Shown: positions 1 through 44,692 of the stretch, in pieces
How the letters are laid out: each line of letters begins with the position of its first letter
How positions within the stretch are numbered: the first letter of the stretch is position 1
Source of the DNA: Verrucomicrobiota bacterium
GTDB taxonomy: Bacteria > Pseudomonadota > Gammaproteobacteria > Nevskiales > Nevskiaceae
Direction: 5' to 3'
NCBI GenBank assembly: GCA_903970595.1
Contig: CAJCJI010000221.1
Coordinates: 1 to 44,692 of the forward strand
DNA length: 44,692 nucleotides
Notes under the pieces: generated by a model
What the model saw: only the letters and a program-made list of their open reading frames with translations
Database searches by the model: none
What the model was told of the DNA's origin: nothing
Position numbers and translations under genes: made by a program

Positions 1-1017
1 GCCGCCGTTCACCAGGGCCGCCACGGCGTCATGCCGTGCCCCGACGCCGGCGCGGTCGCGCAGCGGCCGCAGCAGCCAGCGCCGCAGCTGGCGGCTGCCC
101 ATGGCGCAGACGCAGCGGTCCAGCACGCCGGCCAGGGTGATGTCGTGCGCGTCCGAGAGGGAATGTTCGATCTCGAGGTTGCGGCGCGTCGCCGGGTCCA
201 GGATCAGGGCGTCTTCCACCGCTTCCACGCGCAGGCCGCCGAGGTGGCTCAGGCGCGCCTTTTGCGTTTCCTGCACGTATTGCAGCAGCGCGCCCGCCGC
301 GCCCAGGGCCGCATCCAGGTCCTCGGCGCCGAAACCGCGCAGATCGTGCGTGCCGAACTGCTCGGTGAGCAGGCGGCGCGCCGAGGACGGATCGAAATGC
401 CAGACCGGGCGGGCGCGGCCCTTCAGCCCGCCCAGTTCCAGCCCCGCGTCCTCCGGCGTCAGCAACTCGCTCGGCCGCAGGCGGTGCAGCTCCGCCTGCC
501 AGTCGGCCAGGCGCGGCGTCTCCAGCACGGCGAAGCGGCCGGACGACAGCTCCATCCAGGCCAGGCCGAACATCGGATTTTTGGCATCGCCGGAGCGGCA
601 GGCCGCCGCCAGCAGGTTCTGCATGCGCGGATCGAGCAGGGCCTCCTCGGTGGCGGTGCCGGGGGTGACGATGCGCACCACTTCGCGCCGCACCGGCCCC
701 TTGTCCAGGCCGACTTCGCCCACCTGCTCGGCGATCACCGCCGATTCGCCCAGCTTGATCAGCCGCGCCAGGTATTGCTCCACAGCATGGTGTGGCACCC
801 CGGCCATCACCACCGGCGCCCCCGCCGACTCGCCGCGCTTGGTCAGGGTGATGTTGAGCAGCCGCGCCGCCTTGCGCGCGTCCTCGTAAAACAGCTCGTA
901 GAAATCGCCCATGCGGAACAGCACCAGGGTATCCGGGTGCTGCGCCTTGATCGCCAGGTATTGCTGCATCAGCGGCGTGTGCGCCGCGAAATCCTGCGGC
1001 GCCGGAGTTGGATTCAT
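1..1017 (-). CDS. mutS: DNA mismatch repair protein MutS (N-terminal 339 residues, runs off the window)
   Basis: Reading the minus strand from an ATG at 1017 gives an open frame to the window edge, so the gene is partial only because of the window. MutS binds mismatches and small loops and recruits MutL for methyl-directed repair. Residues 34-42 (FRMGDFYEL) contain the Phe-X-Glu mismatch-wedge motif (F39, E41 by this start), which stacks on the mispaired base in MutS of E. coli. The mismatch-binding domain, connector and the start of the lever domain are visible; the Walker ATPase lies outside. No clear Shine-Dalgarno precedes the ATG. It follows the DUF1329 gene on the same strand after 84 bp, and I see no convincing terminator between them. 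Confidence 0.97.
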
Positions 1018-1101
1018 CGGAAGGGTTTTGGAGCCGTTATCTGTTCCCCATTATCGCCGCAAAAGAGCCGGATCGGGATGCCGCCCCGGGAAGGATGCCG
1101 C

Positions 1102-2649
1102 TCAGCGCGTCTGCCCCTTGCCGTTGAGATCGCCCGGCGCGAAGTAGTCGTCCTTGAACTCGATCTTGAAGTCGATGTACTTGTCTTCGTTCTGCAGGGC
1201 GGTGACGAAGTAGCGGCCGCTCTGCAGGTCGTAGATGATTTCGGCCAGGCCGGTCAGTACCGGCACGAACGGCGCGGTAATCAGCTCCGATTCCTGCACT
1301 TTCCACAGCTGGTCGCGGTTGTCGTAGCAGTCGACCGCGGCGATGGCCCAGCCGTCCTCGTCCACGTAAAACGTACGACGCTTGAACTGATGCCGGGCGC
1401 CCGGCTTGAGCGTGGCATCGACCACCCACACCCGGTGCAGCTCGTAACGCAGCAGGTTCTGGTTGACGTGGCCGGGGCGGATGATGTCCTTGTACTTGAC
1501 CAGCGGCGAGATGAGGAAATAGGAGTTATAAGGAATATAAATCTCTTTCTTGCCGAGCAGCTTCCAGTCGTAGCGGTCCAGCGCGCCGTTGAAGACGTCG
1601 ATCTGGTCGTTGAACTGCTCGCCGTCGGTGCCGATGGAGGGATTGTCGTAGCCCACGTCAGGCGCGCGGTTGACCCGGCCCAGGCCTGGGTTGTACAGCC
1701 AGGCGTCGCGGCCGCTGCCGCCGGCGCCCGAGCTTTCGTGCACCAGCAGCAGCTGGCCGGCAACGCGCGGCGGCGACAGCACGTTGGACAGATAGTAAAA
1801 CAGGATGCGCGTGCCGGCGTTGTTCTCCTGCAGGTTGGCGTATTTGAACTTGATGTCCTCGATCAACTTGGAAATGCGGTAGCTGCCGTCCGGCTTGACG
1901 ATGGCCTGGTTGTTGTAACGCCGTACCGCAGTACCGCGGAAGGCCATCTTGTGGTTCCAGATCACCTCGGCGCCGGACTTGGGGATGGGGAAGGGGAAGC
2001 CCAGCACCGCGCCATTGAGTTCGTCGGTGCCCTTCAGTTCCGCCGTGCCGGCGTTGCGGATGGTGGCCTGGTTGATTGCATCCGGATAAAACGCGCTGCG
2101 CAAGGTCGGGTAAACCACCATGCGGTAGTCCGCGTACCTGGCGAACAGGGCTTTCTGGCCCGCGGTCAGATGCTCCTGGTGCTGCGCCAGGTTATCGCGG
2201 GTGATGATGAACAGCGGCTGCTCCTGCTGGGCCGACCCGCCCATCTCCCGGCGCAGACGTCCCGACAGGTCTTGCGCGGGCGCCGGCAGCCTGGCGTCGA
2301 TCGCCTCGATCTGCCTCGCCACCGTTGGGTAATTATCGGCACTGAGATGATCCAGATCCTGCATCAGCGAGTCGAAGTCCTGCGGGTCCTTGGCCCGCAG
2401 GTCCTCGACCTGCCGGCGCAGGGCTTCCAGGCTCTGCGGCGTCTGGCGCTTCACCACGTCGTCGAAGTTGCGGCCGCCGCTCCATGCGGGAATGGTGCCC
2501 TCGGCATTGCCGGCGGCCAGCGCGCCGACCGGGGTGAGGTCCGCGCCGAGCCGGGCCGCTTCGGCGGCGCTCACCTTGGCCTCGGCCGCATTGACCACGG
2601 CCGAGCCGGACACGATTGCCGCCAAGATCATCCATTTGCTTGCGGACAT
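1102..2649 (-). CDS. DUF1329 family protein, exported
   Basis: A 515-residue DUF1329 protein (family members are about 450 residues). It is a periplasmic or outer-membrane-associated beta-rich protein that nearly always sits beside a DUF1302 protein. The N-terminus (MSASKWMILAAIVSGSAVVNA) is a signal peptide ending near residue 21. The early 'LGADLTPVGALAAGNAEGTIPAW' region is the family hallmark. I chose the ATG at 2649 because GGAG lies 10 nt upstream. An in-frame ATG at 2685 directly abuts the DUF1302 stop codon but has no Shine-Dalgarno, although coupling could use it. It is the second gene of a two-gene operon. The pair is associated in literature and genomes with uptake or export of sterols, alkanes or other hydrophobic compounds; the substrate is not readable from sequence. 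Confidence 0.9.
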   Translation of the reverse strand: MSASKWMILAAIVSGSAVVNAAEAKVSAAEAARLGADLTPVGALAAGNAEGTIPAWSGGRNFDDVVKRQTPQSLEALRRQVEDLRAKDPQDFDSLMQDLDHLSADNYPTVARQIEAIDARLPAPAQDLSGRLRREMGGSAQQEQPLFIITRDNLAQHQEHLTAGQKALFARYADYRMVVYPTLRSAFYPDAINQATIRNAGTAELKGTDELNGAVLGFPFPIPKSGAEVIWNHKMAFRGTAVRRYNNQAIVKPDGSYRISKLIEDIKFKYANLQENNAGTRILFYYLSNVLSPPRVAGQLLLVHESSGAGGSGRDAWLYNPGLGRVNRAPDVGYDNPSIGTDGEQFNDQIDVFNGALDRYDWKLLGKKEIYIPYNSYFLISPLVKYKDIIRPGHVNQNLLRYELHRVWVVDATLKPGARHQFKRRTFYVDEDGWAIAAVDCYDNRDQLWKVQESELITAPFVPVLTGLAEIIYDLQSGRYFVTALQNEDKYIDFKIEFKDDYFAPGDLNGKGQTR

Positions 2650-2685
2650 CGTCACTACGCTCCGTGTGGGAAATGCACTCTTCAT

Positions 2686-4884
2686 TCAAAAGGTGTAGGC
2701 AATGCCCAGGCCGATCACGTCGCGGTCGCGCTGCGTATTGACCGTGCCGCCACCGGTTGAGCCCTGATAAAACAACTGCCCCTGCCAGTGGTTGCCGCTT
2801 TCGATGGCCAGGCCAAGCACGTAGATCTTGGTGCCGGCGACGAAATTCTGGATCGGCACCGGCGCGATGCCGGAGACGTCCTGGCCCCAGGTCAGCGAGG
2901 GTTTGAGGTTGAGGTTCCACAGCAGGTTGTCGTACTCGAACTGCGTCTGCACGCGGTAGCCCCAGGAGAAGCCGGAGGCGAAGCCATGCGTCTGCTGCGT
3001 GGGGTTGTCCCGTTCCGTGTCGGGTGTGCCGCCGCTACCGCTGCCGTCGGCGCCAGGGCTGGCGTGCGTGTCGTTGGCATCGCCCCCCTCGAGCTGCAGG
3101 CGGCTTCTCGGCGGCAGATTCCAGACGTGGGTAAAGCCCAGCTCGCCGATCACCAGGATCTGATCCGCTCCCAGCGGATTTTCACCGCTGCCGATGGCAC
3201 GGATGGCGGTCAGGTCCAGCTGGTCGACCACGAAGCGCTGATAGCCGTGAATGATCTGGTTGGGCTGCACGGCGAAGCCGCGGTAGCCTTCCAGGTAGTC
3301 GGGCCAGAAGGTATGCGAGGCCGGAATAGTCACGCCCTGGGCGGCCGTGCCCAGGACCGTGGGAAGGTTGGTGAGGAAGGTGGTCCCGTCCTGCAGCAAT
3401 TGGGCAGGGTTGCCCGTGGTCAGCTGGCCGGCGATGCTGCCCAGCGAAGCGATGGTTTGCGCCAGGGTCGTGGGGTTGAGTCCAAGCGTGATGTCCTGCC
3501 GCGGCAGGGAAGGCTGCAGTCCGGCGAAGATCAGGTCGACGCCGGACACCTGCAAGGGCAGGTCTGGACGCAGCGAATATTCGCCGGCCAGCGACCATTT
3601 GCCGATGCTGGTGTTGAAGCTCAGGCCCAGCATCTGGATGTCCCGCGGGTATTCGGTAAAGACCTTGAGTGTGTCCAGCGGCAGGGGCTCTTTCCCCGTC
3701 GCCGGGTTGAGTCCGATGAAACCATTGCACAGGAAAAAGGCGTCGACGAAGCTGGTGGCGTTGCGCATGCAGGATTCGTTCGCCGCGTCGACGCTCAGAT
3801 AAGGCAACTGGCTGTGGTAGTTGAGGACGTAAAAGCCGAATTCGGTGCCGCCGTTGAGCGTGTCGGCGTACCAGCTCAGCTTGGCGCCGAACTGGCCTTG
3901 CGCATGCGGGTAGGCGGCGTTCTGGGCGAGCATCTGCGCGGTCGCCGACGAATCGGAAATTTCGTTGGCCGGCGGGGGCAGGCGCGCCTTGCCGGCGGGG
4001 TCGTCGTGAAACTGTCCCGGACCCAGCATGAAATAGGACGAGTTGAAGAAGTTCCAGGCGGAGTAAAAGCTGCCGTTCGGGTCCGCATCCACCGGCACCC
4101 AGCCCAGCTCGTACACCAGGTTGAGGGACAGCGCCTCGGTGAGGTGGGTGTTGAGCAGCACTGCCGGGGTGGGTCGAAACACATCGCTGATCGGCGTGCC
4201 TGGCTGGTGCAGCAAGACCTGGCTTGGCGGATTGATCTGGCTGAGGCTGTTCAGCGCCAGATAGGTCGATTCGCCCCAGCGGATGTGCTGATAGCCGGCG
4301 GTGGCGGAGAACTCATGGCCGAACAGGCTGAACTTGTCGGTGAGCAAGGCGTCCCGCAGCACCAGGTTTCGCCCCAGCTCCCGTCGGATGTCCGCGGATC
4401 GCGGGGTGCTGGACGGCTCGAACGTCGTATCCGGGCTATGTTCGTCCTTGTAATAGTTTGCCGGGTCGAAGAAGTAGAATCCGCCCAGCTTCAAGCTGAG
4501 CTCGTTCCACGACACTGTCAGATCCTCGCTGAATCGGGAGATCGCCGAGACCACGTTCCAGCGCGAATAGCTGAGATCGCCATGATCCTTGTCGACGCCC
4601 AGGTAGGCGCCCGGCGCCTCCACCAGCTTCTGGTTTTGCGAGGCGTCGCCGGTGAAGGAGATGCAGTCGCTGGCGCCGCACACGCCGGGATTGAGGTCGA
4701 GCTTGCCGATCAGCCGTGCATCCGGCTGCTCCGCGCGTACGGCCATGCCGTAGGACAGGCCGGTCTTGAACTCGAGGCCGACGTCGCCAACGCTGAAGTC
4801 GGCCGATTTCGCCGAACCTCCCAGGCCACACACGGCGATCGCCATCCACGCCGCCGTTTTGCGCCGATTTGCATGAGCCCCCAT
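2686..4884 (-). CDS. DUF1302 family outer-membrane protein
   Basis: A 732-residue DUF1302 protein, long for the family (usually 550-650). It has a signal peptide ending at about residue 28 (AKSA), a GLEFKTGLSYG strand typical of the family start, repeated amphipathic beta strands, and a C-terminal Phe (GIAYTF) as expected of Bam-inserted outer-membrane barrels. A low-complexity, Gly/Ser/Asp/Thr-rich insert (SPGADGSGSGGTPDTERDN) sits near residue 610 and may be an external loop. The start at 4884 is supported by GGAG 9 nt upstream. It is first in the operon with the DUF1329 gene. The likely role is an outer-membrane channel or receptor for a hydrophobic compound, inferred from family context only. 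Confidence 0.9.
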   Translation of the reverse strand: MGAHANRRKTAAWMAIAVCGLGGSAKSADFSVGDVGLEFKTGLSYGMAVRAEQPDARLIGKLDLNPGVCGASDCISFTGDASQNQKLVEAPGAYLGVDKDHGDLSYSRWNVVSAISRFSEDLTVSWNELSLKLGGFYFFDPANYYKDEHSPDTTFEPSSTPRSADIRRELGRNLVLRDALLTDKFSLFGHEFSATAGYQHIRWGESTYLALNSLSQINPPSQVLLHQPGTPISDVFRPTPAVLLNTHLTEALSLNLVYELGWVPVDADPNGSFYSAWNFFNSSYFMLGPGQFHDDPAGKARLPPPANEISDSSATAQMLAQNAAYPHAQGQFGAKLSWYADTLNGGTEFGFYVLNYHSQLPYLSVDAANESCMRNATSFVDAFFLCNGFIGLNPATGKEPLPLDTLKVFTEYPRDIQMLGLSFNTSIGKWSLAGEYSLRPDLPLQVSGVDLIFAGLQPSLPRQDITLGLNPTTLAQTIASLGSIAGQLTTGNPAQLLQDGTTFLTNLPTVLGTAAQGVTIPASHTFWPDYLEGYRGFAVQPNQIIHGYQRFVVDQLDLTAIRAIGSGENPLGADQILVIGELGFTHVWNLPPRSRLQLEGGDANDTHASPGADGSGSGGTPDTERDNPTQQTHGFASGFSWGYRVQTQFEYDNLLWNLNLKPSLTWGQDVSGIAPVPIQNFVAGTKIYVLGLAIESGNHWQGQLFYQGSTGGGTVNTQRDRDVIGLGIAYTF

Positions 4885-5090
4885 GGCGCTGCGCTCCGGC
4901 GGAATCTAGACGGCGGCCGGAGCCAGAGCGCTCCCCGGAAATGAAACCCGACCCGCATGCCTATTCAAGCGCGAACAGTGATGCGAAAGCTGCCACATTC
5001 CCAGTTCTCCGGCGCCCCCGCCGTCGGCAGGCTTTGGTGTCTGCTCGCGCAACAACCTTAAGGGCGGAGCGGCCGTTGCGTCGCCAAACA

Positions 5091-5104
5091 AAAGTTTGGG
5101 TTTT
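5091..5104 (-). promoter_or_regulatory. 14-bp motif AAAGTTTGGGTTTT (copy 1), upstream of the DUF1302 operon
   Basis: AAAGTTTGGGTTTT on the plus strand (AAAACCCAAACTTT toward the gene), about 207-220 nt before the DUF1302 start. It is identical to a second copy at 6929-6942 before the other operon of this module. Here it overlaps a palindrome, CCAAAC-AAAA-GTTTGG (5084-5099). The rest of the 4885-5129 gap is GC-rich and shows nothing else I can call. Candidate regulator site, by inference. Confidence 0.45.
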
Positions 5105-5129
5105 GCCCGGTAGCCAGGCCAAAGCCGCC

Positions 5130-5990
5130 CTAGCTTGTGCCCTGGAACAAACCGCGCAGAAACGGCAGCACCAGCGCCTGCACCGCCTCGGGATTGTCGG
5201 CGAAAGGCCAGTGCCCGCTGTCTTCGAGCACGTGCACCTGGGCGCCGGCGAACACTTCGCGCTGGCGCTCGGCATATTGCACGGCGAGGTAGGGATCGTG
5301 CCGTCCCCAGATCACCAGCGCCGGCCGCTGCAGCGGCGTCAGCACCTCTGCAATCTGCCGGGACAGCTCGGCGACCGCTCCGGTGGCGCGGTACAGCCGC
5401 AGCACCGCGCGCCGCGTGCCGGCATCGTAATCGTCATACATGCGGTCGACGAACTCGCGCGGCAGGCCGCGTGGATTGCCGTGTTTGAGCAACAGATGGA
5501 ACGCCGAACGCGTAGCCAGCGCCTGGAACGCCTCTCCGAGCAGGGGTGCGCGCCAGATGCGCGCCAGGTAGTGCCAGCGGTAGTCCGTCAGACAGCCGGT
5601 GTCGATCAGCGTAACGCTCGCGAGTGCCTGCGGATGTGCTGCGGCCCAGGCCAGACCCCAGGGGCCGCCGAAATCGTGCAGCACCAGATGCGCCCGCCGG
5701 ATGCCCAGCGTTTCCAGCGCGGCAGCCAGGTGCTCGCTGTAGCCCTCGACCGTATAAGGAAACTGTTCGGGCTTGTCGGCCCGGCCGAAGCCGGGCATGT
5801 CCAGGGCCACCACCCGCGCGAAGCCCGCGATGCCTTCCGCCAACCCCGCCCAGTCGCGCGACGAGCCCGGATTGCCGTGCACGCAGACCACCGCTTCCGC
5901 CGCGTCGGCGCCGGCCGGGGCGCCTTCCAGCAAGGGCGAGCGCACGCCGTTCACGACGAGTTCGCGGGCTTGCAGCAGGGATGCGCTCAT
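5130..5990 (-). CDS. alpha/beta hydrolase, haloalkane dehalogenase / epoxide hydrolase type
   Basis: A 286-residue alpha/beta-fold hydrolase. The oxyanion-hole motif HGNPG is at residues 38-42. The nucleophile elbow is H105-D106-F-G-G, so the nucleophile is Asp, as in haloalkane dehalogenases and epoxide hydrolases, not Ser as in esterases. The catalytic His is in GHWPF near the C-terminus, and GRHDPY carries a likely acid. A cap-like helical segment lies between about residues 130 and 210. There is no signal peptide, so it is cytoplasmic. The start ATG at 5990 overlaps the preceding stop as ATGA (5987-5990), indicating translational coupling; the longer open frame upstream is not needed. The substrate is unknown: a halogenated, epoxide or ester intermediate of the module's hydrophobic substrate is plausible. 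Confidence 0.9.
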   Translation of the reverse strand: MSASLLQARELVVNGVRSPLLEGAPAGADAAEAVVCVHGNPGSSRDWAGLAEGIAGFARVVALDMPGFGRADKPEQFPYTVEGYSEHLAAALETLGIRRAHLVLHDFGGPWGLAWAAAHPQALASVTLIDTGCLTDYRWHYLARIWRAPLLGEAFQALATRSAFHLLLKHGNPRGLPREFVDRMYDDYDAGTRRAVLRLYRATGAVAELSRQIAEVLTPLQRPALVIWGRHDPYLAVQYAERQREVFAGAQVHVLEDSGHWPFADNPEAVQALVLPFLRGLFQGTS

Positions 5991-6865
5991 TCGGCTTCCA
6001 AGGCGGTCGAGGGGCCGGAAGCCGCGTGCACGATGCGGTATTGCCCGGCTGAGCGCGACTTCCAGTCCGCGATCAGGGCACTGCTGTCGTGCTGATTCGG
6101 GTGAAAGCCCGGACTCAGGTACGCCGCCAGGCGCGGCAGATGATGCCAGGCCATGCCTTGTCGTCCGAACCAGGCGCGCAGCGCGACCCACCAGGTGTGC
6201 GGCCGGTGCAGCGCACGGTCGTGGTGAAGCATCGCCGCCTGCTGGTAGGACAGGTCGAAGACCAGCACCAGGCTCATGAAGAGGAACATGAGGATGCGAT
6301 GCCAGTATCTGCCGCCGCTGCGCAGGTACAGATCGAACAGCACGCTTTTGTGCTCGGTCTCCTCAACGGCATGCCAATCCCACACCCGCCGCGGCGGCTC
6401 AACCATGCCGCCGGTCGTGGTGGGCGTTCCCAGATGGAAGTCCGCCAGCGTTGCGGTCCAATGTTCGAACGCAGCACCTGTCGCCAGCTGTGTGCGCAAT
6501 GAGCAGCGCCGCATCAGGCCCAGCTGCCATTCCCATACCGGCTCCACCTGGTTTCGGTATCCCTGGGCGTCGAGCACCCGGTTGTATTCGATATGTACGC
6601 GCCGATGCGCGGCTTCCTGGCCGATGAAGGCCCGCGTATCCGCCAGCAGCCCCGGGCGGTCCGATTTCTCCAGATCGGCGAGGCAGTCGCGTGCGATGTC
6701 AACGGTGTGGCGCTCACCTCGTGGAAAGAGCATCGAGTAGCCGTTCCAGTAGTGGCTCAGGTAGGGTTCCCCGCTATGCCACCAGCGCGGGAAGCCGCCG
6801 CCAAAATCGACGAGCAGCTGGCGCACCGGAATGCTGCTGGTGCTTCCATCTGTTTCGGCGCTCAT
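5987..6865 (-). CDS. metal-dependent hydrolase, PF10118 (COG3687) family
   Basis: A 292-residue protein of the predicted metal-dependent hydrolase family. Conserved His/Glu clusters that suggest a di-metal helical-bundle site are visible: FIGQEAAHRRVH, WDWHAVEETEHKSVLFDLY and a late MAWHHLPRL. A hydrophobic stretch (RILMFLFMSLVLVFDL) near residues 190-205 suggests membrane association. I start at the ATG at 6865 (MSAETDGS), because the upstream in-frame ATG at 6922 would add a poorly conserved tail. Neither start has a strong Shine-Dalgarno. It is the first gene of the operon and is coupled by ATGA overlap to the alpha/beta hydrolase. The family is frequent in sterol- and hydrocarbon-using bacteria, but no reaction is firmly established. 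Confidence 0.88.
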   Translation of the reverse strand: MSAETDGSTSSIPVRQLLVDFGGGFPRWWHSGEPYLSHYWNGYSMLFPRGERHTVDIARDCLADLEKSDRPGLLADTRAFIGQEAAHRRVHIEYNRVLDAQGYRNQVEPVWEWQLGLMRRCSLRTQLATGAAFEHWTATLADFHLGTPTTTGGMVEPPRRVWDWHAVEETEHKSVLFDLYLRSGGRYWHRILMFLFMSLVLVFDLSYQQAAMLHHDRALHRPHTWWVALRAWFGRQGMAWHHLPRLAAYLSPGFHPNQHDSSALIADWKSRSAGQYRIVHAASGPSTALEAE

Positions 6866-6928
6866 TGCGGAATTCCGGTCGGGTTCACCAAAGATGCTAG
6901 GCGGGACGGCGGCCTGCGGCACCGGACG

Positions 6929-6942
6929 AAAGTTTGGGTTTT
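6929..6942 (-). promoter_or_regulatory. 14-bp motif AAAGTTTGGGTTTT (copy 2), upstream of the metal-dependent hydrolase operon
   Basis: An exact 14-bp match to the motif at 5091-5104, in the same orientation relative to the downstream minus-strand gene, 64-77 nt before the ATG at 6865. It lies in the 93-bp gap between the regulator gene and its neighbour, followed on the plus strand by a T run. Two copies of this AT-rich word in short GC-rich promoter regions suggest a common operator. Confidence 0.5.
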
Positions 6943-6958
6943 TTTACACCTTAGAGCC

Positions 6959-8701
6959 TTAAGACGCAAAGCCCTGCTTCATCAAGGCACGCACGGCGCC
7001 GGTGCGATTGCGTACGCCGAGTTTGCCGAAGAGGTTCCACAGATGCCATTTCACCGTCTGTTCGGTGACGTGCAGGCGCGCGGCAATTTCGCGGTTGGAA
7101 AGACTGTCCAGCAGCGCGGCCGCCACTTGGCGCTCGCGCTTGGACAAGACCGCTTGGGGTTCTTCGCAGGGCTCGGCGGCCGGCGCTTGGCCCAGAGCCG
7201 CGGCGAGTTTGCGCAAAGCCTGGGTGGCGCTGCGAGGATTGCGCAGCAGCGAACGCAGCACCTCGCCGAACATCGGCTGCAGGCCGCCGGACAGAGAGGC
7301 CAGGCTGCCGACCCGCTCCCGCGTCAGTTCGGCGGTGAGCAGCTGTTGCACGCTGCGCCGGGCTTGCAGCGGCTGACCGATGGCGTGCTCGATGCGCGCC
7401 TTGAGGAACAAGGCCAGCGCCAGGGCGTCGGAATCGCGCCGCTCCGCGGCCTGTTGCAGGCGCGCGCGCAGCGGACGCAGCAAGGCCGGGTCCGGACCGC
7501 GGCGGCCGGCGGCCAGCAGCTCGAGCAGATCCCGCACGGCGGCCGGCCCCATATAGGCGCGCCTGGCGGTTTCTCCGGCCACGGCCGCGGTGCGCGCCCG
7601 CTCGATGGCGAATTTTCCATCCCACCAGTCCTTGGCATCGGCGGCACCCTGGAAGTCCACGCGATCGAACAGCGCCAGCGCCTCGTCCGGCCGATTCAGC
7701 GCCAGCAGGCTGCGGGCGACCACGCACAGGCTCGAATAAAGCAACAGCGGGAAGGGCAGACGCGCGCTGCGCTGCAGATTCTGCTGCGCCTGCGCCAGTG
7801 CCGCCGCAAACTCGCCACACTCGAACTGGGCGAACGCGCGCAGTGTCGACAGCGGCACGTCGGCATAAGTCGGGTGATGCAGTCCGCTGGAGATACGCCC
7901 GCCGGAGTCCTCCAGCAAGGCGCCGGCCTGCTGCACACGGCCTTGCAGGATCTGCGCACTGCCCGCGCAGGTGGCCGCCTGGGCCATCCCATATTCGATG
8001 CGCTCGGTCCGGAATACCGCCAGGGCGGCGAGTCCGTTGCGTTCGGCTTCCGGGTAGCGCTCGTTCATGAAATAGGCCAGGCCGGTGGCGCATTGCACCG
8101 TGGCGCGGTCATATTCGGTTGCGCGCGGAAAATCCCGCAGCCAGCTTTGGGCCAGATGCAGGGCCGCTCGCGACTCCCCGGCAAGCGAGGCGATCAGGGT
8201 GCGCATCATGCCGGCCCAGCATTGCATGCCGGTGGCGGGATCGGTCCGGTCGAACGGCGCGCGCGGATTCTCGGTGATGAAAGTTCGTCCCTCCGCGATG
8301 AGTTGCGGGATGCGCGCCTCCAGTTCGTCGAGCCGGACCGCCGCCAGACGCAGCTGGTTGGTCAGGGAAAGCGCCCAGATCGCAGCCGCCTCCAGGGCCG
8401 GCCAGCGCTGGATGCGCTCCGGCCCGAGCCGCTGCACCACGGCGAAGAAGGCATCGAAATCGCCGGTAATGCGGGCCAGCGTCCCGGAGCCGAGCGCCAG
8501 CAGTTCGGCGGCCAGATCGTCCAGGCCATGCATCAGGGCCATGGCGACCGCCTCGATCGGCTGGTCCTGTTGCAGCAAGCGGCGCGCCTGGGCCTCGGGC
8601 TGCGCCTCCGGGGAAACCCGCAAAGTCCGCTGAATCAGTTCCGGCACCACACGCGGTCTTTGCTGTGGAGAATCGGGTATTGCTGAGGCGCGACTGTTCA
8701 T
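6959..8701 (-). CDS. LuxR-family transcriptional regulator, MalT-like helical repeats + HTH, no ATPase domain
   Basis: A 580-residue regulator. Residues about 515-575 (LSKRERQVAAALLDSLSNREIA...TVKWHLWNLFGKLGVRNR) are a canonical LuxR/GerE helix-turn-helix. The rest (about 30-500) is Ala/Leu-rich helical repeat sequence like the TPR-like sensor domain of MalT/LAL regulators. LAL proteins usually have about 900 residues with an N-terminal STAND ATPase; here there is no Walker A and no room for it, because the DAHP synthase gene starts divergently 153 bp away. The ATG at 8701 has a weak GAG 8 nt upstream. It is adjacent to and co-oriented with the two hydrolase/outer-membrane operons, so it is the likely regulator of the module (inference). 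Confidence 0.88.
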   Translation of the reverse strand: MNSRASAIPDSPQQRPRVVPELIQRTLRVSPEAQPEAQARRLLQQDQPIEAVAMALMHGLDDLAAELLALGSGTLARITGDFDAFFAVVQRLGPERIQRWPALEAAAIWALSLTNQLRLAAVRLDELEARIPQLIAEGRTFITENPRAPFDRTDPATGMQCWAGMMRTLIASLAGESRAALHLAQSWLRDFPRATEYDRATVQCATGLAYFMNERYPEAERNGLAALAVFRTERIEYGMAQAATCAGSAQILQGRVQQAGALLEDSGGRISSGLHHPTYADVPLSTLRAFAQFECGEFAAALAQAQQNLQRSARLPFPLLLYSSLCVVARSLLALNRPDEALALFDRVDFQGAADAKDWWDGKFAIERARTAAVAGETARRAYMGPAAVRDLLELLAAGRRGPDPALLRPLRARLQQAAERRDSDALALALFLKARIEHAIGQPLQARRSVQQLLTAELTRERVGSLASLSGGLQPMFGEVLRSLLRNPRSATQALRKLAAALGQAPAAEPCEEPQAVLSKRERQVAAALLDSLSNREIAARLHVTEQTVKWHLWNLFGKLGVRNRTGAVRALMKQGFAS

Positions 8702-8719
8702 GGCGTACTCGGCTTAGCA

Positions 8720-8747
8720 GGGAAATCCCAGTTAAGTGGCATTTCCC
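8720..8747. promoter_or_regulatory. Spaced palindrome GGGAAAT-N14-ATTTCCC upstream of the luxR-type gene
   Basis: Perfect 7-bp arms (8720-8726 and 8741-8747) separated by 14 bp, so the half-site centres are 21 bp apart, two helical turns on one DNA face. It lies 19-46 nt upstream of the regulator's ATG in the divergent region shared with the DAHP synthase gene. This fits a dimer-of-dimers or autoregulatory operator; which protein binds is not shown. Confidence 0.45.
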
Positions 8748-8816
8748 AATCCATGTTGACGGCAACTTTTGACTTGCAATTTAAGGGCCGTTCGGCCCGC
8801 CATTCAGGGGAGAGCC

Positions 8817-8822
8817 TATAAT
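8817..8822 (+). promoter_or_regulatory. Consensus -10 element of the DAHP synthase promoter
   Basis: TATAAT, a perfect sigma-70 -10 hexamer, ends 32 nt before the GTG start at 8855. Transcription would begin near 8829, giving a leader of about 25 nt. No good -35 is found at 17 bp spacing. A TTGACT at 8769-8774 is too far upstream to pair with it. Confidence 0.5.
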
Positions 8823-8854
8823 CTTCCCCCATTCTCGCCTCAAAATGTGCCTAC

Positions 8855-10228
<1,374 letters not shown>

Positions 10229-10284
10229 AGATTTCCGAAGCCATGCGGCTCTGTGTAGAGCGGGTGTGAATCGGCGCCGCCGGC

Positions 10285-11304
10285 TCAATACGTCACCGTT
10301 ACCGTAACCGTATCGCTGTAGGTATTGGGCGCGGGTGTGGTCTGCGCCGGCACCAGGCCGAAGACGGTGTAGTTCTGGGTACTTCCGGCACCGGTGCCGC
10401 CGCCGGTGCTGGTGCCGGAGGTGCCGTCGCCCCACACCGCGCTATAGCCCGAATTGGTATAGAGCTGGTATTGCACCACGGCGCTGCCGCTGCCGGCCAT
10501 CAGCCGGTTGCCGAGGCTGGCGCCGCTGGTGGTGCCCTTGTTGAGGGCGATGGTGTAGCTGTCGCCGCTGGTGCACTTCGCGCTAACGGTGCCGGTGGCG
10601 CCGAGGGCGGCGGTGAGCACGCCGACGCTGCCGCCGAAATTGATCGAGGTGGCGGTGACGATGCAGTCGTTGATGACGGTGGCGCTGGCGGTCAACGGAA
10701 AGGTGCCGCCGCTGGTGGTGCCGCCGTTGGAAGTGCAGGGGGTCGGCGTGGCGGGTGTGCCCAACAAGGAATAGGTGTAGTTGTAGTTGAGGGTGGCGGT
10801 GAGGGTCTGCGAATAGCTGCCGGCGGCGACACTGGTGTTCTGGCTGGATTGCAGATAGCCGTAGATCGGTATGGTGGTGCTGGCCGATCCGCCGAGCAGC
10901 AGGCTGGCCGTGGTCAGGCTCACCGCATTTGGCGGGTTGGGAAGACCCGGCGTGCCGCCGTAGGCGCCCCAGACGGTGCTGTGGGCGCTGTCCGCATAGA
11001 GGTTGTAACTGACGGCGCTGTTCATGCTGCGCGGCGTGCTGCCGCTGGCTCCGGGCACGCCCACGCAGATCGAATAGTTGATGGTGCCCACCGACAGCAG
11101 ACCCATGGTGCAATTGATGCTGATGTTGGCGCTGGCGGAATAATTGTTTCCCGATACCACGTCGACGCTGCCGAAAGGCACCGTGGGCGCGCTGGCGGAG
11201 CAGCTTTGGGCCTGCGCCCTGCCCGGATGCTGCAACAGCATCAGCGCCAGGCACAGCAGCAGCGCCGCCCGCAGCGGACCGGATGGATGGATCGAACGGC
11301 TCAT
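10285..11304 (-). CDS. Two-domain spore-coat-U-type tip subunit of archaic pilus (CsuE-like)
   Basis: A 339-residue exported protein with a signal peptide of about 32 residues (ending GRAQA). It has two tandem SCPU (spore coat protein U) Ig-like domains, roughly residues 33-185 and 190-339. The second carries the subunit signature SxVWGDGTSGTSTGGGTGAG and ends in an alternating VTVTVTY strand. In Csu pili the last gene encodes a two-domain tip adhesin, which matches the gene order here. The ATG at 11304 overlaps the usher stop (ATGA), so translation is coupled. The upstream in-frame extension lies inside the usher gene and is not used. Confidence 0.9.
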   Translation of the reverse strand: MSRSIHPSGPLRAALLLCLALMLLQHPGRAQAQSCSASAPTVPFGSVDVVSGNNYSASANISINCTMGLLSVGTINYSICVGVPGASGSTPRSMNSAVSYNLYADSAHSTVWGAYGGTPGLPNPPNAVSLTTASLLLGGSASTTIPIYGYLQSSQNTSVAAGSYSQTLTATLNYNYTYSLLGTPATPTPCTSNGGTTSGGTFPLTASATVINDCIVTATSINFGGSVGVLTAALGATGTVSAKCTSGDSYTIALNKGTTSGASLGNRLMAGSGSAVVQYQLYTNSGYSAVWGDGTSGTSTGGGTGAGSTQNYTVFGLVPAQTTPAPNTYSDTVTVTVTY

Positions 11305-13793
11305 GGCTTGCGCTCTCCGTTGGAGTGTCCGCTGGCTTTGCATGTCACCGGGCCGATGGTGGGCAGGCTGTTGGCGTCGCGCAGCGGCTGATAGTCGAAT
11401 ACCGCGGCGCAGTCCACGCTCTGGCGCGGATCGGTATTCTGCGCCGCCAGATGGTTGCGCGCCTGCAGGTTTTCGATGAAGGCCTGGCCGTCGTAGCCCA
11501 CCACGAAGTCCTGGCCCGATTCGACGTGACGCAGCAGGGTACCGCTCGGCAGAGGTCGGCCCATTGCATCCACCAGGATCACGGTGGCCGCCGTATAGCG
11601 CTGCACCGCGAAGTGGGCGAGCACGCCGGCCTGACTGCGGGGCACCGCGTCGATGCGGTTGATCGGGATGTTGGCGTCGGCCGGCAGCACCAGGCTGTCG
11701 ATCTCCAGATGGTTATGCTGATAGGAGTTGAGATCGGGGATGAGCAGATGGCCGCTGCCGTCGGTATTGCCCATGACCCGGTTTTCGTTGAGCACCGGGA
11801 TGCCGGCGATGCCGTCGGTGGAGACCAGGGCGAAGCTGTCGTAGATACGGCGCGAGGGCTCGAACACGCCGTCCATGAACACCAGACCGCCGTTGCCTTC
11901 CAGCGACAGCAAGGTCTGGCCGGCGTTGTCCTGGGCGGCGACGCTGAGCTCGCCGTAGCGCCCCAGGTAGCCGGCGCGCGCCAGCCGGCTGTAGTCGGAG
12001 CCGCTTTCGTTGTCCTGCAGGCCCCATTCCAGGCCGCCGTCGTAGTCGGCGGTCTTCACCACGCTGGCGCCGAAGTCGTTCAGGTCCTGGCTGCGGCCGG
12101 CGCTGACGAAGCCAGTGACGCGGTGCCCCAGGTCGATCGATACGCCGAGCGAGAAGCCGTGCGCGTGGCTCGAGTCGAAGTCCATGTAGGCGTTGCCGAA
12201 GACGCTGCACCAGCGCCATAGCTGCGCGGTGTAGTAGAGGGAGCCGATGCGCGAGATGTCGTTGTCCGTAATGCCTGGCACGGAGTTTGCCGCCGGCGCC
12301 GGCACGGGGCTGCTCAGGCTATGGATATAGCTCAGGCCGATGCTCTGCGTGCGCAGAATCGGCAGGGACAGGTTCAGCTGGTCGAAGATGCGCGGCGGCG
12401 GCGTGCCGCCGATCGTGGCCAAATCCCGGTACCGGCTGAAGTTGCGCGTGGTCTGCGCCACGAAGCTGAAGTACGGCATGATCCACTGATAGCCCAGGCT
12501 GGCCTGGTAGCCGCTGCTTTCGCCGGTGCTGCCGGCGACGGCGGCATTGATCACACCCCCCTGTCCCAGCCGCAGCAGCCCGCCGGCCCCGGCATTGTAG
12601 AGCCCCGCGCTGCCCTCGCCGTGGCTCTCCACGGTGAGGAAATCGGACAGGCCGCGGCGCCAGGAGCCGCTGAGGCTGGGGGTCTGGCCGTAGTCGAAGG
12701 AGTTGACGCCGTAGTTGCGGCGCAGGAAGCCGCCTTCCAGCGAGTAGTTGCTCAGGCCGCTGGCCACCATGCGGTTGTCGACATAGATCGGCATGGTAGT
12801 GCTGACTTCGCGGCCGAGTTCGTCGCGCACCACCAGGCGTGCCTCGCCGCCGCCGGTCAGGGCCACCGGATTGTCGATGACGAAGGGGCCGCTCGGCACT
12901 TCGCTGCTGAACTGGCGGATATTGTTGATATACAGATCCACCGCGGAGGGTACCGCCGCGCTGCCCGACAGGGTCGGCATCGGAAAGGTGATCAGGTCCG
13001 GGCGCAGCGCGAAATTGCGGCGGAACTGGAAGCCGCCGAGGCGCACCGGCCGGGTCCAGCTGAGCGAGGACGAGATCGCGTCGCCGGCCTGCGCGGTGGT
13101 CAGCTTCTGCGGATCGTCGACATGCCAGATGCTGTCCAGCCGGGTATAGGGATCCAGGCCGCCGCCGGCGCGGGCCACGCCGGTATTGTCGAAGATGCCC
13201 CAGCGGCTGAACAGCCGCTCCTCGTTGGACAGGCTCAGGGTGGTGGCGACGCCGCGGTCCGGACTGCCTTGCAGGAAGGCGTCGTAGTTGAGCACCAGCC
13301 CGGTGTCCGCCGCGGCGGGCACCGCGCTGCTGCCGCGTCCGCCGATGTGAGTCGGCGCCACCAGTTGCTCGCCGGCAGTCAGGGCGATGGCCTGCCGGCT
13401 GGCATCGTAGCGGTATTGCAGGCCGGGAACCTGGTCCAGGGCGATCAGCCGGGTAGCGCCGGACTGCGCCCGGTCGACGCGGATGCTCTTCAGTCCCGCC
13501 AGATTGCGCAGATTGCGGGTTTCCAGCCCGAGCTGACTGAGGTCTTCCAGGTCGGTGTAGAGGCGCCCGTCCTTCTGGTAGAACGCGACCACCATCTGCG
13601 TGGGCTGGCCGTTGATAGTGACGTCGAGGTAAAGCGGCGTGGCGTCGAGCGAGTCCAGGGAGGTGGCGCGCTGCGTGGACCCTGTCGGTAAAGGCGGCTT
13701 GCCCAGGTCGAGCGTTGCGGACGGCGGCTCATCGCCAAACGCAGGCTGCAGAACGGCCGCGGCAAGTATCACGACCCATAAATACCGAGCCAT
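11301..13793 (-). CDS. Archaic chaperone-usher pathway outer-membrane usher (CsuD-like)
   Basis: An 830-residue usher of the FimD/PapC superfamily, archaic sigma type. It has a signal peptide of about 20 residues and then an N-terminal domain with YLDVTINGQPT and Q-K-D-GRLYTDLEDLSQLGL. A 24-strand barrel region follows, with the typical FQFRRNFALRPDLITFPMPTLSGSAAVPSAVDLYINN linker, the DELGRE plug-flanking motif, and C-terminal domains ending in YDGQAFIENL. It receives chaperone-subunit complexes and assembles and secretes the pilus. I start at ATG 13793; an in-frame GTG at 13841 would place the start inside a strong hairpin. Its 3' end overlaps the tip-subunit start by 4 bp. Confidence 0.93.
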   Translation of the reverse strand: MARYLWVVILAAAVLQPAFGDEPPSATLDLGKPPLPTGSTQRATSLDSLDATPLYLDVTINGQPTQMVVAFYQKDGRLYTDLEDLSQLGLETRNLRNLAGLKSIRVDRAQSGATRLIALDQVPGLQYRYDASRQAIALTAGEQLVAPTHIGGRGSSAVPAAADTGLVLNYDAFLQGSPDRGVATTLSLSNEERLFSRWGIFDNTGVARAGGGLDPYTRLDSIWHVDDPQKLTTAQAGDAISSSLSWTRPVRLGGFQFRRNFALRPDLITFPMPTLSGSAAVPSAVDLYINNIRQFSSEVPSGPFVIDNPVALTGGGEARLVVRDELGREVSTTMPIYVDNRMVASGLSNYSLEGGFLRRNYGVNSFDYGQTPSLSGSWRRGLSDFLTVESHGEGSAGLYNAGAGGLLRLGQGGVINAAVAGSTGESSGYQASLGYQWIMPYFSFVAQTTRNFSRYRDLATIGGTPPPRIFDQLNLSLPILRTQSIGLSYIHSLSSPVPAPAANSVPGITDNDISRIGSLYYTAQLWRWCSVFGNAYMDFDSSHAHGFSLGVSIDLGHRVTGFVSAGRSQDLNDFGASVVKTADYDGGLEWGLQDNESGSDYSRLARAGYLGRYGELSVAAQDNAGQTLLSLEGNGGLVFMDGVFEPSRRIYDSFALVSTDGIAGIPVLNENRVMGNTDGSGHLLIPDLNSYQHNHLEIDSLVLPADANIPINRIDAVPRSQAGVLAHFAVQRYTAATVILVDAMGRPLPSGTLLRHVESGQDFVVGYDGQAFIENLQARNHLAAQNTDPRQSVDCAAVFDYQPLRDANSLPTIGPVTCKASGHSNGERKP

Positions 13794-13811
13794 CAAATTT
13801 CGCAGAACATT

Positions 13812-13837
13812 CCACTCTCCCGCTTGCGGGAGAGTGG
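13812..13837. repeat. 12-bp perfect inverted repeat between chaperone and usher genes
   Basis: CCACTCTCCCGC (13812-13823), TT, GCGGGAGAGTGG (13826-13837). It lies in the 57-bp gap between the chaperone stop and the usher start and is immediately 5' of the usher. In RNA it forms a very stable hairpin with a small loop. No U tract follows on the minus strand, so it is not a classic terminator. The sequence resembles widely dispersed CTCTCCCGC...GCGGGAGAG intergenic elements of proteobacteria. Confidence 0.8.
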
Positions 13838-13850
13838 GCACGGCCTGCGC

Positions 13851-14648
13851 CTACTGCCCGCCGCTGACCGCAACCGCGGCCGCGGGCAGCACCGTGGAAT
13901 TGACCGTGGCCTGCACCTGCAGGTCGGCACTGCCCAGCGCCGCCGGAAACTGGTCCGGCATGCGCCACTCGCGGCCGCTGCCGGCGAGCGCATAGCCGAG
14001 CAGGCCGGCGGACACTTCGAAGCTTTGTCCATTGGCGGTGCTGAGTTTCACCGCGCTGAGCTGGGCGTGGGTGGCGCCCGAGTTGCTGGCGCCCAGGAAC
14101 CAGGCGCCATCGTGCTGCTTGAGGGTCCAGCTCAGCTTCGGCTCTCCCGGCGCGCCGGGCATGGGCACGAACACCGGGATCGAATAACGCAGGCGGAAGT
14201 TGACGCCGCCGGTGGTGTCACCGGACGCGGCGGCGGCCTGCGGCGGCGGCAGTTCGTCGATCAACAGGCGGAAGGTCAGTTCGCGCTCGGCCGGCTGACG
14301 ATTGACGCGCACCACCCGCACCAGCTGTTCGGCCTGCGGCGGGATCACCACCATCGGCGGGCTGGCGACCAGCGCCTGCGCCGGCTCCAGCGCGTCGTCC
14401 TTGCCATCCTGGCTCCAGGTGAAAACGCGCACCTGTCCGGTCAGCGGAGCATCGCCGGTATTGCGCAGGGTCAGGCCCAGGGCCGGCTGTCCGGACTGGA
14501 ACACCAGGACCACCGGCGACACCTGCAGCGAAGCGGCCAGCGCCGGCTGCGCCAGGGCCGCTGCCGCCATGGCCAGCATGGCCGGCAGACTCATTCGTAT
14601 CAGTCCAAGCCGATCGGCCGTCCGGACTGCTCCGCGTAATTCAGACAT
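13851..14648 (-). CDS. Periplasmic pilus-assembly chaperone (CsuC-like)
   Basis: A 265-residue PapD-superfamily chaperone with two Ig-like domains. The N-terminus is long, with a signal peptide to about residue 38 (AQPALA). It has SLQVSPVVLVF, the G1 donor-strand region around VVIPPQAEQLVRVVRV and the L-T-F-R-L-L-I-D-E-L-P-P motif typical of pilus chaperones. The second domain includes YSIPVFVP. It folds and caps SCPU subunits in the periplasm before delivery to the usher. The start at 14648 is preferred because AGGAG lies 7 nt upstream; the ATG at 14654 is only 1 nt from that AGGAG. It sits 15 bp after the third subunit gene. Confidence 0.9.
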   Translation of the reverse strand: MSELRGAVRTADRLGLIRMSLPAMLAMAAAALAQPALAASLQVSPVVLVFQSGQPALGLTLRNTGDAPLTGQVRVFTWSQDGKDDALEPAQALVASPPMVVIPPQAEQLVRVVRVNRQPAERELTFRLLIDELPPPQAAAASGDTTGGVNFRLRYSIPVFVPMPGAPGEPKLSWTLKQHDGAWFLGASNSGATHAQLSAVKLSTANGQSFEVSAGLLGYALAGSGREWRMPDQFPAALGSADLQVQATVNSTVLPAAAVAVSGGQ

Positions 14649-14663
14649 GTGCATGCTCCTGGT

Positions 14664-15242
14664 TCAAAAAGTCAGCGAAGCGGTGATGATCGAGCTGTAC
14701 AGATCGGCGTTGGGCGTATCCTGCGGCAGGATACGCCCGTAGACCGTATACAACTGGGGGCTGCCGCTGCCGACACCGCTGATGCCGCCGGCGCTGCCGG
14801 AAGCGCCATCCCCCCAGATGGTGGAACAGGCGGGATCGAGGTAGAGCTGATACTGCAGCTGGTCCATGTTGCCCGGCGTGCTGCCGCTCATCAGACGCCG
14901 GTCCACGGTGGAACTGGCCGTGCTGCCCTGGTTCAGGTACAGCGTGTAGCGGGTGTTTTTCGAACAGACTACGCTGAAGTGCGTAGTCTGCCCGGTAAGC
15001 GCCAGCCCGGCGCCGGTGCTTGCGCCCAGGACCGGTGCGACATGGCCAAACTGGAGTGTGTTGCTGTTGGAGATCATGCAATCGTTGTCGACCATCACCG
15101 ACACCATGAAGCTGGCGGTGCGCGTGGTTGTTCCGGCCGGTACAGAGTTTTGTGGGAGGCTTTGCGCGGATGCCGCGAGCGACAACAGCGCAGCGCTGAA
15201 CACGGCACAGGTCGCCGGAATGCCCCAGGCAATTGGATTCAT
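14664..15242 (-). CDS. Spore coat U domain pilus subunit (minor, CsuB position)
   Basis: A 192-residue exported SCPU subunit with a signal peptide to about residue 26 (LAASA). Two conserved Cys (VDNDCMIS and FSVVCSK) likely form the family disulfide. It has the C-STIWGDGASGSAGG loop and an LPQDTPN...ITASLTF C-terminus. The ATG at 15242 has GGAG 8 nt upstream, and there are 23 bp after the preceding subunit gene. It is the third subunit gene of the operon, matching a minor subunit in Csu systems (assignment by position). Confidence 0.88.
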   Translation of the reverse strand: MNPIAWGIPATCAVFSAALLSLAASAQSLPQNSVPAGTTTRTASFMVSVMVDNDCMISNSNTLQFGHVAPVLGASTGAGLALTGQTTHFSVVCSKNTRYTLYLNQGSTASSTVDRRLMSGSTPGNMDQLQYQLYLDPACSTIWGDGASGSAGGISGVGSGSPQLYTVYGRILPQDTPNADLYSSIITASLTF

Positions 15243-15265
15243 GTCATTGACTCCGCCCGGTCGGT

Positions 15266-15790
15266 CTAGTACGCCACTGTAACGTTGATGGTGGTCTGGT
15301 AGGTATCCGGTTTGGGCGTGGTCTGCGCTGGCACCTGGCCGTATACGGTCAGGGTCTGGGCGGCGCCGGTGCCGGTGCCGGTCACGGTATTGGTGCCGAC
15401 CGTATTGCCCCACACCGTGCTCAGGCCGGCGTTGGAATAGAGCTGGAAGCCGAGTGTGGTGCCGGTGTTGCCGGTGGCGGTGCCCGCCATCAGGCGGCTG
15501 GCCACGGTGGAGCCGGTGACGGTGCCGCCGTCCAGTTCGACGTTGTACGGCGTGGTGTTGGAGCAGGTCACGCTGAGCGTGGTGCTGCCGGTGACAGCCG
15601 TGGTCAGCAGGCCCACGCCGGAACCGAAATTGAGAGTGGTGGCACTGACCGCGCAGCTGGCCACCAGCGTGATCTGCACCTGCATCGTGGTCGTGGCGCT
15701 GCCGGCCTGCGCTTTGACGGAAGCCAGGCCCAGCGCGGAGCACATGACCAGAGTTGCGATGCGAAGGATCTTTCCGCTGCTCGAGTTCAT
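15266..15790 (-). CDS. Spore coat U domain pilus subunit (minor, CsuA position)
   Basis: A 174-residue exported SCPU subunit with a signal peptide to about residue 29 (SVKAQA). The Cys pair is VASCAVSA and LSVTCSN, followed by LSTVWGNTVGTNTVTGTGTG and a QTTINVTVAY C-terminal strand. It is strongly similar to the first subunit gene of the operon, pointing to tandem duplication. The ATG at 15790 has only a distant AAGGA. It follows a 202-bp gap that contains two strong hairpins. Confidence 0.88.
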   Translation of the reverse strand: MNSSSGKILRIATLVMCSALGLASVKAQAGSATTTMQVQITLVASCAVSATTLNFGSGVGLLTTAVTGSTTLSVTCSNTTPYNVELDGGTVTGSTVASRLMAGTATGNTGTTLGFQLYSNAGLSTVWGNTVGTNTVTGTGTGAAQTLTVYGQVPAQTTPKPDTYQTTINVTVAY

Positions 15791-15906
15791 TGTTGGCCCG
15801 CCGTCCTTATGGGTATTGAATCCGGTCACATGCAGGCAGCCGCAGTCTGCGTCAGGTGGACTGCGCAAGTGAGCCCTGAGGTGTTGAGCCCCTGTTCTCC
15901 GGCGAG

Positions 15907-15930
15907 CCCGGCCTTCGATTGAAGGCCGGG
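15907..15930. repeat. Perfect 10-bp hairpin, second of a tandem pair, between pilus subunit genes
   Basis: CCCGGCCTTC (15907-15916), loop GATT, GAAGGCCGGG (15921-15930). It is GC-rich and very stable, with no U run on either side. It lies 117-140 nt upstream of the second subunit's start and 63 nt past the first subunit's stop, in the direction of transcription. Confidence 0.8.
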
Positions 15931-15960
15931 ACCGATCTGCGTTGTGGGAGCCGCACAGCA

Positions 15961-15983
15961 CGCCTGTTCGCCATGAACAGGCG
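15961..15983. repeat. Perfect 9-bp hairpin just after the first pilus subunit gene
   Basis: CGCCTGTTC (15961-15969), loop GCCAT, GAACAGGCG (15975-15983). It starts 9 nt past the stop codon of the first subunit gene on the minus strand. Together with the hairpin at 15907-15930 it would protect the 3' end of, or partly terminate, a short mRNA encoding only the first subunit. I infer this from position. Confidence 0.8.
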
Positions 15984-15992
15984 GGTGATCGA

Positions 15993-16523
15993 TCAGAACG
16001 TGATCGTCGCGGTTTCGGTGGAGGTGTAGGTGTCCACCACCGGGATCGGCTGGGCCGGCACCACGCCATAAACCGTGATCGAGACGGCACTGCCGGTGCC
16101 GGTGCCGGTCACTGGAGTAGTGCCGCCGGTGCCATCGCCCCAGACCGTGCTGAGCCCGGTGTTACTGTAAAGCTGGTACTGCACGGTCGAAGCATTGGTG
16201 CCGGTGCCGGCCAGCAGGCGGCCGGTCACCAGTGAGCCGGTGGTGGTGCCCTTGTCCAATGCCACAGAATATGTGGTCCCGGTGGTGCAGGTGACGCTGA
16301 GGCTGGTATTTTGGTCAATGGCGGTGGTGGCCAGCGCGCTGTTGGCGTTGCCGAACGCCAGCGGCGCAGCGCTGATGGCGCAGTCGGACAGGACGCTCAA
16401 CGAGACCTGAAAGGTCGCGGTCTTGGTTGTGGCCTGGGCCGAAAAGGAAGCGAGGCCAATTGCCGCCGAAGCGGCAAACACGGCGCTCGCCGAAACCGCA
16501 GAAAAAACACGCTTACTGATCAT
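15993..16523 (-). CDS. Spore coat U domain pilus subunit, probable major pilin (CsuA/B position)
   Basis: A 176-residue exported SCPU protein with a signal peptide to about residue 31 (SFSAQA). The Cys pair is LSDCAISA and LSVTCTT, followed by LSTVWGDGTGGTTPVTGTGTG and a C-terminal alternating strand TSTETATITF. It is first in the six-gene operon, as the major subunit gene is in the Csu system. The ATG at 16523 has an excellent GGAG at 7 nt spacing, the best of the cluster. Two stable hairpins follow the stop, which fits overexpression relative to the downstream genes. Confidence 0.9.
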   Translation of the reverse strand: MISKRVFSAVSASAVFAASAAIGLASFSAQATTKTATFQVSLSVLSDCAISAAPLAFGNANSALATTAIDQNTSLSVTCTTGTTYSVALDKGTTTGSLVTGRLLAGTGTNASTVQYQLYSNTGLSTVWGDGTGGTTPVTGTGTGSAVSITVYGVVPAQPIPVVDTYTSTETATITF

Positions 16524-16964
16524 GGTGATACTCCGTGTGGTGTCGAAGAGAAGGGGCGGCTTCGGAATTGAACGCCTACCCTCACGCCATCGATCCTAGG
16601 CAGTACGGAGTGGCATGAATCTGTAAAGCAGATAGGCGGCGCTGCTGGCGTGAGCGTCGGCCGTGGGACCCCCTGTACGGCAAGTTCCGGCAGACGGACG
16701 GTATGCCGCGGCACTTCAGATTCGCTGATCGCGCGGCAGAAATCCCGATTGGCGCCCGATCGGGCGAATGACACCTGGGTAATTCGCGCGGTTTGCAGCG
16801 CCGCTGAAAACTCAAGCCGGGCTCGCTTGAGCGTCTCGGCGGCCGCGGAGTAAACTCGCGGCGCCGGACGTAAAGAACGGTTAAGCTGGGATTCACATCC
16901 AGAGCGGCAGACTAGCCCGCGCTACACAATATTCGCTATCAACCACCTCTCGAGGGGACTACGC
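16524..16964. other. 441-bp divergent intergenic region upstream of pilus operon and WXXGXW gene
   Basis: It must carry the promoters for the minus-strand pilus operon and the plus-strand WXXGXW gene. I see no convincing -35/-10 pair for the pilus side. An AT-rich patch near 16923-16935 (tacacaatattc) is a possible -10 region for the plus-strand gene. Short open frames here have no recognisable product and no Shine-Dalgarno. No repeat or RNA gene was recognised. Confidence 0.5.
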
Positions 16965-17528
16965 ATGCGCATGAAACGATTGCTGATCAGCGGCCTGATC
17001 GCCGCCGGGGCGATGGGCGCCTCCAGTGCGACCTGGGCCCAGCTGGGCATCAACCTGCAGCTCAACGTGCCGACCATACAGGTTGCCCCGCCGCCGCCGC
17101 AGGCCGAGTTCGTGCCCGCCCCCAGGCCCGGCTTTGTCTGGTCCCGCGGCTATTGGTCCTGGCAGGGCGGACAGCACGTCTGGGTTCCCGGCCACTGGAT
17201 CGAGGAACATCCCGGGCAACACTGGATTCCGGAACACTGGGCGCAAAGAGGCCCCAACTACGTGTTCGTGCCCGGTCATTGGGTCACAGTGCAGCCCAAC
17301 GTGATCGTCGCCATTGCACCCCCGCCGCAGGTGCAGGAGCAGGTTCCGCCCGCGCCTCCCGGCTACGTCTGGGCGTACGGCTACTGGTACTGGAACGGCA
17401 GCGAAATGGAATGGGCCGGTGGCCATTGGGAAGTGGCGCAACCGGGCGCGCATTTCGTGAATTCCCATTGGGATCCCACGCCGGACGGCCGGTTCAAGTT
17501 CGTCAAGGGCTATTGGGCTCCGAACTGA
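16965..17528 (+). CDS. Exported WXXGXW-repeat (YXWXXGXW) protein
   Basis: A 187-residue secreted protein with a signal peptide of about 26 residues (SATWA). It has a Pro-rich N-terminal linker and then repeated aromatic motifs: FVWSRGYWSW, HVWVPGHWIEEHPGQHWIPEHW, YVFVPGHW, YVWAYGYWYWNGSEMEW, AGGHWE and FVKGYWAPN. This is the WXXGXW repeat family (PF12779 type), related to small periplasmic or surface proteins such as BcpO. The function is not established; such repeats are seen near exopolysaccharide and biofilm genes. The ATG at 16965 has AGGGG 7 nt upstream; a second in-frame ATG is at 16971. It is monocistronic and ends at a strong terminator. Confidence 0.9.
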   Translation: MRMKRLLISGLIAAGAMGASSATWAQLGINLQLNVPTIQVAPPPPQAEFVPAPRPGFVWSRGYWSWQGGQHVWVPGHWIEEHPGQHWIPEHWAQRGPNYVFVPGHWVTVQPNVIVAIAPPPQVQEQVPPAPPGYVWAYGYWYWNGSEMEWAGGHWEVAQPGAHFVNSHWDPTPDGRFKFVKGYWAPN

Positions 17529-17547
17529 TCAGGCTGTAGGGTGTAAC

Positions 17548-17583
17548 AAGGGACTTGGGCTGACCGCCCAAGTCCCTTTTTTG
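17548..17583 (+). terminator. Rho-independent terminator after the WXXGXW gene
   Basis: Stem AGGGACTTGGGC (17549-17560), loop TGACC, GCCCAAGTCCCT (17566-17577), then TTTTTT. It lies about 20 bp past the stop codon and isolates the gene from the diguanylate cyclase downstream. Confidence 0.95.
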
Positions 17584-17718
17584 TACCGTCCACGGAACTT
17601 CCCCTGGCGCATGACAAGTAAGTGACGCACTGTTGACGGCGCCGTCAGTTCCGCGCGGCGGCGGCTTTTCGGCGCGCCGCATCGCCCCGGCGGCACCCGG
17701 AAAAAAAGGGGAGGGTGC

Positions 17719-19206
17719 ATGGAGCAATCGTTTGCAGCAGCATGGGGAACCTCGGGTTTCCTGCCGCACGGTTTCTGCCTGGCCTGGGATCCTGCGCTGC
17801 TGTGGACCACCGTGGTATCCCACGGCGTCATCGGGCTGTCCTACTTCTCGATCCCCTTCGCCATATTCCACTTCATGCGCCGCCAAAAGGACTTGAAGTT
17901 CAATGCGCTGTTCCTGATGTTCGGGCTGTTCATCCTGGCCTGCGGCGCCACCCATTTCATCGGCCTGGCCAGTATCTGGTTCCCGGCTTATCGCCTGGAA
18001 GCCGCCATGCTGGCCCTGACCGCGGGCGTGTCGCTGGCGACGGCCATCCTGATGTGGCCCCTGGTGCCGGAAGCTTCCAGGTTCCTCGACGTGCAAAAGC
18101 GCACGCGCGAGAAGCTGCAGAGCGCAAACCTGCAGCTGGAGGAAAGTTACGCCCGCCTGCAGCAGCACAGCGAGGATTTGACCCATATCGGCGAACTCAG
18201 CGCGGTGTTGCAGGCCTGCCAGGGCCTGGACGAGATGCAGGCGCCGATCAGCCGTTTCAACGCGGTTCTTTTCCCGGGCTATTCCGGTGCGCTTTACCTG
18301 ATGCATGCATCGCGCAACTACCTGGAATGCGTGTCCTGCTTCGGCGGCATGACCTGCGGCGCCCCAGTATTCAACCCGATCGACTGCTGGGCGCTGCGCC
18401 GGGGACAGCTGAATTGGCAGGGCCACAACGGCCTGCACTGCGCGCACGTGCCGGCAGCCGGCGCCGGCCGCTCGATCTGCGTGCCGGTGACCGCGCAGGG
18501 TGAGGTGATCGGCATCAGCTATATGCAGGCCGACGTCATGGTCGGCGAGTCCGAATTCGAGGGCAGCCGGCCGCACCTGGAGCAGATCGCCACCATGGTG
18601 GCCGACCGCATCGGCATCGCCGTGGCCAACGTCAAGCTGCGGGAGTCCCTGCGGCTCCAGTCGATTCGTGATCCGCTGACGAAGCTGCTCAACCGCCGGT
18701 TCCTCGAAGAATCGCTGCCGCGGGAACTATCCAGGGCCAAGCGCCAGGCCAGCCCCCTGGCGGTGATGATGATCGACGTCGATCACTTCAAGGAATTCAA
18801 CGACAGCTTCGGCCACGAAGCCGGGGATGCGGCGCTGCGCGTCATCGCCGAGCAACTCGACGACATGTTCCGCGGCAGCGACATTGCCTGCCGCTTTGGC
18901 GGAGAGGAGTTCGCCGTGGTGTTGCCGCAAACCACGCCGGAGCAGGCCCAGGAAAAGGCGCAGGAGTTGTGCCGCAGGATCCGCCAACTGGTGCTGCAGC
19001 ACCGGGAGCAGGTGACGGGCTCCCTGACCCTTTCCGTGGGTATTGCCGGATATCCGGCGAATTCCGGTGCCATGTCTGGGTTGATCGAGGCGGCCGACCA
19101 GGCCCTGTACCGCGCCAAGCGCGCAGGGCGCGATCAAGTGGTCCGTTGCGAAGCGATACCCTTGGTGATTTCAGGCGGAGGGCAGGCCGCGGGGGAACCC
19201 ACCTGA
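17719..19206 (+). CDS. Diguanylate cyclase with ethylene-receptor-like membrane domain, GAF and GGDEF
   Basis: A 495-residue protein. Residues about 14-120 form three membrane helices resembling the ETR1 ethylene-binding domain: FLPHGFCLAWDP, SYFSIP (41-46), and LACGATHF (73-80) with the copper-ligand pair C75/H79. The position of ETR1 Asp25 (ISD...LAYFSIP) is His35 here. A coiled-coil segment (about 128-160) and a GAF-like domain (about 165-310) follow. The C-terminal GGDEF domain is intact: metal-binding IDVDHFKEFND, inhibitory RxxD site R385-D388, and active site GGEEF at 394-398. It should make cyclic di-GMP with product feedback. GGGAGG lies 4-5 nt before the ATG. It is the next gene after the WXXGXW protein and near the pilus operon, suggesting surface-attachment control (inference). 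Confidence 0.92.
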   Translation: MEQSFAAAWGTSGFLPHGFCLAWDPALLWTTVVSHGVIGLSYFSIPFAIFHFMRRQKDLKFNALFLMFGLFILACGATHFIGLASIWFPAYRLEAAMLALTAGVSLATAILMWPLVPEASRFLDVQKRTREKLQSANLQLEESYARLQQHSEDLTHIGELSAVLQACQGLDEMQAPISRFNAVLFPGYSGALYLMHASRNYLECVSCFGGMTCGAPVFNPIDCWALRRGQLNWQGHNGLHCAHVPAAGAGRSICVPVTAQGEVIGISYMQADVMVGESEFEGSRPHLEQIATMVADRIGIAVANVKLRESLRLQSIRDPLTKLLNRRFLEESLPRELSRAKRQASPLAVMMIDVDHFKEFNDSFGHEAGDAALRVIAEQLDDMFRGSDIACRFGGEEFAVVLPQTTPEQAQEKAQELCRRIRQLVLQHREQVTGSLTLSVGIAGYPANSGAMSGLIEAADQALYRAKRAGRDQVVRCEAIPLVISGGGQAAGEPT

Positions 19207-19498
19207 GCCTGCCGGCCACTGCCAAAGAAGATCCGGCGAAGAACCGGTGACAGTTCCGCGTCCGGTATGCGGGTGCGCTGCGGCCCGGCTTGCATGCTTG
19301 ATTCCCGTGGCAAGGAGTCAGCCGATTGCGACCTGAACGGATGCCCTGGATCGGCACCATTTGTCCGCCCCCTGCAGCCGGATGTCGCCTGCACGGATTT
19401 TGGCCGATTTGGCTCCATTGAGACCGGGCATAAGAGTGTATGTTAGGAGCGCCGGGATCGCCCGGATACGTAGTGATTGAGGATCCGGGGTGTTGCCC

Positions 19499-19870
19499 AT
19501 GAAAGTGGATCATGAATTGATTTCTGCGGCGCTCGATGCCGTGCTGGAGCGCAACAAGGTTGCCCCCTACGGTGCCATTCCGCTGAAATCCCTGGCTCAG
19601 CACTGGGAGACCATCCGCCTGCGTTCCACGGATCTGGCCGCGGGAATCGAGGAGCTTTACAAACAGGGCCGCATCGATCTGGAAGCGCGGCGCGACGGCC
19701 TGTGGCTGCGGCGCAAGGGCAAGGAAACTCCGGCCAGCGGCGGTCCTTATTCAATGCTGCGCGCCTCGGTGCGCGCCATTGTCGTCGGCATTGCGCTGGA
19801 GCGCGTCAACAAGCGCCAGCCGGACGGCTATTCCGGTTTCGATCGGCGAGGTGCTGTGCGCGAGCCCTGA
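19499..19870 (+). CDS. Hypothetical protein, possibly winged-helix-like
   Basis: A 123-residue protein that I do not recognise. The N-terminal 70 residues are predicted helical (HELISAALDAVLERNKV, IPLKSLAQHWETI, LAAGIEELYKQGRI) and end in a short hydrophobic strand pair (IDLEARRDGLWLRRKG). This pattern is consistent with a small winged-helix or coiled DNA-binding fold; that is only an impression. The C-terminus has a hydrophobic segment and a basic tail. The ATG at 19499 follows GGATCCGGGG; an in-frame GTG at 19490 is possible. The preceding 292-bp gap (19207-19498) shows only a weak promoter-like TTGAGA/TATGTT pair at 15-bp spacing (19418-19444). Confidence 0.62.
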   Translation: MKVDHELISAALDAVLERNKVAPYGAIPLKSLAQHWETIRLRSTDLAAGIEELYKQGRIDLEARRDGLWLRRKGKETPASGGPYSMLRASVRAIVVGIALERVNKRQPDGYSGFDRRGAVREP

Positions 19871-20053
19871 TCGCTTGCCCGGCAAGTCCAGCGCGACGCA
19901 AGGCCGGAGCGTTGCGGTAATCTGCAGTTTTCAGCGTGTGGGCGAAAATCTGCTCAAGCATTGCGGACGCAGCCGTGGCCCTGCTTCGGCGAGGTCGCAG
20001 GCTGGATCGGCCTGACCTAGAATCCCGGGGAAGCCTGGGCGGCGAGGCGCTCG

Positions 20054-20082
20054 TTGCGCTGGCGGGCCGGGCTGACTACAAT
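20054..20082 (+). promoter_or_regulatory. Sigma-70 promoter of tRNA-Val
   Basis: TTGCGC (20054-20059), 17 bp, TACAAT (20077-20082), then a GC-rich discriminator (GCGCGGCTC) as seen at stringently controlled stable-RNA promoters. The expected start is about 7 nt before the mature tRNA 5' end. The rest of the 19871-20095 gap shows no gene. Confidence 0.75.
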
Positions 20083-20095
20083 GCGCGGCTCTGAC

Positions 20096-20170
20096 GGATG
20101 GTTAGCTCAGCGGTAGAGCATCGCCTTCACACGGCGGGGGCCACAGGTTCGATCCCTGTACCATCCACCA
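20096..20170 (+). tRNA. tRNA-Val (anticodon CAC)
   Basis: The 75-nt cloverleaf includes an encoded CCA end. The acceptor arm is GGATGGT / ACCATCC (20096-20102 with 20160-20166), followed by discriminator A and CCA. The D arm is GCTC...GAGC. The anticodon arm is TCGCC-TTCACAC-GGCGG, with anticodon CAC reading GUG. The T arm is ACAGG-TTCGATC-CCTGT. It reads the frequent GTG valine codon of a GC-rich genome. It has its own promoter and terminator, so it is a single-gene unit. Confidence 0.97.
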
Positions 20171-20203
20171 GATAAACTTCCAGGAACGCCAGCCGGAATT
20201 CCA

Positions 20204-20231
20204 TAACCCCGTGTAAAAAACGGGGTTTTTG
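20204..20231 (+). terminator. Rho-independent terminator after tRNA-Val
   Basis: Stem AACCCCGT (20205-20212), A-rich loop, ACGGGGTT (20220-20227), then TTT. It lies about 35 nt past the tRNA CCA. Confidence 0.85.
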
Positions 20232-21014
20232 TTGGCTTGCGCATGCTGGTCGCAAATCGCCGAGCGCGGGAAAGCCATCGCCGCCAACAAGCGGATGCTG
20301 CCGCAGCTGCTCCCGGCTAGCGCACACAGCCGCCCAAAACCGAATGCCTGTACCACTGGCGATGCCGTCTCGCGTGGCGCGTCGCATTCGTACGGTGCCA
20401 GGAAGGCGCTGCGATGCTCCGCGGAACTTCGCCATCCGCCAAATCCGGATTCTGCGCTGGAACCCGCTTCCGCTCGTTAGGTCCGCCTCGGCATCATGGA
20501 TCTGGTGTTGCCGCCGCGATCGATGCGGCTTTCGCATGGCGCCATTCGAGTCAAGTGGCGTGATGGTTTGCCGCGGCACTGCGCGCAACTGATTCCCGTC
20601 GCGGCGCTCACGCGAGCCTTGACGCGCCTCTGGCCAATCCCTTACCAAGCAGCAGGACATCCCGCACAAGCAACCAGCGACTTCAAAACAAACCTGCACG
20701 CGACCGGTCTTTCCTGCCTTCCGCATGCTCGTCATGCAATTCGCATGTCTGATTTGTCCTTATGGTTAAAGGCAGTATTCGACTACGGGTTTTCCTGTTT
20801 CCGCTTGCCGCCGGGCGCAAGCATCTTTTGTCACAACCGAAACCGATTGTCATGAACGCCTGTCGCTTCAATCGATTTGGCGGCATTGCCTTGAGCTTGA
20901 CGCCCGGCCGGATCAGCTGCGTCCTTTACAATTCTGCCGGATACAGCAAGGCACATACGGCTTGTAGTACCCTATTGCAGTTGTAAATTCATACATCAAC
21001 GAGGCAGACATTCA
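20232..21014. other. 783-bp intergenic stretch without a recognisable gene
   Basis: The region between the tRNA terminator and the HU gene. Open frames on both strands read as low-quality Arg/Ser/Pro-rich sequence with no family resemblance. One minus-strand frame ends in the familiar spurious 'GTGIEPVAPAV' translation of the tRNA. Base composition falls (more A/T) from about 20690 onward toward the HU promoter. I see no copy of the tRNA 3' end, no integrase remnant and no insertion sequence. A small RNA cannot be excluded. Confidence 0.5.
20962..20989 (+). promoter_or_regulatory. Putative promoter of the HU gene
   Basis: TTGTAG (20962-20967), 16 bp, TAAATT (20984-20989), in a locally AT-rich segment 26 nt before the HU start. 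An alternative is a TACAAT-like patch near 20930. Moderate match only. Confidence 0.4.
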
Positions 21015-21299
21015 ATGAGCGAAGTATTTACGCGCAAGCATCTGGTGGAATTGGTGGCGAAGAAGCACGATCTGTCGAAGGCGAAATCCGAGACTATTCT
21101 CCTGGATGTATTGGCGGATCTGGCCAAGGCGCTGAAGAAGGGACAGAAAGTCACGCTGTCTCCGTTCGGGACTTTTGAAGTCAAGAAGCGCGCGGCGCGC
21201 AAGGGCCGCAATCCGAAGACCGGAGCCCCGGTCAAGATCAAAGCCAAGAAGGTCGTGCGTTTCAAGTCTTACGCCGGCCTCAAGAACACGGTTGGCTGA
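21015..21299 (+). CDS. HU family DNA-binding protein
   Basis: A 94-residue histone-like HU protein that bends and compacts DNA as a dimer. An N-terminal helix-turn-helix dimer body (FTRKHLVELVAKKHDLSKAKSE) is followed by the VTLSPFGTFEVKKRAARKGRNPKTGAPVKI arm with the conserved GRNPxTG and the tip Pro that intercalates into DNA. The length fits HU (about 90). GAGG lies 10 nt before the ATG at 21015. It is monocistronic, followed by a strong terminator. Confidence 0.96.
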   Translation: MSEVFTRKHLVELVAKKHDLSKAKSETILLDVLADLAKALKKGQKVTLSPFGTFEVKKRAARKGRNPKTGAPVKIKAKKVVRFKSYAGLKNTVG

Positions 21300-21319
21300 T
21301 CGCTGCGCCTGTTAGCTGC

Positions 21320-21345
21320 AAGGGGGCCCCTGCGGCCCCCTTTTT
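21320..21345 (+). terminator. Rho-independent terminator after the HU gene
   Basis: Stem GGGGGCC (21322-21328), loop CCTGC, GGCCCCC (21334-21340), then TTTTT. It lies 22 bp past the HU stop. Confidence 0.95.
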
Positions 21346-21407
21346 CATTGCCGGCGAGGTAGATTCCACGGCCACCTGCAATCACCGATGCAACAGACCC
21401 TCAATCC

Positions 21408-24377
21408 ATGAACGATCACAAGGATGTTTTCGGGGAGTTGTCCGCCTGGCGGGCGGTAGACACGGGGCTGGCGCAATTGAAGCTCTCCGGTGCGCCCGCC
21501 GCGCGGGCTCCCGCATTGTGCCTGGACTACAACTTCAACGGAGCCAAGGGCTTTGTGGTGGCGAGCCGGGCTCTGCATCGCGCAATGCCTGCCGAATATT
21601 CCGTGCGCTTTCGTTTGCGCGGCCGCGCGGCGGTGAATCATCTCGAGCTGAAATTCGTCGATCCCACCGGCCTCAACGTATGGCGCCATGTGATCAAGGA
21701 TTTGAAGGTGCCGGCCAGGTGGCACCGGATCTGTATCTCCAGCCGCGACATCGAATTTGCCTGGGGGCCGGCGAGCGGCGGTCTTATCAAAGATCTTGGC
21801 GCGCTTGAAATTGCCATTGTCGCCGGCGAAGGCGGCGTTGGAACGCTGTGGCTGGCCGACCTGAAAATCGAGGAACAAGCTCCGCTGCAGGCTCCGCACC
21901 TCCGCGCGTCCAGCGCGCTGCTCGGCTTCGAGGCCGCCAAGGCACTTGCCGGCGGCAGCTGGAAGCCGCTTGCGGATGACCCGCGGCCGTGGATCGAGAT
22001 CGATTGCCTGCAGGTCCGCAGCATCGGCGGGCTGATCGTCGACTGGAGCGGCGGCGCCCCGGCCAGCGGCTTTCGCGTTCGCGGTTCGCAAGGCGGACGG
22101 CGCTGGCAGACCTTGTACAAGGCGGCACGGGCCGGCGGCAAGCGCAGCTATGTCTATCTGCCGGGGCTCCAGACCCGCTATGTCCGGCTCGAGATGACGC
22201 AGCCTGCGGCGGGCGCGGCGCTGCAATTGCAATCGTTCGAATTCTCGCGCTCGATCGATGCGTTCTGGAACAACATCGCCAATGCCGAGGCGCGCGGCTG
22301 GCACCCGCGCTGGCTGCATCGCGAGCAGAGCTTCTGGACGCCGCTGGGTACCGCGGCCGGCGCACCCACCGCGCTGATGAACGAAGAAGGCATGGTGGAA
22401 GTGTCGCCCGGCTCTTATTCGATCGAACCGATGTTGTGGATCGGCGGCCGGCTTTTCACTTGGGCCGATGTCACGCCCCGGCAGGAATTGCCCGAAGGCT
22501 GGATGCCGGTGCCCGTCGTGATCTGGGAAACCGCCGACTGGCGCCTGCGCATACAGGGCGAGGCGACGGTCAACGGCGCCGTGCGCCTGATCTATCGGCT
22601 GGAGAATCTCGCCGGCCAGGCTGTCGCGGCGCGCCTGTTTCTGCTGGTGCGTCCATTCCAGGTGACGCCGCCCTGGCAGAGTTTCCGCAAGGTGGGCGGG
22701 GTCAGCCGCATCCAGGCCCTGGAATGGCGCAACGGCGCGGTCTGCGTGAATGCGGAAAGCCTGATTGTTCCGCAGAAGCAAGCAGGCGGATTCGGGGCAA
22801 CGAGCTTCGACGAGGGCTGCATCGCGGCCAGCCTCGGCGCGGGAACGCTGCCATCCAATACACAAGTGCAGGATGCATTCGGCTTTGCCTGCGGGGCGCT
22901 GGCCTTCGACCTGGCGCCGCAGGCGCAGCAGACGGTGGAAAGCGTGGTGGTGTGCAAATCGTCAAATGCCAAAGGCTCGGACGGCGATCCGGCCTTCGAC
23001 TGGAGTGCCGCGCTTGCGCGGCAGGCATTCAGCGGCGCCTCCTGGACCATGGACGCGGTCAACACCCAGCGCACGGCCACGGCACATGTGCTGCTGACAC
23101 GCTCCGGTCCCGCGCTGCAGCCCGGTCCGAGGCGCTACGCGCGTTCCTGGATACGCGATGGCGCCATCATGAGCGCCGCGCTGCTGCGCACCGGGCATAC
23201 GCAGGAGGTGCGCGATTTCATCCGCTGGTATGTGCCGCACCAGCGCGCGGATGGCTTCGTGCCCTGCTGCGTGGACAGCACCAGCCCTGACTGGCTGGTC
23301 GAGCACGACAGCCACGGACAGTTGATCGCGTTGATCGCGGATTACCATGCCTTCACTTCCGATCTGGAATTCCTCGAGGAGTGCTGGCCGCACGTGGATA
23401 AGGCGGTGGCCTGTATCGGCGGCCTGATCGAGAGCGGCGGCTTGATGCCGGTATCGGTGAGCCATGAGGGCTACCTGGCGCAGCCGGTACATTCCTACTG
23501 GGACGATTTCTGGACGCTGCGCGGTTTGCGCGACGCCGTGAATCTCGCGCGCACGCTGGGCCGGCACGAACAGCTAGGGCAGTGGGAAACCTTGGCCGCG
23601 AATTTTGCCGCGGGCTTGTTTGCCTCGATCAAGAACACCTGCACGCAGCGCAAGCTCGACTTCATACCGGGCAGTGTCGAGTGGGCGGACTTCGATCCCA
23701 CCTCCACCGCCAATGCGCTCGCCCTGCTGGATGTGCCCGAGGGCCTGGACCGCAGCCTGCTCGAACAGACCTTCTCCACCCACCTGAGCCGCTGGCGCGA
23801 GCGGCGCAGCGGCGCGGTGCCCGCGCCGAACTATACGCCTTACGAGATCCGCATCATCGGCGCCCTGGTGCGCCTGGGCTGGCGCGAGCCCGCGCTGGAA
23901 TTGCTGCGCTTCTTCCTTTCGGACCGCCGTCCGCTGGCCTGGAACCAGTGGCCGGAAATCGTGTGGCGTGACCCCAGGGCGCCGGCCCATCTGGGCGATC
24001 TGCCGCATACCTGGGTCGCCGCCGAATACATCCTCGCGGTGCGCAGCTTGTTTGCCTATGAGCGCGAAACGGATCGCAGCCTGGTACTGGCGGCGGGGCT
24101 CGCCCCGGAGTGGATCCAAGGGGCCGGCGTGCGGGTGGACAGCATGCCGACGCTGTATGGCGCCCTGAGTTACAGCCTGAGCAGGATCGACGCGCGGACC
24201 TTGCGCTTCGACATCGCGGCGGGCGTCTCGGCGCAACTGGTCCTGCGTCCTCCGCTGCAGGCCCCGCTGCGCAGTGTGACGGTCAACGGCAGCGAGTGGC
24301 AAGGCTACGAGCGGGATGCCGTAAGCATTCCGCCGGGAGCGGCGGTCGTGATCTGCACGGCGTTCGAAGGGAGCTGA
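21408..24377 (+). CDS. Large discoidin-domain, six-hairpin glycosidase-like protein
   Basis: A 989-residue cytoplasmic protein (no signal peptide). In order: a beta-sandwich carbohydrate-binding-like region (about 30-155), a discoidin/F5/8-type C domain (about 185-283, WIEIDCLQVRSIGGLIVDWSG...RYVRLEM), a second beta region (about 290-530), and an (alpha/alpha)6-toroid region (about 545-890). The toroid contains RSWIRDGAIMSAALLRTG (W581, R583, D584), like the W-x-RD substrate-site motif of glucoamylase/debranching-type enzymes, and DWLVEHDSHGQLIALIADY. It is probably an intracellular glycoside hydrolase or phosphorylase acting on an oligosaccharide; I cannot name the family. The 3' end is 15 bp from the convergent GH3 gene, suggesting a shared substrate. 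The start at 21408 has no strong Shine-Dalgarno. Confidence 0.8.
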   Translation: MNDHKDVFGELSAWRAVDTGLAQLKLSGAPAARAPALCLDYNFNGAKGFVVASRALHRAMPAEYSVRFRLRGRAAVNHLELKFVDPTGLNVWRHVIKDLKVPARWHRICISSRDIEFAWGPASGGLIKDLGALEIAIVAGEGGVGTLWLADLKIEEQAPLQAPHLRASSALLGFEAAKALAGGSWKPLADDPRPWIEIDCLQVRSIGGLIVDWSGGAPASGFRVRGSQGGRRWQTLYKAARAGGKRSYVYLPGLQTRYVRLEMTQPAAGAALQLQSFEFSRSIDAFWNNIANAEARGWHPRWLHREQSFWTPLGTAAGAPTALMNEEGMVEVSPGSYSIEPMLWIGGRLFTWADVTPRQELPEGWMPVPVVIWETADWRLRIQGEATVNGAVRLIYRLENLAGQAVAARLFLLVRPFQVTPPWQSFRKVGGVSRIQALEWRNGAVCVNAESLIVPQKQAGGFGATSFDEGCIAASLGAGTLPSNTQVQDAFGFACGALAFDLAPQAQQTVESVVVCKSSNAKGSDGDPAFDWSAALARQAFSGASWTMDAVNTQRTATAHVLLTRSGPALQPGPRRYARSWIRDGAIMSAALLRTGHTQEVRDFIRWYVPHQRADGFVPCCVDSTSPDWLVEHDSHGQLIALIADYHAFTSDLEFLEECWPHVDKAVACIGGLIESGGLMPVSVSHEGYLAQPVHSYWDDFWTLRGLRDAVNLARTLGRHEQLGQWETLAANFAAGLFASIKNTCTQRKLDFIPGSVEWADFDPTSTANALALLDVPEGLDRSLLEQTFSTHLSRWRERRSGAVPAPNYTPYEIRIIGALVRLGWREPALELLRFFLSDRRPLAWNQWPEIVWRDPRAPAHLGDLPHTWVAAEYILAVRSLFAYERETDRSLVLAAGLAPEWIQGAGVRVDSMPTLYGALSYSLSRIDARTLRFDIAAGVSAQLVLRPPLQAPLRSVTVNGSEWQGYERDAVSIPPGAAVVICTAFEGS

Positions 24378-24392
24378 ATCATCCGGCCGCGT

Positions 24393-26540
24393 TTATTTGC
24401 ACAGACGGATCGTGCCGGCCAGCAATTGTGAGCGGTCGGCGCAAGGTCCCACCAGGATCTCGACTTCGCCCTCTTCGAATACCGGCAGCAGATCGGGGCC
24501 GAGGAAACGCAAGTCGGCCGCCGCAAGCGACAGGCTCACCGTGCCGGTTTCGCCGGGGCGCAAGGCGATCTTTGCGAACCCCCTCAGTTCCAGCAGCGGC
24601 CGCGCCACGCTCGCCAGCTTGTCGCGGGTGAAGAGGAATACGGTTTCCTCGGCGGCGCGCGCGCCGGCATTGGTGACGTCGACTTGCACCTCGACACTCT
24701 CCTTTTCGCTCAACTTGTCCGGCGTGAGGTGCAAGTCCTGCAGCGTGAAGCGTCCATAGCTCAGTCCGTGGCCGAAGGGATAGAGCGGCTCGTTGGAGAC
24801 GTCGAGATACTTGCTGGTGAAGTGATCGTCCGGATTTGCCGGTCTGCCGCTGGGACGCTGCGCGTAGAAGATGGGCATCTGGCCCAGCGCCCGGGGCCAG
24901 GTGATGGCGGTGCGCCCGCTCGGAGAAACGCGGCAGGTCAGCACATCGGCGATGGCATTGCCGGCCTCGCTGCCGAGGAACCAGGCCGCCAGTACGGCGT
25001 CGGCCTTGCCGGCCAGCCAGGGCACGATCAAGGGCCGGCCGGAGAACAGGATGACGATGACGCGGCAGCCGAGCTTTGCGGCGCGCTTGAACACCGCCTC
25101 GGCCAGCGCGCGCTGTTGTCCCGGCAATTCCGGGCTGGCACGACTCGCGGCCTCGCCGCTCATGGTGGCCCGTTCGCCCAGGCACAGGATGATGGCATCG
25201 GCGCCCTCGCACAGTTCGACGGCCTTGGCGATGCCGGCCTTGCGCGGCTCGTCGATGGCCACGCCGGAGGCCTGCAGGATTTCGGTACCTGGCAGTGCAG
25301 CGCGCAGGCCGGCCAGGACGCTCACCTGGCCTTCCGGTTCTCCCGCGGCCCACCAGGGGCCGCGCATCTCGGCGGGAGCGTCGGCGAGCGGGCCGATGAG
25401 GCATAGCCGTCGCGGGGCTGGCGGCAAGGGCAGGGTTTCCTGCTCGTTCTTAAGCAGTACGATGGCGCGCGCGGCGACGCTGCGCGCCAGCTTGCGGCGT
25501 TGTGCCAGCTGCTCGCTGCTTTCCGGTGTAGCGCCTCGGCGGTAAGGGTCGTCAAACAGTCCTAGTTGTTCCTTGAGCCGCAGCACCCGGCGCACCGAGG
25601 TGTCGATCTGTTCCATAGTGACGAGGCCGCGCTCCAGGGCGAGCGGCAGCCCGCGCCGATAGGCGTCGGCCATCATGTCGATGTCGACGCCGGCCTTGAG
25701 CGCCAGCGCCGCGGCTTCCGCCAGGTCGGCGGCAATACCGTGGCGGATCAGTTCGCCGATGGCGTTGTAGTCGCTGACCAGGACGCCGCCGAAGCCGAGC
25801 TGGCCGCGCAAGGTGTCGCGCAGCAGGGCAGCATTGGCCGTCATCGGGATGCCGGCCAGGTCGGTGAACGCAGGCATGATCGCCGCGACGCCGGCCTGCA
25901 CCGCCGCCGCGAAGGCCGGCAGGTGGATTTCGCGCAGCGTGCGCTCCGAGATGTCCACCGAGGCATATTCGCGCCCCGCCGTGACCGGGCCGTAGGCGCA
26001 GAAATGCTTGGCGCAGGCGGCCAGCGACTCCGCATCAGCCAATGCGGCCCCTTGCAGGCCCGAGACCTTCGCCCGGGCGATGCGCACCGCCAGCCAGGGG
26101 TCTTCGCCCGGGCCTTCCGCGGTGCGGCCCCAACGCGGGTCGCGGGATACGTCCAGCATCGGCGCGAAGGCCATCGCCAGTCCATCGGCGCAGGCTTCCC
26201 GCGCCGCCTCGCGCGCGGTCAGCGCCCAGCTAGCCGGATCGAACAAGCCTGCCTCGGCCAGCGGGATCGGAAACAGGGTGCGGTGGCCGTGGATCACGTC
26301 GAAGCCGATCAGCAGCGGGATTCCCAGGCGCGATTCCTCCACCGCCAGACGCTGCATTTGCCGCACCGGCTCCGGGCCGACCAGGTTCAGCAGATTGCCG
26401 ATGGTGCCGGCCTTGATGGCGTCGGTGGAGTCGCCGGCGATGAACGGGCCGGTTACGGCGTAGCCGGCAGCCGTCATGGTGAGCTGGCCGAGCTTTTCCG
26501 CCAGCGTCATCCGATCCAGCAGGCTTTCGATCCGGTTCAT
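24393..26540 (-). CDS. Glycoside hydrolase family 3 beta-glucosidase (BglX-like)
   Basis: A 715-residue GH3 enzyme hydrolysing beta-linked glucosides by retention. The N-terminal TIM-barrel domain has IPLLIGFDVIHGHRTLFPIPL, FAPMLDVSRDPRWGRTAEGPGEDPWL, ACAKHFCAYG and the nucleophile motif VSDYNAI (D257). The C-terminal alpha/beta sandwich has AIVLLKNEQETLPL and is followed by a fibronectin-III-like domain ending near the C-terminus. E. coli BglX is periplasmic, but this protein has no signal peptide from the chosen start at 26540 (AGGA just upstream), so it is probably cytoplasmic. The 39-residue upstream extension of the open frame has no signal peptide character and overlaps the divergent promoter region. 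Confidence 0.95.
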   Translation of the reverse strand: MNRIESLLDRMTLAEKLGQLTMTAAGYAVTGPFIAGDSTDAIKAGTIGNLLNLVGPEPVRQMQRLAVEESRLGIPLLIGFDVIHGHRTLFPIPLAEAGLFDPASWALTAREAAREACADGLAMAFAPMLDVSRDPRWGRTAEGPGEDPWLAVRIARAKVSGLQGAALADAESLAACAKHFCAYGPVTAGREYASVDISERTLREIHLPAFAAAVQAGVAAIMPAFTDLAGIPMTANAALLRDTLRGQLGFGGVLVSDYNAIGELIRHGIAADLAEAAALALKAGVDIDMMADAYRRGLPLALERGLVTMEQIDTSVRRVLRLKEQLGLFDDPYRRGATPESSEQLAQRRKLARSVAARAIVLLKNEQETLPLPPAPRRLCLIGPLADAPAEMRGPWWAAGEPEGQVSVLAGLRAALPGTEILQASGVAIDEPRKAGIAKAVELCEGADAIILCLGERATMSGEAASRASPELPGQQRALAEAVFKRAAKLGCRVIVILFSGRPLIVPWLAGKADAVLAAWFLGSEAGNAIADVLTCRVSPSGRTAITWPRALGQMPIFYAQRPSGRPANPDDHFTSKYLDVSNEPLYPFGHGLSYGRFTLQDLHLTPDKLSEKESVEVQVDVTNAGARAAEETVFLFTRDKLASVARPLLELRGFAKIALRPGETGTVSLSLAAADLRFLGPDLLPVFEEGEVEILVGPCADRSQLLAGTIRLCK

Positions 26541-26634
26541 CCAGTCCTGTTCACGTTTGTTTGCCCAGGGCCATCTCCAGCAAAGCCACGTATGATAGGT
26601 CGGCTGCGGGAAAACGCCAGCAAAGCCATCGCGG

Positions 26635-28455
26635 ATGACGGATCGAGCAAACAACAACGGCGGCGTCGAAGCGGAACCTGTGACAGCGGGCCAGGCCGGA
26701 CTCTGGGGTCAGCTCGGCCCGATCCTGCGCGCCCTGCGGGTCTCGGCCGCTGGCAATGCGATCCTGCGGCTGGTGATCGAACTGATCGTGGTGATCGTCG
26801 CCACCGCCTACGGACAGATCCAGCTCAATAGCTGGAACAAGCCGTTCTACGACGCCCTGTCGCGCCGCGACGTCAAGGGCTTCCTGGTTCAGCTCGGCGT
26901 GTTCTTCGTGATCACCGGGTTGCTGCTGGTGCTCGTCGTAGCGCAGAAATGGGTGGTGGAGAGCCTCAAGGTCAGCCTGCGCGAGGGCCTGGTGCGGGAT
27001 CTCGTCGGCCACTGGATGAGCCCGCGCCGGGCCTTCTGGCTGGCCCATGCCGGGCCGATGGGGGTCAACCCGGACCAGCGCATGCACGAAGACGCGCGCA
27101 AGCTGTGCGAGCTGTCCTGCGACCTGGGTTCGGGCCTGCTCCAGGCCACGGTCCTGTTCGTGACCTTTGCCGGCATCCTGTGGACGATGTCCAGCGGCTT
27201 CAGCCTGCATGTCGGCGGCGGCGACTATCCCATCCCCGGTTTCATGCTGTGGGTGGCCATTCTCTACGCCGGCGCCGGTTCGCTGCTCAGCTGGTGGGTC
27301 GGGCGCAGCCTGATCGACCGCAACGCCGAGCGCTACGCGCGGGAAGCGGATCTGCGCTTTTCGCTGGTGCACATCAACGAACACCTGGACGGCATTTCGC
27401 TGGCCGGCGGCGAAGCCGACGAAAACCGGCGTGTGGAGGTGTACCTGGCCGAGGTGCTCGCCGCCACGCGCCGCATCGTCACCGGCCTGACCAATCTGAC
27501 CTGGATCACCTCGGGCTTCGGCTGGATCACCCTGGTCGCACCGATCCTGGTGGCGGTGCCCCTGTACTTCGCCGGCAAGATCTCCTTCGGCGGATTGATG
27601 ATGGCCGCTTCCGCCTTCACCCAGGCGCAGTCCTCCCTGCGCTGGTTCGTCGACAACTTCAGCGTCATTGCCGACTGGCGCGCCACCCTGCTGCGCGTCG
27701 CCAGCTTCCGCCAGGCCCTGACCGCGGACCAGTTGCCGCAGGACCATACCAGCCGCATCCGCTATGAAGAGGGCGAGCCGGGAACCCTGCGCATCGAAAA
27801 CCTCGAGCTCAGTTCCCCTTCCGGCCGTGAAATGCTCAAGGAGCGCGATGTGGTGGTGAAGGCGGGCGAGCGCGTGCTGGTGCTGGCTGCGCCCGGAACC
27901 GGCAAGACGCTGCTGTTCCGCGCCCTGGCGGGCTTGTGGCCCTGGGGCGCCGGGCGCATCGCCAGCCCGAAGGGAGAGCCGATCTTTTATATGCCGCGTG
28001 GCACGCCCTACCTGCCGCGCGGCACCCTGCGCGAAGTCCTGGCCTATCCGGCACAGGCCGGGAACTTCGGCGAAGACGCCTACGTTCATGCCCTGGGGCG
28101 CCTCGGCCTCGAGCGCCTGGTGCCGGCGCTCGACCTGATCCAGCGCTGGGACCGCGAGTTGAGCCAGGAAGAGCAGCTCAGCCTGGCCTTTGCCCGCATC
28201 GTGCTGCAAGCGCCGCCCTGGGTGCTGATGGATGATGCCTTCGGCTCGCTCGACGACGCCGCGCTCGAACGCGTGGTCGATGTGTTCGCAAGCGAACTCA
28301 AGGCCACCAGCGTCATCCACATCGGCCGCGCCGCGCAGGGGCTCGACACCATGTTTCCGCGTGTCCTGCACCTGGTCAAGACTCCGGGCCAGGCGGCCTC
28401 GGCCGAGCCGTCCAGTACGGCACCGCCGCGCAAGGCGACGGCGAACAGCCCATGA
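26635..28455 (+). CDS. YddA/SbmA-type ABC membrane protein with degenerate ATPase domain
   Basis: A 606-residue fused permease-ATPase of the ABC_membrane_2 (SbmA/BacA/YddA) family. The membrane domain (about 35-340) has IQLNSWNKPFYDALSRRD, the family hallmark, and NPDQRMHEDARKL. The C-terminal domain resembles an ABC ATPase but deviates at every key site: Walker A is A418-A-P-G-T-G-K-T (first Gly is Ala); the signature is L509-S-Q-E-E-Q (LSxGE Gly is Glu512); after Walker B Asp533 the catalytic Glu is Asp534; the H-loop VISVGHR position reads V560-I-H-I-G-R565. SbmA itself has no ATPase domain and runs on proton motive force, so this may be a family member with a decaying ATPase. Its stop overlaps the next start (ATGA), so the two genes are coupled. 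Confidence 0.88.
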   Translation: MTDRANNNGGVEAEPVTAGQAGLWGQLGPILRALRVSAAGNAILRLVIELIVVIVATAYGQIQLNSWNKPFYDALSRRDVKGFLVQLGVFFVITGLLLVLVVAQKWVVESLKVSLREGLVRDLVGHWMSPRRAFWLAHAGPMGVNPDQRMHEDARKLCELSCDLGSGLLQATVLFVTFAGILWTMSSGFSLHVGGGDYPIPGFMLWVAILYAGAGSLLSWWVGRSLIDRNAERYAREADLRFSLVHINEHLDGISLAGGEADENRRVEVYLAEVLAATRRIVTGLTNLTWITSGFGWITLVAPILVAVPLYFAGKISFGGLMMAASAFTQAQSSLRWFVDNFSVIADWRATLLRVASFRQALTADQLPQDHTSRIRYEEGEPGTLRIENLELSSPSGREMLKERDVVVKAGERVLVLAAPGTGKTLLFRALAGLWPWGAGRIASPKGEPIFYMPRGTPYLPRGTLREVLAYPAQAGNFGEDAYVHALGRLGLERLVPALDLIQRWDRELSQEEQLSLAFARIVLQAPPWVLMDDAFGSLDDAALERVVDVFASELKATSVIHIGRAAQGLDTMFPRVLHLVKTPGQAASAEPSSTAPPRKATANSP

Positions 28456-30725
28456 TCAGCCGGTTCTCCTTGGCCGGGTGCCTGCTGCTGTGCTCGATGC
28501 TGGCGCCGGCCTGCTGGGCCGACGAGGGGGAGTTCGAATTCCAGGCGCCGGCGACGGCGGCCGATGCCGGCCTCGGCGCGGCCGTGCGCGACCTGGCCGA
28601 ACGCGTGCTGCCAGTGTATGAAGAGCAGGACCCCGAGCGCTACCTGGCCAACCTGTCCGCCCTGCAGATGGTCGCCGGGGATTATGCCTCGGCCGACGAG
28701 ACGCGCCAGTCGCTGCGCGAGCGGCGCAAAGCCTCCGACCCCGGCCGGCTGGCGGAGCGTGCCCTGCTGTTCGACCTGTATGCGCATGCCAAGGCGCTGG
28801 AAGCAGGCGGCACGATGCCCTTCGGCCAGGCGTTTACCCTATCGTTCCGTGAGGAGGTGCCCAAGCTCAACGACCGGGACGCCTACACCGTCACCGGCTG
28901 GCTCGGCACGCCGCTGTCCAGCCTGCAGGCCGCCTTGCAGAAATCCCTCGACCAGCTGCGCGCAAAGTCCGGCATCAGCCAGCCGGAAGCGCTCGACCTG
29001 ATCTGGAACTACCTCACCTTCGATGCCTTTCGCAGCCTGGCGCCCCTGGTCGAAACGCTGGGCAGCGCCGACGAGAGCAGGCGCTATCGCACCGAGGACA
29101 AGATGCTGCTCAAGATCCGCGGCGCGGCGCCGATCCATATCCGCCTGGTGTTTCCGAGGAGCATTGCCAATACCTCCGCCAGGCTGCCGGCGCTGCTTGA
29201 ATTCTCGATTTTCGGGACCAACGACGACGCCATGGCCAGCGCGGCCCACGGCTACGTCGGAGTAGTGGCCTATCGGTTCGGGACGGAGCAGCGCCGCAGC
29301 GGCCTGGTTCCGTTCGAGCATGACGGCGAGGATGCCAGGGCGGTGATCGAATGGATTGCCAGGCAGAAGTGGAGCGATGGCCGGGTCGGCATGTATGGCG
29401 GCGGCTACAGCGCCTTCGCCGCCTGGGCCGCCGCAAAACGCCCGCCGGCCGCGCTCAAGGCCATTGCCACGGCCGATGCCATGGCGCCGGGCATCGATTT
29501 CCCCCTCGCTGGCAACATCTTCCGCAACAGCGCCTTGCGCTGGGCGGCGGACAACATCCAGGGGCTGGCCGATTCCGGCGAACGGGAGGATGCGCAGTGG
29601 CGCGCGCTCGATCTTGCCTGGTACCGCAAGGGTTCGCCTTACCGGGCGCTCGACCGTCGGCTCAGGAAACCGCGGGTCAGCCTCATTTTTCAAGGCTGGC
29701 TCAGCCATCCCAGCTATGATCGTTACTGGCAGAAGATGATTCCCCATGCGGAGCAATTCGCCAAAATCGATATTCCGGTGCTGGCGACCACCGGCTACTA
29801 CGCCAGGGGCCAGGCCGGCAGCCTGTACTATTTCAGCCAGCACCAGCACTACCGGCCCGGCGCCGAAGATGCGTTGCTGATCGGTCCCTATGATGATGCC
29901 AGGGTGCAGGGCGGGCGCTCGGCGCTGCTGCGGGATTACCCTCTGGATACGGCAGCCCTGGTCGATCTGCGCGAGCTGCGCTACCAGTGGTTCGACCATG
30001 TGCTCAAGGGCGCCGTCCGGCCGGCGCTGCTGCAGGATCGCGTCAACTTCGAAGTCATGGGCGCGAACCAGTGGCGGCATGTCCCGTCGCTTGCAGCCAT
30101 GGCCGATGGAACGCTGCGCCTGTATCTGGACGCCGGCTCGGCCGATGGCAGGCACCGGCTGGTACCGGTTCTCCCCAAGGCCGAAACAGTCCTGGCGCAG
30201 ACCGTCAACCTCGCAGATCGCGGCGGCGCCCAGGCCAGCCTTGCGCCGCCATCCATCCTCACCAAGGACCTGGCCCCCGGACAAAGCATCTGCTACGTGA
30301 GCGAACCGCTGAAACAGGCGACCGAAGTGGATGGCCAGCTCGCCGGCCAGCTCGATTTCACGATGAACAAGATGGATCTGGACCTGAATCTGAGCCTGTA
30401 CGAACTTCTGCCGGACGGCGAATACCTGCAGCTGTCCGACCCCTACGAATTCCGCGCCAGCTACGCGGGCGACCGCGCGCATCGCCATCTGCTGAAGGCG
30501 GGCGTGCGCCAGCAGCTGCCGATCACCAGCGAGCGCATCGTCAGCCGCAGGCTCGAGGCCGGCAGCCGCCTGGTGCTGGTGCTGGGAGTCAACCTGCGGC
30601 CGGACCGGCAGATCGATTATGGAACCGGCGGCGACGTCAGCGCCGAGTCCATCGCCGACGCGCATGTCCCCCTGAAGATCCAGTGGTACAGCAGCAGCTA
30701 TGTCGAGGTGCCGGTGCGCAGGTAA
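28452..30725 (+). CDS. Exported CocE/NonD-family protein lacking the catalytic triad
   Basis: A 757-residue protein with a signal peptide to about residue 23 (APACWA). The N-terminal helical region (about 25-215) is followed by a CocE/X-Pro-dipeptidyl-peptidase-type alpha/beta-hydrolase domain (about 225-540) and a C-terminal jelly-roll domain (about 550-750). The nucleophile elbow, normally GGSY, is G316-G-G318-Y, so Ser is replaced by Gly. The GYYD acid position is A451 (GYYARGQ). The GPYDH His position is D482 (GPYDDAR). The family residues are from memory of CocE/NonD sequences. The fold otherwise looks intact, with no frameshift. It is coupled by a 4-bp overlap to the ABC-type membrane protein gene. 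Likely a periplasmic pseudoenzyme or binding protein. Confidence 0.87.
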   Translation: MISRFSLAGCLLLCSMLAPACWADEGEFEFQAPATAADAGLGAAVRDLAERVLPVYEEQDPERYLANLSALQMVAGDYASADETRQSLRERRKASDPGRLAERALLFDLYAHAKALEAGGTMPFGQAFTLSFREEVPKLNDRDAYTVTGWLGTPLSSLQAALQKSLDQLRAKSGISQPEALDLIWNYLTFDAFRSLAPLVETLGSADESRRYRTEDKMLLKIRGAAPIHIRLVFPRSIANTSARLPALLEFSIFGTNDDAMASAAHGYVGVVAYRFGTEQRRSGLVPFEHDGEDARAVIEWIARQKWSDGRVGMYGGGYSAFAAWAAAKRPPAALKAIATADAMAPGIDFPLAGNIFRNSALRWAADNIQGLADSGEREDAQWRALDLAWYRKGSPYRALDRRLRKPRVSLIFQGWLSHPSYDRYWQKMIPHAEQFAKIDIPVLATTGYYARGQAGSLYYFSQHQHYRPGAEDALLIGPYDDARVQGGRSALLRDYPLDTAALVDLRELRYQWFDHVLKGAVRPALLQDRVNFEVMGANQWRHVPSLAAMADGTLRLYLDAGSADGRHRLVPVLPKAETVLAQTVNLADRGGAQASLAPPSILTKDLAPGQSICYVSEPLKQATEVDGQLAGQLDFTMNKMDLDLNLSLYELLPDGEYLQLSDPYEFRASYAGDRAHRHLLKAGVRQQLPITSERIVSRRLEAGSRLVLVLGVNLRPDRQIDYGTGGDVSAESIADAHVPLKIQWYSSSYVEVPVRR

Positions 30726-30744
30726 GAATGCGCGGCGCCTCGCT

Positions 30745-32109
30745 TTAACCTACTGTTTCCGCTTCCGGCATTTCCAGGCTGAAGGTTTCGGCGGCGTCGT
30801 CGTAGGTGAACAGCTCGGCGTAGCGGCCCCACATGGTGACCGCCCGCAGGGTCTGTTCGGCGGCGCTGTCGCTCAGGTAATCCTCCAGCTCCGACAGGAA
30901 GCGCACGGCCGGCGCGCGATGGCCGGGGCGCTCGTCCAACACGCTCTTGATGTGCGCGGCCAGCGGAATCCGGGTCAGCATCTGCTTGGCGAAGCCCACC
31001 TTGCGGCTTTGCGTATCGGCCAGGGCAAACTGCTGACCCAGCGGGGTCAAGTGCACGTCGCCGTTGGCGATCTCGGCGTAGCCGAGCATCTGCAGCGACT
31101 CGGCCAGCGGAAAGAATTCGTCCACCTCCAGCGCCAGGGTCTGCGCCAGGGCCGGCATGTCGGCATGGCCATGGTAGATATCCGAGGCCAGGGTTTCGAT
31201 CAGACCGGCGAGCAGGTTGGTCGAAACCTCGTGCAGTCGCTCGCCGATCGACAGCACTGTGGCCTTGCCGGCGTCGGCGCGCACCGTCATGCGCGAGTAG
31301 ATGTCGTCCACCAGCTGGCGGAAGCGGGGGTCCAGGCGGTTGCGCGGGTGCTTGAACGGCACCTTGATCTCGGCCACCACCCGGCCCGGGTTGGCCGAAA
31401 ACACCAGGATACGATCACACATGAACACCGCCTCCTCGATGTTGTGCGTCACCAGCAGCACGGCCTTGATCGGCAGCTTGTTTTCTATCCACAAGTCGAG
31501 GAAGTCGGTGCGCAGGGTTTCGGCGGTCAGCACGTCCAAGGCGGAGAACGGCTCGTCCATCAGCAGGATGGTGGGATTGACCACCAGGGCGCGGGCAAAG
31601 CCGACGCGCTGGCGCATGCCGCCGGACAGCTCGCGCGGGTAGGCGTTGGCAAATCCGTCCAAGCCGATCAGGTCGATGGCCCGCAGCGCCAGTTCGCGCA
31701 TCTCATCGGGGGGCACCCCCTGCGCTTCCAGGCCGGCCTCTACGTTCTGCAGCACCGTCAGCCAGGGAAACAGGGCGAAGGACTGGAACACCATGGAAAT
31801 CCCTTCCGCCGCCCCATGCAGCGGCTGTCCCCGGTAGATCACCTCGCCGTCGGAAGCCTTGATCAGGCCGGCGACGATGCGCAGCAGCGTCGACTTGCCG
31901 GAGCCCGAGCGGCCCAGCAGGCCGATGATCTCGCCCTTGTGCAGGTCCAGGTTGACCGATTCCAGCACCACCAGCGGCTCGCCGTGGGGGCGCCTGAAGG
32001 AGCGGCGCACGCCGCGCACTTGCAGCACGGTTTCGCCGGGTTGGCCGGCCGCCGCCGAAGTGGCTGCCGGCGCAGACGCGGGTGCCGGATTCCTGGATTC
32101 CTCGTTCAT
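30745..32109 (-). CDS. ABC importer ATPase, nitrate/sulfonate/taurine type, with C-terminal AAA-associated domain
   Basis: A 454-residue protein. A complete ATPase domain (about 28-260) carries Walker A GRSGSGKST, Q-loop VFQSFALFPW, signature LSGGMRQR, Walker B ILLMDEPFSALD and H-loop VTHN. The FPWLTVLQNVEAGL motif marks the nitrate/taurine importer subfamily. The C-terminal extension (about 290-440) is the AAA-associated domain (PF09821 type). It has no signal peptide and acts on the inner face of the membrane with the fused permease, 11 bp upstream on the same strand. It is convergent with the CocE-like gene (19 bp gap). Confidence 0.93.
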   Translation of the reverse strand: MNEESRNPAPASAPAATSAAAGQPGETVLQVRGVRRSFRRPHGEPLVVLESVNLDLHKGEIIGLLGRSGSGKSTLLRIVAGLIKASDGEVIYRGQPLHGAAEGISMVFQSFALFPWLTVLQNVEAGLEAQGVPPDEMRELALRAIDLIGLDGFANAYPRELSGGMRQRVGFARALVVNPTILLMDEPFSALDVLTAETLRTDFLDLWIENKLPIKAVLLVTHNIEEAVFMCDRILVFSANPGRVVAEIKVPFKHPRNRLDPRFRQLVDDIYSRMTVRADAGKATVLSIGERLHEVSTNLLAGLIETLASDIYHGHADMPALAQTLALEVDEFFPLAESLQMLGYAEIANGDVHLTPLGQQFALADTQSRKVGFAKQMLTRIPLAAHIKSVLDERPGHRAPAVRFLSELEDYLSDSAAEQTLRAVTMWGRYAELFTYDDAAETFSLEMPEAETVG

Positions 32110-32120
32110 CCGTTGTCTCC

Positions 32121-33941
32121 TTATTCATCGATGCCGGCAAGACGTTCGGCGCTGCTGTACAGCGGCCGCCACAGCACCCGGTTGAATCCGACCACGAACA
32201 GCGACATCACCGCCACCCCCAGCACCAGGCGCGGGTAATCCGCATCGGTGGAGGCCTGTTCGATATACGCGCCCAGGCCGAAGGCCTGCACATGGGTATG
32301 GCCCCAGGTGACCCACTCCGCCACGATGCTGGCGTTCCAGCAGCCGCCCGCGGCCGTCATGGCGCCGGTGACGTAGTAGGGCAGGATGCCGGGGATCATG
32401 GCGCGCTTCCACCACAGCCAGCCGCGCAAGTGCAGGTTGCCGGCAGCGTCGCGCAGATCGTGCGGAAATACGCTGGCGCCGGCGACCACGTTAAACAGGA
32501 TGTACCACTGCGTGCCGAAGATCATCAGGGGGCTGAGCCAGATGTCCGGGTGCAGGTGGAAACTGACGATCAGCGCCACCGCCACCGGGAACAACAGGTT
32601 GGCGGGAAAGGCCGCGAGGAACTGTGCTGCCGGTTGGGCCATGGCCGCCAGCCGGGGGCGCAGGCCGATGGCGACGCCGATCGGCACCCAGATCAGGCTG
32701 GCCAGGGCCACCAGCAGGATGACGCGGGTCATCGTCGCCAGGCCCAGCAGCACCGCGTGCCCGACCTCGCCGAAGCCGATGCTATGGCTGATGTAGCGCC
32801 CGGTGGTCCAGACGCCGTAGGCGGCGGTCAGGACGATGGCGCCATACCAGGCGATGTCCAGCGCCAGCGGCGTCCACGCCGGGAGTTGCAAGCTTGACTG
32901 GGAAACGGCCACGGCGGCGCGCCGCGGGCGCAGGATGCGGTTGAGGGCGTTATCGAACGGGCGCCACATCAGCGCGGCAAAGCGCGAGCGCTGCAGCATG
33001 CGCAGAATCCATGATTCCGGCTGTACCTGGCCCGGTTCGTTGTCGGCGCGGAATTTTTCGCCCCAGGCGATCAGCGGACGGAACAGCAGCTGGTCGTAGA
33101 GCAGGATCACGATCAGCATCGCCAGGATGGCCCAGCCGATGGCGCCACGATTCATTTGCAGGATGGCGGTGGCGACGTAGGAGCCGACTCCGGGCAAAGT
33201 GATGGTCTGGTCGCCTACAGTAATTGCTTCGGAGGCCACCACGAAGAACCAGCCGCCGGACATCGACATCATCATGTTCCAGATCAGGCCGGGCATGGCG
33301 AACGGCAGTTCCAGCCGGCGGAAGCGCTGCAAGGGGCCGAAGCGCAGGCTGGTACAGGCTTCCGACAGGTCCGGCGGCAAGGTGCGCAGGGACTGGTAGA
33401 TGGAAAACGTCATGTTCCAGGCCTGGCTGGTGAAGATCACGAACACCGAAGCCAGCTCGGCGCCGAGTACCCGGCCCGGGAACAGGCCGAGAAAAAACGT
33501 GTAGGTGAAGGTCAGGAAGCCCAGGATCGGCACCGACTGCAAGATGTCCAGCAGCGGGATCAATACGCGTTCCGCGCGCTTGCTCTTCGCCGCCAGGCTG
33601 GCATAGCCGATGCTGAAGACCAGCGACACCACCATGGCCGCGGCCATGCGCAGGGTGGTGCGCAGGGCGTAGTAGGGCAGGGCGGACGGATGCAGGTCCA
33701 CCGGCGTCTTTTCCAGGGCCGACAGCGGCGCGCCGAACTGCGAGGTGCCGAAGGACACCAGCAGCAGCGTGCCGAACAGCAGGGCGAACGCCACCAGGTC
33801 CCAGAAGCTCGGCAGGCCGCCGCGGGCGATGCCGCGCACCGCCAAGTAAGGATGCGCCACGATGCGGCGCACGGCGGCCGGCGCTTCCGCCAGCTCGCGC
33901 AGCAGGATTTTCGGATCGCCAGAGCCCGTCCTGAATTCCAC
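32121..33941 (-). CDS. Fused double permease of a nitrate/taurine-type ABC importer
   Basis: A 606-residue membrane protein containing two tandem binding-protein-dependent permease domains (about 85-300 and 385-590). The EAA-type cytoplasmic loops are EACTSLRFGPLQRFRRLELPFAMPGLIWNM and DAAGNLHLRGWLWWKRAMIPGILPYYVTG. Most relatives of the taurine/nitrate type use two identical permease chains; here the two halves differ and are fused. The start is GTG at 33941 with GAGG 6 nt upstream. It is the first gene of a two-gene operon with the ATPase; no periplasmic binding-protein gene is adjacent. The substrate is unknown. Confidence 0.92.
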   Translation of the reverse strand: MEFRTGSGDPKILLRELAEAPAAVRRIVAHPYLAVRGIARGGLPSFWDLVAFALLFGTLLLVSFGTSQFGAPLSALEKTPVDLHPSALPYYALRTTLRMAAAMVVSLVFSIGYASLAAKSKRAERVLIPLLDILQSVPILGFLTFTYTFFLGLFPGRVLGAELASVFVIFTSQAWNMTFSIYQSLRTLPPDLSEACTSLRFGPLQRFRRLELPFAMPGLIWNMMMSMSGGWFFVVASEAITVGDQTITLPGVGSYVATAILQMNRGAIGWAILAMLIVILLYDQLLFRPLIAWGEKFRADNEPGQVQPESWILRMLQRSRFAALMWRPFDNALNRILRPRRAAVAVSQSSLQLPAWTPLALDIAWYGAIVLTAAYGVWTTGRYISHSIGFGEVGHAVLLGLATMTRVILLVALASLIWVPIGVAIGLRPRLAAMAQPAAQFLAAFPANLLFPVAVALIVSFHLHPDIWLSPLMIFGTQWYILFNVVAGASVFPHDLRDAAGNLHLRGWLWWKRAMIPGILPYYVTGAMTAAGGCWNASIVAEWVTWGHTHVQAFGLGAYIEQASTDADYPRLVLGVAVMSLFVVGFNRVLWRPLYSSAERLAGIDE

Positions 33942-34073
33942 GGTCCGCCTCGTCGCAGATGCTGATGGATGTCAGGGGCTGCCGCGAGGACAGACCCTTA
34001 GGCACCGGCCGCGCCGGTTCGGCGCATAGTCTAGTGCAAGAGCATGCCGCGGCGAGACTTTTTTTCGTTCCCG

Positions 34074-35405
34074 CTAGTGTTTCTGCTCGGGCCGTCCGAC
34101 GCAGTCGTAGGTGAAGCCTTCGCCGCGCACCCAGGCCGGGTCGTACAGATTGCGGCCGTCGACGATCACCGGCTGCTTCAGCAGGGCCTTGAGTTGCTGC
34201 AGGTTGGGGCTTTGGAACACACGCCACTCGGTCACCACCGCCAGCGCGTCGGCGCCTTCGGCCGCGTCCATTGGCGAATCCACCAGGGTCAGGTCGGGCC
34301 GTTCGCCGTAGATCTTGCGCGCCTCGTCCATCGCCACCGGATCGTAGGCGCGCACCTTGCCGCCCTCGGCCCAGATGGCCTCGATCAGGGTGCGGCTGGG
34401 GGCTTCGCGCATGTCGTCGGTGCGCGGCTTGAACGCCAGGCCCCAGACGGCGATGGTCTTGCCCTCCAGGCTGCCCAGGTGGCGGCGCAGCTTGCGGTGC
34501 AGGGTCTGTTTCTGCTGGTTGTTGACCAGTTCCACCGCCTTGAGGATGGCCGCGTCGAATTCGGCATCGGCGGCGCTTTTCACCAGCGCCTTGACGTCCT
34601 TGGGGAAGCAGGAGCCGCCGTAGCCGGCGCCCGGATAGATGAAGTGATAACCGATGCGCGGGTCGGCGCCGATGCCGATGCGCACCTTTTCGATGTCGGC
34701 GCCGATCTGCTCGGCCAGATTGGCGATTTCGTTCATGAAGCTGATCTTGGTCGCCAGCATGGCGTTCGCGGCGTATTTGGTCAGCTCGCTGGAACGCACA
34801 TCCATGATGATGACCCGGTCATGGTTGCGGTTGAACGGGCCATAAAGCGTCTGCATCAGCTTGGCCGCGCGCGGGCTGTCGGCGCCGACGATGATGCGGT
34901 CCGGCTTGTTGAAGTCGGCGATGGCATCGCCTTCCTTGAGGAATTCCGGGTTGGACACCGCGTCGAATTCCAGAGCGGCGCCGCGCTCGGCCAGCACCTC
35001 GCGCACCGCGTCGCGCACCTTGTCCGCCGTGCCGACCGGCACCGTGGACTTGGATACGATCAGGCGGTATTCGCTCATGTGCTGGGCGATGGACCGCGCC
35101 ACCGCGAGCACGTATTTGAGGTCGGCCGAACCGTCCTCGTTCGGCGGCGTGCCGACGGCGATGAACTGGTACAAGCCGTGCGCCACGCCGTCCGCCGCGT
35201 CCGTGGTGAAGCGCAGGCGCCCCTCCGCGGCGTTCTTCAGCACTAGCTCGGTCAAGCCGGGCTCGTAGATGGGAATCTGCCCCTGGCGCAGGCGGGCCAC
35301 CTTGTCGGCGTCGATGTCCACGCACAGCACATCGTTGCCGACATCGGCGAAACAGGCGGCGGTGACCAGCCCGACGTAACCGGAGCCGAAAATGGTGATA
35401 TTCAT
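34074..35405 (-). CDS. ugd: UDP-glucose 6-dehydrogenase
   Basis: A 443-residue enzyme oxidising UDP-glucose to UDP-glucuronate with two NAD+, supplying precursors of exopolysaccharide or lipid A modification. The N-terminal Rossmann motif is [23 protein letters not shown], with [24 protein letters not shown], and the active-site Cys266 in [10 protein letters not shown]. The dimer-helix and C-terminal UDP-binding domain include [18 protein letters not shown]. The ATG at 35405 lacks a clear Shine-Dalgarno. It is a single gene, divergent from the lipase gene. The 132-bp gap to the permease start holds a short ACCGGC-CGC-GCCGGT hairpin (34004-34018). Confidence 0.97.
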
Positions 35406-35566
35406 GGATCGACAGGTATGAATGGATTGGAGTTTTTGGCGGTTTCCCGCCTTGAAGGCAGCGCCCGGCGCTCCCCTTGGGGCCGCCAGATGTTACCACC
35501 GTCAAAGGGCGGACCCTTTGAATCGCCCGGCCCGGCCTGAACGGTTCTTGGACAGGACTGTCTACT

Positions 35567-37108
35567 ATGAGACGATACCGGCCGCCTAATTATAAGATTT
35601 TACCGGAGATTGCCTTGGATTCACGAGCACGCGAGTGCCGTCTGGCGATGCGCAACGCCGCCGACTATTCCACCTGGCGCGAGGCGGCGGCCGAGTTCGA
35701 CCGGGTCACCGGCCGCCAGGACTGGAAGCAGGAGGAGGAATCCGACCAATACGACTGGAAGCTGATCAAGAACCGCCTGCGCCAGATCCGCCAGCTGCGC
35801 CAGGAGGGGCAGGTGACCAAGCTGGTGCATCACCTGCGCCAGGGTTTGTACTGGAACCTGGGCAACCTGTGCAATCCGACGCTGTACGGCCGCGCCCTGG
35901 TGGGCACCAAGCAGCTGATCCACGACTATGTCGCCGAAGTGGTGGCGGCCCTGAATTACCTGTGCGACGGCGACTTCGCCGAGTTCGAAGGCGCGCCGCG
36001 GCGCCGCTTTTTCGACGAAACCGCGCGCTCCTATGGCCGCTCCGCGCTGATGCTGTCCGGCGGCGCCACGCTGGGCCTGTTTCACGTCGGCGTGGTCAAG
36101 GCCCTGGTGCTGGCGGACCTGCTGCCGGAGGTGATCTCCGGCTCCAGCGCCGGCTCGGTGGTGGCCGCCACCGTCGGCACCCGCACGCCGGACGAACTGG
36201 TGGATCTGCTCGATCCGCAGAACGCCTACTACCACTTCTGGAAGCCGCTGAGCCTGCGCGAAATGTGGCAGAAGGGCGTGCTGATGGACCAGCGCCAGAT
36301 CCGCAAGGCCATCGCCTCGAACATTCCCGACCTGAGCTTCGAGGAGTCCTTCCACCGCTCGGGCAGGACCATCAACATCACGGTGTCGCCCGCCGGCGTC
36401 AACCAGTCGCCGCGCCTGCTGAACTACCTGACCTTCCCTTACCTGTACCTGCGCGAGGCGGTTCTGGCCTCCAGCGCCGTGCCCTTCCTGTTCGAGCCGG
36501 TGCTGCTGATGACGCGCGACGAAAACGGCCGGCGCGTGCCCTACATGCCTTCCTTGCGCTGGACCGACGGTTCGCTCAAGTCCGACCTGCCGGGGATGCG
36601 TATGCGGCGTTTGCACAACGTCAATCACTTCATCGTCAGCCAGACCAATCCGCATGTCATCCCGTTCGTGCGCGGCTCGCTGGAGGAGCAGGGGCTGGCC
36701 GGCAACCTGGTGGATTTCGGCTATTCCATGGTGAGAGGTACCGCACAGTACGCCATCGGGGTCGGGCGTTTCAGCGTGCCGGTGCAGAAAGTACGGCAGA
36801 CCCTGGACTACGCCTCCGCCATTCTCGACCAGGACTACCGCGGCAACATCATGATCGTGCCCAAGCTGACCGTGTGGCGCTACGCCAACGTCACCGCCAA
36901 TCCCAGGATGGATGCGGTGCAGCGCTTCATCCGCGAAGGCGAGCGCGCTACCTGGAAGCGCATCGAGATGGTGCGCAACCAGTCGCTGATCGCCCAGACC
37001 CTGGAGCGCTGCCTGCGCCGGCTGGAGCCGCAGCGTCTCAGCAAGAGCCTGCGCGACGAAGCCTCGCGCAAGCCCAACCTGAGCGTAGTTCGCAGCAAGG
37101 ATGCCTGA
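35567..37108 (+). CDS. DUF3336 patatin-like phospholipase/lipase
   Basis: A 513-residue protein. An N-terminal DUF3336 domain (about 25-145, WREAAAEFDRVTGRQDWKQEEESDQYDW) is followed by a patatin domain (about 160-360). The oxyanion loop is SGGATLGLFHVGVVKAL, the nucleophile elbow G192-S-S194-A-G, and the catalytic Asp is in D334-G-S. It resembles yeast TGL-type triacylglycerol lipases and bacterial PlpD relatives without the barrel. No signal peptide is seen. The ATG at 35567 has AGGA 9 nt upstream. An in-frame TTG at 35615 has a better-placed GGAG (6 nt) after an AT-rich segment, so the true start is uncertain by 16 codons. It is convergent with valS. Confidence 0.93.
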   Translation: MRRYRPPNYKILPEIALDSRARECRLAMRNAADYSTWREAAAEFDRVTGRQDWKQEEESDQYDWKLIKNRLRQIRQLRQEGQVTKLVHHLRQGLYWNLGNLCNPTLYGRALVGTKQLIHDYVAEVVAALNYLCDGDFAEFEGAPRRRFFDETARSYGRSALMLSGGATLGLFHVGVVKALVLADLLPEVISGSSAGSVVAATVGTRTPDELVDLLDPQNAYYHFWKPLSLREMWQKGVLMDQRQIRKAIASNIPDLSFEESFHRSGRTINITVSPAGVNQSPRLLNYLTFPYLYLREAVLASSAVPFLFEPVLLMTRDENGRRVPYMPSLRWTDGSLKSDLPGMRMRRLHNVNHFIVSQTNPHVIPFVRGSLEEQGLAGNLVDFGYSMVRGTAQYAIGVGRFSVPVQKVRQTLDYASAILDQDYRGNIMIVPKLTVWRYANVTANPRMDAVQRFIREGERATWKRIEMVRNQSLIAQTLERCLRRLEPQRLSKSLRDEASRKPNLSVVRSKDA

Positions 37109-37123
37109 GGCTGTTTCCAGATC

Positions 37124-37189
37124 GTAGGGCGGGCCGTGCCCGCCGTTTTTTTCATCCGGCAAACAGCCGGCAGGCATGGCCCGCCCTAC
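37124..37189. repeat. TAGGGCGGGCC-type palindromic repeat with embedded terminator
   Basis: Left arm GTAGGGCGGGCCGTGCC (37124-37140) and right arm 37173-37189 (GGCATGGCCCGCCCTAC) are reverse complements with one mismatch in 17. Within it, GGCGGGC-CGT-GCCCGCC (37128-37144) followed by a T run (37146-37152) is a Rho-independent terminator for the plus-strand lipase gene. The right arm supplies the valS stop codon (37186-37188). The same arm sequence is a known dispersed intergenic palindrome type in several proteobacteria. Confidence 0.85.
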
Positions 37190-40011
37190 AGGGCTTCAAT
37201 ATTCGCGAGCTGCTCGCGCAGCGAGGCCAATTCCTGCTTCTGCTGCGCCACACGCGCGCGTTCCTTCTCCAGTACGGCAGCCGGCGCACCGCTGACGAAC
37301 TTCTCGCTGGCCAGCCGCGCCTCGTTCTTTTCCAGGTCGCCTTCGATCTTGGCGATCAGGCGGCTCAGGCGTGCCAGTTCCGCGTCCTTGTCGATGAGTC
37401 CGGCCATCGGCACCAGGATCTTCATATTGCCGAGCAGGGCGGTCGCGGACTGCGGTGCGGGTTCGCCGGAGGCGAGCACGCGCGGTGCTTCAGTGCGCGC
37501 CAGCGCGATGATGAAATCCTGCAGGCGCTGCAACTGCCCCTGGTCCCTGTCACCGGCGTCCTGAATCAGCACCGGCAATATCTTGGCGGGAGAGATGTTC
37601 ATGCCGCTGCGAATCTGGCGCACACCCAGAATGAAGGCCTTCAGCCATTCCACGTCCGCTTCCGCGGCCTCGTCGATCTTCTCCTGCTGGGCCGCGGGAT
37701 AGGGCTGCAGCATGATCGTGGGTCCAGCCTTGCCGGCCAGCGGCGCGGCGCGTTGCCACAGGTCTTCCGTGACGAAGGGCATCAGCGGATGCAGCAGCCG
37801 CAGGATCGCCTCCAGCACCCGCACCAGGGTGCGGCGCGTGCCGCGCTTGGCGGCTTCATCTTCGCCGCGCAAGGTCGGCTTGCTCAACTCCAGATACCAG
37901 TCGCAGTATTCGTTCCACACGAACTGGTAAAGGGTCTGCGCCAGAAGGTCGAAACGGTAGGCGCCGAAATGCTCGGCGGCCTCGGCCTCGACCTTTTGCA
38001 AGCGCGAGATGATCCAGCGCTCCGCCGTGCCCATCGTCACGGGCGTCGCGGCATCCAGGCCGGTATCCTGCCCTTCGCAATTCATCAGCGCATAACTGGT
38101 CGCGTTCCAGAGCTTGTTGCAGAAATTGCGGTAGCCCGCGGCGCGGCTGGAGTCGAAGCGGATGTCGCGTCCGGGGCTGGCCAGCGCGGCGAAGGTGTAG
38201 CGCAGCGCATCCACGCCCACCGCCTCGATGCCGGCCGGATAGTCCTTGCGCGTCGCCTTCTCGATCTTCGGCGCGGTCTCCGGCTTCATCAGGCCGGTGG
38301 TGCGCTTCTTCAGCAAGTCCTCGAGCGAAATGCCGTCGACCAGATCCAGCGGGTCGAGCACATTGCCCTTGGACTTGCTCATCTTCTGGCCTTCGCTGTC
38401 GCGGATCAGCCCGTGCACATAGACCTCGCGGAACGGCACATCGCCGCGCAGCTTCAGCCCCATCATCGCCATGCGCGCCACCCAGAAGAAGATGATGTCG
38501 AAGCCCGTCACCAGCACGCTGCTCGGGTAGAACTTCTTCAGCTCGGGCGTTTCTTCGGGCCAGCCCAGGGTGGCCAAGGGCCAGATATCGGAGGAGAACC
38601 AGGTGTCGAAGACGTCGGCATCCTGCCGAAGGGAGGCGAGAGGCGGGAGGCGGGAGGCGTACTTCTCCCGCACCTCGGCTTCACTGCGTCCGACGTAGAC
38701 ATTGCCCGCATCGTCGTACCACGCCGGAATGCGATGCCCCCACCACAGCTGGCGGCTGATGCACCAGTCCTGGATGTTGCGCAGCCAGTGAAAGTAGGTG
38801 TTGCTCCAGTTTTCCGGCACGAACTTGATACTGCCATCCTCCACTGCCCTGATCGCCGGCTCGGTGATCGCGGTCCAGCCGCCGGGGCGGCCGTCGGGCA
38901 GGGTCTTGCGGGTCAGGTCCACGAACCATTGATCGGTAAGGTAGGGCTCCAGGACCTCGCCGGTGCGGTCGCCGCGCGGCACTTTCAGCTTGTGGTCTTC
39001 GATCTTCTCGAGCCGGCCCAGCGCCTCCAGGTCGGCGATCACGCGCTTGCGCGCGGCGAATCGATCCATGCCGCGATACGCGGCAGGCGCCTCCTCGTTG
39101 ATCGCGGCCGTGGGCGTGAAGATATTGATCAGCAGCAGCTTGTGCCGCTGTCCCAGGGCGTAGTCGTTGAAGTCGTGCGCCGGCGTGATCTTGACGCAGC
39201 CGGTGCCGAACTCGCGGTCGACGTAGTCATCCGCAACGATGGGAATTTCGCGATCGGATAAGGGCAATAGCACATTCCCGCCAACCAAGTGCTTGTAACG
39301 CTCATCCTCCGGGTGCACCGCCACCGCCGTATCGCCCAGCATGGTTTCCGGCCGCGTGGTGGCGACCACGATGTAATCCTTGCCGTCCTGCGTCTTCGCG
39401 CCGCCGGCCAGCGGATAGCGCAAATGCCACAGCTTGCCGCTCTCCTCCTCCTGCACCACCTCAAGATCGGAGATGGCCGTCTGCAGTACCGGGTCCCAGT
39501 TGACCAGGCGCTTGCCGCGGTAGATCAGGCCCTCTTCGTAGAGCCGCACGAAGTGCTCGGTGACGGCGGTCGAGTAGGCCTCGTCCATGGTGAAGCGCTC
39601 GCGGCTCCAGTCCACCGAATTGCCCATGCGGCGGATCTGACGGGTAATGGTGTCGCCGGACTGCTTCTTCCATTCCCAGACCTTTTCGACAAACTTCTCG
39701 CGGCCGAGGTCGAGGCGCGAACTGCCCTGGAGCTTGAGGTTGCGCTCCACCACCATCTGCGTGGCGATGCCGGCGTGGTCCGTGCCCGGCTGCCACAGGG
39801 TGTCCTCGCCCCGCATGCGGTGGTAGCGGGTCAGCGCATCCATGATGGTGTGCTGGAAGGCGTGCCCCATGTGCAGCGTGCCGGTGACGTTCGGCGGCGG
39901 GATCATGATGGAGTAGGGCGCGCCGCCGCCCTGCGGGGCGAACCAGCCGTTGCGCTCCCAGGTGTCGCGCCAGCGTGCCTCGACGGCGTGGGGGTCGAAG
40001 TTCTTTTCCAT
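37186..40011 (-). CDS. valS: Valyl-tRNA synthetase
   Basis: A 941-residue class I synthetase (E. coli ValS is 951). The HIGH-type motif is HMGH in [13 protein letters not shown], and KMSKS is in [14 protein letters not shown]. There is an editing domain in the middle, and the C-terminal coiled coil ([22 protein letters not shown]...) contacts tRNA. The ATG at 40011 has GGAA 8 nt upstream. An unusual segment, [14 protein letters not shown], is encoded by four heptamer repeats (38631-38658) in the place where E. coli has an unrelated stretch before LRQD. It follows the pepA-holC-lipoprotein genes on the same strand. The stop codon lies inside a dispersed palindrome. Confidence 0.98.
38631..38658. 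repeat. Four tandem heptamers (GGGAGGC type) inside the valS coding sequence
   Basis: GGGAGGC, GAGAGGC, GGGAGGC, GGGAGGC on the plus strand. On the valS strand they read GCCTCCC units and encode part of [10 protein letters not shown]. The same heptamer builds both arms of the inverted repeat between lptF and lptG (44024-44147). The frame is kept open. Confidence 0.9.
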
Positions 40012-40115
40012 GATTATTGTTCCGGCAACGGGCCCAGGTGCCGCCTGGCCAATGCAGTGGGAATTGAAATGCGATTTTAGCGCGGCCCGGCCACCCGGCT
40101 GGGCCGCGCGGCACC

Positions 40116-40547
40116 TCAATCCGCCGAGTTCGGCGGGGTCAGCGAAGGTCCGGGCGTGCGGTCGCAATCGGGGCCGCGCACCACGTCGACCTCGTCGACG
40201 ACCCCGCCGTTGGGCACCACCACCACCTGGTCGCGGTTCTCGCAGGCAAAGCTCAGCTGCCCGGCGCGCCTGACGCAGGACAGGAAACTCGGCGCGCTGC
40301 GGCTGCGGCCATGCTCGTCGGTGAAGTTGCCGCCGCGCATGTCGCAGTTGAAGCCCTGCGAGGACAGGCGCGCCTCGGCGGTGGTCATCGGGGTGCCGAT
40401 CGGCACGCTGCCGTGCAGGCGATCGCTGGTGTTCGGATCGATCGTCTGGTTGAAGGTGTCATGCAGGTAGCTGCAGCCTGCGAACAGCAAGCTGGCTGCC
40501 AGCCCTGCGGCGAGCCGGGCGCCGCCGCGGGCAATGGATGAACTCAT
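40116..40547 (-). CDS. Small predicted lipoprotein, unknown function
   Basis: A 143-residue protein that I do not recognise. The N-terminus [25 protein letters not shown] is a signal peptide with lipobox LFAGC (lipidated Cys25), predicting an outer-membrane or periplasmic lipoprotein. The mature part has four or five more Cys, a [18 protein letters not shown] segment and an acidic, Pro-rich end. It sits between holC (14 bp) and valS (104 bp), a place usually empty in the conserved pepA-holC-valS order, and is probably co-transcribed. The start at 40547 has a weak Shine-Dalgarno. Confidence 0.78.
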
Positions 40548-40561
40548 GGGATGCTCAGGAC

Positions 40562-40996
40562 CTAAAGGTTATGGGAGGCCAGTTCGTAACCGCGGTCGCG
40601 GTAGAACTTGTAGCGTTCGCGTGATTTTGCGCGCTGGGCGGTATCGCCGTCGACTATTTCCAGCACGCGCTCGAAAGAACTGAAGAAGGGCGGCACCTCG
40701 AGTCCCAGGTTGATCATCACCCCGTGGTGGCTTTCCGGCGGCTCGGCATCGCCGATCAGCACCGCCGGCTGCGGTTCCTGCAAGGGCGCGCCCAGCCGTT
40801 CGTGCGCGATGAAACTGCCTTGGCGGAAGCTCCACAGCAGGCTGTCGACGCCATTGGCCACCGCGCCGTCGGGTGCGTACACATAGACGCGCTGGCCGCC
40901 GGCCGTCGCCTTGTCGCACAGCTTGCAGGCGGTCATGACCGCGCCTTCAGGCGGTTTGCCGCCTTCCGGGAGGATGTAGAAATCGATACGGGTCAT
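40562..40996 (-). CDS. holC: DNA polymerase III subunit chi
   Basis: A 144-residue HolC. In the clamp-loader complex chi pairs with psi and binds the SSB C-terminus during replication. Family features are TRIDFYIL at the N-terminus, the ACKLCDKATAGGQRVYVYAPD region, LLWSFRQGSFIAHE and the INLGLEVPPFFSSFERVLEIVD segment. The length fits. Gene order pepA-holC-valS is conserved in gammaproteobacteria, which supports the call. The ATG at 40996 has no Shine-Dalgarno; a heptamer-based inverted repeat begins 10 nt upstream. Confidence 0.95.
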   Translation of the reverse strand: MTRIDFYILPEGGKPPEGAVMTACKLCDKATAGGQRVYVYAPDGAVANGVDSLLWSFRQGSFIAHERLGAPLQEPQPAVLIGDAEPPESHHGVMINLGLEVPPFFSSFERVLEIVDGDTAQRAKSRERYKFYRDRGYELASHNL

Positions 40997-41006
40997 TGAA
41001 GAGACA

Positions 41007-41094
41007 GTGATTAGTGGTTAGTGAATAGCGGTTAGTAATGAGGATTGTCGCCTTTCGTGCTTTTACTAGTCACTAATCACTATTCACCGACCAC
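41007..41094. repeat. Heptamer-built inverted repeat (GTGATTA type) between pepA and holC
   Basis: The left arm has five heptamers (41007-41041): GTGATTA, GTGGTTA, GTGAATA, GCGGTTA, GTAATGA. After a 25-nt loop the right arm (41067-41094) carries TAGTCAC, TAATCAC, TATTCAC, CGACCAC, complementary units in reverse. The element fills nearly all of the 102-bp gap, ending 4 bp before the pepA stop and starting 10 bp before the holC ATG. It is AT-rich compared with its surroundings. Same architecture as the lptF-lptG repeat but with unrelated sequence. Confidence 0.85.
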
Positions 41095-41098
41095 TGCT

Positions 41099-42613
41099 TC
41101 AGGCTTCCTCATGCTTGGCCGCGTAATTGAGCAGGTACTGCACCAGCAAGGGCACCGGCCGTCCGCTGGCTTTTTTGCCGGTCCAGGCGGTGCCGGCGAT
41201 GTCCAGGTGCGCCCACTTCAGCTTCTTGGTGAATTTGTGCAGGAAGGTGGCGCCGATGATGGCGCCGGCTTCGCGGCCGCCCACGGTTGCGATATTCGCG
41301 ATGTCGGCGAACTCGCTCTTGATCTGCGGCTCGTATTCCGGCCACAGCGGCAGTTCCCAGGCGCGGTCGCCGATCTGCTCGCCGGCGCTCAGCAGCGCCC
41401 GCGCCAGGCCGGACTGGTTGGCGAACAGGCCGGAAGCCTGGCTGCCCAGGGCGACGACGCAGGCGCCGGTCAGGGTGGCCATGTCGATGCACACCGCCGG
41501 GTGGAAGGTCTGTTCGGCGTAGGTCAGCGCGTCGCACAGGATCAGCCGCCCTTCGGCGTCGGTATTGAGCACTTCGATGGTGATGCCGGCCATGCTGGTA
41601 ACGATGTCGCCCGGCTTGACCGCTTCGCCGTTGATCAGGTTCTCGGTGGCGGGGATGATGCCCACCAGGTTGAGGGGCAATTTCAGTTCGGCCGCCGCGG
41701 CGAAGGTGCCGAGCACCGTGGCGCCGCCGCACATATCGAACTTCATCTCGTCCATCTGTGCGGCCGGCTTGATCGAGATGCCGCCGGCATCGAAGGTGAG
41801 CCCCTTGCCGACCAGGGCGATGGGCGCCTCGCCCTTGGGTCCCTTGAGGTACTCCAGCACGATCAGCTTGGGCGCCTGGCTGCTGCCCCGGGCCACCGCC
41901 AGCAGGGCGCCCATGCCGAGCTTTTCCATTTCGGCCTGTTCCAGCACCTTGGCCTTGAAGCGGTAGGCATCGGCCAGTTTCAGCGCCTGGTCCGCCAGGT
42001 AGCCTGGGGTGCAGAAATTGCCCGGAAGGTTAGCCAGGTCCTTGGTCAGGGCCACGCCGAGGGCGATGGCCTGTGCTTCCACCAAACCCCTCTCGCCGGC
42101 CGGCAGATCGCTGCGGCGGGGCACGTCGAAGGTCAGGCGCTCCATTTTCGGCTTGGGCAGGTCTTCGCGCGCCCGCTCGCCGCGCATGGCATCGAAGCGG
42201 TAGGCCTCGTTTTCCATCGCCAGGGTGGCCTGCTGCACGTTCCAGTGGAAGTCGCGGCCCTTTACCGCCAGGTGGGTCAGATAGACCACCGCGTCAATGG
42301 CGCCGGTGGCGCGCAGAGCCCGCGCCGTGGCGACGTGCGCCTTGCGGAATGCCGCTTCGTCCAGGTCGCGCTCGCGGCCCAGGCCGACCAGCATGATGCG
42401 GTCGCAGAACACCCCCGTCAGATTGTGCAGAACCAGGGTCTGGCCCAGCTTCCCGTCCATGTCGCCGCGGCGCATGATGCTGCCCACGACTCCGCCGGTG
42501 GCCTGGTCGATGGTCGCAGCCGCTTCCGTGGGGTTGCGCCGGTCGAATATGCCCACCACCACGCAGGCGACACGCTGTTTCTCCGGGTTGCCGCTTTTTA
42601 CGAAATATTCCAT
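41099..42613 (-). CDS. pepA: Leucyl aminopeptidase (cytosol aminopeptidase)
   Basis: A 504-residue M17 family di-zinc aminopeptidase. It has the metal/active-site motif GKGLTFDAGGISIKPAAQMDEMKFDMCGGA and the family signature NTDAEGRLIL. The N-terminal macro-like domain covers about residues 1-160. PepA removes N-terminal residues from peptides and in E. coli also binds DNA as an accessory factor. The ATG at 42613 is preceded by AGGGAAAAA. It is first of the pepA-holC-lipoprotein-valS run and divergent from lptF. Confidence 0.97.
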   Translation of the reverse strand: MEYFVKSGNPEKQRVACVVVGIFDRRNPTEAAATIDQATGGVVGSIMRRGDMDGKLGQTLVLHNLTGVFCDRIMLVGLGRERDLDEAAFRKAHVATARALRATGAIDAVVYLTHLAVKGRDFHWNVQQATLAMENEAYRFDAMRGERAREDLPKPKMERLTFDVPRRSDLPAGERGLVEAQAIALGVALTKDLANLPGNFCTPGYLADQALKLADAYRFKAKVLEQAEMEKLGMGALLAVARGSSQAPKLIVLEYLKGPKGEAPIALVGKGLTFDAGGISIKPAAQMDEMKFDMCGGATVLGTFAAAAELKLPLNLVGIIPATENLINGEAVKPGDIVTSMAGITIEVLNTDAEGRLILCDALTYAEQTFHPAVCIDMATLTGACVVALGSQASGLFANQSGLARALLSAGEQIGDRAWELPLWPEYEPQIKSEFADIANIATVGGREAGAIIGATFLHKFTKKLKWAHLDIAGTAWTGKKASGRPVPLLVQYLLNYAAKHEEA

Positions 42614-42943
42614 TTTTTCCCTGAAATCCCGCCGAAGCTACGGCGGATCGCTTGAAAACGGTTTGCTCCCACCGTAGTTCGATAAACAGCCAGCCCGCGG
42701 GCCGGTTGCGGCGGCGCCTGCAGGAGGCATTTCCTGAACTTTGCGGAAGATTTTTGATGCGGCGCTGATTGTAAGCCATTCCCGGCAATTTGCCAGACGA
42801 GGACCGGCCGCCGCGGGCCGTGTACGCGCACAAAACGCACAATTGTTGAGCATCTGCGGATTCGGCGGGGATATTCGTCCATCCGCATCGGGATTGCCGG
42901 CAAAACCCACGCGGTCCGCGCCGCGCGTTAAACTCGCAGGCCG
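42614..42943. other. 330-bp divergent promoter region between pepA and lptF
   Basis: No gene is recognised; short open frames are unlike any family. It contains the proposed pepA promoter (42768-42796). For lptF, a weak TTGAGC (42846-42851), 18 bp, GATATT (42870-42875) is possible. Several AT-richer words (acaattgttgag) stand out against the GC-rich background. Confidence 0.5.
42768..42796 (-). promoter_or_regulatory. Putative sigma-70 promoter of pepA
   Basis: On the minus strand: CTGGCA (42796-42791), 17 bp, TACAAT (42773-42768). The -10 matches the consensus at 5 of 6 positions and the -35 at 4 of 6. The predicted leader to the pepA ATG is about 150 nt. Confidence 0.5.
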
Positions 42944-44017
42944 ATGAACCGCCGCGTGCTCGACCGATATCTGATGCGTGAAGCGGGGACCGCCTGGCTG
43001 GCGGTCACCGTGGTGCTGCTCGCCATCATGCTGTCCACCCGTTTCGCCAGTGTCCTGGGCATCGCCGCCAAGGGCGAATTGCCGCGGGACCTGCTGCTGC
43101 AGGTGGTGATGCTGTCGACCCTGCGCTATCTGGTCATCCTGATTCCCGCCTCCCTGCTGCTGGCCATCATGCTCTCCCTGGGCCGTCTGTACAGCGACAA
43201 CGAAATCGCGGCCATGACCGGCTGCGGCGTGGGACTCGGTCGCCTGTTCCGGCCGTTCCTGTGGCTGGCGGCGCTGCTGGCCCTGCTGACCGCGGCCTTG
43301 TCGTTCGCCGTCGGCCCCTGGGCCGGACGCCAGGCCGACTACCTGGTCAAGGATGCCAAGCGGCTGGTGCAATACACGCCGTTCGAGCCGGGCCAGTTCA
43401 AGCCGACCGCCGGCGGCAAGGCGGTGTTTTATACGGCCTCGATGAATTCCGACGGCACCCGCTTCGGCAGGGTATTCGCGCAGATCGAGGACGCCCATGG
43501 CGCCAGCGTGGTGGTCGCCGATCACGGCGACCAGCGCAGCGACCCCGGCAACGGCGATCGCTCGGTGCGGCTCTACGATGGCTACCGCTACTCAGGCACC
43601 CCCGGATCGGCCGAATACGATGTGGTCAAGTTCAAGGAACTGGACCTGCGCCTGTCGCCTCCGGCATTCGACTACATCAACAACCAGCGCGTGCTCAGCG
43701 CCACCACCGAGCTGATGGGCAGTGCCGACCCCGGCGACCAGGCCGAGCTGCAATCGCGCCTCGCTGCGCCGCTTTCGGTGCTGATCCTGGCGCTGCTGGC
43801 GGTGCCGCTGTCGCACCTGCGGCCGCGCCAGGGACGATACGGCAAGCTGGTGCTGGGCATCCTCGCCATCCTGGTGTATCTGAACCTGATCAGTTTTGCC
43901 GCAACCTGGGTCGCCAAGGGAAAGATTTCGCCCGTGCTGGGCCTGTGGTGGGTGCACGGGCTGATGCTGAGCGTCGCACTGTGGCTGATTGCGCGGCGGC
44001 AGGGGTGGGTGAGATGA
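42944..44017 (+). CDS. lptF: LPS export ABC transporter permease LptF
   Basis: A 357-residue YjgP/YjgQ-family permease of the LptB2FGC transporter, which extracts lipopolysaccharide from the inner membrane. It starts MNRRVLDRYLMREAGTAWLAVTVVLLAIML. There are three N-terminal helices with the coupling segment LSLGRLYSDNEIAAMTGCG, a periplasmic jelly-roll (about 130-265), then three C-terminal helices (APLSVLILALLAVPLSH...). The length is normal. It lies first in the operon with lptG, and the ATG at 42944 follows AGG at short spacing. The stop is 6 bp before the heptamer inverted repeat. Confidence 0.96.
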   Translation: MNRRVLDRYLMREAGTAWLAVTVVLLAIMLSTRFASVLGIAAKGELPRDLLLQVVMLSTLRYLVILIPASLLLAIMLSLGRLYSDNEIAAMTGCGVGLGRLFRPFLWLAALLALLTAALSFAVGPWAGRQADYLVKDAKRLVQYTPFEPGQFKPTAGGKAVFYTASMNSDGTRFGRVFAQIEDAHGASVVVADHGDQRSDPGNGDRSVRLYDGYRYSGTPGSAEYDVVKFKELDLRLSPPAFDYINNQRVLSATTELMGSADPGDQAELQSRLAAPLSVLILALLAVPLSHLRPRQGRYGKLVLGILAILVYLNLISFAATWVAKGKISPVLGLWWVHGLMLSVALWLIARRQGWVR

Positions 44018-44023
44018 GCGCGC

Positions 44024-44147
44024 GGGAGGCGGGAGGCGGGAGGCGGGAGGCGCAACGGCAAAGCAAGGCCGACGTCGCCTGCAAGCCCTGTGTTGTGCCG
44101 CAGTCTTTTCGTTTCCGCCGCCTCTCGCCTCTCGCCTCCCGCATCCC
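44024..44147. repeat. Heptamer-built inverted repeat (GGGAGGC type) between lptF and lptG
   Basis: The left arm is four perfect GGGAGGC copies (44024-44051). The right arm is GCCTCTC, GCCTCTC, GCCTCCC, GCATCCC (44120-44147), with a 68-nt loop. In RNA 27 of 28 positions can pair, two as G-U wobbles. The right arm ends 3 nt before the lptG ATG, where a Shine-Dalgarno would be. A single arm of the same heptamer is inside valS (38631-38658). Confidence 0.9.
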
Positions 44148-44150
44148 GCC

Positions 44151-44692
44151 ATGAACCGCCTCGACCGTTACGTCATCCAACATGTGCTGGAGCTGACCGG
44201 TATCGTCGCCCTCGGGCTGGTGACGATTTACACCCTGGTGGTGTTCATCTCGGACGTCAACGAAACCGGCAAGGGCGGCTATGGCGTGCTGCAGGTGCTG
44301 GAATACAGCGCCCTGATGATTCCCAACAGCCTCTACATCCTGATGCCGATCGTCGCCCTGCTCGGCACGCTGATGGGCATCGGCGCCCTGGCCCGCAGCG
44401 GCGAACTGACCGCGATGCGCGCCTCCGGCGTGTCCATGGCGCGCATCGGCGGGGCCACCCTGGTTGCCGGAGTGGGGCTGGCGATCTTCGCCTTCTTCCT
44501 CGGCGACTGGCTGGCTCCGGCCAGCGAGGCGGCCGCGACCGAGCTGCGCGACCACTCCCGCGGCGAAAGCGGCAACAGCGGCAAGTCGGTGTGGCTGCCG
44601 GATGCCGATCAGGTGGTGCGGATCGGCAAGCTGCAAAGCGAGGATCATATCAGCGATGTCACCGTGTACAAGCTCGATGGCGACGGCCATCT
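44151..44692 (+). CDS. lptG: LPS export ABC transporter permease LptG (N-terminal part, runs off the window)
   Basis: The first 180 residues of LptG, partner of LptF. It starts MNRLDRYVIQHVLELTGIVALGLVTIYTLVVFISDV, then LMIPNSLYILMPIVALLGTLMGIGALARSGELTAMRASGVS, the conserved coupling helix that contacts LptB, and the beginning of the periplasmic jelly-roll. Truncated only by the window end. There is no Shine-Dalgarno: the sequence before the ATG at 44151 is the right arm of a heptamer inverted repeat, which may control translation relative to lptF. Confidence 0.96.
   Translation, partial: MNRLDRYVIQHVLELTGIVALGLVTIYTLVVFISDVNETGKGGYGVLQVLEYSALMIPNSLYILMPIVALLGTLMGIGALARSGELTAMRASGVSMARIGGATLVAGVGLAIFAFFLGDWLAPASEAAATELRDHSRGESGNSGKSVWLPDADQVVRIGKLQSEDHISDVTVYKLDGDGH

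Follow-up and report, generated by a model that had tools for sequence, protein, structure and literature searches.

What remains for a hydrolase-fold protein to do once its catalytic residues have gone, and what does it share with the transporter encoded directly before it? This question is raised by a gene at positions 28452 to 30725 (forward strand) of the Nevskiaceae contig CAJCJI010000221.1; the window referred to below is the whole stretch of 44,692 nucleotides that was analysed. The gene is a single open frame of 757 amino acids, and profiles, alignment and a structure model describe its product as a CocE/NonD-fold pseudoenzyme with a signal-like start. The protein matched Pfam Peptidase_S15 (PF02129) with 102.4 bits (cut-off 23), PepX_C (PF08530) with 31.2 bits (cut-off 22.5) and the NCBIfam profile TIGR00976 CocE_NonD with 142.8 bits (cut-off 66.3). 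A structure model, a check proposed in the initial annotation, was predicted to have the CocE fold (pLDDT 89.7). Foldseek searches with this model gave a best E-value of 5.3e-36, and CocE entries reached TM-scores of 0.76-0.80 by target length. The fold is common to CocE (PDB 1ju3 and others), TIGR00976 proteins and S15 X-Pro dipeptidyl peptidases. CocE entries were the best PDB matches both by sequence and by fold, with ~20-22% of residues identical when structurally aligned. In contrast to CocE, the window protein has all of Ser, Asp and His replaced, has Phe in the Tyr44 column and carries a helical domain of ~170 residues N-terminal of the hydrolase part.

The triad columns were located by phmmer alignment of the window protein to cocaine esterase, which paired GMYGGGY with GMFGVSY, GYYARGQ with GWYDGFV and GPYDDAR with GPWSHSN. 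The nucleophile Ser column is occupied by G318, the third Gly of GGG (codon GGC, 29403..29405), the acid Asp column by A451 (GCC, 29802..29804) and the catalytic His column by D482 (GAT, 29895..29897), all on the forward strand. F254 (29211..29213, forward strand; ungapped motif, placed by eye) lies in the column of a Tyr that is kept in 9/9 intact relatives and that we take to be the CocE oxyanion Tyr44. The initial annotation, made from sequence alone, had claimed that all three triad residues are replaced. This observation held, and the family motifs it gave were right. It had also read the loss as a selected pseudoenzyme and not a sequencing error, and had proposed a search for a clade sharing G, A and D at the three columns. 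The residues of these columns were likewise lost in 17 further rows (one from a MAG contig, the others from 16 genomes), as far as these cover them, and no clade row keeps Ser, Asp or His at its own triad column. Such a clade exists, with G, A and D as the commonest letters but not fixed: the Ser column holds Gly in 12, Thr in four (all congeners) and Asp in one of 17 rows, the Asp column Ala in 11, Gly in five and Ser in two of 18, and the His column Asp in 11, Asn in two, Glu in two and Gly and Gln in one each, with a deletion in the last of 18. An acid or Asn thus occupies the His column in 15/18 rows, and in some rows an acidic residue follows the Asp column at a distance of two or three residues. 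The oxyanion Tyr is kept in a single clade row out of 17 (G003). Among the intact relatives, Ser and His are kept in 9/9 and Asp in 8/9, the ninth having Asn.

Since 17 other rows show the loss and L002, a CocE paralogue from the same genome as the window, has an intact triad (GGSY/GWYD/GPWWH), chance and assembly error do not explain it; with 17 genomes in agreement, a sequencing or assembly error was ruled out. An intact triad elsewhere in the protein, which would have refuted the initial annotation, was looked for. No clade-specific Ser, Thr, Cys or His column was found at the thresholds used (≥90% of clade rows and ≤30% of intact rows; gains short of these limits might be overlooked), so that relocation of the triad is not supported. 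Two other residues do separate the groups: E250 is present in 17/17 clade rows and 0/9 intact rows, and A324 in 17/17 clade rows where 9/9 intact rows have Gln. The idea that small residues had widened the cleft was dropped, as Gly354 and Ala337 also occur in the intact same-family copy G027 and composition may explain others; of these small residues A324 alone held up.

The degenerate copy is present in 17/58 genomes of the window's family, Nevskiaceae. On the tree, the 17 degenerate rows form one side of a branch with full support (100/100; 200/200 bootstrap trees, 100%), and the nearest row outside is the intact G027 copy. We infer that the catalytic residues were lost in Nevskiaceae, most simply in a single event. 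Six pairs among four congeners gave dN/dS values (NG86) of 0.125-0.199, so that the purifying selection expected for a selected pseudoenzyme was confirmed and random decay was ruled out; the range overlaps that of the neighbouring GH15 gene (0.128-0.173). Five more distant pairs gave NG86 values of 0.33-0.48 at dS 0.72-0.92 and were left out of this claim. From sequence alone, the residue loss, the single tree group and the purifying selection point to a conserved pseudoenzyme and support the reading of the initial annotation. Wide spread through the class was not supported: in a 369-genome class sample, CocE relatives at E≤1e-50 were found in only two genomes, the window's own and one with an intact copy (G448). 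Searches of this sample with the pseudoenzyme and with the transporter both recovered the window's own genome. The intact homologues, 30-43% identical to the window protein, are G027, G448 and seven Bacteroidota or Ignavibacteriae loci (L028-L030 and L032-L035). None of them had the operon's gene clusters alongside (8/9 contexts examined). A LytTR-domain regulator gene adjoins three intact homologues (G027, L030 and L033).

The first 24 or so residues (28452..28523, forward strand) form a likely signal peptide, judged by hydropathy (2.36 for the best 10 residues within the first 35) with the cleavage site placed by eye. The predicted model then shows an all-helical domain (residues 41-211; 28572..29084, forward strand), whose mean identity is 46% within the clade and 26% to the G027 copy, itself modelled with a pLDDT of 85.7. 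In these helices D47, R63 and R91 are invariant in 16/16 clade rows and different in the 5 intact rows covering them. The N-terminal region also occurs in the intact rows L028, L029, L032, L035 and L058. The lid region 341-441 has a mean within-group identity of 0.51 in the clade and 0.48 in intact relatives. Other core regions behave in the same way, so that lid conservation is weak evidence.

The gene directly before the pseudoenzyme gene (26635..28455, forward strand) encodes, by Pfam, a YddA/SbmA-like ABC transporter of 606 amino acids with transmembrane domain (TMD) and nucleotide-binding domain (NBD) in one chain (ABC_membrane_2, 2.2e-29; SbmA_BacA, 5.3e-18; ABC_tran, 7.9e-6). The ABC_membrane_2 match reached 103.1 bits (cut-off 24.4). 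Its 3' end shares 4 bases (ATGA) with the start of the pseudoenzyme gene; an overlap of 1-4 bases was found in 14/16 genomes measured, and the two genes follow each other directly in 17/17. At E≤1e-60 the transporter was present in 17/58 family genomes, exactly those with the degenerate copy and not G027; class relatives outside the family (E≤1e-70, 369-genome sample) are 28-37% identical. The linkage is thus strict in 17 genomes, and the NBD motifs of the transporter are eroded as well. By alignment column, R455 (27997..27999) replaces the Q-loop Gln, E512 (28168..28170) the signature Gly (LSxGEQ becoming LSQEEQ), D534 (28234..28236) the catalytic Glu of Walker B and R565 (28327..28329) the H-loop His, all on the forward strand. 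Q-loop Gln, signature Gly and H-loop His are each found in 0/17 clade transporters, compared with 20/20, 20/20 and 19/20 comparators (19 class relatives and YddA). The Walker A Lys is kept in 14/17, the Walker B Asp in 17/17 and the Walker B Glu in 5/17, and 16/17 have, three positions ahead of the H-loop place, a clade His that could substitute for the missing one. Because these residues remain, ATP binding and perhaps slow hydrolysis may persist.

E. coli YddA and YddA-like transporters have the same ABC_membrane_2-type architecture with TMD and NBD in one chain, but the three motif residues are missing from all 17 clade members. The SLiPT proteins SbmA and BacA, proton-driven peptide importers to which the SbmA_BacA match points, have no NBD, whereas the clade transporters still carry their eroded one (17/17). 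The function of the YddA family is unknown, and SbmA has been proposed to derive from a YddA-like protein by NBD loss, becoming proton-driven (PMC13316013). The glutamate ladder of SbmA consists of E193, E203, E269, E276, E287 and E378 (PMC13316013). In 17/17 transporters the columns of E193, E276 and E378 hold an acid; there is none at E203 (17 rows), E269 is Asn or Ser, and the E287 region aligned poorly. No CocE partner was detected beside a second degenerate-NBD relative (L085, G314) or a same-genus relative (G199): the adjacent genes run against Pfam were a Glu/Leu dehydrogenase and one that matched TPR weakly.

The eroded transporter had been missed by the initial annotation, and so had the glycan genes around it. 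In 15/17 genomes the pair is preceded by GH144 and GH15 genes, and a GH3 gene lies beside the locus in 15/17. GH15 and close GH144 genes were each found in 15/58 family genomes, all among the 17 with the degenerate copy. GH144 is an endo-β-1,2-glucanase family. The residues equivalent to CpSGL D135, D139, E142 and E211 are kept in the GH144 proteins of 15/15 relatives; the glycosidases of the locus keep their catalytic residues. The window locus retains only GH3, transporter and pseudoenzyme. The divergent GH3 gene (24393..26540, reverse strand; 715 amino acids from a conserved start) has no signal-like start and keeps its SDY motif; it is the sole glycosidase beside the window and G003 copies. 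A gap of 94 bases (26541..26634) separates it from the transporter gene and presumably holds both promoters, which is inferred and untested. GH144 and GH15 orthologues are absent from the window's genome and from G003, the window's genome having only a GH144 relative elsewhere (37% identity); for this reason the glucan link is circumstantial for the window copy. Completeness of the window's assembly is 87%, but at the locus GH3 and transporter directly adjoin each other. A search for GH15 in the 369-genome class sample gave 0 matches, uninformative without a positive control. OpgG/OpgD-type genes (PF04349) were ruled out as a discriminating partner, being carried by 54/58 family genomes. The operon resembles sgl (beta-1,2-glucanase) clusters, in which a GH144-type gene lies near an ABC transporter with a binding subunit for sophorooligosaccharides (PMC11842490). 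Those clusters have a carbohydrate-binding subunit, whereas the exported protein here is a former hydrolase.

N-terminal hydropathy was 1.8-3.3 in 15 pseudoenzyme rows, and the maxima in 15 rows each were 1.47 for GH144, 1.94 for GH15 and 1.24 for GH3. These values, the only basis of the inference, suggest that the pseudoenzyme is exported and that the glycosidases are cytoplasmic. One GH15 row (1.94) exceeds the lowest pseudoenzyme row (1.82), and the pseudoenzymes of G047 and G043 have no signal at the starts used. In 14 genomes, the pairwise distances of the pseudoenzyme correlated with those of the transporter once GH144 had been regressed out (partial r 0.85 for the TMD and 0.76 for the NBD; reached by 0/2000 shuffles). 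The pseudoenzyme and GH15 distances correlated as strongly (partial r 0.84). As GH15 is presumed to be cytoplasmic, such a correlation cannot serve as specific evidence that pseudoenzyme and transporter are in contact. Mean distances in these genomes were 0.85 for the pseudoenzyme, 0.71 for the NBD and 0.34 for GH144.

The explanation we favor is that an exported CocE/NonD-fold serine hydrolase lost its catalytic residues and was then kept as partner of the preceding transporter. It would bind a glucan or glucooligosaccharide in its old active-site cleft in the periplasm and, like a substrate-binding protein, pass the ligand to the transporter or gate it. Sugar imported by the transporter would then be degraded in the cytoplasm by GH144, GH15 and GH3 enzymes, which lack signal-like starts. 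Transport may use the proton gradient, as in SbmA, since the NBD is without residues that ATP hydrolysis normally requires. Periplasmic location, ligand, receptor role, physical contact, transport direction and energy source are all inferred. This role, that of a receptor or partner which acts in the periplasm without catalysis and serves an importer of β-1,2-glucan-type glycans, is, on present evidence, as likely to be wrong as right; there are no ligand, binding or transport data. The window protein does not have the periplasmic binding protein fold of ABC-importer substrate-binding proteins, and the comparison is an inference from analogy of function, with no claim of membership and with binding untested.

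It is possible that the pseudoenzyme stabilizes or gates the transporter as a structural or regulatory subunit, without binding sugar. Strict co-occurrence and overlapping genes fit this, as does the variability of the former active-site columns beside the invariant D47, R63 and R91; against it, lid conservation is on a par with that of the intact relatives, suggesting, weakly, that the cleft is in use. An enzyme with a non-serine mechanism, acting through D482 or other residues, appears unlikely. Asp, Glu or Asn in most His-column rows, the clade-wide E250 and the Thr at the Ser column of four congeners could be cited for it, and new chemistry is not excluded. However, three rows have Gly, Gln or a deletion at the His column, and at the thresholds used the clade showed no Ser, Thr, Cys or His column of its own.

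The pair might also export or sense the cell's own osmoregulated periplasmic glucans, given the OpgG/OpgD-type genes of the family and Brucella Cgt, an ABC transporter that exports cyclic beta-glucan (PMC11842490). We consider this improbable: nearly every family genome has OPG genes, but just 17/58 have the locus, the cytoplasmic-looking operon hydrolases fit import, and SbmA and BacA act as importers (PMC13316013). That the locus is a functionless relic or a sequencing artefact can be all but dismissed. Fast evolution of pseudoenzyme and NBD relative to GH144, and the loss of the Walker A Lys as well in 3/17 transporters, would speak for it; its presence in 17 genomes, the low dN/dS, which contradicts decay, the coding overlaps kept in 14/16 and the confident CocE-fold model speak against it.

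Neither a CocE-fold pseudoenzyme nor a dead hydrolase as transporter partner was found in the part of the open-licence PMC literature searched. If the favored explanation is confirmed, the profile labels CocE/NonD hydrolase and ABC ATPase would both be misleading for these proteins. With an NBD that is present but eroded, the clade is a natural test case for the proposed descent of SbmA from YddA (PMC13316013), and its genomic setting suggests a substrate class. A bolder reading, which we offer as a possibility only, is that two former enzymes together became a new kind of importer, in which a catalytically dead α/β-hydrolase serves as periplasmic glycan receptor of a YddA-derived, proton-driven transporter with a dead ATPase. 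If true, this would be a second route from ABC to secondary transporter beside SbmA/BacA, with the NBD still attached.

The CocE/NonD-family protein encoded at 28452-30725 (+) comprises 757 aa in a single open frame; its family was assigned by profile. When it was aligned with cocaine esterase and the codons were checked, the catalytic Ser, Asp and His corresponded to G318, A451 and D482. The initial annotation had claimed that all three triad residues are replaced, and this held in the cocaine esterase alignment. Residue F254 is found at a column (read by eye) where 9/9 intact relatives have Tyr, which we take to be the oxyanion Tyr44 of CocE. In all likelihood, the window protein is not a Ser-Asp-His hydrolase. 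An AlphaFold2 model (27 rows) reached a pLDDT of 89.7 and a pTM of 0.87, and its top PDB matches are cocaine esterases, with TM scores normalised by target length reaching 0.80. In this predicted model, a helical domain (residues 41-211) lies N-terminal to the catalytic core.

A search of the window's family, taken to be Nevskiaceae, at E<=1e-40 gave matches in 18/58 genomes, 17 with a degenerate copy (triad lost) and one, G027, with an intact copy. A scan of species genomes yielded 19 loci. Three of these (L025, from a Nevskia sp. MAG; L026, from the cultured Panacagrimonas perspica DSM 26377; and L027) duplicate genomes G008, G021 and G032, L031 is a partial degenerate copy from a Nevskiaceae MAG, and seven (L028-L030 and L032-L035) come from Bacteroidota or Ignavibacteriae. 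The remaining eight, L036-L043, are weak relatives and were excluded. The degenerate set contained 18 rows, two of them partial, and the intact set nine (the seven Bacteroidota or Ignavibacteriae copies, G027 and G448). Intact rows retain Ser, His and Tyr in 9/9 and Asp in 8/9, the remaining one having Asn. In the degenerate rows the Ser column is occupied by Gly (12), Thr (4) or Asp (1), with 1 of 18 rows not covering it. Their Asp column holds Ala (11), Gly (5) or Ser (2) and their His column Asp (11), Asn (2), Glu (2), Gly (1), Gln (1) or a deletion (one row), each across 18 rows, and Tyr is present at the Tyr column in 1/17. The Asp column borders an alignment gap in four close congeners, and several rows have an acid 2 or 3 residues past it.

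In a 26-row maximum-likelihood tree (rooted for drawing only) the 17 degenerate rows were placed on one side of a branch with 100/100 support, present in 100% of 200 bootstrap trees. The closest row outside this group was the intact G027. A single loss of the catalytic residues is the simplest reading of this tree. For six pairs among four congeners, dN/dS (NG86) of the pseudoenzyme was 0.125-0.199. The same pairs gave 0.128-0.173 for GH15, 0.060-0.156 for GH144, and 0.032-0.085 and 0.087-0.203 for the TMD and NBD of the neighbouring transporter. Based on these values, we conclude that the pseudoenzyme gene has been under long purifying selection. The alternative, a decay of the gene, is ruled out by its own dN/dS range.

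The YddA/SbmA-like ABC transporter was detected (E<=1e-60) in 17/58 family genomes, exactly those with a degenerate copy and not in G027. In these 17 genomes its gene lies directly upstream of the pseudoenzyme gene; L031 begins within the pseudoenzyme gene, and its upstream side therefore cannot be scored. Both genes overlap by 1-4 bases in 14/16 genomes measured. In G047, an upstream GTG start, which also has a hydrophobic stretch, would give such an overlap (arithmetic and reading by eye). Genes for GH144 and GH15 are located upstream of the transporter in 15/17 genomes. A divergent GH3 gene is present at 15/17 loci, 13 of these with GH144; it was not found at the G026 locus, nor on the short G043 contigs. 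At this locus, GH144 and GH15 are missing from the window and from G003, both of which retain GH3, transporter and pseudoenzyme. By N-terminal hydropathy the glycosidases have no signal-like start, with one borderline case (GH15 of G008, 1.94). The GH144 catalytic acids, the GH15 WEE and EQ motifs and the GH3 SDY motif were each retained in 15/15; WEE/EQ and SDY are catalytic residues of their families. A distant GH144 relative (37%) is encoded elsewhere in the window's genome (G000:C377:1878-3149), and G050 has a similar one.

Three intact copies, from G027 and Bacteroidota, instead adjoin LytTR-domain regulator genes (L058:5703-6578, the G027 locus; L030:7228-7920; L033:1108-1836), which might hint at how the ancestral enzyme was regulated. 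Two related genes for HigB-like toxins of 92 aa (Pfam PF05015) were seen: the one in G027 (L058:14000-14278) is separated from the CocE gene by some kilobases, and the one in G047 (L060:6204-6482) lies directly 3' of the CocE gene there.

Within the window, a 989-aa protein (21408-24377, +) carries an F5/8 type C domain and matches GDE_C weakly. It had no relative in the PDB at E<=0.01 and none among the loci compared with it. It is conceivable that this protein is a glycosidase substituting for GH144/GH15. Region 30745-33941 (-) of the window encodes an ABC ATPase containing an AAA_assoc_C domain, together with a permease of 606 aa that has two BPD_transp_1 stretches. DUF1329 and DUF1302 genes adjoin each other at 1102-4884 (-), and an outer membrane usher is encoded at 11301-13841 (-).

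The NBDs of the 17 clade transporters were compared with 20 others (19 class relatives and E. coli YddA). The Q-loop Gln (0/17 versus 20/20), the signature Gly (0/17, with Asp or Glu instead, versus 20/20) and the H-loop His (0/17 versus 19/20) are lost throughout the clade, and the Walker B Glu remains in 5/17 (versus 20/20). In contrast to these, the Walker A Lys (14/17 versus 19/20) and the Walker B Asp (17/17 versus 19/20) are largely kept. A clade-specific His three residues ahead of the H-loop place (16/17) could compensate for the missing one. Identity within the clade is lower for the NBD (55%) than for the TMD (69%), while class relatives show 45% for both; compared with the TMD, the NBD has been freed. 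The clade was supported 100/100 on the TMD tree, where L085, with a degenerate NBD, joins it; caution is needed since long branches meet there. This transporter (L085/L093:4857-6935, G314) is YddA-like with eroded NBD motifs and comes from a different family; the next gene encodes a Glu/Leu dehydrogenase. Columns of SbmA E193, E276 and E378 hold acids in the clade transporters, whereas those of E203 and E269 do not; D163 (16/17) is one column away from E203.

We propose a putative uptake system in which a former hydrolase with a signal-like start would act with the membrane transporter and apparently cytoplasmic glycosidases (β-1,2-glucanase GH144, glucoamylase GH15 and GH3). Xanthomonas makes an α-1,6-cyclised β-1,2-glucan (PMC11228985, PMC11842490), and by inference such a glucan might require just this enzyme set. 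OPG-type genes occur in 54/58 family genomes, and these glucans may therefore originate from the cell itself or from neighbouring cells. Taken as a whole, the reading of the pseudoenzyme as receptor or partner of the importer is as likely to be wrong as right.

Family, fold and transporter type were already known. A CocE-fold pseudoenzyme clade linked to an NBD-eroded YddA-like transporter was not found in the open-licence PMC literature searched, preprints excluded. SbmA was proposed to derive from a YddA-like ancestor through NBD loss (PMC13316013), and the Nevskiaceae transporter clade may represent another way.
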